DNA of 64,000 nucleotides from Kriegella aquimaris. GTDB lineage: Bacteria; Bacteroidota; Bacteroidia; Flavobacteriales; Flavobacteriaceae. The stretch's first letter is position 1; every line of letters begins with the position of its first letter. The notes beneath the pieces are model-generated. The model was not told the origin of the DNA, did not search any database, and saw only the letters and a program-made list of their open reading frames with translations. A program made the position numbers and the translations under genes. The stretch lies in assembly GCF_900103215.1 (NCBI RefSeq), contig NZ_FNGV01000009.1, positions 124,001-188,000 on the forward strand. The letters run 5' to 3'. Below, piece after piece: positions 1 to 64,000 of the stretch.

Positions 1-1
1 G

Positions 2-772
2 TTGTTTGATAAAGGAGTGATTTCCAGTCAAGATTTCAATACACTACAATTACAGTTTGATCAATCAACGCAGGAGCTGCAAAATGCACGATCTGACTAT
101 CAAATTATTCGTAGTGGCTCGGCCAGTGGATCTGCGACAGCAAATACAAATATTAGGGCAACAGTTGCCGGAACCATACTAGAAATTCCTGTAGAAGAGG
201 GTGATCAGGTCATTGAAAGTAATAATTTCAATGATGGTACTACCATTGCCTCGATTGCCGATTTGAGTAAAATGATTTTCGAAGGAAAAGTTGATGAAGG
301 TGAAGTGGGCAAATTAAAAGTGGGCATGCCTTTAAAAATAAGTTTGGGAGCGATAGAAGGTGAAGAATTGGATGCTAAATTAAAGTTTATAGCTCCTAAA
401 GGGGTCGAGGAAACCGGTGCCGTTCAATTTAAGATAGAAGGAGATGTAGAGATTAAAGACGATGTTTTCGTTAGGGCAGGATATAGTGCCAATGCCTCTT
501 TAACACTTGAAAAGAAAGATAGTATTTTGGTCATTCCCGAAGCCTTGTTGCAATTTGACAAAAAAACCGACAAGCCCTATGTCGAGGTAGCCACGGGTGC
601 TATTGCCGATCAGAAGTTTGAGCGAAAAGATATTGAGATTGGTATTTCCGATGGCGTGAACGTAGAGATTGTTTCCGGACTCACCGAAGATGATGAGGTC
701 AAACAGTGGAATAAAACCGAGCCTATTAAGAAAGGTGAAGATGAAGAAGAGTCGGAAGACTCGGAAGAATAA
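2..772 (+). CDS. Efflux RND transporter periplasmic adaptor subunit (HlyD/MacA type), 3' part only
   Basis: The frame is open at the window edge, so the 5' end lies outside; the TTG at position 2 is probably an internal leucine codon, not a start. The first ~35 residues are the end of a coiled-coil hairpin rich in Q, N and L. They are followed by the returning half of the lipoyl/barrel-sandwich domain (motif ATVAGTILEIPVEEGD, about residues 53-68) and a beta-barrel and membrane-proximal region. The tail is very acidic (EDEEESEDSEE). Adaptors of this family bridge an inner-membrane pump and a TolC-type channel. The TolC-type gene starts 31 bp downstream, so the two are very likely co-transcribed. 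The pump gene would be upstream, off the window, or elsewhere. Family assignment is firm; the substrate is unknown. Confidence 0.88.
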   Translation: MFDKGVISSQDFNTLQLQFDQSTQELQNARSDYQIIRSGSASGSATANTNIRATVAGTILEIPVEEGDQVIESNNFNDGTTIASIADLSKMIFEGKVDEGEVGKLKVGMPLKISLGAIEGEELDAKLKFIAPKGVEETGAVQFKIEGDVEIKDDVFVRAGYSANASLTLEKKDSILVIPEALLQFDKKTDKPYVEVATGAIADQKFERKDIEIGISDGVNVEIVSGLTEDDEVKQWNKTEPIKKGEDEEESEDSEE

Positions 773-803
773 AAATCATCAATCGTAATTAAATCAAAAT
801 CAA

Positions 804-2162
804 ATGAATTTCAAATTAACAGCTTTATTACTCCTGTTGTTCACGATGGGTAGCATGTCGGCACAGCAAAAGAAATGGACCCTTCGCGAATGTGTTGAAT
901 ATGCCGTCGAAAATAATCTGACCGTTGAGCAATACGAACTAGATCTTCTAAGTGCACATATCGATAAATCCGATGCATTGGGAGATATGCTTCCGAATCT
1001 CAATGCTTCAATGAGCACATCGGGTAACACGGGACTTTCTTTTGACCCCACGACTCAAGAACCGGTTACGACAACTATTATGACCGCTAGCGGTGGACTT
1101 TCCTCATCGGTGACTTTGTTCGACGGACTTCGTAATATCCATCGACTCAACAGGGCGAAATTAAATGCTCTTTCCAATCAATATCGCTTAGATGATTTGA
1201 AAGATGATATCAGTCTTAACGTGGCGAATTCATATTTGCAAATACTATCGAACAAAGAGACGTTAAAAGTCTTTAATGCGCGATATGCGGTGACGGAGCA
1301 AGATTTGAAACGCACCAAAGAATTGGTGGAAGCAGGGGTTTTGCCATCAGGTGATTTGTTGGAAGTAGAAGCTACGGCTGCCAATTTGGAACAGCAAATT
1401 GTTAATACGGAAAATCAGGTCCTGTTATCGAGGATAAATCTGGCGCAGCTCTTACAAATAACCGATTATGAAAATTTTGACATAGTCGATATTGACTTCG
1501 AAATACCACCGACCGATATTCTTAATAATTCGCCCAAGGAAATTTTTGCCAAGGCATTGACGTTCCGAAATGATATCAAGTTCTCCCAATCGAATATCGA
1601 TTTGGCCATCGAAGATTTAAAAATAACCAAAGGGGCGTTATATCCTACTTTAGGAGGATTTTTCAATTATAATACCAGATTTTCCGATCAAGAAAGGTTT
1701 GACAACATAACCGGACAGTTGTTCAGGGAGAGTTTTGGTGACCAACTATGGATGAATGATGGTATTTCTTATGGCCTGCAAATGAACATACCCATTTTTA
1801 ATGGTTTTAGTGTAAAGAACAATATAAAGCGTTCCCAAATAAATGTTGAAAGGGCTAAACTGCAGCTAGAGCAAGAAAAACTGGGCTTAGAAACCAATAT
1901 CAATCAGGCCTATGTAGATGTTAAAAGTTTTTCGAAAGCGTATGAAGCGGCACAAAAAACATTGGATGCAAGACGTTTGGCGTATAATTATTCTAAGGAA
2001 AGATATGACGTTGGTTTAATGAATGCCTTTGATTTTAGTCAGGCCCAGTCGCGGGTAGATGATGCTGCGGCGGAATTGGTGCGTACCAAATACGATTATA
2101 TGTTTCGAATCAAGGTATTGGAGTTCTATTTCGGAGTTACACTCGACCTTGAGGGGTATTAA
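804..2162 (+). CDS. TolC family outer membrane efflux protein
   Basis: 452 residues, normal for the family. There is a signal peptide (MNFKLTALLLLLFTMGSMSAQ, cleavage near residue 21), then WTLRECVEYAVENN, the typical opening helix of outer-membrane efflux proteins. Two repeated long helical hairpins follow, with strand segments such as YGLQMNIPIFNGF near residue 325 (the usual 'P-x-F-x-G' strand). TolC trimers form the outer-membrane channel and periplasmic tunnel. The gene follows the adaptor gene at 31 bp, consistent with one tripartite pump operon. The exported substrate cannot be told from sequence. Confidence 0.92.
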   Translation: MNFKLTALLLLLFTMGSMSAQQKKWTLRECVEYAVENNLTVEQYELDLLSAHIDKSDALGDMLPNLNASMSTSGNTGLSFDPTTQEPVTTTIMTASGGLSSSVTLFDGLRNIHRLNRAKLNALSNQYRLDDLKDDISLNVANSYLQILSNKETLKVFNARYAVTEQDLKRTKELVEAGVLPSGDLLEVEATAANLEQQIVNTENQVLLSRINLAQLLQITDYENFDIVDIDFEIPPTDILNNSPKEIFAKALTFRNDIKFSQSNIDLAIEDLKITKGALYPTLGGFFNYNTRFSDQERFDNITGQLFRESFGDQLWMNDGISYGLQMNIPIFNGFSVKNNIKRSQINVERAKLQLEQEKLGLETNINQAYVDVKSFSKAYEAAQKTLDARRLAYNYSKERYDVGLMNAFDFSQAQSRVDDAAAELVRTKYDYMFRIKVLEFYFGVTLDLEGY

Positions 2163-2207
2163 GACCGAACAGCTTTCCGAATCCTGAATATTTTGGTTAA
2201 ATAGGAT

Positions 2208-2215
2208 TATATTTG
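2208..2215 (+). promoter_or_regulatory. Candidate -7 box (TATATTTG) of tsaB
   Basis: An exact match to the Bacteroidota -7 consensus TAnnTTTG, ending 8 bp before the tsaB ATG. A start site 6-7 nt downstream would fall at about 2221-2222, giving an almost leaderless mRNA. The only upstream TTTG (2192-2195) is 12 bp away, closer than usual. Confidence 0.45.
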
Positions 2216-2223
2216 CGCCCATT

Positions 2224-2901
2224 ATGGCAACGATTTTAAACCTTGAAACAGCTAGTACCAATTGCTCGGTAAGTATTGCTAAAGATGGCGAACTGCTTGC
2301 GATTAAAGAACACGACACGCCCAATTACTCGCATGCAGAGCAATTGCACGTTTTTATAGAGAAGGTCTTGCACGATGCGTCCATTTCCTTTGAAGAATTG
2401 AGCGCGGTTGCCGTTAGTAAAGGTCCGGGTTCATATACGGGGTTGCGTATCGGGGTTTCGGCGGCAAAGGGCCTATGTTTTTCCTTGGATGTCCCCCTTA
2501 TTTCGATTTCGACTTTGAGAAGCATGGCCTATCAAGTTGAATCTGGTACGTATGATTTTGTTATACCTATGTTGGATGCTCGGCGCATGGAAGTGTATTC
2601 GGCTATTTTCGACCAATCAGGAAAAGAGGTTCGTGAGACACGAGCACAAATTATAGACCAGAATGCTTTTCAAGAGTTGGAGGGGAAGGGAAAAGTTCTG
2701 TTAATCGGAAGTGGTGCCGATAAATGCAAACAAGTACTAGCGTATCCGAACTTTAGTTTTAATACGGATGCCGTGCCTTCAGCCAAGGAAATGACAAAAC
2801 TTTCTTATGCCAAATTCTTAGAGAAAGATTTTGAAAATGTAGCCTATTTTGAGCCCTACTATCTAAAAGACTTTATACTAAATGCGGGCAAAAAAAAATA
2901 A
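2224..2901 (+). CDS. tsaB: tRNA threonylcarbamoyladenosine biosynthesis protein TsaB
   Basis: 225 residues, the usual length of TsaB, an ASKHA-fold partner of TsaD in making the t6A37 modification of ANN-decoding tRNAs. Visible signatures are the N-terminal ILNLETASTNCSVSI (phosphate-1-type loop), HAEQL near residue 38, and KGPGSYTGLRIGVSAAKGL at about residues 66-84, which is diagnostic for the TsaB/TsaD superfamily. It is too short and lacks the metal-binding histidines expected of TsaD. It stands alone between an efflux operon and a convergent mscS-type gene and has its own promoter box directly upstream. Confidence 0.95.
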   Translation: MATILNLETASTNCSVSIAKDGELLAIKEHDTPNYSHAEQLHVFIEKVLHDASISFEELSAVAVSKGPGSYTGLRIGVSAAKGLCFSLDVPLISISTLRSMAYQVESGTYDFVIPMLDARRMEVYSAIFDQSGKEVRETRAQIIDQNAFQELEGKGKVLLIGSGADKCKQVLAYPNFSFNTDAVPSAKEMTKLSYAKFLEKDFENVAYFEPYYLKDFILNAGKKK

Positions 2902-2931
2902 CGGTATAGCAGCATGATTGTTACTTCGATG

Positions 2932-2964
2932 CCCATGATAGCAGGTATTTGTGGCCATCATGGG
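2932..2964. terminator. Weak inverted repeat between convergent tsaB and mscS-type genes
   Basis: CCCATGAT (2932-2939) pairs with ATCATGGG (2957-2964) across a 17-nt loop in the 83-bp gap between two converging genes. No T-tract follows on either strand, so a terminator role is only suggested by position. Confidence 0.25.
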
Positions 2965-2984
2965 ACAATGAACAAACTTGTAAA

Positions 2985-3824
2985 TTAGGCTTCGCTAGCT
3001 CTTTTTGCTGGTGCGTGCATCACCCGTTGTGGGAACGGAATTTCAATACCTGCCGCATCGAATCGATTTTTTAATTCTTCCAACACATAAAAATGAGCGG
3101 CCCAAAAATTCTCGTTATTGGCCCAAAAACGCAACGTTAAGTTTACCGAACTATCGGCCAAGGCACCAACATATACTTCCGGTACCGGCTCTTTAAGAAT
3201 ATTTTCATTTTCCGCGCATATCTGTAACAGAATATCCTTTCCTTTTTTGATATTCGATCCATAACCAATGCCGACATCTATTTTGTCTCTACGGATTTTT
3301 TCGGCGTTGTAATTGATAATGTTATTATTCGAAAGTTGCCCATTGGGTAGTATAGCCACTTGATTTCCGAACGTATTCAATTTGGTTGTGAAAATCGTTA
3401 TTTCTTTTACTGTTCCATCTACTCCTTGTGCAGAAATAAAGTCACCCACTTTGAACGGCTTAAAAAGTAAAATAAGCACCCCACCGGCAAAATTGGATAG
3501 TGACCCTTGTAGCGCCAAACCTATAGCTAACCCTGCAGCACCCACAATAGCCACCAGAGAAGAAGACTGTACGCCCATTTGGGTGACCACTAGAACAAAT
3601 AATACGATTTTGAGGCCGGCACTAATAAAACTCTGTAAAAAAGTTTCCAAGGTTGGGTCGTAATCTTTTTTAGCGAAAAACCTGCGAACCATACGGTTAA
3701 TGAAACGCAAGACCCACAATCCTAAGACTAGAATTATAATAGCCATTATGAGATTGGGTAATGCGGTCCAAACCCATGCGATGGCGTTGTCAATGTGTTC
3801 TTGATAATTCGTAAATTCTTTCAT
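2985..3824 (-). CDS. Small-conductance mechanosensitive channel (MscS family)
   Basis: 279 residues, close to E. coli MscS. Three hydrophobic helices lie in the first ~130 residues. The pore-lining TM3 is seen as GAAGLAIGLALQGSLSNFAGG (about residues 95-115), with the glycine/alanine pattern of MscS. It is followed by the cytoplasmic beta domain (FKPFKVGDFI) and the alpha/beta vestibule domain. It opens under membrane tension to release solutes on osmotic downshock. It is transcribed alone on the minus strand, with dodecin and the NifU gene upstream in the same direction. A terminator behind dodecin separates it from them. Confidence 0.93.
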   Translation of the reverse strand: MKEFTNYQEHIDNAIAWVWTALPNLIMAIIILVLGLWVLRFINRMVRRFFAKKDYDPTLETFLQSFISAGLKIVLFVLVVTQMGVQSSSLVAIVGAAGLAIGLALQGSLSNFAGGVLILLFKPFKVGDFISAQGVDGTVKEITIFTTKLNTFGNQVAILPNGQLSNNNIINYNAEKIRRDKIDVGIGYGSNIKKGKDILLQICAENENILKEPVPEVYVGALADSSVNLTLRFWANNENFWAAHFYVLEELKNRFDAAGIEIPFPQRVMHAPAKRASEA

Positions 3825-4012
3825 AAAACGGTTTAATTAATTTTTGCCAACATAACAAAAAACTTAATGGTCATCAAAAAATAAGAAATAAACTATTGTT
3901 AATTTGGTGTAGTTTGTTTTGATTGCTGAAACGTCTTACCGCGGAAGTGTGATTAATAGGTGTTTAGAAGGTGTTAGGCGCATTTTTTAAAAGGGAGGCG
4001 TGAAAGTGTTCC

Positions 4013-4042
4013 AAAAAAAACGTCCGGTAATTACCGGACGTT
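4013..4042 (-). terminator. Intrinsic terminator of the dodecin gene
   Basis: A perfect 24-bp palindrome (4019-4042, arms AACGTCCGGTAA / TTACCGGACGTT), followed on the minus strand by an eight-residue T-run (4020 to 4013). It lies 21 bp past the dodecin stop codon. Confidence 0.85.
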
Positions 4043-4063
4043 AAATTTGTATTGGGCTAGTTG

Positions 4064-4264
4064 TTAATTCACTTCAAAAGTGATTTTAACGTTGACCCGG
4101 TAATTATCCATTTTGCCATCCTTGACAGTGGCACTTTGCTCGTTGATATACACCGAGCGTATGTTCTTTACCGATTTAGAGGCGTGCGCAACGGCATTTT
4201 TAGCCGCATCTTCCCAACTTTTGTCGGAATTAGCCAATACTTCAATAACTTTTAAAACTGACAT
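4064..4264 (-). CDS. Dodecin family flavin-binding protein
   Basis: 66 residues, the normal dodecin length. It opens with VLKVIEVLANSDKSWEDA and has the helix AAKNAVAHASKSVKNI, followed by three strands ending YRVNVKITFEV, the dodecin beta-alpha-beta-beta fold. Dodecins assemble into hollow dodecamers that store or buffer riboflavin, FMN or FAD. The gene is monocistronic, with a strong terminator directly downstream and a 70-bp gap to the NifU-type gene. Ligand specificity cannot be read from the sequence. Confidence 0.93.
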   Translation of the reverse strand: MSVLKVIEVLANSDKSWEDAAKNAVAHASKSVKNIRSVYINEQSATVKDGKMDNYRVNVKITFEVN

Positions 4265-4334
4265 AGTATAGTGTTTTTAGATTTCCTTCAAGATAATGAA
4301 TATTAACCGTAAAGACGAAAATCTAGGCTGGAAA

Positions 4335-5237
4335 TTAGCCGTTCACCGCTACTACTTCATTGACTTTATCGCCCATCATATTTTTCAACATGTTCTCAAT
4401 TCCATTTTTCAAAGTGAAAGTAGATGAGGGACATCCACTGCATGCTCCTTGCAGAATAACATTTACCGTTTTACTCTCTTTTTCATACGATTGAAAAAGA
4501 ATATTTCCACCATCACTGGCGACCGCAGGTTTTACATATTCTTCAAGAATATCGATAATTTCTTGAGAGGTGTCATCCAGATTTTTACTAGCTACCTCGC
4601 TATTGGCGACTTGTACACTTTCTTGACTTAAGCTCTCAGCTGATACGACTTCTTTACCTTCGGCCAGAAAGTTCCGAATAAATTCCCGAAGCTCCATGGT
4701 TACATCGTTCCACTCGGCAACATCGTATTTTCTAATTGAAACATAGTTTTCGTCAAAAAATACTTCCTTTACAAATGGAAAATGAAACAGTTGTTTTGCC
4801 AAATCAGAGGTCGCCGCCTCATCGATGTTTTTAAACTCGAAGATTGTGGGAACGATACGTTTATTGGTCACAAATTTCATGGTAGCCGGGTTGGGTGTTA
4901 CTTCGGCGTAAACAGTGACTGGTGATAATTTTTGATCTTCGCTTTCAGTAACTATAGGTTCCCCTGCATTCAGGTATTCTACCAATTGTTGGGCCACTTC
5001 ATCTTTGACATCATCCCATTCAACAATATCAAAACGCTCGAGACCTATAAAGTTGCCTGAAATATAGACCGTTTTAATAAAGGGAAGGTAAAATAATTGC
5101 CGAGCCAAAGGGGAGTCTTTAGCCTCATCGATATTCTTGAATTCATAGTTTTTATTTGTGACTAAAAACTGATTCGTCTCGAATTTTAATATGCTGGGGT
5201 TGTTGGTTTTGACGGTTGTGATGGTATACTCTTTCAT
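4335..5237 (-). CDS. NifU-type Fe-S cluster scaffold/carrier with two N-terminal Nfu_N domains
   Basis: 300 residues from the ATG at 5237. An in-frame ATG at 5264 would add only nine residues without family resemblance. Residues ~9-90 and ~107-190 are a tandem duplication of the Nfu_N fold: both copies have NP..(L/M)KF.TN, then FKNIDEA, A(R/K)QLF, (D)(I/V)(V/A)EW(D/N)DV. The C-terminal NifU domain (about 220-300) carries the conserved CSGCPSST motif that binds a 4Fe-4S cluster, preceded by VKPAVASDGG. Such proteins receive and hand on Fe-S clusters to apo-enzymes in the cytoplasm. It is encoded alone, far from suf genes. The double N domain is the notable point. Confidence 0.92.
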   Translation of the reverse strand: MKEYTITTVKTNNPSILKFETNQFLVTNKNYEFKNIDEAKDSPLARQLFYLPFIKTVYISGNFIGLERFDIVEWDDVKDEVAQQLVEYLNAGEPIVTESEDQKLSPVTVYAEVTPNPATMKFVTNKRIVPTIFEFKNIDEAATSDLAKQLFHFPFVKEVFFDENYVSIRKYDVAEWNDVTMELREFIRNFLAEGKEVVSAESLSQESVQVANSEVASKNLDDTSQEIIDILEEYVKPAVASDGGNILFQSYEKESKTVNVILQGACSGCPSSTFTLKNGIENMLKNMMGDKVNEVVAVNG

Positions 5238-5427
5238 CGCTTTTAATTTTGTGTAAAAGTACAATCATTTTTGCAAAGAACGTAGGCTTTTATCGGTGTC
5301 TTACCGAAAGTCGCTTATGTGTATGGAAAGGATGATTATCTCGTGACTTTTAAGATAATATTGTTGCATTTCATCCGTTATTAGTTATGTTTAGTCGATA
5401 ATACGAACCTTTGTTCCAACCAAATAG

Positions 5428-6444
5428 ATGAAAAATCGTTTACTTCTTTTGCTGGCTTTCCTTGGCTTTGGTCTAAATTCATACGCCCAGGAAGGAATTC
5501 CGGTCTATTTCGACTATCTGTCAGACAATTATTATTTGGTGTATCCATCCATGGCAGGTATTGGTGAAGGAGGGAAAATTAGGGCTACGGCCAGAATGCA
5601 ATGGTTTAGTGTTGATGATGCTCCCAACCTGCAGACCGTGAATGCCAATTTCAGGTTAGGGGAAAGCAATAGTGGAGTAGGTGCCATATTTTTCAATGAT
5701 GCCAATGGGTATCACGCCCAGACGGGAATCAAATTGACGTATGCGCATCACCTGAAATTAGGTGGTGATGTTCGTAATCTCAATCAACTTTCTTTTGGGT
5801 TGAGTCCTACCTATTTGCAAAGTAGTCTCGACGAAAGTGAATTTAGATCTGTACAATTAGACAATGCCATTACCGGAAGTAAGATCAGTCAAGGCTATTT
5901 CAATATAGATTTGGGCTTTTCTTATAATCATATGGAGTTTTACTCCCATTTTGCCATTTTAAATGCCTTGGAAAGTAAACGTAATCTGTATCGCTACGGA
6001 AGACAAAATCCAGATAATGTGCCCGTAATCGATAACCTTAGACGCTATTTATTTTCTGTGGGTTATGTCTTCGGAAAGAGCGAATGGCAGCTCGAACCTT
6101 CCATATTGTTTCAAATGACCGATTTTACCAAAGAAAAAAGTTTGGATATCAACGCCAAGGTATATCGCGATGTCGATTTCGGAAGAATCTGGGGCGGAGT
6201 ATCGTATCGAAGAAGTTTTGATGGGGCACAGTACCAGTCAGGTAGCGCATTGGTCGTTCAGCGGTTACAGCTTTTTACACCAATTGTGGGGGCAAATATC
6301 AAAAATTTTATGGTGTCTTATAACTACTCGTATCAGATGGGCGATATTCGCTTTGATAGTGGAGGTTTCCATCAAATTACGATAGGCTACGATTTTGGTC
6401 AGACGGAGCGTAAATACGATTGTTATTGCCCTGCTGCCCAGTAA
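5428..6444 (+). CDS. PorP/SprF family type IX secretion outer membrane protein (stand-alone)
   Basis: 338 residues with a signal peptide (MKNRLLLLLAFLGFGLNSYAQ). It has the family's early LSDNYYLVYPSMAGI segment (inserted 'NP(A/S)..G' region), then alternating strands such as SYNYSYQMGDIRFDSGGFHQITIGYDF near the C-terminus, as expected for an outer-membrane beta-barrel. PorP/SprF proteins work with type IX secretion, usually helping one cognate adhesin of the SprB type reach the surface. No adhesin gene is next to it here, unlike the second copy at 16120. Confidence 0.88.
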   Translation: MKNRLLLLLAFLGFGLNSYAQEGIPVYFDYLSDNYYLVYPSMAGIGEGGKIRATARMQWFSVDDAPNLQTVNANFRLGESNSGVGAIFFNDANGYHAQTGIKLTYAHHLKLGGDVRNLNQLSFGLSPTYLQSSLDESEFRSVQLDNAITGSKISQGYFNIDLGFSYNHMEFYSHFAILNALESKRNLYRYGRQNPDNVPVIDNLRRYLFSVGYVFGKSEWQLEPSILFQMTDFTKEKSLDINAKVYRDVDFGRIWGGVSYRRSFDGAQYQSGSALVVQRLQLFTPIVGANIKNFMVSYNYSYQMGDIRFDSGGFHQITIGYDFGQTERKYDCYCPAAQ

Positions 6445-6512
6445 AATTTGTTGTGGTTACAGTCCGCTTTATGTTTTTGCAGGAGCTCTCGCTTTCAAAG
6501 CCTGACGCTATA

Positions 6513-6564
6513 AAAAAAATAAAGCGACGAAGTACTTTCATACGTTATCGCCGCTTTAAGTTTT
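6513..6564. terminator. Bidirectional terminator between convergent genes
   Basis: Arms AAAGCGACGA (6521-6530) and TCGCCGCTTT (6548-6557) pair with one mismatch around a 17-nt loop. An A-run precedes the left arm (U-tract on the minus strand) and TTAAGTTTTG follows the right arm. It sits in the gap between the PorP/SprF gene and the converging VWA gene, so it can serve both. Confidence 0.6.
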
Positions 6565-6600
6565 GTTGAATAAACTTTCAAATTCCCCAACATAATAGAT

Positions 6601-7779
6601 TTATTCCCACTTATACGCCTTTTTAGCGGCCTGCTTTTCAATGGCCTTTAACATCGCGTTTTCCAATTGGCCCGTTGCATCCTCCTTTTGATTTGTGGCG
6701 ATATAGGCATCTCGTTTGGAGTTTAGTTTCTGAATTTCATTTTGTATTTCGGTCCTTTCCGATTTCTTTCCTTCGATATATGCGGTTATTTCCGTAGTTG
6801 TTTTACCTTGTAATTCTCTGGGTAGTTCCGCTTTTTTAATCTTGGAGACATCGAATTTCTCATCGTCCGAGGCATCAACCAAATCCCAAGAGGAATTTGA
6901 GTACAAGCGTGAGCTTTTGCTTACCGCACGTTTTACCATGACCACCTCTTCCATAGCCTCCGCATTGGCATCTTGTTCTGACTGTAATCGCATTTTCGAT
7001 TGACCGAGTGCTCCGTAAGAGATGTACGTTTTGTTCAATTTTGAATTCAACCGAATAATAACATCGTCATAGGGTGTGTCAATATGTACTACCTGACGGT
7101 TATGGTCAATGGCTATATATTCCCCACCTGTTAGTGTCGCTCCCTTTTTCCATTCAGAGTTTACTCCCTGGTCATAATTGCCACAGAAAATGGTGTTGAC
7201 AACAATATCTTTTTCTTTGGCATCGGTAACGGCGTCCTTATAGTTTAGTTTGCCTTGGGTGAAGGGTTCGTTCCCGGCAATGAATATCATTTTCAGATTA
7301 TCAGGATTTTTCCCCCATTCCAGTTGTCGCAATGAGGTATTGATAACCGTTCCGCAGTATTCTTCGCCGCCATTCGTAGTCAATGAAAATAGCTTTTCTG
7401 AAATTTCATCAAGGTCGCTACTGAAATTCAGTACCTGTTGAATGTAACCTTCCCGAGAAGAAAGATTGTCGTTGCCATATTGGTAAAGGGCAATCTGTAG
7501 TTTTGGTCTAGCTTCATTACTACATTTGGCATGCGTAAATTTGTTTACGATATCCCACAATTGTGCCTTTGCCTGATTGATGAGCCCGTCCATACTGTTA
7601 CTGGTATCGAGCAAGAGGGCGATTTTAACAGTGTTATTGTCCGGTTTTTCATCACTTGCCAAGACTTGCGCCATAAGTGGTTCGGTATTTGAATTTTTTG
7701 ACTTGGTTTCGCAGGCGGAGACGGCAGTTATCGTAAAGCTCATTAAACCGATTCCTAAAAGTTGTTTTATGTTTTTCAT
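6601..7779 (-). CDS. VWA domain lipoprotein
   Basis: 392 residues. The N-terminus is a type II signal peptide with lipobox AVSAC (Cys23), so the product is probably anchored in the membrane. A von Willebrand factor A domain follows from about residue 50, with the MIDAS start ALLLDTSNSMDG (Asp58, Ser60, Ser62) for a metal-dependent adhesion site. Strands and helices run on to about residue 240. The C-terminal third is charged and probably coiled-coil (KSERTEIQNEIQKLNSKRD). The partner and function are unknown. It is convergent with the PorP/SprF gene and divergent from the sensor kinase. Confidence 0.85.
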   Translation of the reverse strand: MKNIKQLLGIGLMSFTITAVSACETKSKNSNTEPLMAQVLASDEKPDNNTVKIALLLDTSNSMDGLINQAKAQLWDIVNKFTHAKCSNEARPKLQIALYQYGNDNLSSREGYIQQVLNFSSDLDEISEKLFSLTTNGGEEYCGTVINTSLRQLEWGKNPDNLKMIFIAGNEPFTQGKLNYKDAVTDAKEKDIVVNTIFCGNYDQGVNSEWKKGATLTGGEYIAIDHNRQVVHIDTPYDDVIIRLNSKLNKTYISYGALGQSKMRLQSEQDANAEAMEEVVMVKRAVSKSSRLYSNSSWDLVDASDDEKFDVSKIKKAELPRELQGKTTTEITAYIEGKKSERTEIQNEIQKLNSKRDAYIATNQKEDATGQLENAMLKAIEKQAAKKAYKWE

Positions 7780-7989
7780 GGGTTACTGATTTTAGTGTTA
7801 ATATGGGATAAAAGTAAGCCTGAACTTTTTCTGCCAAAACGACCATTGAGCGAAAGGCCCATTTGAATGCGTAAAGTGTCAGTTTGACTGCGCAACAGGT
7901 GATAAAGGGCTTGTTTTGCCTTGGTTTTTAGTCATTCCCCATTTTTTTGTACCGCTTAAATCAGCTAAGTTTACGTTGTAAATAAGGTT

Positions 7990-9936
7990 ATGAAGAACTA
8001 TTGTTTCATAGGGGTGTTTCTTTTCTTTGGACTTGTCACGGCTTTTGCCCAAGTACCCGAAAAACGGGCGAATCGTGAAGTTTCGAAACATCAGTCTTAT
8101 TTAGATTCCGCAGCATTTTACAAGCGAAAGGATATAGGGAAAAGCATCGATTTTATTACTCGATCCATTGCCGAGCTTGGAAAGGAGGCGAACAAAAAAG
8201 ATTTGGCTACTTCTTTGAGCGCACTTGGTGAGGTATATCAATATTATGAACAATATGACCTCGCCATTACGAACTATATTGATGCACTAGAAGCAAACAA
8301 ATCGACGCGAACGACATTGCTTCTAGGAAAGGTATATGTACTCAACAAGGCCTTTGCAGCTGCTGAAAAAGTACTTGCCCCATTATTGGAAGTTGAGGGA
8401 ATGGTTCCCTATCAACGAACGGAACTCTATGAGATAATGGGCGATGCCTATACCGGTATGAATCAAATAGAGAAGGCGGTATCTTTTTATTCGGAAGGTT
8501 TAAAAGTGGCGAAAAAGAATCAGATAGCTCCTAAGATGGCCGATCTGAATTCGAAAATTGGAGATGCCTATGCCAGTAACGATAGGTCATTGGAGGCGGA
8601 GGCCTTTTATGGCAACTCCCTGAAATTGGCCAATAGCCAGGCACCCCAACGTGCTGTTCAAGAAAAGGAAAAGATTGCTGATTTTTATAACCAGAAAAGC
8701 AGGTACCAAGATGAAATCGAATTACGTAAAAAAAGCTTGACCGAACTTGACGGTTTAAAGAAGTTGTCAAAAGCGGAGCCTAGTGTGGCGACAAAAATCG
8801 CAACTTCCGATTCAATTACCAGCCAGCGCATCAACTACAAAATCGCGAATGCTTATATTGCTCAGGATAAATACGATCAAGCAATTCCGTATTTACGACA
8901 GAGCATTGAGGAAGCTGATAGTGATGATGACCTAGTGGTGCAGAAAGATGCCACTCGAAAATTATCGGAAGTTTATCGATACAAAGGTGATTATAGTAAG
9001 GCTTTGGAAACCTATCAGGCCTATGTGGCGGTGGTCGATACTTTATATGTTCGAAAAGAGCAGGAAATTTCCCGAGCCGCACGATTCAATCGTGAAATCT
9101 CTAGCAAACAGAGCAGAATTTCTGGCTTGGAACAAGAACGGGAACTTTTCCAAAGTAAATATGACCTGGCGCTGACCGAGCAACAGTTGATTCATGAAAC
9201 CAACAAAAGACAGCGATGGGTGATTTACTCCTTGATTTGCGGTTTGATCTTGATGGGGTTGGCGGCCTTCTTTTTCTACCGGAGCAACCAGCAACAACAG
9301 CTGGCCAATAACTTATTGGCATTGAAATCGCTGCGTTCCCAAATGAATCCGCATTTTATTTTTAATGCGTTGAACTCGGTCAACAACTACATTGCTAAGA
9401 ACGACGAACGTAGCGCCAATAGGTATTTGAGTGAATTTTCGACTTTAATGCGTACCGTGCTTGAAAATTCAGAAGAAGACTTTATTCCACTGAGCAAAGA
9501 ACTTTCCCTTTTGGAACTCTATACGAAACTGGAGCATACCCGCTTTCCCGATAAATTCGATTACAAGATTACCGTTGATGAGAAAGTGCCTGTAGCCGAC
9601 TTTCAGATTCCGCCCATGTTATTACAGCCTTATGTTGAAAATGCGATTTGGCACGGATTGCGCTATAAAGAAGAAAAGGGAATCTTGAAAATCGATGTAA
9701 AACAGAAAGACGCCAAATCGTTGGAAATTACAATTATAGATAATGGCATTGGCAGGGCGAAATCTGCCGAATTGAAGACCAAAAATCAAAGAAAGCAAAA
9801 ATCAAAAGGTATGGGAAACATTAAAAAGCGCATCGCCATTTTGAATGATATGTATAAGAACAAGATTGATGTCGATATTTCCGATTTAGCTAATGGAACG
9901 GGTACGAAAGTAGTATTTACTTTAAATAAAACTTGA
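7990..9936 (+). CDS. TPR-containing sensor histidine kinase, LytS/YehU (His_kinase PF06580) type
   Basis: 648 residues. There is a signal peptide (1-20), then several TPR units between about residues 65 and 355 (for example DLATSLSALGEVYQYYEQYD and AIPYLRQSIEEA), presumably periplasmic. A coiled coil (355-405) and one membrane helix (about 409-431) follow. The cytoplasmic part begins with SLRSQMNPHFIFNALNSVNN, where His455 is the phosphorylation site of this family. The ATPase part has LLQPYVENAIWHGL and IIDNGIGR. It should phosphorylate the LytTR regulator that starts on its last base. The signal is unknown; TPRs suggest protein contact at the envelope. Confidence 0.93.
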   Translation: MKNYCFIGVFLFFGLVTAFAQVPEKRANREVSKHQSYLDSAAFYKRKDIGKSIDFITRSIAELGKEANKKDLATSLSALGEVYQYYEQYDLAITNYIDALEANKSTRTTLLLGKVYVLNKAFAAAEKVLAPLLEVEGMVPYQRTELYEIMGDAYTGMNQIEKAVSFYSEGLKVAKKNQIAPKMADLNSKIGDAYASNDRSLEAEAFYGNSLKLANSQAPQRAVQEKEKIADFYNQKSRYQDEIELRKKSLTELDGLKKLSKAEPSVATKIATSDSITSQRINYKIANAYIAQDKYDQAIPYLRQSIEEADSDDDLVVQKDATRKLSEVYRYKGDYSKALETYQAYVAVVDTLYVRKEQEISRAARFNREISSKQSRISGLEQERELFQSKYDLALTEQQLIHETNKRQRWVIYSLICGLILMGLAAFFFYRSNQQQQLANNLLALKSLRSQMNPHFIFNALNSVNNYIAKNDERSANRYLSEFSTLMRTVLENSEEDFIPLSKELSLLELYTKLEHTRFPDKFDYKITVDEKVPVADFQIPPMLLQPYVENAIWHGLRYKEEKGILKIDVKQKDAKSLEITIIDNGIGRAKSAELKTKNQRKQKSKGMGNIKKRIAILNDMYKNKIDVDISDLANGTGTKVVFTLNKT

Positions 9937-10664
9937 TGAAACTAAACGCGATCATAGTTGAAGATGAGGCCAGTAGTCGTGAAATTTTACGAAACTATAT
10001 AGCCAAATATTGCGGTGAGGTCAATTTGATGGGGGAGGCGGCCTCTATAAAGGAAGCACTTCAACTTATTCAAGAAAATGAACCTGACCTCTTATTTTTA
10101 GATGTTGAAATGCCTTTCGGAAATGCTTTTGATTTGTTGGATCAATTGCCCGATAGAACCTTTCAGACCGTTTTCGTTACGGCCTATGACCAATATGCCA
10201 AAGATGCCCTGAACAATCATGCGGCCTATTATCTGATGAAGCCGATAAGTATTGATGAACTGGTGCGGGCGGTTCACTATGTTATGGAAATAAAGGAAAA
10301 AGAAGATCAGCTCGAAGACCGGGTATTACGCCCAAAATTGGGACAAGTGCTGGGGAAAATCACCCTTCCACAGCAAGATGGATTTCAAGTATTGAACGTT
10401 TCTGAAATTTTGTACTGCAAGGCAGATGATAATTACACGGAAATTTATCTGGTAAACAAGAAGATACTGGTCAGTAAGACCTTAAAGTATTTTGAGGAAG
10501 CATTGTCTACTTTTGCCTTTGCACGTATTCACAAATCTTATTTGGTCAATGTCAACGAAGTGGTAAAATATAGGAAGGGTAAAGGGGGGAGCGTGGTCGT
10601 TTCCAATGGCAAGGAACTTTTGGTATCCGCATCCCGAAAAAAGGAATTATTAGCTTATTTTTAA
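9936..10664 (+). CDS. LytTR family response regulator
   Basis: 242 residues from the ATG at 9936, which overlaps the kinase stop by one base (TGATG), a sign of translational coupling. The receiver domain (1-120) has VEDE at residues 8-11, the phospho-acceptor Asp56 in LLFLDVEMPFG, a switch threonine in VFVTAYD, and Lys in LMKPI. Residues ~135-240 form a LytTR DNA-binding domain (LYCKADDNYTEIYL, ARIHKSYLVNVNEV). It pairs with the preceding kinase. Target genes are not evident from the sequence. Confidence 0.95.
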   Translation: MKLNAIIVEDEASSREILRNYIAKYCGEVNLMGEAASIKEALQLIQENEPDLLFLDVEMPFGNAFDLLDQLPDRTFQTVFVTAYDQYAKDALNNHAAYYLMKPISIDELVRAVHYVMEIKEKEDQLEDRVLRPKLGQVLGKITLPQQDGFQVLNVSEILYCKADDNYTEIYLVNKKILVSKTLKYFEEALSTFAFARIHKSYLVNVNEVVKYRKGKGGSVVVSNGKELLVSASRKKELLAYF

Positions 10665-10712
10665 AAGGGTCGACGTTGGGGTCCGTAAAAGGAAATATAT
10701 AGAAAGAGAACT

Positions 10713-11225
10713 ATGATTAAAACAATTAAAGGAAAAACACCCATAATCGGTGCGGATTGCTTTATCGCCGAAAATGCGACGATTGTTGGTGAAGTACGTA
10801 TGGGCGATCATTGTAGTGTGTGGTTCAACGCAGTAATTCGGGGCGATGTGCATTTTATTAAAATGGGCAATAAGGTCAATGTTCAAGATGGCGCGGTAAT
10901 CCATTGTACGTATCAAAAATCGCCCACGACTATCGGAAACAATGTCTCGATAGGGCATAATGCCATAGTGCATGGGTGCACAATAGCCGATAATGTTTTG
11001 ATTGGCATGGGAAGTATCGTGATGGATGATTGTGTGGTTGAAAGTAATAGCATAATTGCGGCGGGAGCGGTCGTGACTAAAGGAACCCATGTGCCTTCAG
11101 GTGCTGTTTTTGCCGGTATGCCCGCAAAGAAAATAAAAGATATAAGTCCGGAGCTGAGTGCCGGTGAGATCGACCGTATTGCAAATAACTACGTGAAATA
11201 TTCAAGCTGGTTCAAAGAGGAATAG
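10713..11225 (+). CDS. Gamma carbonic anhydrase / left-handed beta-helix (YrdA) family protein
   Basis: 170 residues of hexapeptide repeats ([LIV]-G-x4 pattern, for example TIVGEV, SIGHNAIVHG, VLIGMGSIV) giving a left-handed beta-helix trimer. The three metal-binding histidines of gamma carbonic anhydrases are present: His64 in AVIHCTY, and His82 and His87 in SIGHNAIVHGC. It therefore probably binds Zn or Fe and may hydrate CO2. Many YrdA/PaaY relatives have other or untested activities, so the enzyme call is by family only. It follows the LytTR gene by 48 bp and could be read from the same message. Confidence 0.9.
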   Translation: MIKTIKGKTPIIGADCFIAENATIVGEVRMGDHCSVWFNAVIRGDVHFIKMGNKVNVQDGAVIHCTYQKSPTTIGNNVSIGHNAIVHGCTIADNVLIGMGSIVMDDCVVESNSIIAAGAVVTKGTHVPSGAVFAGMPAKKIKDISPELSAGEIDRIANNYVKYSSWFKEE

Positions 11226-11333
11226 ACTGCGAATGGGGCAATATTTAGGCGAAGCCGTATTTTAGATTGAATATTTCACAAAATTTTGGCCTTTTCAGCA
11301 TATTCTTGATTCGTACACTTAAACTTTAATTCC

Positions 11334-11341
11334 TACTTTTG
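11334..11341 (+). promoter_or_regulatory. Candidate -7 box (TACTTTTG) of fabD
   Basis: An exact TAnnTTTG match ending 20 bp before the fabD start codon. A TTG at 11306-11308 is a possible -33 element, though its 25-bp spacing is slightly long. Confidence 0.5.
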
Positions 11342-11361
11342 ACGCATCAAAAAAGAAAAAA

Positions 11362-12243
11362 ATGAAGGCATATATATTTCCCGGACAAGGGGCGCAATTT
11401 GTAGGAATGGGATTAGATCTATACGAGAAGTATCCTGTGGCTCAAGAACTCTTCGAAAGGGCCAATGAATTACTTGAATTTTCGATTACGGATATCATGT
11501 TCGAAGGTACTCCCGAAGATTTAAAAGAAACCAAGGTTACGCAACCTGCTATTTTTTTACATTCCGTGATTATGAGCATGGTCATGGGAGAGAATTTCAA
11601 GCCCGATATGGTTGCTGGGCATTCATTGGGTGAGTTTTCAGCATTGGTAGCGAACGGAACCCTAAACTTTGAAGACGGACTTCAATTGGTTTCTAAAAGG
11701 GCTTTGGCAATGCAAAAGGCTTGCGAATTGCAGCCCAGTACCATGGCCGCAGTTTTGGGTCTTGATGATAAAATCGTGGAAGAAGTATGTGAGGCAACTC
11801 CTGGTATCGTTGTGGCCGCAAACTACAATTGCCCTGGTCAATTGGTTATTTCTGGTGAGATTGAGGCAATAAACACGGCATGCGAACGGTTGAAAGAGGC
11901 AGGTGCCCGAAGAGCATTGGTTTTACCTGTTGGGGGGGCTTTTCATTCACCACTTATGGAGCCCGCTCGCGAAGAATTGGCTTCGGCTATAGAAAGTACT
12001 CTTTTTAATGTGCCCAAATGTCCCATCTACCAAAATGTGTCGACGACTGCGGTCACCGATGCCGAACAAATTAAGCGTAACCTTGTTTCCCAGTTGACGG
12101 CACCCGTAAAATGGACGCAAAGTGTTCGCAACATGTTCAGTGATGGCGCCAAGTCATTTATTGAAGTAGGGCCGGGAAGAGTTTTACAGGGATTGGTCAA
12201 AAAAATAGAACCAACCGCTGAAACTAGTTCTGCAGCATTATAA
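11362..12243 (+). CDS. fabD: [Acyl-carrier-protein] S-malonyltransferase
   Basis: 293 residues, typical of FabD. It transfers malonyl from malonyl-CoA to ACP, supplying chain-extension units for fatty acid synthesis in the cytoplasm. The sequence shows the N-terminal FPGQGAQFVGMG, the nucleophile elbow GHSLGE with Ser88, the catalytic His195 in FHSPLM, and a near C-terminal VGPGRVL. It is not in a fab cluster here but has its own promoter box. Nothing is unusual. Confidence 0.97.
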   Translation: MKAYIFPGQGAQFVGMGLDLYEKYPVAQELFERANELLEFSITDIMFEGTPEDLKETKVTQPAIFLHSVIMSMVMGENFKPDMVAGHSLGEFSALVANGTLNFEDGLQLVSKRALAMQKACELQPSTMAAVLGLDDKIVEEVCEATPGIVVAANYNCPGQLVISGEIEAINTACERLKEAGARRALVLPVGGAFHSPLMEPAREELASAIESTLFNVPKCPIYQNVSTTAVTDAEQIKRNLVSQLTAPVKWTQSVRNMFSDGAKSFIEVGPGRVLQGLVKKIEPTAETSSAAL

Positions 12244-12412
12244 ACACATACGTTAATCCTCGAATTTTGTATTTCATCCGAAAAAAACATATTTAACGGA
12301 AGAATTGGAGCCATAGCTTTTTTTTTTAGTAATATTGGGTCCCATTTTCTACAAAAAAAATCTACTTACATTGCTGTGAATTGAATTCTTATAAGTTCAA
12401 CGGACACAGTTT

Positions 12413-15400
12413 ATGAAATTGAAAAGAAATTATTTTTCCTTGGCCCCAGGAAGTAATTCGCTTTACAAGCGCTTTATTTTTACTGCGGCCCTACTTTTTG
12501 GACTTATGCTTCAGGGGCAGACCGTATCTGTTACCGCTATCGATGGTGCTGCCTCCGAGGCTGGTGCTGACCCAGGAACTTTTCGAATAGCTATTACAGG
12601 GGGGAATCCTGGCTTCTTTTATTCAGTAAACTATGTTATTTCGGGGACAGCTACACAAGGTGTTGACTATGCAGCCATATATAATGCACCTGCCACCTCT
12701 GGAACTATATTTCTGATAACGGATGGTTTCGGTACTGATTTTCGAGATATAGCAGTTGGCACTATTGATGATGATAATCTGGTGGAAGGCACAGAATCAG
12801 TTATAATCACTTTAAGCAATAGCGGTGCTTATGCTATTGCTGGTACAGGTGAAGCTACGGTTAGTATTACCGATAATGATACGGGAGTTATTTCGTTGGA
12901 TTTGGTCTCGGCAAATTCTATAGATGAGGTTAATGAAGATGGCTCGGGTACTTTTCCATACGGGCAATTTCGAATTGTATTGGACAATCCCAATGGGACC
13001 GCAAGCCCTATAACGGTTAACTATACGATTTCCGGTACCGCTAGCGGTACCGATTACAACTTGACGAATGCGGTAATATTGGAATTTAACAATACCGGTC
13101 AATTAGCACGAAACATACGCGTCGCGCCGGTGGATGATGCCGTTGCCGAACCTGATGAAACTGTAACCATAACACTGAATAGTACAAGTAACCCTGCTTT
13201 ATTCTCTATCGGAGCTCCGGCATCGGCCACTGTCACCATAATTGATGACGATTGTGCCGCAGGAGATACCGCCCCGGCAGTGAGTACAAATGCCGAAGCG
13301 TTCTGTGATACATTTTCCCAGGCCTTGGACGATTATTTTACCGGGGTGAGACCACCCAACACCGATTTGGGGTGGACTACAAATTCTGATCCATCTGTAC
13401 AAGGAGATTGGCTACCATCGGCAAACGGAAGTCCTGTGACAGGTCCAGGTGTATATTATGCGTTTTTTGTAGACAATACGACTTATGACTGTTTTAGCCC
13501 TACGGCTACCGTAACTATAACACAAAGTTTTTCGCCATCAGCAGGCACCACTACAGATGCCGGTGCTTGCTCCGATGAAGATTTTGGGGAGAGCAGGGTA
13601 GACTTGGATGACCATATCACGGGACAGGATAGCGGTGGATGGACGCAAACCGGAGGTCCTTCAGTTGGAGCTATTCCTAATAATAACCGAATTGATTTTG
13701 ATGGACGGGCTACTGGGCAATATGTGTTTACCTATACGACGAATACGGCTACAGGTGCCTGTGTTGATGATACTGCGACTGTCACTGTCACCGTTATTGA
13801 ATGTTGTGATGCGGGCAGTACAGGCCCACAATTGGTGGCAAATCCACCGGCTATGGTCTATTGCGATGCGCTTCCCGATGACTTGAGTTTAAGCGATTTT
13901 ACGACTTCTATTCCACCAGCGACTACGGTTCTCAAATGGACCACCGATTCCGGTGATCCTGCCGATACGAGTTCACATCTGACAAATACCCGCATAAATA
14001 ACCCTTTGCCAGGCACCTATTATGCTTTGTTTTATGATGCGGCTAATGATTGTACTAGTCCCCTTCTGGAGGTTACTTTAGCGTTGAATGAAACTCCGAC
14101 CATAACAGGTACCGAGGGAGGTACGCGCTGCGGCCCCGGTGAGGTTGAGCTTACAGTGACAGCTACTGGAAATGCAACTTTTAATTGGTACACCAGCGAA
14201 ACTGGTGGTACGCCAGTAGATACTGGTGCTAGTTATACGCCGACGGTTTCTCGGGGTATAACTCTTGAACCAAGAAATCATTCTTTCTGGGTAGAGGCAA
14301 CGGAAAACGGTTGTCCTTCGCCGAGGGTGGAAGTAATTGCCACAGTGGTTCCGCAACCTTCCCCCGGAATACCAAGTGATACCTCGTCTTGTAATGATTC
14401 CCGGTTTGGAACAACAACCCTGAATTTGGCTAGTCAATTGGCAGGCGAAGATGCGGGGGCATGGGCGGTAACCTCGCAGCCGGCTGGCGGTAGTTTGGGT
14501 AGCCCTACGAATGGCACGGGTACGGTCGATTTTCAGGGGCAACCTGACGGCAATTATGTTTTTACGTATACCACGACTGGGGCACAGGCACCCTGCGGAA
14601 ATGAATCATCGGTGGTGACCGTTTCAGTCAGCAGTTGTGATACTGATGATGATGGTGACGGACTTTTTGGAGGTGATGAACAAGCATTGGGTACCGATCC
14701 AAATAATCCTGATACAGACGGTGATGGTATCAATGATGGTATTGAGGTGGGAAGTAATATTGCCGCACCTTTAGATGAGGATAATGATGGTATTATCGAT
14801 GCTTTAGATTCTAATAGTACCGATCTTGATAATGATGGAGTTAATAATCAACAAGATCCGGCTAACGACAATCCGTGTATACCTGACAATTCACACAATC
14901 TTTGCGATACTGATGGTGATGGTATCACTGATGGTGATGAAGAAGCTAACGGTTCGGATCCATTGAATCCGTGTGACCCTAATCTTACGCCAGATTGTGA
15001 ACCGGATCCCATAGATTTAGAAATCATAAAAGAAGTCGATAATGAGAATGCTCTTGTCGGCGAGCGGGTTACTTTTACGATACATGCGAATAACCTTTCC
15101 GATAGTAGGGTGTTGGGGGTAAAAATTGGCGATTTGTTGGAAACTGGTTTTGAGTATATATCCCATACGGTTTCATTAGGTAGTTATAATCCAGAAACCG
15201 GTATTTGGGATATTTTTGAGATGCAACCACTATCAGACAGCACTTTGGAAGTTACCGTGGATGTGCTTGAAGGTGGGGTGTATTCCAATACGGCCGAACT
15301 TTTAGATTCTTTTCCGATCGATGGAGATAGTAGCAATAATGTTTCCGAAGTCACCTTAAATATAGACTTACCGGAAGGCATCAATTTGATAGTCGAAAAA

Positions 15401-16111
15401 ACCGCTAGAATTGATAATAATGAGAATACGGTACAGGTCGCTGGTCGGGTCAGTCCTTTGGTGGGCGAAGAAGTGATTTTTGCGATTAAAGTCACCAATA
15501 AATCTAAGGAGGATGCCGTGTCACGTATCGTTGTGCGTGATTCGATATCCAATATCAATGAATTAGGATTTACACTTCTTACATCTTCCACAGCGAACGG
15601 AACTTTCAACGAAAACTCAGGTATTTGGGTTATTGAAAGTTTAGCGGTGGGCGAAGAAGCGGTACTTGAAATTACCATGGTTTTTGAAGAAGGAGGGACG
15701 CTTTTCAATACGGCAACAATTGAAAATTCATCGCCACATGAAAGTGAAGTAAATGATAAAGACAGTCAATCTACAATTCAGATTGAAGTCAATGAACGTA
15801 CCCCGTTGGATATAGGAATCATTTTTAATCAATTTTCACCAAATGGTGATGGTACTAATGATGAACTTAAAATAAACCGGATAGACAGCGAAACGAACAC
15901 GGAAGTGGAAATAGCCTATTCTATTAAAATATTCAATAGGTATGGTGCTTTGGTTTTTGAGGGCGATGATATGACCGAAGACGTAATTTGGGATGGCAGT
16001 TGGAAGGGTCAAGATGCGCCCGATGGCACTTATTTTTATGTTTTAGATGTTGTTCAGGATAATGCTGAGCCCTTTAAAACCCAAAAAGGCTGGATACAGC
16101 TTATCAGATAA
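12413..16111 (+). CDS. Large secreted adhesin with Calx-beta, TSP3 and DUF11 domains and a gliding-motility/T9SS type B sorting domain
   Basis: 1232 residues. The start region has a long basic N-terminus and a hydrophobic signal (RFIFTAALLFGLMLQGQ). Two Calx-beta domains follow (about 35-165 and 165-285; 'VDYAAI', 'EPDETVTITL'). Ig/PKD-like modules with paired cysteines come next (285-740), then a run of calcium-binding thrombospondin-3 repeats (DTDDDGDG, DTDGDGIND, DEDNDGI, DLDNDGV; about 742-860). Two DUF11 domains follow (870-980, 990-1100). The last ~95 residues are the CHU_C/TIGR04131 domain (FSPNGDGTNDELKI ... NRYGALVFEG ... PDGTYFYVLD), which directs export through type IX secretion. 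The PorP/SprF partner starts 8 bp later. It probably mediates adhesion or gliding. Confidence 0.92.
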   Translation: MKLKRNYFSLAPGSNSLYKRFIFTAALLFGLMLQGQTVSVTAIDGAASEAGADPGTFRIAITGGNPGFFYSVNYVISGTATQGVDYAAIYNAPATSGTIFLITDGFGTDFRDIAVGTIDDDNLVEGTESVIITLSNSGAYAIAGTGEATVSITDNDTGVISLDLVSANSIDEVNEDGSGTFPYGQFRIVLDNPNGTASPITVNYTISGTASGTDYNLTNAVILEFNNTGQLARNIRVAPVDDAVAEPDETVTITLNSTSNPALFSIGAPASATVTIIDDDCAAGDTAPAVSTNAEAFCDTFSQALDDYFTGVRPPNTDLGWTTNSDPSVQGDWLPSANGSPVTGPGVYYAFFVDNTTYDCFSPTATVTITQSFSPSAGTTTDAGACSDEDFGESRVDLDDHITGQDSGGWTQTGGPSVGAIPNNNRIDFDGRATGQYVFTYTTNTATGACVDDTATVTVTVIECCDAGSTGPQLVANPPAMVYCDALPDDLSLSDFTTSIPPATTVLKWTTDSGDPADTSSHLTNTRINNPLPGTYYALFYDAANDCTSPLLEVTLALNETPTITGTEGGTRCGPGEVELTVTATGNATFNWYTSETGGTPVDTGASYTPTVSRGITLEPRNHSFWVEATENGCPSPRVEVIATVVPQPSPGIPSDTSSCNDSRFGTTTLNLASQLAGEDAGAWAVTSQPAGGSLGSPTNGTGTVDFQGQPDGNYVFTYTTTGAQAPCGNESSVVTVSVSSCDTDDDGDGLFGGDEQALGTDPNNPDTDGDGINDGIEVGSNIAAPLDEDNDGIIDALDSNSTDLDNDGVNNQQDPANDNPCIPDNSHNLCDTDGDGITDGDEEANGSDPLNPCDPNLTPDCEPDPIDLEIIKEVDNENALVGERVTFTIHANNLSDSRVLGVKIGDLLETGFEYISHTVSLGSYNPETGIWDIFEMQPLSDSTLEVTVDVLEGGVYSNTAELLDSFPIDGDSSNNVSEVTLNIDLPEGINLIVEKTARIDNNENTVQVAGRVSPLVGEEVIFAIKVTNKSKEDAVSRIVVRDSISNINELGFTLLTSSTANGTFNENSGIWVIESLAVGEEAVLEITMVFEEGGTLFNTATIENSSPHESEVNDKDSQSTIQIEVNERTPLDIGIIFNQFSPNGDGTNDELKINRIDSETNTEVEIAYSIKIFNRYGALVFEGDDMTEDVIWDGSWKGQDAPDGTYFYVLDVVQDNAEPFKTQKGWIQLIR

Positions 16112-16119
16112 CAAAATCA

Positions 16120-17136
16120 ATGGCATACAATATAAACAAACCCGCATATAACTGTCTGTATTTATTAATCGGTCTTGTATTGTGCAATGTATATATGGGC
16201 TATTCACAGAGAGAGCCCCAATACACGCAATACATGTATAATATTGGTAGTTTTAACCCCGCCTATGTGGGAACTGTTGAAACACCTGAACTGATTGGTT
16301 TATATAGGGCACAATGGTTAGATATTCCGGGCTCACCCAGAACAATGCGATTCGGGGCAAATATTCCATTTTCGAACGATAAGCACGGACTTGGATTTAA
16401 TATCGTGAACGATGAACTGGGCCCTGTTGCCCAGACCTATGTGAATTTGGCGTATTCCTATCAGTTTCAAGTTTCCGATAATGCCAAGCTTTCTTTTGGT
16501 ATGGACGTGGGTGGCGGATTTTTAAACGTTGATTTTTCAAAAGGAACTTTTGAAAATCCCGGGGAACCGGTACTGGATCGTACGCCGATAAAAAAGTTTT
16601 ATCCCACAGTAGGCGCAGGTCTGTTTCTTTACGGTCAAGATGTTTGGTATTTGGGCGTATCGATTCCCAATTTCTTGACAGATGGCATTTATGATGATGA
16701 CGTTGCTACGATTGTAGAAGATAAGATGCATTTTAACTTTATTGGGGGGTATGTTTTTGATTTATCCGAAACCCTGAAGTTCAAACCGGCTTTTTTGGTT
16801 AATTACCTTAAGGGTTCACCGGTCAATGCCAATGTCTCGACCAATTTTTTGATCAATGAAAGATTTACGTTGGGCGCTTCTTACCGTGTTGGTAACGCGG
16901 TTAGTGGTTTGGCTGGTTTTCAAATTGGTAGTGGTACGTTCATTGGTTATTCTTACGATTATGATACCAATCCTCTTGGGAAATTCAATAGCGGTTCGCA
17001 TGAGGTTATTTTGAAATTCTATTTGGGCAAAGGTAGTGGTGAAAGCAGAAATACTGGTAATACCGGCAGTAGTGGTAAGAGAACCAAACCAGACAAAGGG
17101 CAACCTAAACAAATAGATACGCCAAGATTCTTTTAA
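16120..17136 (+). CDS. PorP/SprF family type IX secretion membrane protein, partner of the adhesin
   Basis: 338 residues with a signal peptide ending near YMGYSQ. The diagnostic PQYTQYMYNIGSFNPAYVG follows at about residues 29-47, then the strands of an outer-membrane barrel. The C-terminus is a low-complexity, charged Gly/Ser/Thr/Lys tail (from about residue 305). It sits 8 bp after the adhesin gene and 103 bp before the OmpA protein, the same order as sprB/sprF-type clusters. Known SprF acts in delivering SprB to the cell surface; the equivalent role here is inferred. Confidence 0.93.
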   Translation: MAYNINKPAYNCLYLLIGLVLCNVYMGYSQREPQYTQYMYNIGSFNPAYVGTVETPELIGLYRAQWLDIPGSPRTMRFGANIPFSNDKHGLGFNIVNDELGPVAQTYVNLAYSYQFQVSDNAKLSFGMDVGGGFLNVDFSKGTFENPGEPVLDRTPIKKFYPTVGAGLFLYGQDVWYLGVSIPNFLTDGIYDDDVATIVEDKMHFNFIGGYVFDLSETLKFKPAFLVNYLKGSPVNANVSTNFLINERFTLGASYRVGNAVSGLAGFQIGSGTFIGYSYDYDTNPLGKFNSGSHEVILKFYLGKGSGESRNTGNTGSSGKRTKPDKGQPKQIDTPRFF

Positions 17137-17239
17137 TCGAGGGGTTGTGATTTGATCGGAACTTACGATTTATTGGCTATAATGAAGAAATGGTGATCGG
17201 AGAAAAAATTCCGACCTTTAAAACAAACAATAGTAACAG

Positions 17240-19189
17240 ATGAAACTAAAGATATTTTTATTGTTCTTTGGTCTGTTTTGGGGCCTTTCCCATGCACAAG
17301 AGAAGAAGTCGCGGGCCGACAAATATTTCTATAGTTATGCCTATGCCGATGCTATAAGCGAATATCAGAAAGAAATGACCAAAGGTGCGTTGACTAAGGA
17401 GCAGCGTCTAAATTTGGCCGATGCCTATTTTAAAACGAAGGATTACGCCAATGCATCAAAAATTTATTTAGATGTTAACAAAAGCGATTCGACGATGTCA
17501 AACCATCGTTTCAATAAGATGTTGCAGAGTTTAGCTCAGACTTCTGAGACGGGTCAGGTAAAATCATTATTGAAATCGAACCGTGGGTCGTTGCGAAATG
17601 AACTTTTAGAGAATGCTGAATTTAACTTTGAATTATTGGAGACCACTGCCAATTCTTCTATTGATTTTCAAGTGTTCAATATTAAGGGAAATAGCGCTCA
17701 AGCCGATTTTTCACCAACTTTTTATAAAAATGAACTTCTTTTTAGTAGCAGTCGAATGCAAAAGTCAAAGGATGTTTATGCGCCCTCTGGGGAATCGTAT
17801 CTCGACATCTATCGTGGAAAAATTGAAGCTACCGGTGATGTTGTTAACATCAATGAATTTACAGGCATTCCCAATTCAAAATATCATGAAGCAACTCCGT
17901 ATTTTTCAGATAAGTTGAATCAGATATTTTATATAGCCTCGAATGAAGATAGAGGAAAACTCTTATTCGATGAAAAAGGAAAAAATGCGTTGGCCATCGT
18001 TATTGTTAAGAATGGCGCTGGTGCCGATCAACCTTTTAATTATCTTTTGAGAGATTTAAGTGTTTCCTTTTACTATCCATTTTATGACGAGTCTTCCGAC
18101 CGCCTCTATTTTTCGGCCAATTTTGATGATGGCTATGGGGGAACGGATTTGTATTACGTAAGTACTTTTAATGGTCAGATTATGTCACAGCCCGTTAATT
18201 TGGGTCCGCGTGTTAATTCCGCAGCGAATGAGATAGCACCGTTTATTTTTGATGGTAGCCTGTATTTTTCCTCTGATGTTTTTTATGGTTTGGGAGGAAT
18301 GGATATCTACAAAGCGAACCAGCGTCCCGATAATACGTTCAGCATCCCCGTAAACCTTGGTAGTGGAATAAATTCAGATGCCGATGACTTTGGGTTTATA
18401 ATTAAGGAAAACGGAAGCAGCGAATTTTCTGGTTTTTTCTCATCAAATAGAAGTGGTGGAAAAGGGAATGACGATATTTATGGCTTCAAGGTGAGTGAGA
18501 AACCAGGACTGAAAACGTTCGCAGTCAAGGGAACCGTTTTAAAACCTCGAAGCAGTCAAGGTATTGCCGAGGCTTCCGTTAAAGTCTTGGATACGGAAGG
18601 GAATACAATTAAGGAAGTTTTGACACAGAACAATGGAAGCTATCAACTGGAAATTCCTTGGAGGGAAACCATTGTTTTGGAAATTTCCAAAAAGAAGCAT
18701 TCGATTTTTAGCCAGAAATACACAGGTAACGAGCAGGAAGAGGTGCAGAAAAAACCCTTGGTCATTGAAATGGCCTATTTGGAAGATGTGGTTGAGCCGA
18801 AAGAGGGTAAAACGGTGCTGAAACTGCAAAAGATAAAGTTTGCCAAAGCTAAAAGTAATTTGACTCCCGAAACTTTGGTACAACTTGATAAAGTAGCCGA
18901 TTTGCTTTTAAAGTTTCCTAAAATGCGAGTAAAAATAGAATCGCATACCGATAGCCGTGGTAGCAGCTACAGCAATAAAAAGATTTCCCAGCAACGTTCG
19001 GAAGCATTATATTCCTATTTGATGAAAAAAGGAGTGCCCTCGGAGAATATTATTGGTGTTTTGGGATATGGGGAAGAGCAGATAACAAACAGCTGTACCA
19101 ACGGCGCTTTCTGTTTAGATTTCTTACATGATCAAAATGTACGCAGTCTGTTTGTTGTTGACAACTATGATGAATTGTTAAATCAATAA
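17240..19189 (+). CDS. OmpA family protein with TPR, PD40 and carboxypeptidase-regulatory-like domains
   Basis: 649 residues. Signal peptide MKLKIFLLFFGLFWGLSHAQ. Residues ~25-110 are TPR-like, ~150-410 hold WD40-like/PD40 blades (DFSPTFYKNELLFSSSR, ATPYFSDKLNQIFYIAS, NEIAPFIFDGSLYFSS), ~430-510 a carboxypeptidase-regulatory-like beta-sandwich, and ~525-640 an OmpA C-terminal peptidoglycan-binding domain (IESHTDSRGSSYSNKKISQQRS). This architecture matches PorE-like and similar proteins encoded beside PorP/SprF, which tie the type IX machinery or its cargo to peptidoglycan. It closes the adhesin unit and converges on the Nramp-type gene. Confidence 0.92.
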   Translation: MKLKIFLLFFGLFWGLSHAQEKKSRADKYFYSYAYADAISEYQKEMTKGALTKEQRLNLADAYFKTKDYANASKIYLDVNKSDSTMSNHRFNKMLQSLAQTSETGQVKSLLKSNRGSLRNELLENAEFNFELLETTANSSIDFQVFNIKGNSAQADFSPTFYKNELLFSSSRMQKSKDVYAPSGESYLDIYRGKIEATGDVVNINEFTGIPNSKYHEATPYFSDKLNQIFYIASNEDRGKLLFDEKGKNALAIVIVKNGAGADQPFNYLLRDLSVSFYYPFYDESSDRLYFSANFDDGYGGTDLYYVSTFNGQIMSQPVNLGPRVNSAANEIAPFIFDGSLYFSSDVFYGLGGMDIYKANQRPDNTFSIPVNLGSGINSDADDFGFIIKENGSSEFSGFFSSNRSGGKGNDDIYGFKVSEKPGLKTFAVKGTVLKPRSSQGIAEASVKVLDTEGNTIKEVLTQNNGSYQLEIPWRETIVLEISKKKHSIFSQKYTGNEQEEVQKKPLVIEMAYLEDVVEPKEGKTVLKLQKIKFAKAKSNLTPETLVQLDKVADLLLKFPKMRVKIESHTDSRGSSYSNKKISQQRSEALYSYLMKKGVPSENIIGVLGYGEEQITNSCTNGAFCLDFLHDQNVRSLFVVDNYDELLNQ

Positions 19190-19281
19190 AATCTACATCT
19201 TTAGTTAAAGCGTAGCTTATTAGATATGGTTATTCGAAATATAAATTCGATAGCTTCAATCGAATAGTACTTACGGGATGT

Positions 19282-20535
19282 TTAGAAAACGACCATCCAG
19301 AAATATAGGATAGAAAAAAAGGAAAGAAAAATAATACCGGCATAGGTCAGCAGTTGAAGTCCCTTTTTAGGCCTTTGCTCTACAGGTAGTTCCTTACTCA
19401 TAACATTTTTAAGATTCATGTACCCGACAATGGGTGCCACCACAAAAGATACAAAAGTGGCCAAAGCCACCAATTGCCCCATATTCGCACTAAAGGCACT
19501 GACAACAATGTAATTGATCAAGGCGAGTATCATGACCCCGAGCGCATAATAGATTTTCTTTTTATTGATTTTCAAATTGGGTTTGAGTAGGCCGATGATA
19601 TCCAAGCTTACTCTTGTTATTGCATCATGAGCGGTCATACAGGTACTGAACATCGTGGCAAAGGCGGCAATGGCTATAAAAATGTAGGCCCAAGATCCGA
19701 TATGGCTCGTGAACAATTGTACGATTTGATCTGCAAAAGTCACTGCATTTCCGCTGAGTTCGGTATTGGTGCCGTAAAGCGTCATGCATCCTATGGTTAA
19801 AAAGAAAAGGGCTAAAATGCTTGTCAATAAATAGCCGATATTGAATTCTTGAAGCGACTCTTGCAAACTAGGTTTTTCCTTGGTTTTCCATTTTTCGACG
19901 CTCCAAAGGCTAACCCAACTTGATGCTTCTACAGTTGTAGGCATCCAGCCCATTAATCCGATTAAAAATAAAATTCCCGCTTCATTAAAGATGGGCAGCG
20001 GTTTGAAGTTTTCTACAGGGGTTACTTGTCCTTTTAAGACCACTAAAAATGTGGTGATGATGAGTGCGATGAACAAAATGGTAACAACCAATTTTAGGGA
20101 ACGTTCTAAAAATGTATAACGCCCCACAATGAGTAAGAGACTGATGAAGGCAAATAAACCCAAGGCGACCAAGCTAATCGGGATGTTAGGTATCTTGGCC
20201 AAGTTGATGAAGAGTCCGGCGGTTACTGTGTACAATGCGGCTAAAATGGTAAAGGTCGATATCAATGTGATTGCCGCGTAGAACCACAAATAAACTTTTC
20301 CCCTGTTGAGATAGCCCTCAATCAGTGTTTTGTTCGTTACATTGGTGTATCGTACGCCAAATTCAAAGAAGGGGTATTTAAAAATGTTGGCGAGTATAAT
20401 GGGCAAAACCATTATCCAACCATATTGTGCCCCGGCCTTTGTAGATAGCACGAGGTGGGATGTACCAATCGCCATGCTTGCAAATAATAGTCCAGGACCA
20501 AGATTATTGAGCAACCTTTTGGTTTTAGATATCAT
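19282..20535 (-). CDS. Nramp-related divalent metal transporter-like membrane protein (non-canonical ligand motifs)
   Basis: 417 residues with about eleven hydrophobic helices. The opening LNNLGPGLLFASMAIGTSHLV and KAGAQYGW identify the Nramp superfamily. However, the TM1 motif that binds the metal (DPGN in canonical members) reads GTSH when aligned on AGAQYG, and the TM6 motif MPH reads MPT (GWMPTTVEASSW). Substrate and coupling ion therefore cannot be assumed to be Mn/Fe and proton. It is transcribed alone and divergently from the susC-type gene at 20939. Confidence 0.82.
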   Translation of the reverse strand: MISKTKRLLNNLGPGLLFASMAIGTSHLVLSTKAGAQYGWIMVLPIILANIFKYPFFEFGVRYTNVTNKTLIEGYLNRGKVYLWFYAAITLISTFTILAALYTVTAGLFINLAKIPNIPISLVALGLFAFISLLLIVGRYTFLERSLKLVVTILFIALIITTFLVVLKGQVTPVENFKPLPIFNEAGILFLIGLMGWMPTTVEASSWVSLWSVEKWKTKEKPSLQESLQEFNIGYLLTSILALFFLTIGCMTLYGTNTELSGNAVTFADQIVQLFTSHIGSWAYIFIAIAAFATMFSTCMTAHDAITRVSLDIIGLLKPNLKINKKKIYYALGVMILALINYIVVSAFSANMGQLVALATFVSFVVAPIVGYMNLKNVMSKELPVEQRPKKGLQLLTYAGIIFLSFFSILYFWMVVF

Positions 20536-20938
20536 TACTTCGCTTTAGGGGCCAAAATAGTTTTTTTTAATGACTTTCGCGCTCTTTACTTTTTATGGTT
20601 TTTTGTCTCCACGTTGGCTGAATATGATGATGAAATTCTTGCATCTATTTATATTTAGTAAGAAATCTCTTTATTATCAGTCCAAATCACTTCTCAGTTA
20701 ATGATTATTTAACATTTTTTTACCTTAATGCAAAAAACTTAACATTAAAAATACTTAAGGAAGTATTGTGAGCATATATATTTACTGTCTGAAACATTGA
20801 AGTTTATACGGATGCAATAAGAATTTGCTGGTCCGCATAGTAATCATTGGATTACAGATTGATTAAAATGTCCGGAGCTATGGTGGCATTTGGTAAATTG
20901 AAAATTGCAAAAACTCTTCATCAGAGAAACAATAGACT
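20536..20938. other. Intergenic region between the Nramp-type gene and the first susC
   Basis: 403 bp, AT-rich, no supported gene. It should hold divergent promoters, but no exact TAnnTTTG box stands out. A small perfect stem (AATACTT 20750-20756 / AAGTATT 20761-20767, loop AAGG) and repeated TTAACATT-like tracts (around 20708 and 20739) are visible. There is no minus-strand terminator and box of the kind seen before the two other susC genes. Confidence 0.4.
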
Positions 20939-23900
20939 ATGAAAAAAGAAGATCACGATAGGGCTTATTTAAGCTATGTCAAAAGCAGTTATGGCATTTC
21001 TGCCTTTTACCTATTAACCTTATTTCTTGCGGTTACGGTAAATGCAAACAATACAGTTTCGTCGGAAGGTTACTCAAATGCCTTTGCAACTAATTGGGCA
21101 ATCGCTTTAGCGGCGCCTCAAGAACGAACGGTTCAAGGTCTGGTATCTGACGAAACCGGTCAACCTTTACCTGGAGCGACTGTGCAGATAAAAGGTACGT
21201 CTTCTGGCGTTACCACCGATTTTGATGGTAATTTCTCTATTGAAGTCAGTGGGGATGCTGTTTTGGTCGTATCTTATCTTGGATATGCCACAAAAGAAGT
21301 GGCGGTAGCGAACCAGTCTACGGTAAACGTTTCCTTAGAACCTGATGCCTCGCAGTTGGATGAGGTTTTTGTGGTCGGTTATGGTACTACGGCTAAAAAG
21401 GATGTTACTGGGGCTATTTCTTCCGTAGATGGCGACGATTTTAAAAACTTGCCGGTTGCCAGCGTTGACAAAGTACTTCAAGGTCGACTGGCCGGTGTTC
21501 AGGTAGTGAACAATGGTGGGGCACCTGGTGCTGGAGCGTCGATACGAATTCGAGGAACAGGTACGGTCAATAATTCTGATCCGCTTTATGTTATCGACGG
21601 TGTTCCAACGGGTAGTATTGCAGGAATCAATCAGAATAATATTGAGTCTATTGAAGTGTTGAAAGATGCTTCTGCTTCAGCAATCTATGGTACACGTGCT
21701 GCTAACGGGGTGGTGATCATCACAACGAAAAAAGGGAGAAGAGGGCAGAAGACAGAGATGACCCTTGATGCCTATACCGGTTTTTCCAATGTAGTGAAGA
21801 CCATTGATGTGCTCGAAGCTCCTGCCTTGGCCGAAATTAAAAGAGAACGTTATGCAAACGACGGAATTCCTGTTGATGAAATCTGGAACGATTCGCAATA
21901 CCTAACGCAACGCACGAATTGGCAAAATGAACTTTTTAGAACAGGTACTACTCAAAATGTAGATTTGACCATTACGGGCTCAAGTGAAAAATCATCTTTC
22001 TTATTTGGTTTGGGTTATTATGATGAGCAGGGGGTTATCGAAAAAGCAAAAGCAAATCGTTTGAGTTTACAAATGAACTCTGACCATAGAATAACAGATT
22101 GGTTAAAAATTGAACAAAACCTTTCGCTTTCGACACGGGCCGATAATGGCTTTAATACGACCTCGGCGCAGACTGGGTTGATTTGGAGTGCTATTCGTTT
22201 TCATCCAGGACTTCCGGTTCGAAATGCCGACGGAAGTTACAGTTCTTCACAAGTAAGTAGTGAATTTGGCGATATCAACAACCCCATGTACACCGTCAAT
22301 ATCGACGATGCGAAAGATAGAAAAACCCGAATTCTATCGAATGTTGCCGCCGAAATCTCTTTTACTCCTGAGCTGAAATTTAAAGCAAATTTTGGTGTTG
22401 ACGCTGAAATACGGGATCAACGGTCATATGATGCCCAGATTTTAGACCAGATTAGGCAACGAGGTACCAGCAGTAGATATCGAGGGTATGAAGAAACCTA
22501 TTCTTTTCTTATGGAATATTTTCTTTCGTACAATAAGGTCTTTGGAGACCATGTTGTTGGAGGCGTAGCGGGGTATACCGAACAATCGTTCGATTCTCAA
22601 GGGTTTAACGCAAGAACGTATAATGTCGAAAGTGCCGAGAGTCAAAAATTATTGACCAATGGCGATGCTGATACGGCAGGTGAGTTCCGTTCACACGATG
22701 GGTTGAAATCAATATTCGGAAGATTGAATTATTCCTATAAAGATAAATACTTGGTTACCGCTACGCTTCGTTCCGATGAATCTTCCCGATTTGCAGAAGG
22801 TAATCAAAGAGGAACATTTCCTGCCTTTTCATTGGGTTGGAGGGTTTCTGAAGAATCTTTTTTCGATATTCCTTTGATAAGTGATCTTAAATTAACCGGA
22901 GGTTGGGGAGAACTAGGTAATCAAAATATTTCACGATTACAGTACTTGGCGCGATTGAGCGGTGGTAGAAGATATTCTTTTGGTCTTGACGGTAGTAACC
23001 AAGTAGAAGGTGTTGCACAGGCCAGTTATGCCAATCCTGATGTAACTTGGGAAACAGTGGTAATGAGCAACTTCGGATTGAATATCGGATTTGCCGATAA
23101 CAGACTTACCACAAACTTCAACTACTTTATCAAAAATACCGAGGACATGCTTTTGCAGCCACCTGCTATTGGCAGCCAAGGTACTATTTCTTCTCCCTTC
23201 CAGAATGTTGGTGAGGTAGAGAACAAGGGATTGGAAATCGAGCTGAACTGGCAAGATAACAAAGGCGATTTAAGTTATGGTGTAGGTGCCAATGCTTCGT
23301 TTGTGAAAAATAAGGTAATCAAATTGGTCGATGGAAATTTCTTGGCTTCCAGTTTTTATGGACGGCCAAATCAAGAACTATCTCGAACCTTTGAAGGAGA
23401 GCCTATTGCTACTTTCTTCGGATGGAAGACCAACGGTCTTTTTCAAACACAAGCCGATATTGACGGTCATGCTACCCAAGAAGGCGCCGTACCTGGTGAT
23501 GTGCAATTTGTTGACATTAACGAAGACGGGGTAATAGATGATCAAGACCGAACTATAATTGGAAGTCCTCACCCTGATATGACTTACGGTATCAATGCGA
23601 ATATCGCCTACAAAGGTTTTGACGTTACTGCCTTTTTCTTAGGTGCTGCTGGCGTTGATATTTACAATGCGGACAGAATGCAAGGTTTAGACGCTTCGTA
23701 TCCGTTTAATGTATATTCTGATATCGAAGGGCGATGGACAGGGGCTGGTACTAGTAATTCAATACCAAGAGTGTCTACGCTTAGAACGAATTTGAACCAC
23801 AGAACTTCTGATATGTTCGTGGAGTCGGGTGATTATTTCCGATTGAAGAATTTGACGATCGGTTATTCACTGCCCGTTGATTATATTGAAAAAATTAATT

Positions 23901-24070
23901 TGAGTCGTTTACGTTTATACGTAACTGCGCAGAACTTATTTACCATTACCGGATATTCGGGTATGGACCCCGAATTGGGACTGACCGATGGCAATTTACA
24001 GCAAAACGTAGATTTTGCACAATTTCCACAGGCAAGAACATTTTTACTTGGTGTAAATCTTAGCTTTTGA
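20939..24070 (+). CDS. SusC/RagA family TonB-linked outer membrane transporter
   Basis: 1043 residues. An N-terminal signal and hydrophobic segment (to about residue 60) is followed by a carboxypeptidase-regulatory-like domain (VQGLVSDETGQPLPGATVQI to about 140). The SusC signature LDEVFVVGYGTTAKKDVTG follows at about residues 139-157, then the plug (LQGRLAGVQVVNNGG..SIRIRGTGTVNNSDPLYVIDG) and a 22-strand barrel. It has no STN domain, so unlike the other two copies it is not expected to signal to a FecR protein. With the SusD partner 22 bp downstream it should import an oligosaccharide, or possibly peptides, using TonB energy. The ligand is unknown because no degradative enzyme is adjacent. 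Confidence 0.96.
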   Translation: MKKEDHDRAYLSYVKSSYGISAFYLLTLFLAVTVNANNTVSSEGYSNAFATNWAIALAAPQERTVQGLVSDETGQPLPGATVQIKGTSSGVTTDFDGNFSIEVSGDAVLVVSYLGYATKEVAVANQSTVNVSLEPDASQLDEVFVVGYGTTAKKDVTGAISSVDGDDFKNLPVASVDKVLQGRLAGVQVVNNGGAPGAGASIRIRGTGTVNNSDPLYVIDGVPTGSIAGINQNNIESIEVLKDASASAIYGTRAANGVVIITTKKGRRGQKTEMTLDAYTGFSNVVKTIDVLEAPALAEIKRERYANDGIPVDEIWNDSQYLTQRTNWQNELFRTGTTQNVDLTITGSSEKSSFLFGLGYYDEQGVIEKAKANRLSLQMNSDHRITDWLKIEQNLSLSTRADNGFNTTSAQTGLIWSAIRFHPGLPVRNADGSYSSSQVSSEFGDINNPMYTVNIDDAKDRKTRILSNVAAEISFTPELKFKANFGVDAEIRDQRSYDAQILDQIRQRGTSSRYRGYEETYSFLMEYFLSYNKVFGDHVVGGVAGYTEQSFDSQGFNARTYNVESAESQKLLTNGDADTAGEFRSHDGLKSIFGRLNYSYKDKYLVTATLRSDESSRFAEGNQRGTFPAFSLGWRVSEESFFDIPLISDLKLTGGWGELGNQNISRLQYLARLSGGRRYSFGLDGSNQVEGVAQASYANPDVTWETVVMSNFGLNIGFADNRLTTNFNYFIKNTEDMLLQPPAIGSQGTISSPFQNVGEVENKGLEIELNWQDNKGDLSYGVGANASFVKNKVIKLVDGNFLASSFYGRPNQELSRTFEGEPIATFFGWKTNGLFQTQADIDGHATQEGAVPGDVQFVDINEDGVIDDQDRTIIGSPHPDMTYGINANIAYKGFDVTAFFLGAAGVDIYNADRMQGLDASYPFNVYSDIEGRWTGAGTSNSIPRVSTLRTNLNHRTSDMFVESGDYFRLKNLTIGYSLPVDYIEKINLSRLRLYVTAQNLFTITGYSGMDPELGLTDGNLQQNVDFAQFPQARTFLLGVNLSF

Positions 24071-24092
24071 TTTTAGCTAATAAAAAGAAACT

Positions 24093-25541
24093 ATGAAAAA
24101 TACGATGAGACAAAAGTTACTGCCCTATATCGCTGTTATAGGCCTGCTAAGTAGCTGCAACGATGAAGTGTTGGATACCATACCATACGGCGAATCGACA
24201 TCGGCTGAGTTTTGGCGCAATGGAACGGATGCCGTCGCGGCATCTACCGCTATGTACGAACCTTTGCGTTGGGAAGATATGTATGGTCACAGTGAAAACG
24301 TATTCGATAATTGCTCCGATGATATCTTTAGGGCCGGGGATCATGGTTACGAAGAAGCCATGGAGAATTTTACGTTCGATCCGAGTAATGATGGTTTTCG
24401 TTATGGCTGGGGCGCAAAATATGAGATTATTTCAAGGGCGAATTCCGTATTGATCAATGTGCCAAATATTGAGGATATAGATGCTGCACTAAAAGATAGA
24501 ATATTGGGGGAGGCACATTTTCTACGCGCTTTTGCCTACTGGCGTTTTTCAGTGCTTTATGGTGAGGTTCCTTTGATTTTGGAAGCCAATGCAATCGAGG
24601 GGAACTTTAATGTCCCTAAATCGTCTTTGGCAGATATTCGTGCTCAAGTAGAAGCTGATTTGGTCATGGCAGCTAGCCTCTTGCCCGAAACACACGATGC
24701 CGAAAATTTAGGAAGGGTCAACAAGGGATCGGCAAACGGACTTTTGGCGAAACTATATCTTTACGAAGATGAATTTCAAAAATCAATTGATGCCGGTGAA
24801 GCAGTAATAGATGGCCCATATCCATTAGCAGATAATTTTAGGGATAACTTTGTACCGGCGACCGAGAATAACCCTGAAATGTTGTTTTCTGTACAAGGGG
24901 AAGAAAACTGGGGCGATGTTCCGAAAATGTTCGATGCACCCAGGCCATGGGGTGGCTGGGATTTTCATGACCCAATTCAAAGCGTAGTTGATGAATTTGA
25001 GGATGGGGATACCCGATTGGCGAATTCGATTTTGAGCCCTGGTGACATGGTTGATCGAGGTGAAAGTGGTATTTTAGAATTTACTGCCGATTTAACGCAA
25101 ACAGGTTTCAGTTTGACCAAATATGCCAATTATAAAGCAGATGGTAATTTAGATGGCGATCAGAATGTACCCGTGTTGAGGGTAGCTGATGTATATCTTT
25201 TGGTTGCGGAGGCAAAGATTCGATTAAATGGTCCAGGTTCTGGTGATTTTGAAATTAACGAAGTGCGAAGAAGGGCAGGGCTTGCGCCGATTGAAAATGC
25301 CGATATGCCCGAACTTATCCATGAAAGGCGTGTTGAGCTAGTTGGTGAAAACCAACGGCATCAAGATTTGATGCGTTGGGATAAGGCAAATATTATCGAT
25401 ATCGCAGCTATTTATGCCGAAGATAGAGGGCAGTTTGATCCACCTCGAACGTTCGTCAGGCCAAAACATTATTATTTTCCGATCCCTCAACGGGAAATCG
25501 ATTTGAGTAATGGAGTGCTGATTCAAAATGAAAATTATTAG
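24093..25541 (+). CDS. SusD/RagB family outer membrane substrate-binding lipoprotein
   Basis: 482 residues. The type II signal peptide ends at lipobox LLSSC, so the protein is a surface lipoprotein. The four-TPR SusD fold is visible: GEAHFLRAFAYWRFSVLYGEVPLI at about residues 138-161, KGSANGLLAKLYLYE, and the C-terminal LIHERRVELVGENQRHQDLMRW followed by FPIPQREIDLSN. It forms the lid of the SusC transporter encoded just upstream. A strong terminator lies 62 bp after the stop, so this is a two-gene transcription unit. Confidence 0.95.
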   Translation: MKNTMRQKLLPYIAVIGLLSSCNDEVLDTIPYGESTSAEFWRNGTDAVAASTAMYEPLRWEDMYGHSENVFDNCSDDIFRAGDHGYEEAMENFTFDPSNDGFRYGWGAKYEIISRANSVLINVPNIEDIDAALKDRILGEAHFLRAFAYWRFSVLYGEVPLILEANAIEGNFNVPKSSLADIRAQVEADLVMAASLLPETHDAENLGRVNKGSANGLLAKLYLYEDEFQKSIDAGEAVIDGPYPLADNFRDNFVPATENNPEMLFSVQGEENWGDVPKMFDAPRPWGGWDFHDPIQSVVDEFEDGDTRLANSILSPGDMVDRGESGILEFTADLTQTGFSLTKYANYKADGNLDGDQNVPVLRVADVYLLVAEAKIRLNGPGSGDFEINEVRRRAGLAPIENADMPELIHERRVELVGENQRHQDLMRWDKANIIDIAAIYAEDRGQFDPPRTFVRPKHYYFPIPQREIDLSNGVLIQNENY

Positions 25542-25602
25542 AAAAGGATTCTTGGAAGTCAAATAATCGTTCCAAATCAATCTTTAAATAGTTATACTGA
25601 TC

Positions 25603-25652
25603 AAATGGTTTTCTTAAGGGTTTTTCTTCCTTGGGAAAACCATTTGTTTTTT
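25603..25652 (+). terminator. Intrinsic terminator after the first susCD pair
   Basis: AAATGGTTTTC (25603-25613) pairs perfectly with GAAAACCATTT (25635-25645), with a small inner AAGG/CCTT helix, followed by GTTTTTT. It separates the susCD unit from the FG-GAP gene. Confidence 0.85.
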
Positions 25653-25730
25653 AAAAGGATATTATTTTCTTTTACCTAAAATAGGGGCTGACCAGATGGT
25701 AGGAAAGATGGAATGCCTAAATTACTAGAG

Positions 25731-28700
25731 ATGAAGAGTCGCCGTTATATTAGTATTGCAGTAATTTGTACTTTATTTCTTCAGTGTGCTGATACGAAAG
25801 AATCGAATCAGACTAAAGAAGAATCTATGGCGGTATCTCGGCCACTTTTTACCGTATTGCCTCCCAGTGAAACACAACTGAATTTCGTAAATATTATTAA
25901 TGAAAGTCCCACGATTAATGGTGTGTTGTATGAATATCTATACAATGGAGGTGGGGTTTCGGTAGGTGATTTGAACAATGACGGGTTACAAGACCTCTAT
26001 TTTATTTCCAACTTATATAGCAATAAGCTTTTTCTCAATAAAGGAGATTTGGTCTTTGAAGAGAAAACGACCGAAGCCGGTTTAAAGGGTAAGACCGGGT
26101 TTCCGACCGGGGTTACCATGGTCGATATCAATTCAGACGGGCTCCTCGATATTTATATTTCGAAGTCGGGAAATTACCCGAATCCTGAACACCGAAAAAA
26201 TGAACTTTACATTAATCAAGGACTCGATGACGAAGGAGTTCCTGAATTTGTCGAAGAAGCAAACCAGTATGGTCTCGATTTGCCGCATTATTCTACCCAA
26301 GCTGCTTTTTTTGATTATGATAAAGATGGTGATCTTGATATGTTTCTTTTAAACCACGGTATAGACCCTGCAGAAACCGAAAGGAATATCGACAAACTCC
26401 TTAGTCTAAAATCGGAATATAGCAGCAATAAATTGTTTCAGAACAACGATGGAAAATATGTCGATGTTTCAGAAAATGTTGGGATTGTTGACAATGGTAT
26501 AGGCTATGGTCTCGGTATTGCCATTGGGGATTTGAATAACGACCAATGGCCCGATATGATCATTGGTATGGATTATTCCGAGAAAGACCATCTGTATATC
26601 AATCAAAAAGATGGGACCTTCAAAGAGGTTATTCAGCAGGCCACGAATCATATTTCCAATTTTTCGATGGGTAATGATATTGCTGATATCAACAACGATG
26701 GTTATTTTGATTTTATATCGGTCGACATGGTTTCGAACAATAATTATGATTTAAAGACCAATATGAGCGGTATGAACCCCAAACGATTTCACGACCTAGT
26801 GGGTAAAGGACTGCATCATCAATATATGTTCAATACGTTACAATTGAACAATGGCAATATGTTGGAAAATGGTACGGTGCCCGCTTTTTCCGATGTGGCA
26901 CAATTTGCCGGCCTTTCAAAGACCAATTGGAGCTGGGCTCCCTTATTTTTTGATATGAACAATGACGGATGGCAAGATGTATTTGTTTCCAATGGTGTGC
27001 TACGCTCATTTAGAAACAACGATTTTGTTATTTACAAAAGACAGCGGGTAGCGAAACTATACGACGATATGAAAAAATATCGCAATAAAGATTCATTGAT
27101 TGCATCCTATTACAAAGATCTTTTAGCAGTCATGCCAGAAAAGAAGGAAGTAAACCTGCTCTACCTGAACAATCAAGATTTTACATTTTCTGAAATGAAC
27201 GAATCTTGGCAATTGAATGCCCCTACCGCAACCAATGGAGCCGTTTATGCAGATCTTGACAACGATGGTGACTTGGATATTATCGGAAACAATATAAACG
27301 ACCCGGCGACTATTTATCGCAATAACAGTCGTGAATTGGCACCCGATAATAATTATTTGACTATCAAATTAAAGGGCAAAAATGGGAATTTAAATGGTAT
27401 AGGTTCTCGAATTTTATTGCAGTACGAAGATGTTGAGCAGTCCAAGGAGCTCTATCTGTCAAGGGGATTTCAATCCTCGGTAAGCAATAGGTTGCATTTT
27501 GGTATAGGTAAAACGGGTGTAATAAATAGGGTCTCGATAACGTGGCCTGATGGAAATTATCAGTCTCTAAAAGAAGTGTCGGCAAATCAAGAGTTGACAT
27601 TGGATTATAATGACTCCCAGATAATTCTTTCAAACAATGGATCAACCAATGATGCCTTTGTTTTTAAGGATGTATCACACGATTTGAATAGTATTTATGA
27701 GCATAAGGAAAACGATTTTGACGACTTTCAAAGAGAAATACTACTTCCTCATAAGTTTTCACAGAATGGTCCCGCTTTGGCTATAGGAGACGTCAATAAT
27801 GATGGTTTAGATGATTTTTATATAGGAGGAGCAAAAAATGAGATCTCCGAGTTATGGGTGCAGCAGCAAAATGGGGATTTTGAACCATTGAGCAATCCAT
27901 GGAAAGATGATAAAGGGCATGAGGATCTGGCAGCTGAATTTTTAGATGCCGATGGCGACGGTGATCTTGATTTGTACGTAGTTTCTGGAGGTAATGAGGC
28001 AAAGGAAAATGATGACTACTATCAAGATCGATTTTACGAAAACTTAGGAAAAGGTAATTTTTCAAAACGGACGAATGCAATCCCTAAAATAGTGACAAGC
28101 GGATCATCTGTAAAAGCTGGGGATTTTGATAACGATGGAGACCTCGATCTTTTTGTTGGAGGAAAATTGGTGCCGGGCAAGTACCCTTTTCCGGCAAAGA
28201 GTTATTTGCTTAAAAATGAAAGTACGGCTGGCAAAATTGAATTTGTTGATGTCACACAAGAATTGGCTCCTTTTATGGTCGAATTCGGGATGGTTTCGAA
28301 AGCACAATGGGCAGACATTGATAATGACAAAGACCTTGATCTAGTTGTTGTGGGGGAGTGGATGGCCGTAAAGATGATAGAAAATGACAATGGAAAATTT
28401 ATCGACAGTACCACAAAAGCAGGTCTCGATGATCAAGTGGGTTGGTGGTTCAGCGTTGCCTCGGAAGATTTTGATAATGATGGTGATATGGATTTCATCG
28501 TCGGTAATTTGGGTGAGAATTATAAATACCAAGCCTCTGTCGAAGCCCCATTTGAAGTATTTACGAGTGATTTTGACAAAAATGGCAGCCAAGACATTGT
28601 GCTTGGTTACCATGAAGAAGGAAAGGTGTATCCGTTACGTGGGCGACAGTGTTCTTCCGATCAGATGCCGTTTATTAAGAAGAAGTTTCCCAGCTACGAT

Positions 28701-29156
28701 GATTTCGGTGCAGCGGACTTGTCAACTGTTTATGGTGAAGAGAAATTAAAAAAGGCATTACATTATCAGGCGACTACCTTCGCGACTTCTTACATAGAAA
28801 ATTTAGGTGATTTTAAGTTCAAAGTGCATAAGCTTGATGAGTTGGCCCAATTTTCATCTGTCAATAGCATACTTATCGATGATTTTAACGACGATGGACA
28901 TGCCGATGCCCTGTTGTCAGGCAATCTATACCAGTCAGAAGTCGAAACTCCAAGGAGTGATGCGAGTTATGGCGATTTGCTTTTGGGTAACGGCAAAGGA
29001 GGATTTAAATCGTTATTTCCGTATGAAAGTGGATTGTTCGTTAAAGGTGATGTTAAGAATGCCGCTCTATTGAATTCGAATTCGCCCGGTCGCAAGCGTA
29101 TTGTATTTGCCAAAAATGATGCCGCACTTCAGGTACTGGAGTATTCTATGAAGTAA
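25731..29156 (+). CDS. FG-GAP/VCBS repeat lipoprotein with ASPIC/UnbV domain (CRTAC1-like)
   Basis: 1141 residues from the ATG at 25731, preferred because MKSRRYISIAVICTLFLQC is a lipoprotein signal (Cys19); an in-frame ATG at 25713 would add six residues. Many FG-GAP blades carry calcium motifs of the DxNxDGxxD type (DLNNDGLQDLYF, DYDKDGDLDMF, DFDNDGDLDLFVG), forming beta-propellers on both sides of a central ASPIC/UnbV domain (about residues 548-630, with NGIGSRILL, RGFQSS and ITWPDG). It is expected at the cell surface. The family often accompanies SusCD pairs, but its role is not established. The terminator upstream suggests separate or readthrough transcription. Confidence 0.9.
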   Translation: MKSRRYISIAVICTLFLQCADTKESNQTKEESMAVSRPLFTVLPPSETQLNFVNIINESPTINGVLYEYLYNGGGVSVGDLNNDGLQDLYFISNLYSNKLFLNKGDLVFEEKTTEAGLKGKTGFPTGVTMVDINSDGLLDIYISKSGNYPNPEHRKNELYINQGLDDEGVPEFVEEANQYGLDLPHYSTQAAFFDYDKDGDLDMFLLNHGIDPAETERNIDKLLSLKSEYSSNKLFQNNDGKYVDVSENVGIVDNGIGYGLGIAIGDLNNDQWPDMIIGMDYSEKDHLYINQKDGTFKEVIQQATNHISNFSMGNDIADINNDGYFDFISVDMVSNNNYDLKTNMSGMNPKRFHDLVGKGLHHQYMFNTLQLNNGNMLENGTVPAFSDVAQFAGLSKTNWSWAPLFFDMNNDGWQDVFVSNGVLRSFRNNDFVIYKRQRVAKLYDDMKKYRNKDSLIASYYKDLLAVMPEKKEVNLLYLNNQDFTFSEMNESWQLNAPTATNGAVYADLDNDGDLDIIGNNINDPATIYRNNSRELAPDNNYLTIKLKGKNGNLNGIGSRILLQYEDVEQSKELYLSRGFQSSVSNRLHFGIGKTGVINRVSITWPDGNYQSLKEVSANQELTLDYNDSQIILSNNGSTNDAFVFKDVSHDLNSIYEHKENDFDDFQREILLPHKFSQNGPALAIGDVNNDGLDDFYIGGAKNEISELWVQQQNGDFEPLSNPWKDDKGHEDLAAEFLDADGDGDLDLYVVSGGNEAKENDDYYQDRFYENLGKGNFSKRTNAIPKIVTSGSSVKAGDFDNDGDLDLFVGGKLVPGKYPFPAKSYLLKNESTAGKIEFVDVTQELAPFMVEFGMVSKAQWADIDNDKDLDLVVVGEWMAVKMIENDNGKFIDSTTKAGLDDQVGWWFSVASEDFDNDGDMDFIVGNLGENYKYQASVEAPFEVFTSDFDKNGSQDIVLGYHEEGKVYPLRGRQCSSDQMPFIKKKFPSYDDFGAADLSTVYGEEKLKKALHYQATTFATSYIENLGDFKFKVHKLDELAQFSSVNSILIDDFNDDGHADALLSGNLYQSEVETPRSDASYGDLLLGNGKGGFKSLFPYESGLFVKGDVKNAALLNSNSPGRKRIVFAKNDAALQVLEYSMK

Positions 29157-29196
29157 GTATTGCGGGAAGCTTGAAAATCCGCAGGACTGCTTTAGA

Positions 29197-29832
29197 CTAT
29201 TTGATTTCTACTTTTTCCCCGTAAAAGCGAGGTTGGGTATTCATAAGTAAATCTAAGAACACTTTTACGCGTGCAAAGTACTCCCGAAGCTGTACTTTAT
29301 AACCTTCGGATCCCGAAATATCGGTGGCATTGAACCCGATAGCCTTCAAACCTTTTGTTTCGGCCAAATAAATGGCCCGCTCGTTGTGAAACTTCTGTGA
29401 GATTATTGTCACTTGGTTTAATCCGAAAATTTCTTTCGCACGCACCATGGAATCCAACGTTCTGAAACCAGCATAGTCCAAGTATATTTTCTCTTTTGGG
29501 ATTCCGTATTGCATTAAATCTTTTTTTATGGTATTCGGCTCGTTGTAGTAGATTGAGCCATTATCGCCGCTTACTAGTACGTAATCGATTTTCCCTGCTT
29601 CATAGAGTTTTACCACGGCTTCTATTCGGAAAGAATAATACGGATTTGGATGTCCGCTTCTAATCCTTTTAGAGGTTCCTAAAACGAGACCTACCCGATT
29701 TTGAGGTATTTCTTCAAGATTTGAATATGTTTTTCCTTCGGCATTCGAGTCAATGATTGCATTACATAAGAAAAGGCCTAGAAAAAAAATAATGACCATT
29801 GGTACAAGAATCCATACTATCTTTTTCTTCAT
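29197..29832 (-). CDS. SanA/YdcF (DUF218) family membrane-anchored protein
   Basis: 211 residues with one N-terminal membrane helix (about residues 5-26) and a DUF218/SanA fold. Visible motifs are GLVLGTSKRIRSGHPNPYYSFRIEA (residues ~48-72), YVLVSGDNG, YGIPKEKIYLDYAGFRTLDS and VTIISQKFHNERA. SanA is linked to envelope permeability barrier function in enterobacteria; ElyC/YdcF relatives affect envelope carbon flow. The biochemical activity is unproven. It is convergent with the FG-GAP gene, 40 bp apart, and transcribed alone. Confidence 0.88.
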   Translation of the reverse strand: MKKKIVWILVPMVIIFFLGLFLCNAIIDSNAEGKTYSNLEEIPQNRVGLVLGTSKRIRSGHPNPYYSFRIEAVVKLYEAGKIDYVLVSGDNGSIYYNEPNTIKKDLMQYGIPKEKIYLDYAGFRTLDSMVRAKEIFGLNQVTIISQKFHNERAIYLAETKGLKAIGFNATDISGSEGYKVQLREYFARVKVFLDLLMNTQPRFYGEKVEIK

Positions 29833-30203
29833 TGGTCAGACAAACTGAAAACTAAAGGTAAGGAAATTCGAGGCGATTTTCTGTTTGAGATTCAGAAGCT
29901 ATGAATGCCTTCCTGAAATTCATCGAATACGCCGATATCTTTACCGGTTTCATGTTTTCGGCATTAGCCTCCGTAAGCCCTCGAGTTTTGAGGATTTAGA
30001 GCAAACTGGAAGCGATAAGATATGAATAGCCAAAATCGCCTGATTTTTTGTTTACCGCAAATTATGCAACAATTGATGGCAAAATTGTAATCTTTCTTAT
30101 AAAACATGTTAGATTTTTTAATGATGTCTTAGTTTTGCGCCATTTAGGAAAATCGTATTTTTCTAACCGAGAAGTATTTATTTAAACTAAACCACCAACC
30201 ACA
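29833..30203. other. Intergenic region upstream of sanA-like and pntA genes
   Basis: 371 bp between divergent genes. It holds the pntA promoter box (30130-30137) and, on the minus strand, a TACCTTTA -7-like box at 29860-29853 for the sanA-like gene. A 32-codon frame at 29901-29999 (+) begins MNAFLKFIEYADIFTG and faintly recalls the N-terminus of a TRIC-type channel. It stops early and is not supported as a gene. Confidence 0.3.
30130..30137 (+). promoter_or_regulatory. Candidate -7 box (TAGTTTTG) of the pnt operon
   Basis: An exact TAnnTTTG match 66 bp before the pntA start. TTA at 30109-30111 is a weak -33 candidate at 18-bp spacing. Confidence 0.45.
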
Positions 30204-31304
30204 ATGAAAATAGGCGTACTAAAAGAGACCCAAGATGGTGAAAGACGGGTTGCAATTACCCCCACCATTGCAAAACAGTTGATTGCTGTTGGGTTTGAAA
30301 TTCTTGCCGAAGAAGGGGCTGGGGAGAACTCTTCCTTTAAAGATTCCGACTATACCGACGTAAATGTGACTATCGAAAAAAGAGCGGTCATCTTTCACGA
30401 GGCAGAAATACTCTTAAAAATCAATCCTTTTGATGAAGAAGATCTAAAATTGGTCGACGAAGGACAGATTTTGATCAGTAAGTTGTATCATAAATCGGAC
30501 CCTGAACTTATTAAGGCTATTGCGGCAAGGGGGGCTACCGCTTTTTCTATGGATGCCATTCCCAGAATTTCAAGGGCTCAAGATATGGATGTGCTAAGTT
30601 CACAAAATAACTTAGCGGGATATAAGGCTGTTATTTTGGGTGCCTTTGAAATGACTAAGATATTTCCTTTGATGATGACTTCGGCAGGTACTATTGCCCC
30701 ATCACGTGTATTGATTTACGGCGTTGGGGTAGCGGGATTACAGGCCATTGCCACGGCAAAACGTTTGGGTGCCGTAGTGGAGGCGACGGATATCAGGTCA
30801 GAAACCAAGGAGCAGGCCGAATCTTTGGGAGCAAAATTTATTTTGGTTGACAATGCCGGTGAAGAATCTGAAGGAGGTTACGCCAAAGAAGCGTCGGCAG
30901 ATTATGCACAAAGACAAAAGGAAGCGGTCAATAAATCGCTCTTTCAAGCTGATTTGGTTATTACAACGGCCAATATTCCCGGAAGAAAGGCTCCGGTCTT
31001 GATTACGGAGGAACAGGTACTGCAGATGAAGAATGGTGCCGTAATCATTGATTTGGCCGCCGCCCAAGGTGGAAATTGTGAGGTCAGTGAAATCAATAAA
31101 ACCGTTATCAGAAACGGTGTGAAGGTTATCGGTACCAGCATCGATCCAAAAAGTGTTTCTACGAACGCGAGTGATCTATATGCGAAGAATATCTACAACT
31201 ATATCAGGCATCTTACTGAAGAAACTAAATTTAAATGGGATTTGGAAGAAGAAATCACTGATGAAACATTGATTGTGAAAGATGGAACCATTAGAAAAAA
31301 CTAA
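30204..31304 (+). CDS. pntA: NAD(P) transhydrogenase alpha subunit, NAD-binding part (PntAA type)
   Basis: 366 residues, matching domain I of transhydrogenase as a separate polypeptide. It opens MKIGVLKETQDGERRVAITP (alanine dehydrogenase/PNT N-terminal domain). RAQDMDVLSSQNNLAGYKAV (about residues 112-131) is conserved in PntA. The Rossmann loop is YGVGVAGLQAIATAKRLGA (about 172-190), followed by ATDIR. Together with the two downstream genes it forms the proton-translocating enzyme that transfers hydride between NADH and NADP+, supplying NADPH. The split alpha subunit is a common bacterial arrangement. It is the first gene of a tight three-gene operon. Confidence 0.96.
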   Translation: MKIGVLKETQDGERRVAITPTIAKQLIAVGFEILAEEGAGENSSFKDSDYTDVNVTIEKRAVIFHEAEILLKINPFDEEDLKLVDEGQILISKLYHKSDPELIKAIAARGATAFSMDAIPRISRAQDMDVLSSQNNLAGYKAVILGAFEMTKIFPLMMTSAGTIAPSRVLIYGVGVAGLQAIATAKRLGAVVEATDIRSETKEQAESLGAKFILVDNAGEESEGGYAKEASADYAQRQKEAVNKSLFQADLVITTANIPGRKAPVLITEEQVLQMKNGAVIIDLAAAQGGNCEVSEINKTVIRNGVKVIGTSIDPKSVSTNASDLYAKNIYNYIRHLTEETKFKWDLEEEITDETLIVKDGTIRKN

Positions 31305-31315
31305 AAAATAAAAAA

Positions 31316-31624
31316 ATGACAGATTTTTTACAGTTTATAGAAGATAATCTTCAGATCACCTACATCCTCATTCTTTCGATATTTGTGGGTATCGAAGTAA
31401 TAAAAAGTATACCTGCCGTACTGCATACCCCTTTAATGTCTGGGGCAAATGCATTGAGCGGGGTGGTAATCGTGGGGGCCATTCTGGTAATGTTACATGC
31501 TGACCCTGCCGACTATCTTGCGCTTGCCCTTGGCTTTGTCGCAGTAGTTTTGGGAGTTTTAAATGTTGTGGGTGGCTTTGCGGTTACCGATAGAATGTTG
31601 CAAATGTTTAAAAAGAAAAAATAA
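31316..31624 (+). CDS. NAD(P) transhydrogenase alpha subunit, membrane part (PntAB type)
   Basis: 102 residues with three to four membrane helices (for example ITYILILSIFVGIEVI, ANALSGVVIVGAILVML, LALALGFVAVVLGVLNVVGG). This is the first portion of the proton-conducting membrane domain, encoded as its own small gene. It lies 11 bp after pntA, and its stop overlaps the pntB start by one base (TAATG), implying coupled translation and equal stoichiometry. Confidence 0.94.
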   Translation: MTDFLQFIEDNLQITYILILSIFVGIEVIKSIPAVLHTPLMSGANALSGVVIVGAILVMLHADPADYLALALGFVAVVLGVLNVVGGFAVTDRMLQMFKKKK

Positions 31625-33003
31625 TGGATATTTTACTGAATATTATATATCTGATCGCTACCATTACTTTTATTGTAGGTCTGAAAAAGTTAGGACATCC
31701 TGAAACAGCCAAAAAAGGGAATTTAATAGCGGCTTCCGGAATGGGCTTGGCCATCTTGGGAACAATTTTCATTCATGAATTAGCGGTTCCTCCGCTGATT
31801 TATATCTTGATTGGCTTGGCGATTCTTATAGGGTCGATTATAGGGTGGTTGATAGCCATTAAAGTGGAAATGACGAAGATGCCCGAACTGGTATCTTTGT
31901 TCAATGGGTTCGGTGGGGCTAGCGCAGCCTTGATTGGATTGGTGGAATACAGCAAAAATGTCTCCGATGTTACCCAAGCTACTACAATAGTCGCAGGGGT
32001 TATCATTGGGGCCATTACATTTTCAGGAAGTTTGATTGCCTGGGGCAAATTGAACGGCTCTCTGAAAAGTGTGGTGAAAATTCCTTTTTATAACCCTATC
32101 AATAATCTGCTTTTTATCGGAATAATTGCTTTTGCCGCATTTATGATCGCTACTGGCGTCGACAGTCAATTGCTATTGTATGCGTTGTTGGCTTCAGGGT
32201 TGGCTTATGGGGTCTTGTTTGTGCTTCCTATTGGAGGGGCAGATATGCCCGTTGTAATTTCATTATTGAATTCGTTGACCGGTATCGCAGCAGCTATCAC
32301 AGGCATTTTATATGATAATATGGTAATGCTTGTTGGTGGTATTCTGGTAGGTTCTGCAGGTATTATTTTGACAATAGCGATGTGCAAGGCTATGAACAGA
32401 ACCTTAGGATCGGTAATTTTTGGAGCTTTTGGTGGGGGAGAAGCCGCTGTAGTCGGTAACAAGACTTTGGGATCCATTAAGAGTACCAACCCAAGTGATG
32501 CGGCCATTATGATGAATTATGCGTCAAATGTGGTGATTGTTCCGGGGTATGGTTTGGCCGTTGCACAAGCACAACACGTAATTCATGAGTTGGAAGAAAT
32601 GTTGTCTAAAAGAGGAGTCAACGTAAAATATGCCATCCACCCTGTGGCAGGTCGTATGCCGGGCCATATGAACGTTTTGTTAGCAGAATCTAATGTAGAG
32701 TATCATATGTTGGTTGAAATGGATGATATCAACCCTCAGTTCAGTAATACCGATATCGTTTTAGTGGTCGGTGCCAATGATGTGGTAAACCCTGCAGCCC
32801 ATAATGACCCTGCCAGTCCGATTTATGGTATGCCCATTTTAGATGTAGAGAACGCAAAACATATCATTGTAAATAAAAGGGGTATGAATGCCGGTTATGC
32901 CGGTATTGAAAATGAACTGTTCTATAATTCTAAAACTTCGATGCTATTCGGAGATGCCAAGGCGGCACTTACCGATTTGGTCGCGGAGTTGAAGAATATG
33001 TAA
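31624..33003 (+). CDS. pntB: NAD(P) transhydrogenase beta subunit
   Basis: 459 residues, the usual length of PntB. The first ~265 residues are about nine membrane helices of the proton channel. The C-terminal NADP(H)-binding domain III follows (about 285-459), with VPGYGLAVAQAQHVIHEL (dinucleotide loop), HPVAGRMPGHMNVLLAE, VVGANDVVNPAA and KRGMNAGYAGI, all hallmark PntB motifs. It completes the inner-membrane transhydrogenase with the two genes upstream. Confidence 0.97.
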   Translation: MDILLNIIYLIATITFIVGLKKLGHPETAKKGNLIAASGMGLAILGTIFIHELAVPPLIYILIGLAILIGSIIGWLIAIKVEMTKMPELVSLFNGFGGASAALIGLVEYSKNVSDVTQATTIVAGVIIGAITFSGSLIAWGKLNGSLKSVVKIPFYNPINNLLFIGIIAFAAFMIATGVDSQLLLYALLASGLAYGVLFVLPIGGADMPVVISLLNSLTGIAAAITGILYDNMVMLVGGILVGSAGIILTIAMCKAMNRTLGSVIFGAFGGGEAAVVGNKTLGSIKSTNPSDAAIMMNYASNVVIVPGYGLAVAQAQHVIHELEEMLSKRGVNVKYAIHPVAGRMPGHMNVLLAESNVEYHMLVEMDDINPQFSNTDIVLVVGANDVVNPAAHNDPASPIYGMPILDVENAKHIIVNKRGMNAGYAGIENELFYNSKTSMLFGDAKAALTDLVAELKNM

Positions 33004-33298
33004 TGCCATTGCCTCTGGGTAAAATAGAGAAGTTCTAAGGAGACAGGTGAACCACACTTTAGATTTTATTTATATCCATAAAATTAAAGAAGGTGTTAAA
33101 AAGTCCTTATTTGCGTCATTACTAAGTACGAAGTAATACTTAAAATGGAGGTAATCATTGAACGGATTACTTCACTTCGTTCGAAAAGACTGCTTATTTT
33201 GACTTTTGTTCACCTTTTTTCTTGATTATATGGATGAGCTAAAATTCTGGTGCCTCAAGAGCCTAAAAGGAGCCACCGGTTCAAATAAACTTAAAAAC

Positions 33299-33315
33299 TC
33301 TAATGCCATTCTAAT
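33299..33315 (+). promoter_or_regulatory. Tandem hexamer pair TCTAAT-N5-TCTAAT, likely response regulator site
   Basis: TCTAAT at 33299-33304 and 33310-33315, an 11-bp period, in the context TCTAATGCCATTCTAAT. The same arrangement with four copies lies upstream of usp-sulP (35679-35717). Direct hexamers one helical turn apart are typical of OmpR/PhoB-family binding, and the gene downstream encodes such a regulator, so autoregulation is inferred. Confidence 0.55.
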
Positions 33316-33346
33316 CTCATCAGCTGAAAGTAAAGCGGCCTTTCTT

Positions 33347-33354
33347 TACCTTTG
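33347..33354 (+). promoter_or_regulatory. Candidate -7 box (TACCTTTG) of the OmpR-type regulator gene
   Basis: An exact TAnnTTTG match 42 bp before the ATG at 33397. No clear -33 TTG is present, which fits an activator-dependent promoter. Confidence 0.5.
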
Positions 33355-33396
33355 CGATTTTCTAGAAATTTTAATGGTATTAAGAATATTTTCAAA

Positions 33397-34080
33397 ATGG
33401 CCAAACAAATATTAGTCATAGAAGACGAACATAATGTGGCTACCTTTATTAAACAAGGCTTGCTTGAAGCCGATTATGAAGTTTTTTTGGCCTATGAGGG
33501 TGAACAAGGTATCGAACTTTTGAGAAACAAGGAAATTGACTTGATTATCCTTGATATTATTTTGCCTAAAATGGATGGTAGGGAAGTCGCCAGAAAAATA
33601 AGAGGCCTTGGTTATGAAGATGTACCCATCATTATGCTGACTGCCTTGGGAAATACAGAAAATGTAGTCAAGGGACTCGACTCGGGTGCCGATGATTATT
33701 TGGTGAAACCTTTTAAGTTCAAAGAACTTTTAGCAAGAATACGTGCTTTGACAAGGCGAAATGGGTATGCTTTGACCACGGTACAGAAACTGGTCTTGCA
33801 AGACTTGGAGTTGGATACCGATGCAAAGACTGTGAAGAGGGCCGGCCAAGAAATCAGTTTGACGTCAACTGAATTTCGCCTGTTGGAATTTTTATTGAAA
33901 AATAAGAATAGAGTACTTAGCCGCATCGATATTCTTGAAAACGTTTGGGATATTAACTTTAATATGGGTACCAATGTCGTCGATGTTTATGTTAATTATT
34001 TACGAAATAAGATTGATAGGAACTACAATTCCAAACTCATACAGACCGTAATCGGTATGGGTTATGTTATCAAAGATTAA
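33397..34080 (+). CDS. OmpR/PhoB-family response regulator
   Basis: 227 residues from ATG 33397; a longer in-frame start at 33352 would run across the promoter box and add no family residues. The receiver domain has VIEDE (residues 7-11), phospho-acceptor Asp53 in LIILDIILPKMDG, Thr in IIMLTALG and Lys in YLVKPFKF. Residues ~128-226 form a winged-helix DNA-binding domain (LTSTEFRLLEFLLKNKNRVLSR ... VDVYVNYLRNKID ... VIGMGYVI). The histidine kinase follows 13 bp later. Matching hexamer repeats upstream of this gene and of usp-sulP suggest its regulon. Confidence 0.96.
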   Translation: MAKQILVIEDEHNVATFIKQGLLEADYEVFLAYEGEQGIELLRNKEIDLIILDIILPKMDGREVARKIRGLGYEDVPIIMLTALGNTENVVKGLDSGADDYLVKPFKFKELLARIRALTRRNGYALTTVQKLVLQDLELDTDAKTVKRAGQEISLTSTEFRLLEFLLKNKNRVLSRIDILENVWDINFNMGTNVVDVYVNYLRNKIDRNYNSKLIQTVIGMGYVIKD

Positions 34081-34093
34081 GTGAAATAACCGT

Positions 34094-35482
34094 ATGCAGT
34101 TAAGAACAAAGATCACTGCCATTTTTATATTGTTAACGGGACTTTTCCAAATTGGGATTTTCGTACTTATCTATTATTTTTCAGAGGAATATACCGAAAA
34201 CGAGTTCTATCTACGGCTGAGCCAAAGAGCTACTATTGCCGCTCAGGCCCATCTTGATGAAGGTGAAGTTAACGTCGATATCTACGAAGATATACGTATT
34301 CGTCATCTGCAGACCCTACCCAATGAAAGAGAGGTAATCTACCCAGTGGATGCAGAAAAAAAGAAGCCCTTGGCCAATTTTGACACTAATCTGCCCGAAT
34401 CTTTTTATCAAAAGGTTTTCGATAAAGAATATGCCGAGTATAAAAAGGACGAATATTATTATACGGGACTTTTATACCACGATGCTCAAGGAGACTTTAT
34501 CGTCTTGTTATCTGCAAGAGACCTTTATGGAGTGGGGAAACAAGAGAATTTGAGGAATATTCTCATCATCGCTTTTTTCGTAAGCATGATTTTCATTTCT
34601 ATTTTAGGGCAGTATTACGCAAAGCAGGCGTTGAGCCCAATTTCGGAGATTATTAAAAAAGTAAATTCCATAAGGGCGGAGAGCCTTTTTCTTAGATTGG
34701 ATAATGTTAGCGGAAAAGATGAACTTGCCGATTTGACCCGAACATTCAATAGTATGCTGGATAGGTTACAGATTTCATTTGATCTGCAGAGCAATTTTAT
34801 CAATAATGCGTCCCATGAACTCCGAAATCCGTTGACAGCCATTCTTGGGCAGACCGAAATTGCATTAAGTAAAAGAAGAACGATACAAGAATATCGGTCC
34901 ACACTTAATAATATTGATCTTGAGGCTTCAAGGCTTGATACTTTAGTAGATGGAATGCTAAAACTTGCAAAAACAGATTTTGATTCGAAAGGCTTGGTTA
35001 TCGAAGCTATTCGATTAGATCAAACTGCAATCGAGATCAAGCAAAATTTAGACGTTGTAAATCCTAAAAATAGCATAAAACTTAATTTTGACCACTTACC
35101 TGAAGATGAACGTTTAATTACCATGTTGGGAAGTGAGACGCTTCTTAAGGTAGCATTGAGCAATATTTTGGAAAACGCCTGTAAGTTTTCAGATAACAAA
35201 AAAGTTACCTTAAAACTCTTGACAGATGATGGTTATATCTTTTTGATCATTACCGACGAGGGTATTGGAATTCCGTCTGACGAACTCAAGAATATTTTCG
35301 AACCTTTTTACAGGGGGTCGAATGTTCGAAATTTAGTTGGCTTTGGTTTTGGGCTTCCATTGGCCTACCGGATAATAAAACTTCATTCTGGTGACATTCG
35401 CGTTTCATCACAAGTGGGTAAGGGGACCATTGTAAAGATAAAACTCCCTACTCAGGATAAATACAATTCTTTGAAGTCTTGA
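34094..35482 (+). CDS. Two-component sensor histidine kinase (HAMP-HisKA-HATPase)
   Basis: 462 residues. Membrane helices are at about 8-29 and 154-173, bounding a ~125-residue periplasmic sensor domain of unknown ligand. A HAMP linker follows (about 175-228). The HisKA motif FINNASHELRNPLTAILG has the phospho-accepting His241. The ATPase domain shows N-box LSNILENACKF, G1 DEGIGIP, F-box IFEPFYRG and G2 GFGFGLPLA. It is co-transcribed with the OmpR-type regulator directly upstream. Confidence 0.96.
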   Translation: MQLRTKITAIFILLTGLFQIGIFVLIYYFSEEYTENEFYLRLSQRATIAAQAHLDEGEVNVDIYEDIRIRHLQTLPNEREVIYPVDAEKKKPLANFDTNLPESFYQKVFDKEYAEYKKDEYYYTGLLYHDAQGDFIVLLSARDLYGVGKQENLRNILIIAFFVSMIFISILGQYYAKQALSPISEIIKKVNSIRAESLFLRLDNVSGKDELADLTRTFNSMLDRLQISFDLQSNFINNASHELRNPLTAILGQTEIALSKRRTIQEYRSTLNNIDLEASRLDTLVDGMLKLAKTDFDSKGLVIEAIRLDQTAIEIKQNLDVVNPKNSIKLNFDHLPEDERLITMLGSETLLKVALSNILENACKFSDNKKVTLKLLTDDGYIFLIITDEGIGIPSDELKNIFEPFYRGSNVRNLVGFGFGLPLAYRIIKLHSGDIRVSSQVGKGTIVKIKLPTQDKYNSLKS

Positions 35483-35678
35483 TAATTTTGGGTACCTAAA
35501 GACTACTTACCTTTTTGTTCAGTCCCTAATTGGTAAAACAAAGCCTTGATGGACGAAGTATATTCTATTAAGAAATTATAGCTGCGCATAATTGTGCCAG
35601 GCTAAAAAGGGAAAAACATCATTCGAAATAATACTTCGATTTCGAGGAAACAAGATTGACTAAGCCTCTTTTTAAAAT

Positions 35679-35717
35679 TTTAATCCCATTCTAATTTCGC
35701 TCTTAAACCGTTCTAAT
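35679..35717 (+). promoter_or_regulatory. Four tandem hexamers at 11-bp period upstream of usp-sulP
   Basis: TTTAAT (35679), TCTAAT (35690), TCTTAA (35701) and TCTAAT (35712) start exactly 11 bp apart. The first two share the TAATnCCATTCTAAT block with the site before the OmpR-type regulator gene. They end 10 bp before the -7-like box. Binding of the adjacent regulator is inferred. Confidence 0.6.
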
Positions 35718-35727
35718 TGTCTGCACT

Positions 35728-35735
35728 TACTTTCG
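35728..35735 (+). promoter_or_regulatory. Candidate -7 box (TACTTTCG) of usp-sulP
   Basis: One mismatch to TAnnTTTG, 19 bp before the ATG, directly downstream of the hexamer array, as expected for an activated promoter. Confidence 0.4.
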
Positions 35736-35754
35736 CTGAGAAAATAATAAACAG

Positions 35755-36237
35755 ATGAAAAAAGTACTTATTCCGACCGATTTTACCGTAGAATCGTTGC
35801 AGCTCATTGAGTATGCTATTTTAAATTTTCCTGAAGCAAAACTAGATATTATTCTTGTCCACGGTTTTAGGTTGCCCGATACACGATGGGGACTCACACA
35901 TTATTCCGCAATGAGGGAAGTCAATAAACTTAATACCGATGTTTTTGCGAAAGCCAAGAATATGTTCGTTCGTGAGCACAGCGATGTGATCGGGCGTTTA
36001 CGGTTTGAGTTGTTTACGGGGAACAATTCCTTTGCATTTCAAAATTTCGCGGAACAATTGGACGTAAAGGATGCGATTATCCCAAAAGGAAAATTTTTAA
36101 ACGTTAATAATTCCAAATGCTTCGACCCAACTCGATTTATCAAAAAGAATATTGATAATGTAATCGAAATTCCTTTTGAGTTGACCGAGGAGTATCAAAA
36201 AGGAAGATTTTCTCTCTCAGCCCTTTTAAACTTCTAA
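35755..36237 (+). CDS. Universal stress protein-like (UspA superfamily) protein
   Basis: 160 residues. The N-terminus KKVLIPTDFTVESLQLIEYA and ..LDIILVHGF match the first beta-alpha-beta units of a Usp/HUP-fold domain. The usual C-terminal ATP-binding G-x2-G-x9-G(S/T) motif is not visible, so it may not bind ATP in the standard way. The end (NFAEQLDVKDAIIPKGKFLN) is weakly similar only. The sulP gene follows at 56 bp, so the two are likely co-transcribed under the hexamer array. Its role in anion uptake or stress is not known. Confidence 0.7.
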   Translation: MKKVLIPTDFTVESLQLIEYAILNFPEAKLDIILVHGFRLPDTRWGLTHYSAMREVNKLNTDVFAKAKNMFVREHSDVIGRLRFELFTGNNSFAFQNFAEQLDVKDAIIPKGKFLNVNNSKCFDPTRFIKKNIDNVIEIPFELTEEYQKGRFSLSALLNF

Positions 36238-36293
36238 AAATATCACCGCTATAACGGTCTGAGCGTATTCATTTTTACAAAATCAAAAAAGCT

Positions 36294-37970
36294 ATGAAAA
36301 ATTTCACAACAAGATATTTAAAATCTGATATAAAATCTGGCCTAGTGGTCTTCTTGGTTGCCTTGCCACTGTGTCTCGGTATTGCTTTGGCCAGTGGAGC
36401 TCCACTGTTTTCAGGCATCATTTCGGGTGTCGTAGGAGGACTGGTCGTGGGTGTCTTAAGTAACTCTCAATTGAGCGTCTCCGGCCCTGCGGCAGGTTTA
36501 ACGGCTATTGTACTAGCTGCAATAGCTACTTTGGGTTCTTTCGAAGCTTTCTTGCTTGCCGGACTTTTGGCGGGGGTTATCCAATTGATATTGGGTTTCG
36601 TAAAAGCAGGCATTATTTCAAATTACCTGCCGTCCAATGTTATTGAAGGAATGCTTGCTGCGATAGGTATTATCATTATGCTATCACAGATTCCGCATGC
36701 CGTAGGGTTCGACGAGATGCACGAAGGGGATTATTTTTATGTCAACCCGGCCGGTGAACACCAAATTTTTCAAACGTTTGCCAATACCGTTAATTTTATC
36801 CATCCGGGAGCTGTTGTAGTGGTTTTAGTTTCTCTCGCTATTTTGATTGCCTTTATAAAAGTCCCATTTTTGAAAAAAATCAAGGCTATACCTGGTGCCC
36901 TAGTGGCCGTATTGGGTGGAATTGCAATTAACGAGGTTTTTAAATTAACAGGCTCATCATTGGTTATTAGCGAAGGTCACCTCGTAAGCCTACCCGTGCC
37001 CGAATCGATTGGTGAATTTTGGAACCAGTTCAGTTTTCCCGATTTTACCCAGATTGGTAATACAGATGTTTGGATTGTAGCGCTTACAATTGCGGCAGTC
37101 GCGAGCATTGAGACCTTGCTGTGCATCGAAGCGGCCGACAAACTAGACCCTTTGAAGCGTTATACCAATACCAATACCGAGTTAAAAGCTCAGGGGGTCG
37201 GAAATATAATAAGTAGTTTGATAGGGGGCATACCGATGACTTCTGTTATTGTAAGAACTTCTACAAACGTTGACTCGGGTGGTAAAACGAAGATCGCCGC
37301 CATTGCACATGCTGCTTTTTTGTTGCTTGCGGTTGTTGCACTTCCTTCTTTTATGAACAAGATTCCTTTAGCATCCCTAGCGGCCGTTCTACTGGTAATC
37401 GGTTACAAATTGGCTAGTCCTGCTAAATTCTTGCATATGTGGTCCAACAGTAAAAAATTTCAGTTTATACCCTTTGTTGTCACCATTGTAGCCATTGTAC
37501 TCACAGATCTTTTGATGGGGGTAGGTATAGGATTGGCTGTAAGTATCTATTTTATTCTTAGGGGGAATCTGAAACTTGCTTACTTTTTCAAGAAAGACAA
37601 ACATATCGAAGGGGAAACCATACAAATGGAATTGGCACAGGAGGTTTCTTTCTTGAACAAGGCCGCCATAAAACAGACTTTCATCCATTTACCCGAAAAT
37701 AGTAAAATCGTCATAGATGCCTCGAACACGGTATATATAGACCACGACGTGCTGCATCTGATAAAAGATTTTGTGTATCATGGTTCTAGGGATAAGAATA
37801 TCTGGGTTGAGCTAATAGGCTTTAGAAAGGAATATCGAATAGAGAACTCGGCTTCCCATGTTACTTCCATAGTTTCCGATAATGGTAGTCTGGTATCCCC
37901 AAACAATATCACGAATGGGGCGAAGGTTCCCTCTAATGTACTCTTGGTAAGGGAGCTGAGTCGGGCTTGA
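36294..37970 (+). CDS. SulP family inorganic anion transporter
   Basis: 558 residues. Ten or more membrane helices span residues ~12-420. The opening TRYLKSDIKSGLVVFLVALPLCLGIALASGAP and SQLSVSGPAAGLTAIV (about residues 59-74) are the SulP/SLC26 signatures. A cytoplasmic STAS domain follows (about 430-530; KIVIDASNTVYIDHDVLHLI). Bacterial members import sulfate, bicarbonate or other anions. The substrate is unsettled here, and no carbonic anhydrase is fused or adjacent. It ends the chromosomal backbone before the tRNA-Leu fragment. Confidence 0.94.
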   Translation: MKNFTTRYLKSDIKSGLVVFLVALPLCLGIALASGAPLFSGIISGVVGGLVVGVLSNSQLSVSGPAAGLTAIVLAAIATLGSFEAFLLAGLLAGVIQLILGFVKAGIISNYLPSNVIEGMLAAIGIIIMLSQIPHAVGFDEMHEGDYFYVNPAGEHQIFQTFANTVNFIHPGAVVVVLVSLAILIAFIKVPFLKKIKAIPGALVAVLGGIAINEVFKLTGSSLVISEGHLVSLPVPESIGEFWNQFSFPDFTQIGNTDVWIVALTIAAVASIETLLCIEAADKLDPLKRYTNTNTELKAQGVGNIISSLIGGIPMTSVIVRTSTNVDSGGKTKIAAIAHAAFLLLAVVALPSFMNKIPLASLAAVLLVIGYKLASPAKFLHMWSNSKKFQFIPFVVTIVAIVLTDLLMGVGIGLAVSIYFILRGNLKLAYFFKKDKHIEGETIQMELAQEVSFLNKAAIKQTFIHLPENSKIVIDASNTVYIDHDVLHLIKDFVYHGSRDKNIWVELIGFRKEYRIENSASHVTSIVSDNGSLVSPNNITNGAKVPSNVLLVRELSRA

Positions 37971-38093
37971 TGACTCTGGCGTTGCCAAAAAGTCGATAAT
38001 GCCGCATGACAATAGATTAACAAGTAACTTATAGGACAAAGGCTAAAGAGTTAAAATAGCATAATATGTTTTTTAAGGAAACTTAGAGAAGAA

Positions 38094-38124
38094 AAAGCCA
38101 AGATTATAAATCTTGGCTTTTTTT
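38094..38124 (+). terminator. Intrinsic terminator after sulP
   Basis: AAAGCCAAGATT (38094-38105) pairs perfectly with AATCTTGGCTTT (38109-38120) around a three-base loop, followed by a T-run to 38124. Confidence 0.9.
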
Positions 38125-38221
38125 GTTTCGGTTATGTTTTGTCCTGTCGGTGTTAATTTGGTCGGCAGTGGCCGCCAAAGGGGCTAATAGGATATCTTTT
38201 TTATCTGGCTGTTAGAAAAGT

Positions 38222-38259
38222 AAAATAAAAACCCTGAAAATCAAATGATTAACAGGGTT
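38222..38259 (-). terminator. Terminator of the tRNA-Leu gene (minus strand)
   Basis: On the minus strand AACCCTG (38259-38253) pairs with CAGGGTT (38236-38230) and is followed by a T-rich stretch down to 38222. It starts six bases after the tRNA acceptor end, so it is the native terminator left on the chromosomal side of the junction. Confidence 0.7.
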
Positions 38260-38264
38260 AGTTG

Positions 38265-38321
38265 TACTCGAGACGGGACTTGAACCCGTACGGACTAATG
38301 TCCATTGGATTTTAAGTCCAA
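38265..38321 (-). pseudogene. 3' half of a tRNA-Leu(TAA): probable attachment-site remnant
   Basis: Read on the minus strand, these 57 bases form an anticodon arm (stem TTGGA/TCCAA, loop CTTAAAA, anticodon TAA), a long variable arm (GGAC/GTCC) typical of leucine tRNA, a T arm (ACGGG TTCAAGT CCCGT) and the acceptor 3' strand CTCGAGT plus discriminator A. CCA is not encoded. Beyond 38321 the D arm and the acceptor 5' strand are absent, replaced by unrelated AT-rich sequence. A complete tyrosine recombinase begins 155 bp away. This is what integration into a tRNA gene leaves at the displaced 3' end; the intact copy should lie at the far end of the element. Confidence 0.85.
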
Positions 38322-38334
38322 CTCCTTTTGACTT

Positions 38335-38441
38335 TATATGGTACTATATGGCCTTATAATCAGTTGTTTATGAATTGTTTACAAATTTATTAAATTAGAA
38401 TAATACAAGTAAAACCGCCATTTGTTGTACCTATGTTGTAC
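38335..38441 (+). repeat. Two short direct-repeat pairs between the att remnant and integrase gene
   Basis: TATATGG occurs at 38335-38341 and 38345-38351 (10-bp period). TTGTACC occurs at 38424-38430 and 38435-38441 (11-bp period). Their placement between the core site and the integrase gene suits arm-type or regulatory binding sites; this is not proven. Confidence 0.4.
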
Positions 38442-38476
38442 CAATTTTTGTATCTTTAAATAGATTAATTACGATT

Positions 38477-39691
38477 ATGGCATCAAGTGTAAAAGTAACA
38501 TTACGTAAAAAACCGAACAAACAAGGACAATATCCCCTTGCGGTACGAATAACCAAAGATAGACGAACTTCATATCTCTACACAGGTCAATTTATTGAGC
38601 TAAAGTATTGGGATGCTTCAGGACGTGTAGTTAGAAAATCACATCCCAATGCAGCCAGGCTGAATAATCTCCTTCTTGCAAAGTTGTCAGAAGCAAATAA
38701 GAAGTTACTGGACCTTCAGACAACAAATACTGATATCTCGTCTAAGCAAATCAAAAAGGAGATTAGCGCCCCTCTAAATAAAACCACATTTAAGGAGTTG
38801 TCGGAAAGCTATCTTCTGGAAATTAAGGCAAATGGGAAACTGAGCCGATATGCTTCCGATAAAGTTCGTGTGAATCACTTACAGTGTTTTGCAGAAAATA
38901 ATTATTTGACGTTTAAGGAAATTGATGAAGCTTTTCTCAGACGTTTCATGAGTTATTTGAAAGTTACTAAAAAGGTCTCTCAACGAAGTATTGTCAATAA
39001 TCTAGTGGTTATTCGAACACTATATAATAGAGCCATTAAACAAGGAATTGTTGATAGGAAACATTACCCCTTTGGCGCAGATAAAATCCGTATCAAGTTT
39101 CCCGAAACGGAGAAAGTTGGGCTAACCATTGAAGAAATTCAAAATATAGAGGAATTGAATAATTTATCCAAACAGGAATGTCATGTTCGAAATGTTTGGC
39201 TCTTCAGTTTTTATTTGGCAGGTATGCGGGTCAGCGATGTGCTGCAAATAAGATGGAATGATATTTATGATGACCGCTTGCATTACCGTATGAACAAGAA
39301 CGATAAATTACTATCCCTAAAGTTGCCCAATAAGCTTTTGCCCATTTTACAGCAATATGTAGTGGATAAAGTAAACGATACCGATTTTATCTTTCCAGAA
39401 ATGAAGAAGGCGAATATGGAAAGCATGCAGGATATTTTTGCTAAGACGAAGACTGCAACCAAAAAGTTCAATAAATACCTCAAATCTATTGCTCAAAAGG
39501 CGAAAATGGACAAGAAACTTACCATGCATATTGCCAGACATAGTTTTGGTAACATAGCAGGGGATAAGATTCCTATTCAGATGCTTCAAAAGTTATATCG
39601 CCATTCTTCCGTAACCACAACAATCAATTACCAAGCGAATTTCATGCATAAGGATGCAGATGATGCCTTGGAAAAAGTGATAAACTTTTAG
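38477..39691 (+). CDS. Site-specific tyrosine recombinase/integrase (Bacteroidota type)
   Basis: 404 residues and apparently intact. There is an N-terminal arm-binding domain (about 1-90; KVTLRKKPNKQGQYPLAVRI), a SAM-like core-binding domain (about 103-195), and a catalytic domain with Arg251 in AGMRVSDVLQIRW, a lysine in the beta-hairpin (YRMNKNDKLLSLKL), His351 and Arg354 in HIARHSF, His376 in LYRHSS and the nucleophile Tyr385 in TTINYQ. All catalytic residues are present, so it may be active. It is transcribed away from the tRNA-Leu fragment, the classic place for the integrase of an island. A TATCTTTA -7-like box lies at 38449-38456. Confidence 0.95.
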   Translation: MASSVKVTLRKKPNKQGQYPLAVRITKDRRTSYLYTGQFIELKYWDASGRVVRKSHPNAARLNNLLLAKLSEANKKLLDLQTTNTDISSKQIKKEISAPLNKTTFKELSESYLLEIKANGKLSRYASDKVRVNHLQCFAENNYLTFKEIDEAFLRRFMSYLKVTKKVSQRSIVNNLVVIRTLYNRAIKQGIVDRKHYPFGADKIRIKFPETEKVGLTIEEIQNIEELNNLSKQECHVRNVWLFSFYLAGMRVSDVLQIRWNDIYDDRLHYRMNKNDKLLSLKLPNKLLPILQQYVVDKVNDTDFIFPEMKKANMESMQDIFAKTKTATKKFNKYLKSIAQKAKMDKKLTMHIARHSFGNIAGDKIPIQMLQKLYRHSSVTTTINYQANFMHKDADDALEKVINF

Positions 39692-40098
39692 CGGTATGAA
39701 CAAATTATCGTTTAAATTATATGGTCATTCTTATGCTCTATCTTCTTAGAATTGTTTCGTTATTTACCTTTTGTCTGTTAAACATGAGAATCCTTTAAAG
39801 TTATAGGACATTATTACTATTCCTTTTGAACTAGTGCTAAGAAGAGTAACATACTGTGTTGCCAACCATTAAGTGAATGCTATTTATTGTCGAGATTAAA
39901 TCTAGATATGTACCAGCGACCTTCTGGTTATGAGTTTGAAAAAAATCTCGAATTTTAGCGTTTTTAGACGGTAAATGCTATAAAACTGTTTAGCGGACTT
40001 TTTACTGTATCAGCACTAATTTTTTTGTCTCTCACGAAAAGGTAAACAATAATTTTTTTGGAGAAATTTTTTGATTATGGCACACCTCAATGAGAATG
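39692..40098. other. Intergenic region between integrase and ECF sigma gene (no gene seen)
   Basis: 407 bp, AT-rich, with stops in all frames at short intervals. The integrase and sigma genes converge here. An 8-bp inverted repeat TCGAGATT (39890-39897)/AATCTCGA (39944-39951) with a long loop is the only structure noted. Confidence 0.3.
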
Positions 40099-40677
40099 TC
40101 ACTTATTTCCATTGCGGAATTTTTCAAACAAAACAAATAAAAGAACACTGTCGTTCTTAAAAGCTTCACGTATTTTGGTAAATGCAATCCGCATTTGTGA
40201 TTCAACGGTTTTGATTGAGATTCCCATTTGCGCTGCAATTTCCTTGTACCCTATACCTTGCACTTTATTCATCTGGATAATTTTTCTACACTTGGGTGGT
40301 AGGGTTTCAATTATCTCTTTCATTTTCTGAATGCGCATTTCTTGCATTTCTGAATCTTCCTCAATTCTATCTATCAATGCACGTTCCCAAATTTGATCTA
40401 ATAGTTTTTCTTGTTTTTTGGTCTTCTTGATGGTATCAATATACCTATTGTAGGCGATGGCATAGAGGTATCCTTTTGGGGATTTGGTTTCATCCAATTT
40501 CGATTTATCCTCCCAAAATCGAATAAACGCATGCTGAACAATATCTTCCGACTGAAATTTATCATGGGTGTAGGTGGTAATATAGGCCACAAGGCGGCTA
40601 TAATATGTGGTAAATAGATATTTGAAAGCACTCCGGTCTCCCCTTTTCATGGCTATCACAGCCTCGACTTCGTTCAT
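40099..40677 (-). CDS. ECF-type RNA polymerase sigma-70 factor
   Basis: 192 residues. Sigma region 2 is seen as FKYLFTTYYSRLVAYI .. QSEDIVQHAFIRFWEDK, and region 4 as LPPKCRKIIQMNKVQGIGYKEIAAQMGISIKTVESQM, the helix-turn-helix that reads the -35 element. It is divergent from the fecR-type gene at 40845 across a 167-bp gap. In PULs such sigma factors are held by the FecR-type anti-sigma and released when the partner SusC with STN domain binds substrate. It is thus the likely activator of the first island susCD pair. Confidence 0.94.
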   Translation of the reverse strand: MNEVEAVIAMKRGDRSAFKYLFTTYYSRLVAYITTYTHDKFQSEDIVQHAFIRFWEDKSKLDETKSPKGYLYAIAYNRYIDTIKKTKKQEKLLDQIWERALIDRIEEDSEMQEMRIQKMKEIIETLPPKCRKIIQMNKVQGIGYKEIAAQMGISIKTVESQMRIAFTKIREAFKNDSVLLFVLFEKFRNGNK

Positions 40678-40844
40678 ATCAACAGGGTATTGGTTTGTTT
40701 GGTAATTGAAATTTAGATGCGAATATCAAATTTTTTTTAATTTTTTTTAAGGGTTTAATAAAATTTTAAAGTATTGGTTGTGTAATGTGTAATGAGGGTA
40801 ACTTCAAAAAGAGCTAAAACAAGAGTATTCTACGCGAAAATATA

Positions 40845-41978
40845 ATGAAAAAAAATATCACCAAACTGCTTATTGGTACAATTACGGAAAAGGAGATTAT
40901 TGAGCTTCGGGATTGGTTGGAAAATCCAAAAAACAGGACTATTCTTGAATCGTATGTTCGGGACTATCATGATTTGAATTTAACCACACTAAAAAGTAAT
41001 CTCGATGAAGCCTACAATAAGGTGAGTCGTCAAATAGATAAGAAAGAAAAACCCGTTAAAACGTTGTTCCCAAATTGGACGAAGTATGCTGCTGCGATTG
41101 TAATACTATTTGGTTTGGGGTTTTTATTTCAACAAGGCTTCTTTTCTCTGCAGGACCATAAGTTTCCAGTGCCCCAAGAAACATTCATAACCTTGGAATT
41201 GGATAATGGTACCATTCAGACCATTGATGTTAATGGGACCAAAGAAGTTAGGGATTCTGAAGGGAATGTTGTAGGAGACCAAAACCAAAATCAAATTAGT
41301 TATAGCCAGGCAAACCAGAAGGAAGAATTGGTATATAACACCTTGACTATACCTAATGGAAAAAAGTTTCAGATTGAGCTTTCAGATGGGACTTTAGTAC
41401 ATCTAAATGCCGGGAGTTCTTTAAAATATCCCATAAATTTTTTAAGCAAAGAACCAAGGCAGGTGTTTCTGTCAGGGGAGGCCTATTTTAATGTAGCAAG
41501 AAATGAATTAAGCCCATTCATTGTTAACGTGGACCAACTGGACGTAAAGGTGTTAGGTACAGAATTTAATGTCTCGGCCTATACTGAGGATATTAGTATC
41601 GATGTTGTTTTGGTAAAAGGAGCGGTGATTCTTGGTAAAATGAGGAAATCGGAGGAGGAGGTTATTAGGTTGTCACCAGGTCAAAAGGGATCTTACGGTT
41701 ATGATTCCCGAGACATTTTGGTAAGTGCCGTAAATACCGATCTATACACTTCTTGGATGCAGGGTCAATTGGTTTTTAGGAATTTAACCTTTAACCAGAT
41801 TTTGGCGAAATTGGAACGCCATTACAATATAGAAATTGAGAATATGAACACCGATTTGGGTCAAGAAGTTTTTAATGCCAGTTTTAACAATGTTAAAATT
41901 GAGGAGGTGCTTAGTTTTTTTAATGATGCCCATAAAATCGATTATGAGATAAAAAATAACAAGATAATTATCAAGTAA
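40845..41978 (+). CDS. FecR family anti-sigma factor
   Basis: 377 residues. A cytoplasmic sigma-binding N-terminal region (1-80) precedes one membrane helix (about residues 83-102, AAAIVILFGLGFLFQQGFF). The periplasmic FecR domain spans about 165-285 (LTIPNGKKFQIELSDGTLVHLNAGS, VFLSGEAYFNVA, VLGTEFNVSAY). A C-terminal DUF4974/STN-like domain (about 305-377; LVFRNLTFNQILAKLERHYN) should contact the STN domain of the SusC protein encoded downstream. It controls the divergent sigma factor. Confidence 0.94.
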   Translation: MKKNITKLLIGTITEKEIIELRDWLENPKNRTILESYVRDYHDLNLTTLKSNLDEAYNKVSRQIDKKEKPVKTLFPNWTKYAAAIVILFGLGFLFQQGFFSLQDHKFPVPQETFITLELDNGTIQTIDVNGTKEVRDSEGNVVGDQNQNQISYSQANQKEELVYNTLTIPNGKKFQIELSDGTLVHLNAGSSLKYPINFLSKEPRQVFLSGEAYFNVARNELSPFIVNVDQLDVKVLGTEFNVSAYTEDISIDVVLVKGAVILGKMRKSEEEVIRLSPGQKGSYGYDSRDILVSAVNTDLYTSWMQGQLVFRNLTFNQILAKLERHYNIEIENMNTDLGQEVFNASFNNVKIEEVLSFFNDAHKIDYEIKNNKIIIK

Positions 41979-42050
41979 AAGAAGAGTAGAACCAAAAAAC
42001 AGATAAATATGATGTAGCCTACCGAATACCACTTATGACACTTTGTTTTC

Positions 42051-42129
42051 AATAAAACAAAACCGGAAAATGTTGGAGCATTTTCCGGTTGTAAAGGGTG
42101 ATCATGATTATTTACATAACCACAATAAA
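42051..42129 (-). ncRNA. Predicted cis-antisense RNA opposite the susC leader (DonS-like layout)
   Basis: On the minus strand a TATTTTTG -7 box (42142-42135) with a TTG at 42162-42160 (17-bp spacing) is followed about 80 nt later by a perfect 12-bp hairpin (arms 42090-42079 and 42072-42061, loop 6) and a T-rich tract. Transcription from about 42129 would give an RNA of roughly 79 nt complementary to the fecR-susC gap up to just before the susC start. The same layout occurs before the susC at 50097. Boxes, hairpin and U-tract are seen; the transcript is inferred. Confidence 0.5.
42061..42090 (-). terminator. Hairpin with minus-strand U-tract in the fecR-susC gap
   Basis: AACCGGAAAATG (42061-42072) and CATTTTCCGGTT (42079-42090) pair perfectly around TTGGAG. 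The following sequence is T-rich only on the minus strand (TTGTTTTATT), so it terminates antisense, not sense, transcription. Confidence 0.65.
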
Positions 42130-42141
42130 ACAATCAAAAAT

Positions 42142-45100
42142 ATGAAAAAACCACTTAACCAATGGAGGTCGGACAAGCCTTTGTTGAAATTTGACTTAAA
42201 AATGAAACTTACTACATTGTTATTGATAACGACCTTGTTGGGGTTGCATGCCAATAACAGTTACGCCCAAAAGACGAAGGTGACATTGAATGTTGAGAAT
42301 TCAACAGTTCGAAGCATTATCGACAATATTGAATCTAAGACGGAGTTCCGATTTATTTACAAGACAAAACAAATTGATTTAGAGCGCAAAGTATCGCTAA
42401 GGGTTGATAAAGAGTATATAGAAACCGTGCTAAATAGGTTGTTCCGTGATACAAGTACAATATATAAGGTTAGGGGCACTCATATCATTTTAAGGCGGAA
42501 CCAAGAAAAAAAAATATCTACGACCGAAATCTTCAAAAATGGTCCGATAGACCAGATGCAAGACTTTATAGCTACTGGTGTCATTACTGATTCCGACGGG
42601 GTTCCCCTACCAGGTGCGAATATCATCGAAAAGGGCACCACGAATGGGGTCACCGCAGACTTTGATGGGGGTTTTTCCATTTCAGTCAAAGATGAAAATG
42701 CCGTTTTAGTAGTTTCCTATATAGGTTTTTCGAATAAAGAGGTGCCTATCAATGGTCAAACGAATATTTCCGTGATGTTGGAGGAGAATGCAGCAGGGTT
42801 AGATGAAGTTGTTGTGGTTGGTTACGGTACGCAGAAGAAAAGAGATGTATTGGGTAGTATTGCTACGGTAAAATCGGACGTACTGGAAGATTCATCAGGA
42901 GCTAGTAACTTCACATCTTTGTTACAAGGCCAGGCAGCAGGTGTGAGCGTTCAAACATCTACCGGTAGGTTGGGCTCAGGTGTAGACGTTAAAATACGTG
43001 GGTTGAGTTCGATAAGTGCCGGAACTAGTCCGTTATGGATTGTAGACGGAGTACCAATTATTGCCGGAGCGGGTTCAAGTGCCGAGTATACTTCTGAACA
43101 ATCACCTTTTTCGTTGATTAACCAAGCGGATATTGAATCGATTGAGATATTAAAAGATGCTGCGGCCACTTCTATATATGGTTCAAGAGGCTCTAATGGT
43201 GTAATAATCATTACCACTAAAACTGGACGAAAAGGCAAGACATCCATTAATCTTGATTATAGTACAGGTGTTTCAGACCTACCCTTCCAAAGAGTAGATT
43301 TTGTCAATACAGAAGAATGGTTTGAGATAAGGGACAAAGCAAAAAAATCTTATGGCTTGGGTGATTATAGCATGACAGATTATTATGCGGGTTCGGTATA
43401 TTTAACAGAGCAACTTACTCTGGAACAGGCCAAATCAATCGATACCAATTGGTTTCAGGAAGCTATGCAAAATGGTAGTTTTCAAAGTATAAATCTATCA
43501 GCGTCTGGCGGTTCGGAGAAAGCGGATTATTTTATTTCCTCAAATTACCGAAAGGATAAAGGAGTGATGCTAAATGATGATCTTGAGCGATATGGTTTCC
43601 GTACAAACGTAAATTTGACCAGTTCCGATAACTTTAAAGTAGGAGCAAAACTGAATTTTTCATTGTCAAACAGCAACAGAGGTAAGAACTTTGGCACATC
43701 AAGTAGCGGAAATAAAGATGCTCGTTCTGGGGGATTTGCTTTTTTGAACACGAGTGCACAAACATTTAACCCGGTTTATAGTTTGGCAAACCCCAAAGAA
43801 TATTTCAATCCCTATGTTGGAAATCCGGTTGCCCTTAGTGATCGCGATAATATGGTTCAAGATGTTGAAATGTACCGTACTTTGGCAAGTTTATATGGAG
43901 AGTATGCTCTGCCATTCTTACCCCAACTCTCAGTGAGGTCTGAATTATCTCTTGATTTTGTGCAGGTTAATAGAAATACATGGTTGTCCGATGAGATTCG
44001 TTGGGATGGTTCATGGGCCGATGATTTTGCAAACACTATTAGAACATTCAATTACAATTTGTTCTTAAAGTACGATAAAACTTTTGGCGACCATAATATT
44101 ATTGCAATTGGAGGTGCGGAAGCTCAGCGTAGCAAGTCGTGGAGCCGTCGGATGCAAGGGGAGGATTTAGTAGGGAATTATAAGCAACTAGGCTCTCCAA
44201 GTCAAATGACCTCGATGTATTCCGGACTAGGAGGAGAAAGTTATTTGTTAGCTTATTTTGGTCGGGCGAATTACAAGTTTAAAGATAAGTATTTAGCGGG
44301 GATCAGTGTTCGTCGCGATGGGTCATCAGTATTTACCCCAGATTACCGATGGGGTACTTTCATGGCTTTTTCGGCAGGCTGGATAATGTCTGATGAAAAT
44401 TTTATGAAAGGATTTGGGGCCAATAATTTTTTGAAGTTAAGAGGTAGTTTTGGACAGACAGGTAACGCGGGTATCCCAAGTGGATTGGACGCATTTAAAT
44501 ATACCCCAGGAAATGCCTATGGCAGTGCAGATATATTTGCAACAAATGGAACATTGGTTTCAAGTATTGGGGTTTCTAATTTAACATGGGAAACAACTAA
44601 TAATTTTGATGTTGGGTTGGATTATGGATTATTAAATAACCGCATTAATGGTTCACTGGCTTATTATAATAAGTATGTCAAAGATTTACTTTTGGCGACA
44701 CAGTTGCCCCAATCATCAGGTATAAGCACAATTTATGGAAACATCGGTGATCTTGTTAATTCAGGGATAGAATTTAATGTGAGTTCAATAAATATTAGTA
44801 AGCCAGATTTTAAATGGCAAACCACTTTTAATATTGCATCTAATCACAATGAAGTGAAAAAACTAGTTCCAAGAATCGATGCAGACGGAGCTGGTATGGT
44901 GAGTTATGTTAATATTACTAAAACCGGCTATGCTGTGCGTGAATACTATTTAGCTGATTTTGCAGGTGTAGATCCCGAATCTGGGATATCTATGCTATAT
45001 GCTCTTGATAAGGATTATTATGACGAGACTAATGAAACACGTAGGTTGAAAGATGAAAATGGAGAAGATGTGAAAATTATTAATAGCAATTCGAATGCCA

Positions 45101-45648
45101 ATGCTAATAAATTTCACTTAAAAGGAAAGAATTCCATTCCTGCATATTATGGTGGTCTAACCAATAGTTTTAGTTATAAGGGGTTTGATTTAAACCTGTT
45201 GATTACGTTTTCAGGGGGTAACTACATTTTTGATAGTTTTTATAGAGATATGGCTACCGATTATAGTGGTACAAGGCGTATGCTGAAGGACGTGTATGAT
45301 GATTATTGGAAGTCTCCAGGTGATGATGCGAAATTTCAACAAGTAAATTGGAATTCAAATATTAAATTAGAAGATGGCACCACAATCGGTCTTGGTGATC
45401 CGCGAACCAATACCGACCAATTTTTATTTAAAGGAGACTATGTGAAGTTTAAGTCTGCGACTTTGGGATATACCGTACCTAAATCGACAAAAGTCGGGAG
45501 TTTGTTCGAAGGTTTGAGATTGTATACCACGGTTGAAAATCTACACACAATAACAAAATATCCAGGATGGGATCCTGAAGGGAGTGCCACATCGTGGGAT
45601 CTACCTCAGTTATTTTCTTCAACATTTGGTGTCTCCATTAAATTCTAA
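42142..45648 (+). CDS. SusC/RagA TonB-dependent transporter with STN signalling domain
   Basis: 1168 residues from ATG 42142; the frame is open back to 42043 but that part covers the leader hairpin. A signal segment (MKLTTLLLITTLLGLHANNSYAQ, about 22-44) is followed by an STN domain (about 52-120), the part that talks to FecR proteins. Next come a carboxypeptidase-regulatory-like domain (about 145-230), LDEVVVVGYGTQKKRDV (about residues 221-237), the plug and the barrel ending VSIKF. It imports glycan fragments with the SusD encoded 10 bp later and, by its STN domain, should report substrate to the FecR/ECF pair upstream. Residues near 183-210 are encoded by DNA nearly identical to the 50097 gene. 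Confidence 0.95.
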   Translation: MKKPLNQWRSDKPLLKFDLKMKLTTLLLITTLLGLHANNSYAQKTKVTLNVENSTVRSIIDNIESKTEFRFIYKTKQIDLERKVSLRVDKEYIETVLNRLFRDTSTIYKVRGTHIILRRNQEKKISTTEIFKNGPIDQMQDFIATGVITDSDGVPLPGANIIEKGTTNGVTADFDGGFSISVKDENAVLVVSYIGFSNKEVPINGQTNISVMLEENAAGLDEVVVVGYGTQKKRDVLGSIATVKSDVLEDSSGASNFTSLLQGQAAGVSVQTSTGRLGSGVDVKIRGLSSISAGTSPLWIVDGVPIIAGAGSSAEYTSEQSPFSLINQADIESIEILKDAAATSIYGSRGSNGVIIITTKTGRKGKTSINLDYSTGVSDLPFQRVDFVNTEEWFEIRDKAKKSYGLGDYSMTDYYAGSVYLTEQLTLEQAKSIDTNWFQEAMQNGSFQSINLSASGGSEKADYFISSNYRKDKGVMLNDDLERYGFRTNVNLTSSDNFKVGAKLNFSLSNSNRGKNFGTSSSGNKDARSGGFAFLNTSAQTFNPVYSLANPKEYFNPYVGNPVALSDRDNMVQDVEMYRTLASLYGEYALPFLPQLSVRSELSLDFVQVNRNTWLSDEIRWDGSWADDFANTIRTFNYNLFLKYDKTFGDHNIIAIGGAEAQRSKSWSRRMQGEDLVGNYKQLGSPSQMTSMYSGLGGESYLLAYFGRANYKFKDKYLAGISVRRDGSSVFTPDYRWGTFMAFSAGWIMSDENFMKGFGANNFLKLRGSFGQTGNAGIPSGLDAFKYTPGNAYGSADIFATNGTLVSSIGVSNLTWETTNNFDVGLDYGLLNNRINGSLAYYNKYVKDLLLATQLPQSSGISTIYGNIGDLVNSGIEFNVSSINISKPDFKWQTTFNIASNHNEVKKLVPRIDADGAGMVSYVNITKTGYAVREYYLADFAGVDPESGISMLYALDKDYYDETNETRRLKDENGEDVKIINSNSNANANKFHLKGKNSIPAYYGGLTNSFSYKGFDLNLLITFSGGNYIFDSFYRDMATDYSGTRRMLKDVYDDYWKSPGDDAKFQQVNWNSNIKLEDGTTIGLGDPRTNTDQFLFKGDYVKFKSATLGYTVPKSTKVGSLFEGLRLYTTVENLHTITKYPGWDPEGSATSWDLPQLFSSTFGVSIKF
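42691..42770 (+). repeat. 80-bp block identical to 50640-50719 within the two island susC genes
   Basis: Every base of 42691-42770 equals 50640-50719, silent positions included. One mismatch follows and then 14 more identical bases. A further identical stretch (ACTGATTCCGACGGGGTTCC and on) lies about 100 bp upstream in both. The rest of the genes is clearly divergent. It encodes the end of the carboxypeptidase-regulatory-like domain. Confidence 0.85.
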
Positions 45649-45658
45649 ATCCATAATC

Positions 45659-47260
45659 ATGAAAAAAGTTTTATTTTATATAGTACTATTACTGGCCACT
45701 ATCTCTTGTGAAAATGAAGAATTTTTTGAACTGGAAAGGCCCGTTCAAAGACCGTGGTTGAATTTAACTGAATTTGAAAGAGCTCCCATAGGAGCTTATA
45801 GAGAAATTTTTTCAACAAACCTAAGTTGGGGCAATGGATTTAATTATTGGTATTTGTACAAAAACGCGGTTGGCGATGATGTTGCTTGGGCAACACCAGG
45901 GGACGCCGCTTGGGGATGGTATCGTGACACTGAAAACGAAAAGGCGTGGTTGTCAGAAATGTTCACGGATTGTTATAAGACGATATCGTCTGTAAATGAT
46001 GCCATTCAATATGTTGAGGAAAATAATGGGAATCCCTATCCAGACATTAACGAAGCAGACAAAGTAAATAATCTTGAACGAATTGTAGGGGAGCTTTATT
46101 TTTTAAGAGGTTTTTCATATTATATGGTTGCAACTACTTTTGGCGATGCCTATGAGCCGGGGGGAGTCAATGGTGCGCAACAAATACCTTTAAGAATAGT
46201 AAGAGCAAGTTCTTATGAGGAAGCAGCTAATTCAAAAATTGGCATGACTGAAGAAATCTGGAATCAAATGCTTTCTGATTTTCAAACAGCCTACGAGATG
46301 CTTCCTGAGCGATATATTCCCGGAATAATGCATGTTTCGTATCAGGCGGGAAGGGCCAATAAATTTGCGGCCGCTGCTATGTTGGCCCGGATATATTTTG
46401 GAATGGGAAATTATACTAAGGCAGAGGAATATAGCAGTTTTGTTATTGATGAGAATAATGGTGACTATGACTTAAGTGAAGACCCCATTGAAGCCTTCAA
46501 CAAAAGTACCCTAGCGCGTGCAAAGGAGACCATTATGTACACACCGTGTTATGATGAAACTTTTGGCAATCAAAATTTGCATGCCGCAACTTTTAGTAAT
46601 CTTCTAATTGACAATCCAGTTCCTTGGGTAGCTACTCACATGGATTATGCAACTGCACAGCGCTTAGGGTGGATGTCTGATCCTAAAAATGACACAACCA
46701 TTACCATTTTGGCTAGAAGGGATAAACGCTTTCAACAATTAATGGCATTTCGCGGAGCTTCTAATGTGCCGGAGTCAGATAGAATAGAAGGAATCTATTA
46801 CGAAACACGGACGAATTTAATGTGGAGGACCATACTTGCGAGTAAATATTTTAGAGGTCCTGGGGGGAGATATACCAATGTTCCAACCCTACGTTTGGCC
46901 GAAATGTACCTGACTCGGGCTATATGTCGATTTAGGGGTGGTGATAAAGAAGGCGCCGCATCCGATTTAAACGTGGTAAGAAAACGAGCATGGGATGAAT
47001 CGATTGCCGGTGAGCCTTATGAATTTTCGGATAGTCATGTTACATCAAGTAATGTTACAGAGCAAATGATCAATGATGAACGCTTGATTGAAATGTTTAT
47101 GGAGGGTGATAGAATAGATTATTTGAGAGGATTAAAAGTAGATGTTCCGAACAATGAGCCGGAAAGAGGAGTTCCTGCGTCTGTTCCTTATACCGATAAA
47201 GGGTTTGTTTGGCCAATCCCAATTAATGAAACCGAATTGAATCAGGGATATGGTAATTAA
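45659..47260 (+). CDS. SusD/RagB family substrate-binding lipoprotein
   Basis: 533 residues from ATG 45659; an in-frame ATG at 45584 lies inside susC. MKKVLFYIVLLLATISC is a lipoprotein signal with Cys17. SusD helical features are LERIVGELYFLRGFSYYMVATTFGD, AGRANKFAAAAMLARIYFGMGNY, RLAEMYLTRAICRF and the C-terminal NDERLIEMFMEGDRIDYLRGL, ending FVWPIPINETELN. It partners the SusC 10 bp upstream. A hairpin about 150 bp downstream probably ends the unit. Confidence 0.95.
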   Translation: MKKVLFYIVLLLATISCENEEFFELERPVQRPWLNLTEFERAPIGAYREIFSTNLSWGNGFNYWYLYKNAVGDDVAWATPGDAAWGWYRDTENEKAWLSEMFTDCYKTISSVNDAIQYVEENNGNPYPDINEADKVNNLERIVGELYFLRGFSYYMVATTFGDAYEPGGVNGAQQIPLRIVRASSYEEAANSKIGMTEEIWNQMLSDFQTAYEMLPERYIPGIMHVSYQAGRANKFAAAAMLARIYFGMGNYTKAEEYSSFVIDENNGDYDLSEDPIEAFNKSTLARAKETIMYTPCYDETFGNQNLHAATFSNLLIDNPVPWVATHMDYATAQRLGWMSDPKNDTTITILARRDKRFQQLMAFRGASNVPESDRIEGIYYETRTNLMWRTILASKYFRGPGGRYTNVPTLRLAEMYLTRAICRFRGGDKEGAASDLNVVRKRAWDESIAGEPYEFSDSHVTSSNVTEQMINDERLIEMFMEGDRIDYLRGLKVDVPNNEPERGVPASVPYTDKGFVWPIPINETELNQGYGN

Positions 47261-48022
47261 ACAGAATCAGCTTAAATCGCTACAGGTAGAATGTTATCTA
47301 AACCATAGATTGCTAATAAATTGTATGCTTTGTCTGTTCCATGCAAGCTGTGGAGCCGGTAAGAGTTTATTTTAATAATAAATTCTGGCATAAATAATTT
47401 TAAAGAACCAATCTGCCAGTGTGAATCAATCATTGGCAGATTGATTATTGATAGGTAAGCCCATAATTTTATCTCTTGTATACAAAAAGCTTTGAACAGT
47501 CGGGAATAACCATAAATAAATTAAAGCCTAAATGATTTTTATATTCCTTCTAATATTGACATCATAGATCATTTATAGGAATATCAAAATAAAACCAGAT
47601 GATGAGTGGTTTTTAAAAAAGTGGGACAACAAATTAAGTAAGTAATCCATTTCGTGTATGCAAAAAAAATCCGCGATGAAAGGATTAAAAAAAAAGCTGC
47701 TTACTGTGCTACAAATTATCTCTTTGGTATATATTCCGAAAAAGCGAATAAAACTTTCTTTTGCCTTGCGCAGATAGATAAAACAAGTACCACAGTATTT
47801 TCTACTGCTGATTAAACAGGTGAAGTTGCCAATTGCATTATCATTTTTGGACAAGCTTTCTGTATAGCTTGTTTTATATATAGGATGTATGGAACATATA
47901 CTTTCTGCAAAGTATGGCCTATTAATTTGGTTTCATATCGAAACTAATTATAGTTTAATATATTAATGTATTTTTTATACATTTATCACATATAATGGTA
48001 AATAATTGCATAATTAATTAAA
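47261..48022. other. Intergenic region before the second ECF sigma gene (no supported gene)
   Basis: 762 bp, very AT-rich. It holds a hairpin at 47409-47443 and, around 47600-47850, broken short frames on both strands (for example IKIKPDDEWFLKKWDNKLSK ending at 47640 on the plus strand). These may be decayed coding DNA but match nothing I recognise. The last ~100 bp should carry the sigma gene promoter. Confidence 0.35.
47409..47443 (+). terminator. Candidate terminator after the first island susCD pair
   Basis: CAATCTGCCA (47409-47418) pairs perfectly with TGGCAGATTG (47434-47443) around a 15-nt loop. Only a weak T-rich tail follows. Confidence 0.45.
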
Positions 48023-48601
48023 ATGTCCGCAGAAAAATCCTATACTAACGAATTGCTTGTTACTCAGTTTAGAAACGGTAACAAACAGGCGTTTCAGAAG
48101 CTTTTTGAGCTGTATTGGGAATCAATGTTTGTACAAGCTAAAGCTATACTTTCGGATGGAGAAATAGCAAAAGATGTAGTTCAGGAAATTTGGGTTGAAC
48201 TATGGAAAAGTAAAGAAAATAAGGTAATTGTAAATTTCGAGGCTTATATTTTTAAAGCGGTCAGGTATGGTTGTTTTAAATATTTAAGAGATAATAAGTT
48301 CAATGCCGTTCAGCTTTATGTTATCGATTCATTACAGTTATCTAACCATGATGTTGAAAATCAACATGATCTAGAGGAGACTCAAATCGTTATTGCCAAT
48401 TCTTTAAAAGAATTGTCCCCAAGGTGTCAACAAATTTTTCGATTAAGCCGAATTGAAGATAATAGTAATGAAGAAATTGCTTTACATTTGGGCATATCAA
48501 AGCGCTCGGTTGAAAATCAAGTTTCCTTGGCATTAAAAGCTATCAGGGAAAACTTGGGAATTCTACATAACGTACCCTTCATCATTTTTTTTCTTTGTTG
48601 A
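48023..48601 (+). CDS. ECF-type RNA polymerase sigma-70 factor
   Basis: 192 residues. Region 2 (FQKLFELYWESMFVQAKAIL, KDVVQEIWVELWKSK) and region 4 (LKELSPRCQQIFRLSRIEDNSNEEIALHLGISKRSVENQVSLALK) are clear. It ends with a hydrophobic FIIFFLC tail. Unlike the first sigma gene it is co-directional with its fecR gene, 178 bp upstream of it. It should activate the second island susCD pair when freed by its FecR partner. Confidence 0.94.
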   Translation: MSAEKSYTNELLVTQFRNGNKQAFQKLFELYWESMFVQAKAILSDGEIAKDVVQEIWVELWKSKENKVIVNFEAYIFKAVRYGCFKYLRDNKFNAVQLYVIDSLQLSNHDVENQHDLEETQIVIANSLKELSPRCQQIFRLSRIEDNSNEEIALHLGISKRSVENQVSLALKAIRENLGILHNVPFIIFFLC

Positions 48602-48779
48602 TTAGCTTTTATAGAGCAGAGCGTCGTGTAAAAAAATACTTCAAACTATAAATTCCGGTCCTGATTTATTATTCTCGAACCCTACAAATCTCGTTATAGT
48701 TGTTAAATTAATGTTAAATGTCCAAATTTGATGTGTGTTGCATGTCTGAAAAGGTACATCTAAATATAGGGTTAAAACT

Positions 48780-49907
48780 ATGCGCGAACAGGAATTCCGG
48801 AAATTATTGGATAAGTATCTTAATGGCTCTATATCCGATGAAGAAAAAAAAATTCTCGAAAAATTTAATGAGAATATGATTTCAATAAACGATAGTCCGC
48901 ATTTTAAAGATGAATCGAATAAAATTGAAATTAAGGAATCTTTATGGAAAGATATCAAAGTCGAAAGCAGGTTTAATAAGAAGAAAACAGGTTTCTGGAG
49001 AATAGCTGCAGCGAGTGCAGCTGTATTTATAGGAATAATGACTTTAGGATATCTCTACATCTACAATACAAGGGCGACTTCGCTAGATATCATTCCTGAG
49101 AATGCCATCACCTTGGAACTTGAAGACGGAAGGCTTGAAATTATTGAAGAAAATGGTTCTGTGCAAGTGACCGACAAGAAGGGCGCCGTACTTGGTCAAC
49201 AAAAAGGAAATCGATTGGAGTACTCGGAAACTGGCAATGCAGAGGAGCTCATTTTTAATACGCTGACAATACCTTTTGGCAAAAAATTTGAATTAAAACT
49301 TTCTGACGGCTCGAAGGCTTTTCTCAACTCTGGGTCTTCCATAAAATATCCAGTAAAATTTTTAGATGGTCAAGATAGAAGTGTCTTTATTTCGGGCGAG
49401 GCCTATCTCAATGTTGCAAAAGATTCAGCACACCCCTTTATTGTAAATGCCGGTAAATTGAATGTTCGTGTTTTAGGCACAGCATTCAACGTTTCTGCGT
49501 ATCCAGAAGATGAAACGACGGAAGTCGTGCTTGTAGAGGGGTCGGTCAGTCTTTCAAGTGAATCGAAAAATGAGGGCAATGAAGATGTGGTAATGTTGGA
49601 ACCGGGGTTTAAAGGTGTTTTAGATAAAAGAGACAAGAATATCACTAAAAATCAAGTCATTACGGCTATGTATACTTCTTGGATAGATGGCAAGTTAGTT
49701 TTCCGGGATATGACCTTTGAAAACATTGTCAAAAGACTTGAAAGGCATTATAATATTTCAATTGTAAATAAGAATAAATCATTGTCAACTAAGAAATTCA
49801 ATGCTAATTTTGGGGATGAGCCGATTGAAAAAGTGCTCGAAGAACTCAAATCGAATTATGGCATTAAGTTTAAAATAATTGATAATAGTCAAGTAATAAT
49901 TGAATGA
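48780..49907 (+). CDS. FecR family anti-sigma factor
   Basis: 375 residues. An N-terminal cytoplasmic sigma-binding part (1-75) is followed by a membrane helix (about 78-98, AAASAAVFIGIMTLGYLYIY). The FecR domain (about 155-275) has LTIPFGKKFELKLSDGSKAFLNSGS, VFISGEAYLNVAKD and VLGTAFNVSAYPEDE. A DUF4974 domain follows (about 300-375; LVFRDMTFENIVKRLERHYN). It is closely similar in layout to the 40845 gene, supporting a duplicated regulatory module. It sits between its sigma factor and the STN-containing SusC. Confidence 0.94.
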   Translation: MREQEFRKLLDKYLNGSISDEEKKILEKFNENMISINDSPHFKDESNKIEIKESLWKDIKVESRFNKKKTGFWRIAAASAAVFIGIMTLGYLYIYNTRATSLDIIPENAITLELEDGRLEIIEENGSVQVTDKKGAVLGQQKGNRLEYSETGNAEELIFNTLTIPFGKKFELKLSDGSKAFLNSGSSIKYPVKFLDGQDRSVFISGEAYLNVAKDSAHPFIVNAGKLNVRVLGTAFNVSAYPEDETTEVVLVEGSVSLSSESKNEGNEDVVMLEPGFKGVLDKRDKNITKNQVITAMYTSWIDGKLVFRDMTFENIVKRLERHYNISIVNKNKSLSTKKFNANFGDEPIEKVLEELKSNYGIKFKIIDNSQVIIE

Positions 49908-50010
49908 AAAACGAATTATGAACCATGTAAAATAGATGTCAATGAAATAAAAAATCCGACACGAACAGAATGCTAAAAAACCAATTGCTTATTACTCTTC
50001 GTCGCAATAG

Positions 50011-50084
50011 ACAAAAAACCGGAAAATGCTCGAACATTTCCCGATTTAGTAGTAGTGATTAAAGTAAAAATAACCACATTTTAA
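50011..50084 (-). ncRNA. Predicted cis-antisense RNA opposite the second island susC leader (DonS-like layout)
   Basis: On the minus strand a TACTTTTG -7 box (50097-50090) overlaps the susC start codon, and about 70 nt later a hairpin (50046-50017) runs into a six-base T-run. This predicts an RNA of about 74 nt. It shares the hairpin right arm (CATTTTCCGGTT) and the 5' block TGTGGTTAT (plus-strand ATAACCACA, 50070-50078) with the RNA predicted at 42051-42129. The -33 element is weak. Expression is not shown by sequence. Confidence 0.5.
50017..50046 (-). terminator. Hairpin with minus-strand U-tract in the second fecR-susC gap
   Basis: AACCGGAAAATG (50017-50028) and CATTTCCCGATT (50035-50046) form 10 of 12 pairs. 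The T-run lies on the minus strand (50018-50013). The hairpin is 50 bp from the susC ATG, against 51 bp in the first copy. Confidence 0.6.
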
Positions 50085-50096
50085 CACCTCAAAAGT

Positions 50097-53000
50097 ATGA
50101 AAAAACTTCTTAATTGTAAAAGAAGGCGATATCCTTTACTCTCCTATGATTTAAAAATGAAATTAAGTACGCTGTTTATATTGGTCACATTTTTTACTTT
50201 ACAAGCCAATGATAGCTATGCACAACGTGCTAAAATCACTTTGAACCTCAATAATGTTTCTGTTGGTCAACTTCTTGACGAAATTGAAAGCACCACTGAA
50301 TTTCAATTTGTTTATAAGATCGAAGATGTTGATTTGAAACGCATTGTTTCCATTAGTGTAAAGAACGAAGGAATTTCTAAGATTTTGAATGACATCTTTG
50401 AAAATACTAATACAACATTCAATTTAAATAAACGTCGCATTTATTTGGTTGGTAGAAAACCTTCTCCTCCCATAAAAAGCCAAAAAGTAGATAGTACTAT
50501 TCCTGTTCAACAAAGTTCGGTAAATGGAGTTGTAACTGATTCCGACGGGGTTCCCCTGCCAGGTGCGAATATTATTGAAAAAGGTACTACAAATGGGGTT
50601 ACCGCAGATTTCGACGGGAATTTTTTTATTTCAGTAAAAGATGAAAATGCCGTTTTAGTAGTTTCCTATATAGGTTTTTCGAATAAAGAGGTGCCTATCA
50701 ATGGTCAAACGAATATTTCGGTGATGTTGGAGGAAAGTGCTGCCGGCCTTGACGAGGTCGTAGTGGTCGGGTATGGAACGCAAAAGAAGAGAGATGTAAT
50801 TGGGTCAATGGTTTCGATTAAAGGTGAAGACATAGCAAAGACACCCACAACCAATCTTGCTGATAATTTACAGGGTATGGCTAGCGGTGTGATGGTTAAT
50901 AGCAGGAGCGGCCACCCAGGAAGCGCCCCAGAGATAAAGATACGTGGTATTAATTCGATTAATTTGAGTTCAGACCCTCTTTGGATTGTAGATGGGATAC
51001 CCATATTTACTGGATCTTCTGAACTTAATCGTGATGGTGTAAAAGCTGTTTCTCCCATTTCAATGCTCAACCCAAATGATATCACATCGATTGAAGTTTT
51101 GAAGGATGCGGCTGCAACTGCCATTTATGGAAGTAGGGCATCAGGCGGAGTAATTTTAGTTACAACAAAATCAGCACAAAGTGGAAAAACTGGCGTAAAA
51201 ATATCTTATGATATGGGGGTTTCTAGCATTCCATTTTCCCAAGAAGATATTTTTGTAGATTCAAAAACATGGTGGCGACTATCAGATACAGCAGCAGCTA
51301 ATTCAGGTACGGTAGCACCTGATCCGGCAAGCATTATGGCTATCCAATTTTGGGGTGATCGACCCGACATGTCCAGAGCCGAAGCGGAAGCGACAAATGT
51401 AGACCAGCTTAATGCGGTAACCCAAGATGCGCTGTTTACTCAAATTGGATTTTCCGCTAACAAAGGTTTCGAAACTGGTGGGGTGCTATTTTCTTTGAAC
51501 TACCGTAATGAGGATGGTTTAATCCGCAACAATGATTTCGAAAGGTTAACAAGTCGTATTAATTTTAATTTTAAACCATTAAAATCAGTTGAGATTGGCA
51601 TCAACTCGAATTTTGTTTATCTAAAAACAAATGGTGTCCGATCAGCTCAAGGAAAGGGCGCAGGTGGTTGGGCAAATTGGAGCCATACTTTGCCTTGGTG
51701 GAAGATTTATGATGAAAATTCACAAACCGGTTATTGGGCTGTAAATAGTGGATATAACATGACTGCATTTTCCGATCGTGATTTAACAAGATATGATGTT
51801 GATCAATATAGAAGTATAAATAATGCCTACGTGCAATGGTTACCTACTGATGGTTTAAGTATAAGAGGTGAAGTAGGGGTCGATTTAAATGTAAACAATA
51901 GTTCTTATTGGCGATCTGGGTTATTGGCGCCATCTCCCCCATATTTTTCACAAGCACAAGAACAGTCGGTAACAAGATCTATTGTGAATTACAATGTGTA
52001 TGCGAATTACAATAAAGTGTTTAATGAGATTCATAGTTTTGATTTTACGTTAGGTACTGAAGCTTCACGTAATTGGTCATACACGAGAACGTTTGCAGGA
52101 GATGGGTTGCAGACAGAATACCCTGAATTAAGAAACCCTTTGCAATTGAATTCTATGGCAGGATACCAAGGTGGAGATACCTACATAAAAGGATTTTTTG
52201 GAAGAGCCAATTATAAACTATTTGATCGCTATATGCTGAATGCTAGTGTGCGCCGTGATGGCCATTCCGCATTTAATGAAGAAAACCGCTGGGCTAATTT
52301 TTATGCCGTTGGACTAGGCTGGATTCTTTCCGACGAAAATTTTATGAAAGATTCGTCTACTATCAGTTTGTTAAAACTTAGGGGTAGTTACGGAATTACT
52401 GGAAATACCGCAGTTTCCAATTCGATGACTTATATGTCATGGGGTCTTAATACCTCTAGTATTTGGGGCGTTGACTATGCTGCTGGGTCTTCAACAGTTG
52501 GCCCTCTTGGGAGTGCGGATCTAAAATGGGAAACAACGACGAACATGGATTTTGGGCTTGATTTTGGCTTATTCTCTAATAGAATTAATGGTTCTGTCGC
52601 ATTTTATACTCAAAAGGTAGAGGATTTAATATTGAGAGGAAATGTGCAACCTTCAGTAGGTTTTAATAATAATCAAATCTATGAGAATGCCGGTGATATG
52701 AAAAATTGGGGTTTTGAGTTTAACATTTCATCATCTAACATTCAAACTGACAATTTTACATGGAAAACAGACTTCAATTTCAGCACTAATCATAATAAAA
52801 TTATCATATTAAATGAAACCGAAAAAGGCAAAGGAAAAGAAGATGCCCAGGTGATTCGAAAAGAAGGGGAAGCTTTGAATACATGGTATCTCGCAAATTA
52901 TGTCGAGGTAGATCCAGAAAGGGGCATTCCAATGATTGAAGAGAGGGATAGTGATATATGGGATAACGAGTTTAGAACAGTTGCAACGGGTTCAATTATT

Positions 53001-53567
53001 CCTGCAACAAGTACGAATGTTGCTGATAACAGAATGGTTCAGAGCGGAAAATCCCCCCTACCTACTTTTTATGGAGGATTAAGTAATACGTTCGCATATA
53101 AGAATTTTGATTTGAATATGTCATTTAGCTTCGAAGGGGGCAATTGGTTGTGGAATTCGCTATATGCGGAAAACCATAATGTTATGAGTGAAGTCAATAC
53201 GATAAATGATGTTGTTGGGAAATTTTGGGAAAAACCGGGTGACATCGCTGAATATCCACTATTGTTGGGTGGAAGTGATGGGTGGTATTATGATAGTGAT
53301 GGAAATCCTTCTGAAGCTAGAATTGGTTACAACACGAGACAAACAAGCAAATGGCTTGAAAGAGGAGATTATATCAAGTTAAGAAATTTGCAATTGGGCT
53401 ACACTTTACCAAAATCTGCGGGAATGGATGTTTTATCTCCCGTTCGGTTTTATATCGGCGTTACTAACCTTTTCACCATTACAGGTTATAAAGGCCTAAA
53501 TCCAGAGTCTCTTAACGACTTGCCTATACCCCGTACCTACACTTTCGGAATTTCCATTAATCTATAG
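50097..53567 (+). CDS. SusC/RagA TonB-dependent transporter with STN signalling domain
   Basis: 1156 residues. A signal segment (MKLSTLFILVTFFTLQANDSYAQ, about 21-43) precedes an STN domain (about 50-115; VGQLLDEIESTTEFQFVYK). The carboxypeptidase-regulatory-like domain spans about 140-225, with LDEVVVVGYGTQKKRDV at about 220-236. The plug has MASGVMVNSRSGHPGSAPEIKIRG and PLWIVDG, and a barrel ends FGISINL. With the SusD 12 bp later it forms the second glycan importer of the island. The STN domain links it to the FecR and ECF genes upstream. An 80-bp identical block with the 42142 gene points to recombination between them. Confidence 0.95.
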   Translation: MKKLLNCKRRRYPLLSYDLKMKLSTLFILVTFFTLQANDSYAQRAKITLNLNNVSVGQLLDEIESTTEFQFVYKIEDVDLKRIVSISVKNEGISKILNDIFENTNTTFNLNKRRIYLVGRKPSPPIKSQKVDSTIPVQQSSVNGVVTDSDGVPLPGANIIEKGTTNGVTADFDGNFFISVKDENAVLVVSYIGFSNKEVPINGQTNISVMLEESAAGLDEVVVVGYGTQKKRDVIGSMVSIKGEDIAKTPTTNLADNLQGMASGVMVNSRSGHPGSAPEIKIRGINSINLSSDPLWIVDGIPIFTGSSELNRDGVKAVSPISMLNPNDITSIEVLKDAAATAIYGSRASGGVILVTTKSAQSGKTGVKISYDMGVSSIPFSQEDIFVDSKTWWRLSDTAAANSGTVAPDPASIMAIQFWGDRPDMSRAEAEATNVDQLNAVTQDALFTQIGFSANKGFETGGVLFSLNYRNEDGLIRNNDFERLTSRINFNFKPLKSVEIGINSNFVYLKTNGVRSAQGKGAGGWANWSHTLPWWKIYDENSQTGYWAVNSGYNMTAFSDRDLTRYDVDQYRSINNAYVQWLPTDGLSIRGEVGVDLNVNNSSYWRSGLLAPSPPYFSQAQEQSVTRSIVNYNVYANYNKVFNEIHSFDFTLGTEASRNWSYTRTFAGDGLQTEYPELRNPLQLNSMAGYQGGDTYIKGFFGRANYKLFDRYMLNASVRRDGHSAFNEENRWANFYAVGLGWILSDENFMKDSSTISLLKLRGSYGITGNTAVSNSMTYMSWGLNTSSIWGVDYAAGSSTVGPLGSADLKWETTTNMDFGLDFGLFSNRINGSVAFYTQKVEDLILRGNVQPSVGFNNNQIYENAGDMKNWGFEFNISSSNIQTDNFTWKTDFNFSTNHNKIIILNETEKGKGKEDAQVIRKEGEALNTWYLANYVEVDPERGIPMIEERDSDIWDNEFRTVATGSIIPATSTNVADNRMVQSGKSPLPTFYGGLSNTFAYKNFDLNMSFSFEGGNWLWNSLYAENHNVMSEVNTINDVVGKFWEKPGDIAEYPLLLGGSDGWYYDSDGNPSEARIGYNTRQTSKWLERGDYIKLRNLQLGYTLPKSAGMDVLSPVRFYIGVTNLFTITGYKGLNPESLNDLPIPRTYTFGISINL

Positions 53568-53579
53568 ACTTTTAGTATT

Positions 53580-55271
53580 ATGAAAAATATAATTTACAAA
53601 ATATTGGTAACACTAATTGTACTGTTATCAATTGCCGCATGTAATAAAGATAACGAAGGTTTTTTTGATATAAAAAGACCCCAAGAAACGCAATGGACGA
53701 CAACGGCAACTTATGACCAAGGACTAAACAGATGTTATTTTCTTATGCAGTGGACCTTTGCCGCTGGAGGAAGGGGATACTCCCAATTTCAAGACTTTTT
53801 AACGTCTGGTTCGGCCATGCCGCTACCTGCGGCTACTCCGGGATTAGGTGGGGAATTATTATTATATCGAAAATTTGAGCCTAACAGCAACCAAGATAAT
53901 ATCTGGAGAGATAGTTATAATATTATAACGATGAGTAATTTAGGTATTGATTTACATGAAAACAGCGAGGATGGCAATCCGTTTAATTTGGACATCAAAG
54001 GGGATGATTACGAACATAATTATGTACGACAAGTAGCAGAGTACCATTTCACAAGGGCATATTCTTATTTTGCTTTAATAAAAATGTTTGCACCAAAATA
54101 CAAGCATAGCGGGGACAATAGTACATTAGCAATACCTTTAAAAACTACAGCAGCCTATTCAAAAGAAGATGTTCTAAATGAGAAATTAGGAACTGTAGAG
54201 GAAGTATACCAACAAATTATTGCCGATCTGAAATACGCAAAGGAAAATTTACCTGATAAGTTGACCTTAAATTCGTGGAATAATGTGCCGGGTTACGAAG
54301 CAGGTCGGGCCAATAAATGGGTGGCGGCTGCAATGTTGGGTAAAGTATATTTTCTAATGGGAAAGTACCAAGAAGCAAAAGCTGAATTTGATGATGTAAT
54401 CGCTTATGCCCAAACTACTGGAAATTATTCTCTTGATGAAGACCCAAAGGAAGCTTTTAATAAAGAGAAAGCTCAGGATTTTCCCAAAGAATCGATTTGG
54501 GAATTTAATGGTGGATTTTTACAGGGACAAAATGAGAGGCACAATATGTATATGTACGCCGGCATGGTATTTAGCCTACGTTTTCGTGATTCAAATGGTG
54601 ACGAGTTATATAGTTCACCTGAAAATGGGGTTGGTACTGTAATAAGTGCTTGGTGTGGAGCAGTATTGGGATATTCCATGATTAATGAAATAGGATGGAT
54701 GCAAGATCCTGTGAATGGGGATTATACCATCACGCCAGAAGCTGAAGCGGATCTTCGTTATCAACAAGTCTATCATTTGATGCAACCGTACCAAGAAGGA
54801 ATAGCTAAAGGTGATCCAGAATATATTACTACCGAGTCGGTTTCGGGCCATTCGCAGGTTACCACTCCAAATATATACATTGATAAATATTTTCGAGGTG
54901 CACAACCCTACGGTAAATTATCAAAATTCCCATACGTCAGATTGGCTGATATTTATTTGATCCGTTCATGGTTAAGGTGGAATGGGAATGAATTTCAAGG
55001 TGCAGCTGACGACCTTAATAAAGTTTGGAATCGTTCAAATCCATCAAATCCTAATATATATACACCCGGCAATGTTGATCACGAGGCAATTTACAAGGAA
55101 TATTTAAAGGAAATGACTGGTGAAGGATGGACCGTTGATTTCATGATGGGGACTCAGATGAATATTCCTCAAGGAGATATTGACAGCAATACCGAGGTCA
55201 GTCCTCCATATACAGGGTGGTATTGGCCAATACCAAGTACCGAGACAGATTTGAACCCGAACTACAAATAG
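53580..55271 (+). CDS. SusD/RagB family substrate-binding lipoprotein
   Basis: 563 residues. The lipoprotein signal ends at IAAC (Cys21). SusD traits include VRQVAEYHFTRAYSYFALIKMFAPKY (about 143-168), AGRANKWVAAAMLGKVYFLMGKY, PYVRLADIYLIRSWLRWNG, and the C-terminal TGWYWPIPSTETDLNPNYK. It is the surface partner of the SusC just upstream. The long gap that follows separates it from the enzyme genes. Confidence 0.95.
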   Translation: MKNIIYKILVTLIVLLSIAACNKDNEGFFDIKRPQETQWTTTATYDQGLNRCYFLMQWTFAAGGRGYSQFQDFLTSGSAMPLPAATPGLGGELLLYRKFEPNSNQDNIWRDSYNIITMSNLGIDLHENSEDGNPFNLDIKGDDYEHNYVRQVAEYHFTRAYSYFALIKMFAPKYKHSGDNSTLAIPLKTTAAYSKEDVLNEKLGTVEEVYQQIIADLKYAKENLPDKLTLNSWNNVPGYEAGRANKWVAAAMLGKVYFLMGKYQEAKAEFDDVIAYAQTTGNYSLDEDPKEAFNKEKAQDFPKESIWEFNGGFLQGQNERHNMYMYAGMVFSLRFRDSNGDELYSSPENGVGTVISAWCGAVLGYSMINEIGWMQDPVNGDYTITPEAEADLRYQQVYHLMQPYQEGIAKGDPEYITTESVSGHSQVTTPNIYIDKYFRGAQPYGKLSKFPYVRLADIYLIRSWLRWNGNEFQGAADDLNKVWNRSNPSNPNIYTPGNVDHEAIYKEYLKEMTGEGWTVDFMMGTQMNIPQGDIDSNTEVSPPYTGWYWPIPSTETDLNPNYK

Positions 55272-55836
55272 ATTTAGATGTAGATGAGTTGATTTGAGAA
55301 AAAGGATGTGGATCCGTATTCGGCTTCCCATTCTCTTTCTTGCGTCATATAATTTTCAGAAATGAGAACTGAAAAAGGATTTGCCGCTTTGAAATGGGCT
55401 CCATTCCGGGTTATTTACCCGGACATTGGGATGGTTGTTAGCTGTTTACCGCTTGACTTTATGTAGTTGGTATCCGTATTTTAAATGCAATTAATGCCAA
55501 GTAAACAAATTCATTTGCTGGTGTGGTTCATTTATAGATAACCTTTTATTTCATCTAGGATTATTTCTGTGCTGTCATATAAATTTTGAATTCCGAATAT
55601 TACTTTTTGATGAATGGAAATATTTGAATCGAATGTTTTTGAGTTAGTTGAGTTGGTTGAGGGAAGCACGGGAAACCGTGCTTTCTTTCAACTTTCAAGG
55701 ATAGGGGAACAAACGATTTTAAACAAGACCTTGCAATTCGGAAAAGTTAGTGATGGATACGTAATTCAAGGTTGACCGTAATATTTATTGAGCGGACATA
55801 CCTGTTCGTACCCTTAGAACAATTAAAAATAATTCC
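55272..55836. other. Intergenic region between susCD and the enzyme operon
   Basis: 565 bp with no supported gene; a 34-codon frame (about 55362-55466) has no features. A strong hairpin at 55665-55682 lies 390 bp past the susD stop, further than a simple susD terminator would be. The last 150 bp should hold the promoter of the enzyme operon. Confidence 0.35.
55661..55688 (+). terminator. Intrinsic terminator upstream of the enzyme operon
   Basis: AGCACGG (55665-55671), GAAA tetraloop and CCGTGCT (55676-55682), followed by TTTCTTTC. An outer GTTGA/TCAAC pairing extends the stem. It would end either a long susCD message or a small RNA. Confidence 0.7.
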
Positions 55837-57759
55837 ATGAAAATACCACTAGTACTCATTTTTTTGCTGATTTCTATTTTATGTTTTTCACAAGATTTTT
55901 CAAATTATGATAAACGAAAACAATTTATCATTGAAGGACTAAAAAACGTAACGCTTACGGAGCGCGGAAAGCACGGCCTTCCCAAGGCCATTGCTCGGCT
56001 CGAATCCGATCCGCACGACGGGGCTGCATTGACCTATATTACCAATGATCTTGAGAATCGCCACCAAAGCATGTTCGACTTTCCGGGGATTGCGTTGGCC
56101 TTATGCCGCTATTGGGACAGCTTCAATGCAAAGCAATTGGAAAAAATAAAGGGCGACCTCGAAAATTTGGCCAAGCCCGATAAGCAAAATGGCGAAGGTT
56201 TTTTGGGTCACGGTACCGAGAACCATGCTACTATGATGTGGTCTAGTGCCTATCTTTTCGGTCAGTTATTTCCAGATGCCAAATGGGCCAATGGGATGAC
56301 CAGTGATGAACTGATGGCGGATATGAAAGAGCGTTTGCGCAAGACCTTTAAAAACGTTTATGCCCACGGCTATACCGAATACCTTTCGACTACCTATGAA
56401 GTGGTAATGAACTTCCCCGTCGAAATACTATTGGAATATGCCAAGGATCCGGAAATGAAGGCAATTGCAGAGGCTTTTATGCTCTACAAATGGTCCTTGT
56501 TGTCATTGAACAACTTTGAGGGGAACATCCTTGCCCCCTATGGACGGATGAACACTCAGCAGGATCATCTTTCAGATGATAGTTATATCTCGGCCACCAC
56601 CTATTACAATTGGTTGATGTGGGGCTGGGGTCCGGCCACTTCAAACATGAAGATGCACCAATTTGACGACTATTCTGAAGCGAGCTATACCATTTTTTCG
56701 GCATTGTCGGGAGTGGTCCCTCCGAGTGTTTTCTTCCAGTTGGCCGGTAACGATCCCGCCCCGTTCGAGCTAAAAACTTCGGCATCTACATTTGGACATT
56801 ATGGTTCAGCGGCTCCCCATCAGATGATGCGCAAGGTGTACCGCAACAAGACCTATGCCATCGGGACGGGGAATTTTCGCTGGGTACCCGGCGGAGATTA
56901 TGCCGACCATGATGCCAATGGGTTCAACATCACTTACCATAGCCCCGACCGGTTCAATTATATCAATTGCTTTCATCCCTACTGGTACAGCGACGGTGAT
57001 GAAAAAGACCGTACCCCGGATACTTGGTACAAAGGGAACATTTCACCTTTTCAACAGACCGCCCATTCTAAAAATACGGTAATCACTCTTTTCAACATTC
57101 CGGAAAAGGATCCGTGGGTGAATACGCCTAGTGAATCGAAATGGGCCTGGCGCGATGGGCATGCCGACAATCTGATCAAAAGGGGGATGTTGCGCTATCC
57201 GAAATCGGTAGATGAGAAAGTGGAGGAGAATGGCTGGATCTTTCTTAGGGAAGGCGACACCTATATAGGCATAAAACCCTTGAAAAGCTACTATGAACAG
57301 ACCGATTTGAAAGGTACGGGATTAGACGGTTTCAACATCGTAAAGAGCGATTACGCCCAGACCGGCTTTGTCTTTGAACTCGGCAGCAAAGCAGAATCGG
57401 GAAGCTTTGAGAAATTCCGGCGAACCTTGAAGAAGAACCGGCTTTCCATCGATTGGAAAAACATGAGCGTCACTTATACCGATAGCCAGAAGGAGAAGCT
57501 GCAGATCCAATATAAGGATGGCCTCCCCATTGCTACCGAAAATGAAATGCCCGAGCATTTAGTGAAAAAGGGAATCAACGGGATGGCCGAATCGGTTCCT
57601 ACCGTAAAAATCGAAAACAAGAAGGAGAAAGGGTACCGTCAATGGCCGATGATTGAAAGCCCTTTTATAAATATGAATAGCAGTGTCTTGCGAATTCATG
57701 ACGGAACAACTGATATTGAGGTTGACTGGCAAGCTGATTATCCAGTAATCAAAAAATAA
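55837..57759 (+). CDS. Secreted polysaccharide lyase candidate (alpha/alpha-toroid plus beta-sheet architecture), family not recognised
   Basis: 640 residues with a signal peptide (MKIPLVLIFLLISILCFSQ). The first ~300 residues look all-helical, like the toroid of heparinase II/PL8-type lyases, and include GHGTENHATMMWSSAYLFGQ (Asn129-His130). The rest (about 310-640) looks beta-rich (TYAIGTGNFRWVPGG, GWIFLREGDTYIGIKPL), as in the C-terminal sheets of those enzymes. Asn, His and Tyr residues suitable for beta-elimination are present, but I cannot name the family. The next gene, 7 bp later, is a GH105 unsaturated uronyl hydrolase that acts on lyase products, which supports the guess. GC content is visibly higher than in the susCD genes before it. 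Confidence 0.6.
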   Translation: MKIPLVLIFLLISILCFSQDFSNYDKRKQFIIEGLKNVTLTERGKHGLPKAIARLESDPHDGAALTYITNDLENRHQSMFDFPGIALALCRYWDSFNAKQLEKIKGDLENLAKPDKQNGEGFLGHGTENHATMMWSSAYLFGQLFPDAKWANGMTSDELMADMKERLRKTFKNVYAHGYTEYLSTTYEVVMNFPVEILLEYAKDPEMKAIAEAFMLYKWSLLSLNNFEGNILAPYGRMNTQQDHLSDDSYISATTYYNWLMWGWGPATSNMKMHQFDDYSEASYTIFSALSGVVPPSVFFQLAGNDPAPFELKTSASTFGHYGSAAPHQMMRKVYRNKTYAIGTGNFRWVPGGDYADHDANGFNITYHSPDRFNYINCFHPYWYSDGDEKDRTPDTWYKGNISPFQQTAHSKNTVITLFNIPEKDPWVNTPSESKWAWRDGHADNLIKRGMLRYPKSVDEKVEENGWIFLREGDTYIGIKPLKSYYEQTDLKGTGLDGFNIVKSDYAQTGFVFELGSKAESGSFEKFRRTLKKNRLSIDWKNMSVTYTDSQKEKLQIQYKDGLPIATENEMPEHLVKKGINGMAESVPTVKIENKKEKGYRQWPMIESPFINMNSSVLRIHDGTTDIEVDWQADYPVIKK

Positions 57760-57766
57760 GCGAACT

Positions 57767-58909
57767 ATGTTGAATGATATGAAAATTGGTTTATCTTTTA
57801 TATTACTATTTATTATAGTAGTATTTGGGGTGAATGGTCAAAAATCGACATCTGATTTGAATCAATTTCCCAAAGAAAAAACACCAGAGGTGATTGGTCT
57901 GCGAATTGCCGAAAAATTCTTGAATACCTCCCATTCCCAGTACGGGAATACCCGACCGCCCAAACCGCCCACGCAGATAACCTATCCCGATGTCTGTACA
58001 TGGCTTGGGGGACTGTGGTTTGCGGAGGCAACCAAGGATGAAGAACTCTTTAATCGTTTTGAATCGCGTTTCCTACCGCTATTGCGAGGGGAAACGAACA
58101 TGCTTCCCAAGGCCAACCATGTTGATAACAATGTTTTCGGAGCCGTCCCTCTCGAACTGTTCCTGAAAAACGGAGAGCAAAAATATCTCGATTTAGGAAT
58201 AAAATACGCCGACAGCCAATGGAAGGTGCCGAATGATGCCACGTCCGAACAAAAGCAGTGGGCCGCTAAGTCCTATTCTTGGCAGACCCGAATCTGGATC
58301 GATGACATGTTCATGATTACCGCAATACAGGCACAGGCCTATAGGGCCACCAAGAATCGTGAATACGTTGACAGGGCGGCAAAGGAAATGGTATTGTACC
58401 TCGATGAGATACAGTTGGACAACGGACTCTTTTATCATTCGCCCGAAGCACATTACAGTTGGGGCAGGGGAAATGGATGGATGGCAGTAGGTATGGCAGA
58501 AATTCTTCGAATACTGCCCAAAGATAATCCCGACCGGACACGAATCATGGCAGGTTATCAAAAAATGATGTCGGCCTTACTCAAATATCAGGAGAATGAT
58601 GGTATGTGGCGACAAATTATAGATGATGAAGAAGCTTGGAAAGAGACTTCGGCAACGGCCATGTTCACCTATGCGATGATTACCGGTGTAAAAGAAGGCT
58701 GGCTGAAGAAGAAAGCGTATGGAGCAGCTGCACGTAAAAGCTGGTTGACCTTAGTGGACTACATCAATGTCGATGATGAGTTGACCGAGGTATGTGCCGG
58801 AACGAACATTATGAACAGTCGTGATCATTATATGAACCGTCCGCGTATTGTGGGTGACCTGCACGGTCAGGCCCCTTTGCTCTGGTGTGCTACAGCGCTA
58901 TTAAGGTGA
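57767..58909 (+). CDS. GH105/GH88-type unsaturated glucuronyl or rhamnogalacturonyl hydrolase
   Basis: 380 residues; a start at 57779 (MKIGLSFILLFIIVVFGVNGQ) gives a cleaner signal peptide and is equally possible. The six-hairpin (alpha/alpha)6 barrel shows RIWIDDMFM (about 175-183, with the catalytic-type Asp), YSWGRGNGWMAVGMAEIL (about 230-247) and WKETSATAMFTYAM, all characteristic of GH105. These enzymes hydrate the 4,5-unsaturated uronic acid left by a lyase. It is 7 bp after the lyase candidate and 31 bp before an esterase gene. Confidence 0.88.
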   Translation: MLNDMKIGLSFILLFIIVVFGVNGQKSTSDLNQFPKEKTPEVIGLRIAEKFLNTSHSQYGNTRPPKPPTQITYPDVCTWLGGLWFAEATKDEELFNRFESRFLPLLRGETNMLPKANHVDNNVFGAVPLELFLKNGEQKYLDLGIKYADSQWKVPNDATSEQKQWAAKSYSWQTRIWIDDMFMITAIQAQAYRATKNREYVDRAAKEMVLYLDEIQLDNGLFYHSPEAHYSWGRGNGWMAVGMAEILRILPKDNPDRTRIMAGYQKMMSALLKYQENDGMWRQIIDDEEAWKETSATAMFTYAMITGVKEGWLKKKAYGAAARKSWLTLVDYINVDDELTEVCAGTNIMNSRDHYMNRPRIVGDLHGQAPLLWCATALLR

Positions 58910-58940
58910 GTTCAATTGAAAATTATTAAAAAAGTATAGT

Positions 58941-59777
58941 ATGAAAAAAAAGATTTTTCTTATTGTTTTGCTTTTAGGTATGGTATCCTCTGGTTTCTCA
59001 CAGAAAAAAACCATTACCTATAAATTGATTGAAAACCTTTCCTATACCGATGTCTACGAGGGTAAAAAGGACGATTATATGAAGGAGCGTTGCAAACTGG
59101 ATATCTATTATCCCAAAAACCAAAAAGATTTTGCAACGGTGGTTTGGTTCCATGGCGGCGGTTTGACAGGAGGGGAAAAATCCATTCCCAATGATTTGAA
59201 AAATAAAGGCAATGCAGTAGTTGCTGTCAATTATCGGTTGCATCCCAAAGTAAAATGCCCGGTCTATATAGAGGATGCTGCTGCTTCGGTGGCCTGGGTT
59301 TTTAGAAATATTGCAAAGTTTGGGGGCGACCCTGCTAAAATATTCGTTTCAGGGCATTCGGCAGGAGGCTATTTGGCTAGTATGGTGGGCCTTGACAAAA
59401 GTTATTTGGCCAAGTTCGGTGTCGATGCCAATTCAATTGCTGGACTGATTCCTTTTAGTGGACATACCATTACCCATATGACCGTGCGGAAAGAAAATGG
59501 AGTAGGCAACAAGCAACCGGTGGTCGATAAATTCGCACCATTGTTCCATGTGCGTGCCGATACTCCGCCATTGGTACTAATAACGGGCGACCGAGAGATT
59601 GAGATGTTGGGCCGCTATGAAGAAAATGCCTATATGTACCGGATGATGAAAGTTGCGGGGCATAAAGAGACAAGCCTCTATGAGATGCCCGGTTTCGACC
59701 ACGGAACGATGGCGTGGCCGGCCAGTCATATCTTGCAAAAACATATCGAGAAAATTTTAAAATCAAAACAGGACTGA
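58941..59777 (+). CDS. Secreted alpha/beta hydrolase, probable carbohydrate esterase (BD-FAE/acetyl esterase-like)
   Basis: 278 residues with a signal peptide (MKKKIFLIVLLLGMVSSGFS). It has an oxyanion motif HGGG (71-74), nucleophile elbow GHSAGG (Ser140), likely acid Asp217 (LITGDREIE) and catalytic His254 (GFDHGTM). This is the layout of small carbohydrate esterases that remove acetyl or feruloyl groups. The exact ester is unknown. It lies in the enzyme operon between GH105 and GH16 genes. Confidence 0.85.
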   Translation: MKKKIFLIVLLLGMVSSGFSQKKTITYKLIENLSYTDVYEGKKDDYMKERCKLDIYYPKNQKDFATVVWFHGGGLTGGEKSIPNDLKNKGNAVVAVNYRLHPKVKCPVYIEDAAASVAWVFRNIAKFGGDPAKIFVSGHSAGGYLASMVGLDKSYLAKFGVDANSIAGLIPFSGHTITHMTVRKENGVGNKQPVVDKFAPLFHVRADTPPLVLITGDREIEMLGRYEENAYMYRMMKVAGHKETSLYEMPGFDHGTMAWPASHILQKHIEKILKSKQD

Positions 59778-59853
59778 TAAGGGGGAAAGAGCATGCGAAT
59801 CCTGTAAAATTAAAAGAGAGACATTCAATTTTATTCCAATCTTTAAGAAGTGT

Positions 59854-60720
59854 ATGAAAACAATAATCAACCTAATTGCGACCTTTTTTATAATGGCACC
59901 GTGTTTTTCTCAATTAAGCAGTATCCCACCCAAAACCCAACTGCCTGATGACAAAAACTGGAAATTGGTGTGGAGTGATGAATTTAACGGTAAAGTGCTG
60001 GATACCACCAAGTGGGGATTTCGGCAACATATTATGCAAACCCGTCATGAGACATGGACGGATGACGCTTATGAAATTGATGGAGAGGGCAATCTGCTGT
60101 TGAAGGCCTATGAAAAGAACGGGGAGTATTATACCTCGCAACTACAAACGGGAAGTAATTTTATGGATCGTCCTGGAGACCCGTATGGAAAATCAAAATT
60201 GACGTGGCCAATAGCCAATCTGGAAACTTCCAAGTTTTTGCATAAGTACGGATACTATGAAATACGATGCAAATTGCCTACTCAGGAAGGATGGTGGGTG
60301 GCTTTCTGGTTGCAATCTCCGACCATTGGTGCTTCTCTGGATCCTCTGGCTTCCGGGGTGGAAATTGATATCATGGAGAACTTTAAAAGAGACGGCACAA
60401 TTAGGCAAAATATCCATTGGAATGGCTATGGTAAAAATCATGAGCATGAGGGGTCCGGTGATATTAAATTGGGGTTAAATGACAATGCTTTTCATACCTA
60501 TGGAGTCGATTGGAGCCCAACAGGCTATGTGTTTTATATCGACGGAAAGGAAACATGGCGGGTGGCTGGTCCTGTTTCCCATCAAGAGCAGTTTATTCTA
60601 GTATCCGCAGAATGCAATGGATATAGGAACGGAGCTGCTTCCTCAATTCTTAAAGAGGCCAAACTGCCTGATTATTTTGTAGTTGATTATATACGTGTCT
60701 ATGATGAAATTAATTATTGA
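59854..60720 (+). CDS. Secreted glycoside hydrolase family 16 enzyme
   Basis: 288 residues with a signal peptide (about 1-19). The GH16 beta-jelly-roll is marked by WKLVWSDEFNGKVLDTTKW (36-54) and the active-site motif EIDIME: Glu170 nucleophile, Asp172 helper, Glu175 acid/base. It also has GWWVAFWLQSP and YGVDWSPTGYVFYIDG. There is no extra carbohydrate-binding module or T9SS C-terminal domain. GH16 enzymes cut beta-1,3/1,4 glucans or galactans; the EIDIME form is common in laminarinase-like members but does not fix the substrate. The gap to the esterase gene is 76 bp. Confidence 0.92.
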   Translation: MKTIINLIATFFIMAPCFSQLSSIPPKTQLPDDKNWKLVWSDEFNGKVLDTTKWGFRQHIMQTRHETWTDDAYEIDGEGNLLLKAYEKNGEYYTSQLQTGSNFMDRPGDPYGKSKLTWPIANLETSKFLHKYGYYEIRCKLPTQEGWWVAFWLQSPTIGASLDPLASGVEIDIMENFKRDGTIRQNIHWNGYGKNHEHEGSGDIKLGLNDNAFHTYGVDWSPTGYVFYIDGKETWRVAGPVSHQEQFILVSAECNGYRNGAASSILKEAKLPDYFVVDYIRVYDEINY

Positions 60721-60958
60721 AATAATACAAATTTCAGTTCGGATATTATTAAGCATTAATGATGTGGTTTTTTGTTCAGTGGTTATTGTGAATTCGGCAA
60801 ACAGCTAGTTTCAGTGATTTGTCATTAACAAATATGAAAGCATATAAATTATTTCTGTTTTTTGTTACTTTCGGGGAGATGACCATTCGATTAAAACGGA
60901 TGCCTAGGGAAGGTGATACTGGCCGTATCAAAATAAATAGAACTAAAAATTATATCAA

Positions 60959-63070
60959 ATGAATTTACAGCGATTTTCCATTCTGATAGTGGCAATGCTA
61001 CTAAGTATTAACCTTTCAGGGAAGGACCTGTACGTTTCCGTAAATGGAAATGATACAGCACCGGGCACCAAGGACCAACCCTTGGCAAGTTTATATGGCG
61101 CACGTGACCTGATTCGACAATTAAGGGAATCGGACAATTTGAAAGAGGAAATCCGGGTAATAATTTCTGGGGGAACTTACTATATGAACGAACCTTTAGA
61201 GTTGACAGGAATTGATTCGGGGAATAACGATTTCCCCGTTGTCTTTATTGCTGCCAATGGAGAAGAACCGGTTTTTATGGGGGGAATTCAAATTAAGAAC
61301 TGGGAGAAGGTAACGGATAAATTATGGAAGGCCAAGGTGCCTGAAGTAAGTCGTTATGGATTGTATTTTGAACAGTTGTATGTGAACGGGAACCGTGCGG
61401 TTCGGGCTAAATCACCCAATGAAGGGTTTTATTATTTGAAAGAAGTTCAAGAAACGGTCATGGATCAAGGAAAGGGGCGTACTTCTGCCATGGCAGTGCA
61501 AAATTTAAAGCTATTTCCGCCGGCAACTACAGATTTTTCCACTTTCTCGACAAGTGATTTTAACGATGCCTTGGTCACTTTTTATCATAAATGGGATAAT
61601 ACACGGAAGCGGGTATCTTCCTTTAATGCCGACAGTTCGGCCGTTTTTACTGTGGGTAAGGGAATGAAGCCTTGGAATAAATTGGATAGTACTACACGAT
61701 TTACGATTGAGAACTATAAAGCTGCGTTGGACACCTTCGGGGAATGGTATCTACAGCGAAATGGGGATTTGTTTTATATGCCTAGGCCTGGGGAAAATAT
61801 GGCCGACGTAAAAGTGTATGCGCCCGTAATCGATCAATTTTTGGTTATAAAAGGATCTGAGGAAAAAGTAGTACGGAATCTTCGGTTTGAAAATCTTCGC
61901 TTCGAGGTTGCGGGGTATCGTACTCCATTATGGGGAAACGAACCCGCTCAAGCGGCCGCCCCAGTAGAAGCGGTAATAATGCTGGATTATGCCCAAGAAA
62001 TCGAATTTAAAAATTGCAGGATCAGCCATACGGGAACTAATGCTATTTGGTTTAGGAAGGCCTGTGCAGATTGCTCTGTTACGCGCTGTTACCTAGATGA
62101 TTTGGGAGCCGGAGGCATAAAAATAGGAGATCTTCGGATTCCTGACAACGAAGACGATTTAACCCGTAATATCACCATCGACAATAATATTATACGATCT
62201 GGAGGGTATGTTTTTCCATGTGCCGTGGGCGTCGCTATTTTTCAGGCCAGCGATTCCAAAATAACCCACAATGAAATTGCCAATTTCCGGTATTCAGGAA
62301 TTTCCGTCGGATGGGTTTGGGGATATTCCGAAAGTCCGACCAAACGAAATACCATTGAATACAATCACATTCATCATTTGGGACGGGGCGATCTGAGCGA
62401 TATGGGAGGTGTCTATTGTCTGGGGGAATCCGAGGGAACATCGGTGAGCAATAATGTCATCCATCATGTGTATTCATATGATTACGGCGGTTGGGGCCTA
62501 TACACCGATGAAGGGTCGACCGGGGTTACGATGGAAAACAACCTGGTTTATGCGTGTAAAAACTCGGCTTTTCATCAGCATTACGGAAAAGAGAACACTA
62601 TCAGAAATAATATTTTTGCGGCGAATATAAGAGCTCAGTTGCAAGCTACCCGTGTTGAGGAACACCTTTCATTTAGTTTTACCAACAATATTGTATGGTT
62701 CAATAGCGGAACCTTATTAAGCAGCCGGTGGAACGAATTCAACCTTCACACTGATAAGAATTGCTATTGGGATACAAGAACCAAAGATATACGCTTTGGT
62801 AAATTGGCGTTCGAAGAATGGCAGGCAAGCGGTAAAGATCGGGAATCGATAATAGCCGATCCTGGTTTTGTAGACCCACAAAACTTTGATTTCAGAATTC
62901 AAAACAAAGCCGTTATGCGAAAGATCGGATTTAAGCCTTTTGATTTCTCAAAAGCGGGTGTTTATGGATCAGATGATTGGAAGGAATTAGCAAAATTCGA
63001 TCCGGAATTGGCCGATCAATTTGATGAGACGGTTAAAATAATAGAACAGCGTACCAATTGGCATAAATAA
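60959..63070 (+). CDS. Secreted right-handed parallel beta-helix protein, GH141-like candidate
   Basis: 703 residues with a signal peptide (MNLQRFSILIVAMLLSINLSG). The opening DLYVSVNGNDTAPGTKDQPLASL is the usual start of secreted beta-helix enzymes. Many parallel coils with stacked N and I residues follow from about residue 330 to 600 (NITIDNNIIRSGG, SKITHNEIANFRYSGISVGW, NTIEYNHIHHLGRGDLSDMGGVY, VTMENNLVY). An inserted beta-domain lies at about 95-290. The architecture resembles GH141-type fucosidase/xylanase proteins, but other beta-helix families are possible. It follows GH16 after 238 bp and precedes the hydrolase gene by 9 bp. Confidence 0.75.
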   Translation: MNLQRFSILIVAMLLSINLSGKDLYVSVNGNDTAPGTKDQPLASLYGARDLIRQLRESDNLKEEIRVIISGGTYYMNEPLELTGIDSGNNDFPVVFIAANGEEPVFMGGIQIKNWEKVTDKLWKAKVPEVSRYGLYFEQLYVNGNRAVRAKSPNEGFYYLKEVQETVMDQGKGRTSAMAVQNLKLFPPATTDFSTFSTSDFNDALVTFYHKWDNTRKRVSSFNADSSAVFTVGKGMKPWNKLDSTTRFTIENYKAALDTFGEWYLQRNGDLFYMPRPGENMADVKVYAPVIDQFLVIKGSEEKVVRNLRFENLRFEVAGYRTPLWGNEPAQAAAPVEAVIMLDYAQEIEFKNCRISHTGTNAIWFRKACADCSVTRCYLDDLGAGGIKIGDLRIPDNEDDLTRNITIDNNIIRSGGYVFPCAVGVAIFQASDSKITHNEIANFRYSGISVGWVWGYSESPTKRNTIEYNHIHHLGRGDLSDMGGVYCLGESEGTSVSNNVIHHVYSYDYGGWGLYTDEGSTGVTMENNLVYACKNSAFHQHYGKENTIRNNIFAANIRAQLQATRVEEHLSFSFTNNIVWFNSGTLLSSRWNEFNLHTDKNCYWDTRTKDIRFGKLAFEEWQASGKDRESIIADPGFVDPQNFDFRIQNKAVMRKIGFKPFDFSKAGVYGSDDWKELAKFDPELADQFDETVKIIEQRTNWHK

Positions 63071-63079
63071 ATAGCACCA

Positions 63080-64000
63080 ATGATCAAATCACTTAGAATG
63101 ACACGTGCATCTACTTTTCTCTTCCTTTTCCTTAGTGTTGCCTGCAGCGTAAATAAAGGAAAACAAGTTGTAAAAATTGATGTAGATAGGTTGCAACAAT
63201 CAGACATACTGTGGGATTTGGAGACGTTGAGCAAACCACCGAATTTTTCATGGGTCGATTCCACTTCTGCGGTACGTTCGCTGGTATATGAAAGTGTCTC
63301 TTTCGAAGGGAAGCCAACGGAGGTATTCGCCTATTATTCCAATCCTGATTTGCTGCAAGGCAAGGACACTGGAAATTCTTTTCCTGCTGTTGTTTTAGTA
63401 CATGGGGGAGGAGGGAAAGCATTTAAGGTATGGGTAGAGAAATGGGCGGCCGATGGGTATGCGGCTATCGCCATGGATCTGGGGGGAAATGATGCTGATG
63501 GAAAACCCTTGTTACTGTCAGGCCCCGACCAATCTCACGAAAGCAAGTTCACAGTAATTGAAAAAGGGAATTTAAAAAATGTGTGGAGTTATCATGCCGT
63601 GGCACGGGTAATTTTGGCGCATTCCTTTTTATTGGATAGGCCAGAAGTTGATGCCCAAAAAACCTGTTTGACGGGAATTAGCTGGGGCGGGTATTTGACA
63701 TGTATTGTGGCGGGTCTCGATAATCGGTTTAAAGCGGCCGCACCTGTTTATGGCTGTGGGTTTTACAATGAATCCGACGCCTTTGGTAAACCTTTGTCTG
63801 AACTTACTCCTTTTTATGAAGCGCAATGGATGAAATATTTTGACCCATCGGTTTACCTTCCATTGGCAGAACCCTCTCTTTTATTCATTAATGGGAATAA
63901 AGACTATTTCTACAATATAGTACCCTATTATAAGACCTTTAATTTGCCTGCAAAGAGCGAGAAAAATATTTCGCTCAAACCGGACATGAAACATGGGCAC
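63080..64000 (+). CDS. Alpha/beta hydrolase lipoprotein (dienelactone hydrolase/acetyl xylan esterase-like), 3' end cut by window
   Basis: An open frame from ATG 63080 runs to the window end (307 codons) without a stop. The lipoprotein signal MIKSLRMTRASTFLFLFLSVAC puts Cys22 at the lipid site. Catalytic features are HGGGG (108-112), nucleophile elbow GISWGG (Ser201), likely acid Asp275 (NGNKDYF), and His305 or His307 at the very end (MKHGH). It is nine bp after the beta-helix gene. It is a second likely esterase or S9-type hydrolase of the enzyme operon; the substrate is unknown. Confidence 0.85.
   Translation, partial: MIKSLRMTRASTFLFLFLSVACSVNKGKQVVKIDVDRLQQSDILWDLETLSKPPNFSWVDSTSAVRSLVYESVSFEGKPTEVFAYYSNPDLLQGKDTGNSFPAVVLVHGGGGKAFKVWVEKWAADGYAAIAMDLGGNDADGKPLLLSGPDQSHESKFTVIEKGNLKNVWSYHAVARVILAHSFLLDRPEVDAQKTCLTGISWGGYLTCIVAGLDNRFKAAAPVYGCGFYNESDAFGKPLSELTPFYEAQWMKYFDPSVYLPLAEPSLLFINGNKDYFYNIVPYYKTFNLPAKSEKNISLKPDMKHGH

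Follow-up and report, generated by a model that had tools for sequence, protein, structure and literature searches.

The leader of the first susC gene in the 64-kb stretch of Kriegella aquimaris DNA analysed here (the window) probably encodes, on the minus strand, a cis-antisense RNA of about 78 nt of the DonS type, which would be started by the housekeeping sigma factor and restrain a susC under ECF/FecR control. We put the probability of this reading at about three in four. A putative antisense transcription unit is well supported by the comparative analysis, and from it we infer transcription, pairing in the cell, the direction of the effect (repression) and its purpose (a threshold or a shut-off). 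In the proposed mechanism, the housekeeping sigma factor would start the RNA at a TAnnTTTG box built into the start codon of susC; the RNA would run back across the susC 5' leader and stop at an intrinsic terminator. As long as FecR keeps the ECF sigma factor sequestered, the RNA would pair fully with stray susC leader transcripts, whose translation would be blocked or which would be marked for decay, by analogy with DonS. Once the glycan frees the sigma factor, the susC mRNA would exceed the antisense RNA.

Both polysaccharide utilization (PUL) modules of the window have the gene content of the ECF sigma/FecR anti-sigma type (Table 1), and the start codon of the first susC was set by conservation of MKK...LKMK. 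The hairpin of the first locus reads AACCGGAAAATG-TTGGAG-CATTTTCCGGTT, and the terminator-like site found there lies on the minus strand (12 pairs, tail TTGTTTTATT), with no terminator reported for the plus strand at that place. From 42142 to 42051 the minus strand folds with -25.8 kcal/mol (z = -5.3), a value equalled by none of 200 shuffles. Perfect stems of at least 12 bp with a loop of 3–8 nt occur twice in the window (38092–38122 and 42061–42090) and in none of 20 block-wise shuffled windows. Read on the plus strand the box is CAAAAATA, on the minus strand TATTTTTG; the susC ATG begins with the A at 42142. By the rule for Flavobacterium psychrophilum, a member of Flavobacteriaceae, +1 falls at sense position -12, where the antisense base in the first window locus is U. 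The resulting RNA would measure 78–80 nt, and the median over the 83 family leaders described below is 76 nt, with ends predicted by rule. The perfect hairpin, the U-tract exclusive to the minus strand and the box over the start codon, all described by the sequence-only reading, are thus present, and its estimate of an RNA of about 79 nt agrees with our predicted ends.

Table 1. Positions of the genes and predicted antisense elements in the window, and loci carrying the second type of terminator
Feature	Position or locus	Strand	Remarks
ECF sigma factor, divergent to fecR	40099..40677	-	gene content of first module
fecR (anti-sigma factor)	40845..41978	+	FecR, FecR_C domain matches
Predicted antisense RNA gene, ~78–80 nt	42051..42130	-	start ~42130, end ~42051–42053; box and terminator
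Terminator U-tract (plus strand A-rich)	42051..42060	-	sequence
Intrinsic-terminator hairpin, 12 bp, 6-nt loop	42061..42090	-	R1 53.9 bits, R2 54.7 bits; locus is a row in both models
-7 promoter box TATTTTTG (TAnnTTTG)	42135..42142	-	first two bases opposite A of ATG and preceding T
susC	42142..45648	+	TonB-dependent receptor; STN, CarboxypepD_reg-like and plug domains
susD	45584..47260	+	listed ORF start overlaps susC 3' end
ECF sigma factor, second module	48023..48601	+	gene content
fecR, second module	48780..49907	+	gene content
Second predicted antisense RNA, over second-module susC leader	50008..50085	-	ends approximate; R1 50.5 bits
Terminator hairpin of second antisense RNA	50016..50047	-	two pairs G.U antisense = A.C sense
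-7 box TACTTTTG over second susC start codon	50090..50097	-	sequence
susC, second module, STN type	50097..53567	+	gene content
Second-type terminator loci	L004, L005, L183–L189, L191, L193, L194, L197, L213	antisense	Y-shaped hairpin

A like arrangement is found in the second ECF/FecR/SusC module of the window, at 50016–50097. The genome has 22 FecR_C matches, of which 19 (L004–L022) were counted as FecR genes with a leader behind; L023 and L025 (weak matches inside SusC frames of 1151 and 1163 aa) and L024 (no such gap) were left out. The hairpin, hereafter type A, occurs in 12 of these 19 fecR–susC leaders and ends 46–57 nt before the ATG. All 12 copies carry an A-run on the 5' side, which is a U-tract on the antisense strand. 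Four of the 19 leaders (L009, L015, L018 and L021) failed the thermodynamic scan, L021 having a model match. Model R1, made of the hairpin alone with the start codon excluded, found in this genome the 12 leaders, one extra place (L037) and six weaker matches on the sense strand that echo those palindromes. At L037 (contig C13, 50687–50731) a thirteenth copy stands before a start reading MKKLP and then a stop, with no open susC start behind the hairpin. A CarboxypepD_reg-like frame of 1063 aa lies about 575 nt downstream (matched at C13:51306–51548), and the susC N-terminus of this locus looks broken or frameshifted.

The sequence-only reading had proposed a covariance search beyond the locus, and this search found hairpin and box kept in paralogs and relatives. 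R1 matched eight of 40 genomes, its own included, all within one family (Flavobacteriaceae), and the 24 loci from other genomes all stand 40–52 nt ahead of an ATG that opens a SusC-like N-terminus, as judged by eye. Model R2, built from 37 hairpins and run on the family with stricter filters, matched 92 of 397 family genomes (72 of 237 genera) and left 305 without a match. In the class it matched 16 of 395 genomes, of which 12 belong to other families. The 63 loci that we inspected were for the most part top scorers, to which 20 from the low-scoring end of the matches listed were added; phmmer placed a susC downstream in 55 of them (48/50 in the family, 7/13 outside). As to the two family misses, the sequence of L111 ends 59 bases past the hairpin and L109 is unexplained. 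The six outside-family model matches with no susC behind (L118, L119, L120, L123, L124 and L126, out of 13) are probably chance hits or other terminators. The family set used below comprises 83 leaders (12 from the K. aquimaris genome, 24 from the R1 search and 47 from the R2 searches; L037, L078, L109 and L111 were dropped), and its rows share descent, so that the counts do not represent independent events. The distance from the model end to the ATG is 40–57 nt in 82 of the 83 and 104 nt in one.

Two further features of this set may be mentioned. The stem CGGGAAATG and a TTGCAG-like loop are kept among the 83 leaders beyond the apparent need of a mere terminator. Between hairpin and start codon, about 20–25 nt before the ATG, the same leaders have a weakly conserved A/C-rich stretch (AACC-like), which could be where the antisense RNA makes contact, or else a signal of the susC leader.

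As far as sequence comparison can tell, the minus strand is the conserved RNA, because wobble pairs, U-tract and fold strength all point to the antisense strand. Covariation in the 37-row alignment amounts to both-side changes in 10 of the 12 pairs (33 cells), a level reached by none of 500 shuffles. These compensatory changes speak against a DNA palindrome serving as operator for a regulator or as ECF promoter element, a reading that the conservation of the stem CGGGAAATG across genera would favour. It is further opposed by the strand-specific wobble pairs and U-tract and by a different hairpin at about the same place in the second leader type (see below), and we hold it to be highly improbable. 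Comparison of the 83 leaders shows selection on the antisense strand: 108 cells are G.U antisense (A.C sense) and none G.U sense, with 20 further mismatches among 996 cells, and in the 37 rows the ratio is 45 antisense to 1 sense. Model matches and loop fitting are biased toward the antisense strand; the 12 hairpins of the K. aquimaris genome, chosen before any model and free of this bias, give 15 antisense to 1 sense (a single C-A cell). The U-tract is antisense in 77 of the 83 leaders and sense in none.

Fold strength was compared in a fixed segment from -100 to -10, blind to the hairpin, of 45 FecR-anchored family leaders (19 from the K. aquimaris genome, 24 of 29 in a family sample, whose other five had no downstream ORF by rule, and two from a class sample). 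The antisense fold is stabler in 42 of the 45 leaders vs 119 of 262 control genes, with medians in the leaders of -23.0 kcal/mol antisense and -12.4 kcal/mol sense. A structure of the susC mRNA leader itself (an attenuator, a riboswitch-like element or a stability hairpin) was considered, since the site lies within the likely susC 5' UTR and the palindrome of the first locus also folds on the sense strand, with a plus-strand model score of 36.3 bits. Such an element would have to form through A.C mismatches wherever the antisense strand has G.U pairs (108 to 0, and 15 to 1 in the 12 unselected hairpins), with the weaker fold in 42/45 leaders and a sense U-tract in 0/83. G.U polarity, fold strength and U-tract led us to discard it as extremely unlikely.

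We now turn to the start of the predicted RNA. Most of the 83 leaders share the start-codon consensus [C/T]AAAnnTATG. With leader start codons picked by rule, an antisense TAnnTTT stands at one exact position in 71 of the 83 leaders and TAnnTTTG in 44, compared with nine and two, respectively, of 264 control ORFs of the same genome, whose starts are first-ATG guesses (first ATG of ORFs of at least 150 aa, from 400 kb of 6.06 Mb). Bacteria of this phylum typically have A-rich starts. TAnnTTT is absent from 12 of the 83 leaders, and the box region overlaps the site of A-rich translation signals. Excerpts of PMC9723704 describe the sigma-A promoters of F. psychrophilum as TAnnTTTG at -12 to -5 from the start, which places the antisense start at sense -12. 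At this expected +1, 52 of the 83 leaders have a sense C (antisense G) vs 16% of the controls. Sense position -1 is T in 79/83 leaders (controls, 38%), and a C or T occupies -7 in 79/83. In the 75 nt upstream of the hairpin the 83 leaders have no conserved sense promoter, with one weak position only. The TTG that the sequence-only reading had seen 17 bp upstream of the box is present (minus strand, 42162–42160) but not conserved, sense CAA reaching no more than six of the 83 leaders at any one offset between +8 and +33, and we dropped it as a -33 promoter element. Of the DonS-type control of susC which that reading proposed for this flavobacterial island, the short antisense transcription unit was supported at the sequence level, by box, terminator, spacing, strand signals, compensatory changes and recurrence, and the TTG as a conserved -33 element was not.

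FecR–susC leaders that have no type A hairpin often carry the box as well, in the form TAAATTTG. This and the A-rich starts of the phylum are what one would expect if the box were a mere translation-initiation signal of STN-type SusC genes and antisense transcription started elsewhere, an explanation that we initially preferred. An earlier scan had allowed loops of up to 10 nt and missed Y-shaped terminators; with longer loops, most leaders devoid of the CGGGAAATG hairpin turned out to have an antisense terminator of their own, a Y-shaped hairpin mostly with a G-rich 5' arm (loci in Table 1), which weakened that explanation. Of 14 Y-type hairpins, a set selected for being antisense terminators, 13 have the stabler fold on the antisense strand and one (L213) has it on the sense strand. 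Both leader types keep TAnnTTTG and differ at nn, and -1 T and -7 C/T are near-constant in the 83 type A leaders as given above. TAnnTTT is found in two of the 22 first-ATG contexts of SusC-like genes that lack a FecR-type N-terminus (by eye). We regard a box acting solely in translation as improbable and retain the predicted promoter at the start codon.

Box and terminator also occur together. An antisense terminator 30–60 nt before the ATG is present in 33 of the 45 FecR-anchored leaders, a sense one in four, the box in 33 and both antisense terminator and box in 30; of the remainder, three have the terminator alone, three the box alone and nine neither. The corresponding numbers are 17, 11, nine and zero in 262 control genes, and 16, three, 11 and zero in 450 shuffles. 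The cut-offs (dG <= -10, 30–60 nt) were fixed after viewing the longer-loop scan, so that the later samples (28–62 nt; whole gap) are the cleaner tests. One of these was anchored on SusC: in named genomes, by SusC alignment alone, the best 80 loci were taken, and 31 were scored (match starting within the first 40 residues). Among these 31, 26 have an antisense terminator, one a sense terminator and 23 the box; all 23 boxes come with the terminator and none stands alone. R2 at E <= 1e-4 matched 17 of the best 80 loci, all antisense, in Polaribacter, Allomuricauda, Arenibacter, Maribacter, Cellulophaga, Gelidibacter, Lutibacter and others, plus Puteibacter, a member of Bacteroidales.

These counts bear on whether the terminator is merely a guard, stopping antisense transcripts from anywhere in susC before they enter fecR and the sigma gene, with no dedicated small RNA acting on susC. 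The antisense U-tract and fold are signals that a terminator alone would also give. A guard would leave unaccounted for the 40–57 nt between model end and boxed start codon in 82/83 leaders, the terminator accompanying 23/23 boxed loci among the 31 scored named loci, and the C at -12, which agrees with a fixed start. We therefore judge a guard function to be unlikely, though the least so among the alternatives. Sequence comparison shows box, terminator and a narrow spacing between them, as expected for a short antisense unit.

Beyond Flavobacteriaceae, 26 leaders of the class sample were scored at dG <= -8: 12 have an antisense terminator, six a sense terminator and two the exact TAnnTTTG over the start. 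This sample, with mostly one FecR locus per genome and many FecR genes without a susC leader behind, is a poor test and lends weak backing to such a layout outside the family. A FecR-rich sample, a favourable choice, covered six genomes of four other families with 40 FecR sites, of which 39 were analysed (L343 being short) and 38 have a downstream gene (L326 has none). In these 38 leaders the gap contains an antisense terminator in 26 cases and a sense terminator in one, and the exact TAnnTTTG covers the start codon in 11, all these being raw counts. Of the 26 terminators, two lie at 22 and 43 nt from the ATG; the other 24 are spaced 48–111 nt from it or fall closer to this range than to the 30–60 nt of the family. 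The 48–111 nt spacing would fit the RNAs of 78–128 nt reported for the DonS family.

DonS-type RNAs belong to PULs under the control of ECF sigma and FecR anti-sigma factors. The DonS antisense RNA of Bacteroides was reportedly treated by Cao 2016. PMC12565237 mentions that work as a citation only, and excerpts of PMC7366714 and PMC10994844 describe DonS-like, PUL-associated cis-antisense RNAs in Bacteroides fragilis and B. thetaiotaomicron, with a length of 78–128 nt for the DonS type (PMC7366714). The RNA predicted here would likewise be antisense to a susC homolog of a PUL (by position) and would have, as judged from sequence, an intrinsic terminator and a housekeeping-type promoter box of its own, such a box being common among these RNAs; both window modules also have the ECF/FecR gene content. 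Its length, predicted by rule at about 76–80 nt, compares with the 78–128 nt of that excerpt. It differs in that a hairpin (CGGGAAAUG/CAUUUUCCG) is common to 12 paralogous leaders and in that the box is fused to the start codon. The likeness was drawn from description and layout. As far as the sequence tells, the element would work like DonS, and it is by layout that we set it beside DonS.

FopS and GibS of B. thetaiotaomicron act, according to excerpts of PMC11697453, on several mRNAs via a 5' seed and are bound by RbpB, and FopS is deposited in Rfam. They are alike in being multi-copy small RNAs with a 3' terminator hairpin that act near the susC start codon, and differ from the present RNA, which is encoded opposite its target. 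Searches of the window and 16 loci against Rfam (4227 families) gave no match at gathering score, which bears on FopS only if the release includes its model; a permissive search of 41950–42250 gave eight matches, all far below gathering scores. A search of the genome (99.99% complete) for RRM_1 proteins gave no match at E <= 0.001, a control Bacteroides genome being positive, and an RbpB-like partner is therefore unlikely. For F. psychrophilum, excerpts of PMC9723704 report mapped TAnnTTTG promoters and 40 independent RNAs antisense to genes, cite DonS and offer the antisense list as a possible start for DonS-like studies; these excerpts describe no susC-leader RNA, in which the catalogue differs from our loci. 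Within the open-licence literature, consulted in excerpt, DonS-type RNAs are described in Bacteroides only, and no report there contradicts the statement of the sequence-only reading that such control had not been described for this lineage. Our data point to the arrangement known from gut Bacteroides being present in many flavobacteria as well.

Pairing energies were computed for the 12 paralogs. Whole RNAs give -113 to -149 kcal/mol with the cognate leader and -21 to -81 kcal/mol with non-cognate ones; with the terminator removed, the values are -44 to -69 and -8 to -37 kcal/mol. Since cognate pairing far exceeds non-cognate pairing, action mostly in cis would be the simplest reading. Some antisense–PUL pairs of B. 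thetaiotaomicron correlate positively, according to excerpts of PMC10994844, and repression is for this reason not certain. A broader scenario, which we offer as speculative and rather doubtful, is that of an ancient Bacteroidia unit in which susC genes under ECF/FecR control have an antisense promoter built into their start codon and, about 30–110 nt away, an antisense terminator whose hairpin was replaced several times. In Flavobacteriaceae a common hairpin (CGGGAAAUG stem, UUGCAG-like loop) might then allow up to a dozen paralogous RNAs to cross-pair, or to bind an RNA-binding protein of non-RRM type, in a network that ranks glycans.

Flavobacteria play an important part in the breakdown of polysaccharides, and little is known about the way they select one of their dozens of uptake systems. 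If our reading is true, a post-transcriptional brake of gut Bacteroides would be a common, sequence-predictable trait of ECF/FecR-controlled susC in the family, and perhaps in the class. With the covariance model and the box-plus-terminator rule this can be examined across many genomes, and an Rfam family could be based on them. A promoter inside the start codon would also mean that susC reporter constructs carry a hidden antisense gene.

Other features of the window were recorded. A tRNA gene search across it found none. The second perfect long stem (38092–38122; 14 bp, loop 3) precedes the first PUL module and has a tyrosine integrase gene (38477–39691) close by. Behind the second SusC/SusD pair, 55837–63070 encodes two glycosyl hydrolase family proteins (families 88 and 16), an esterase-like hydrolase, a right-handed beta-helix protein and a protein of 640 aa that matches no Pfam family at E <= 1e-8.
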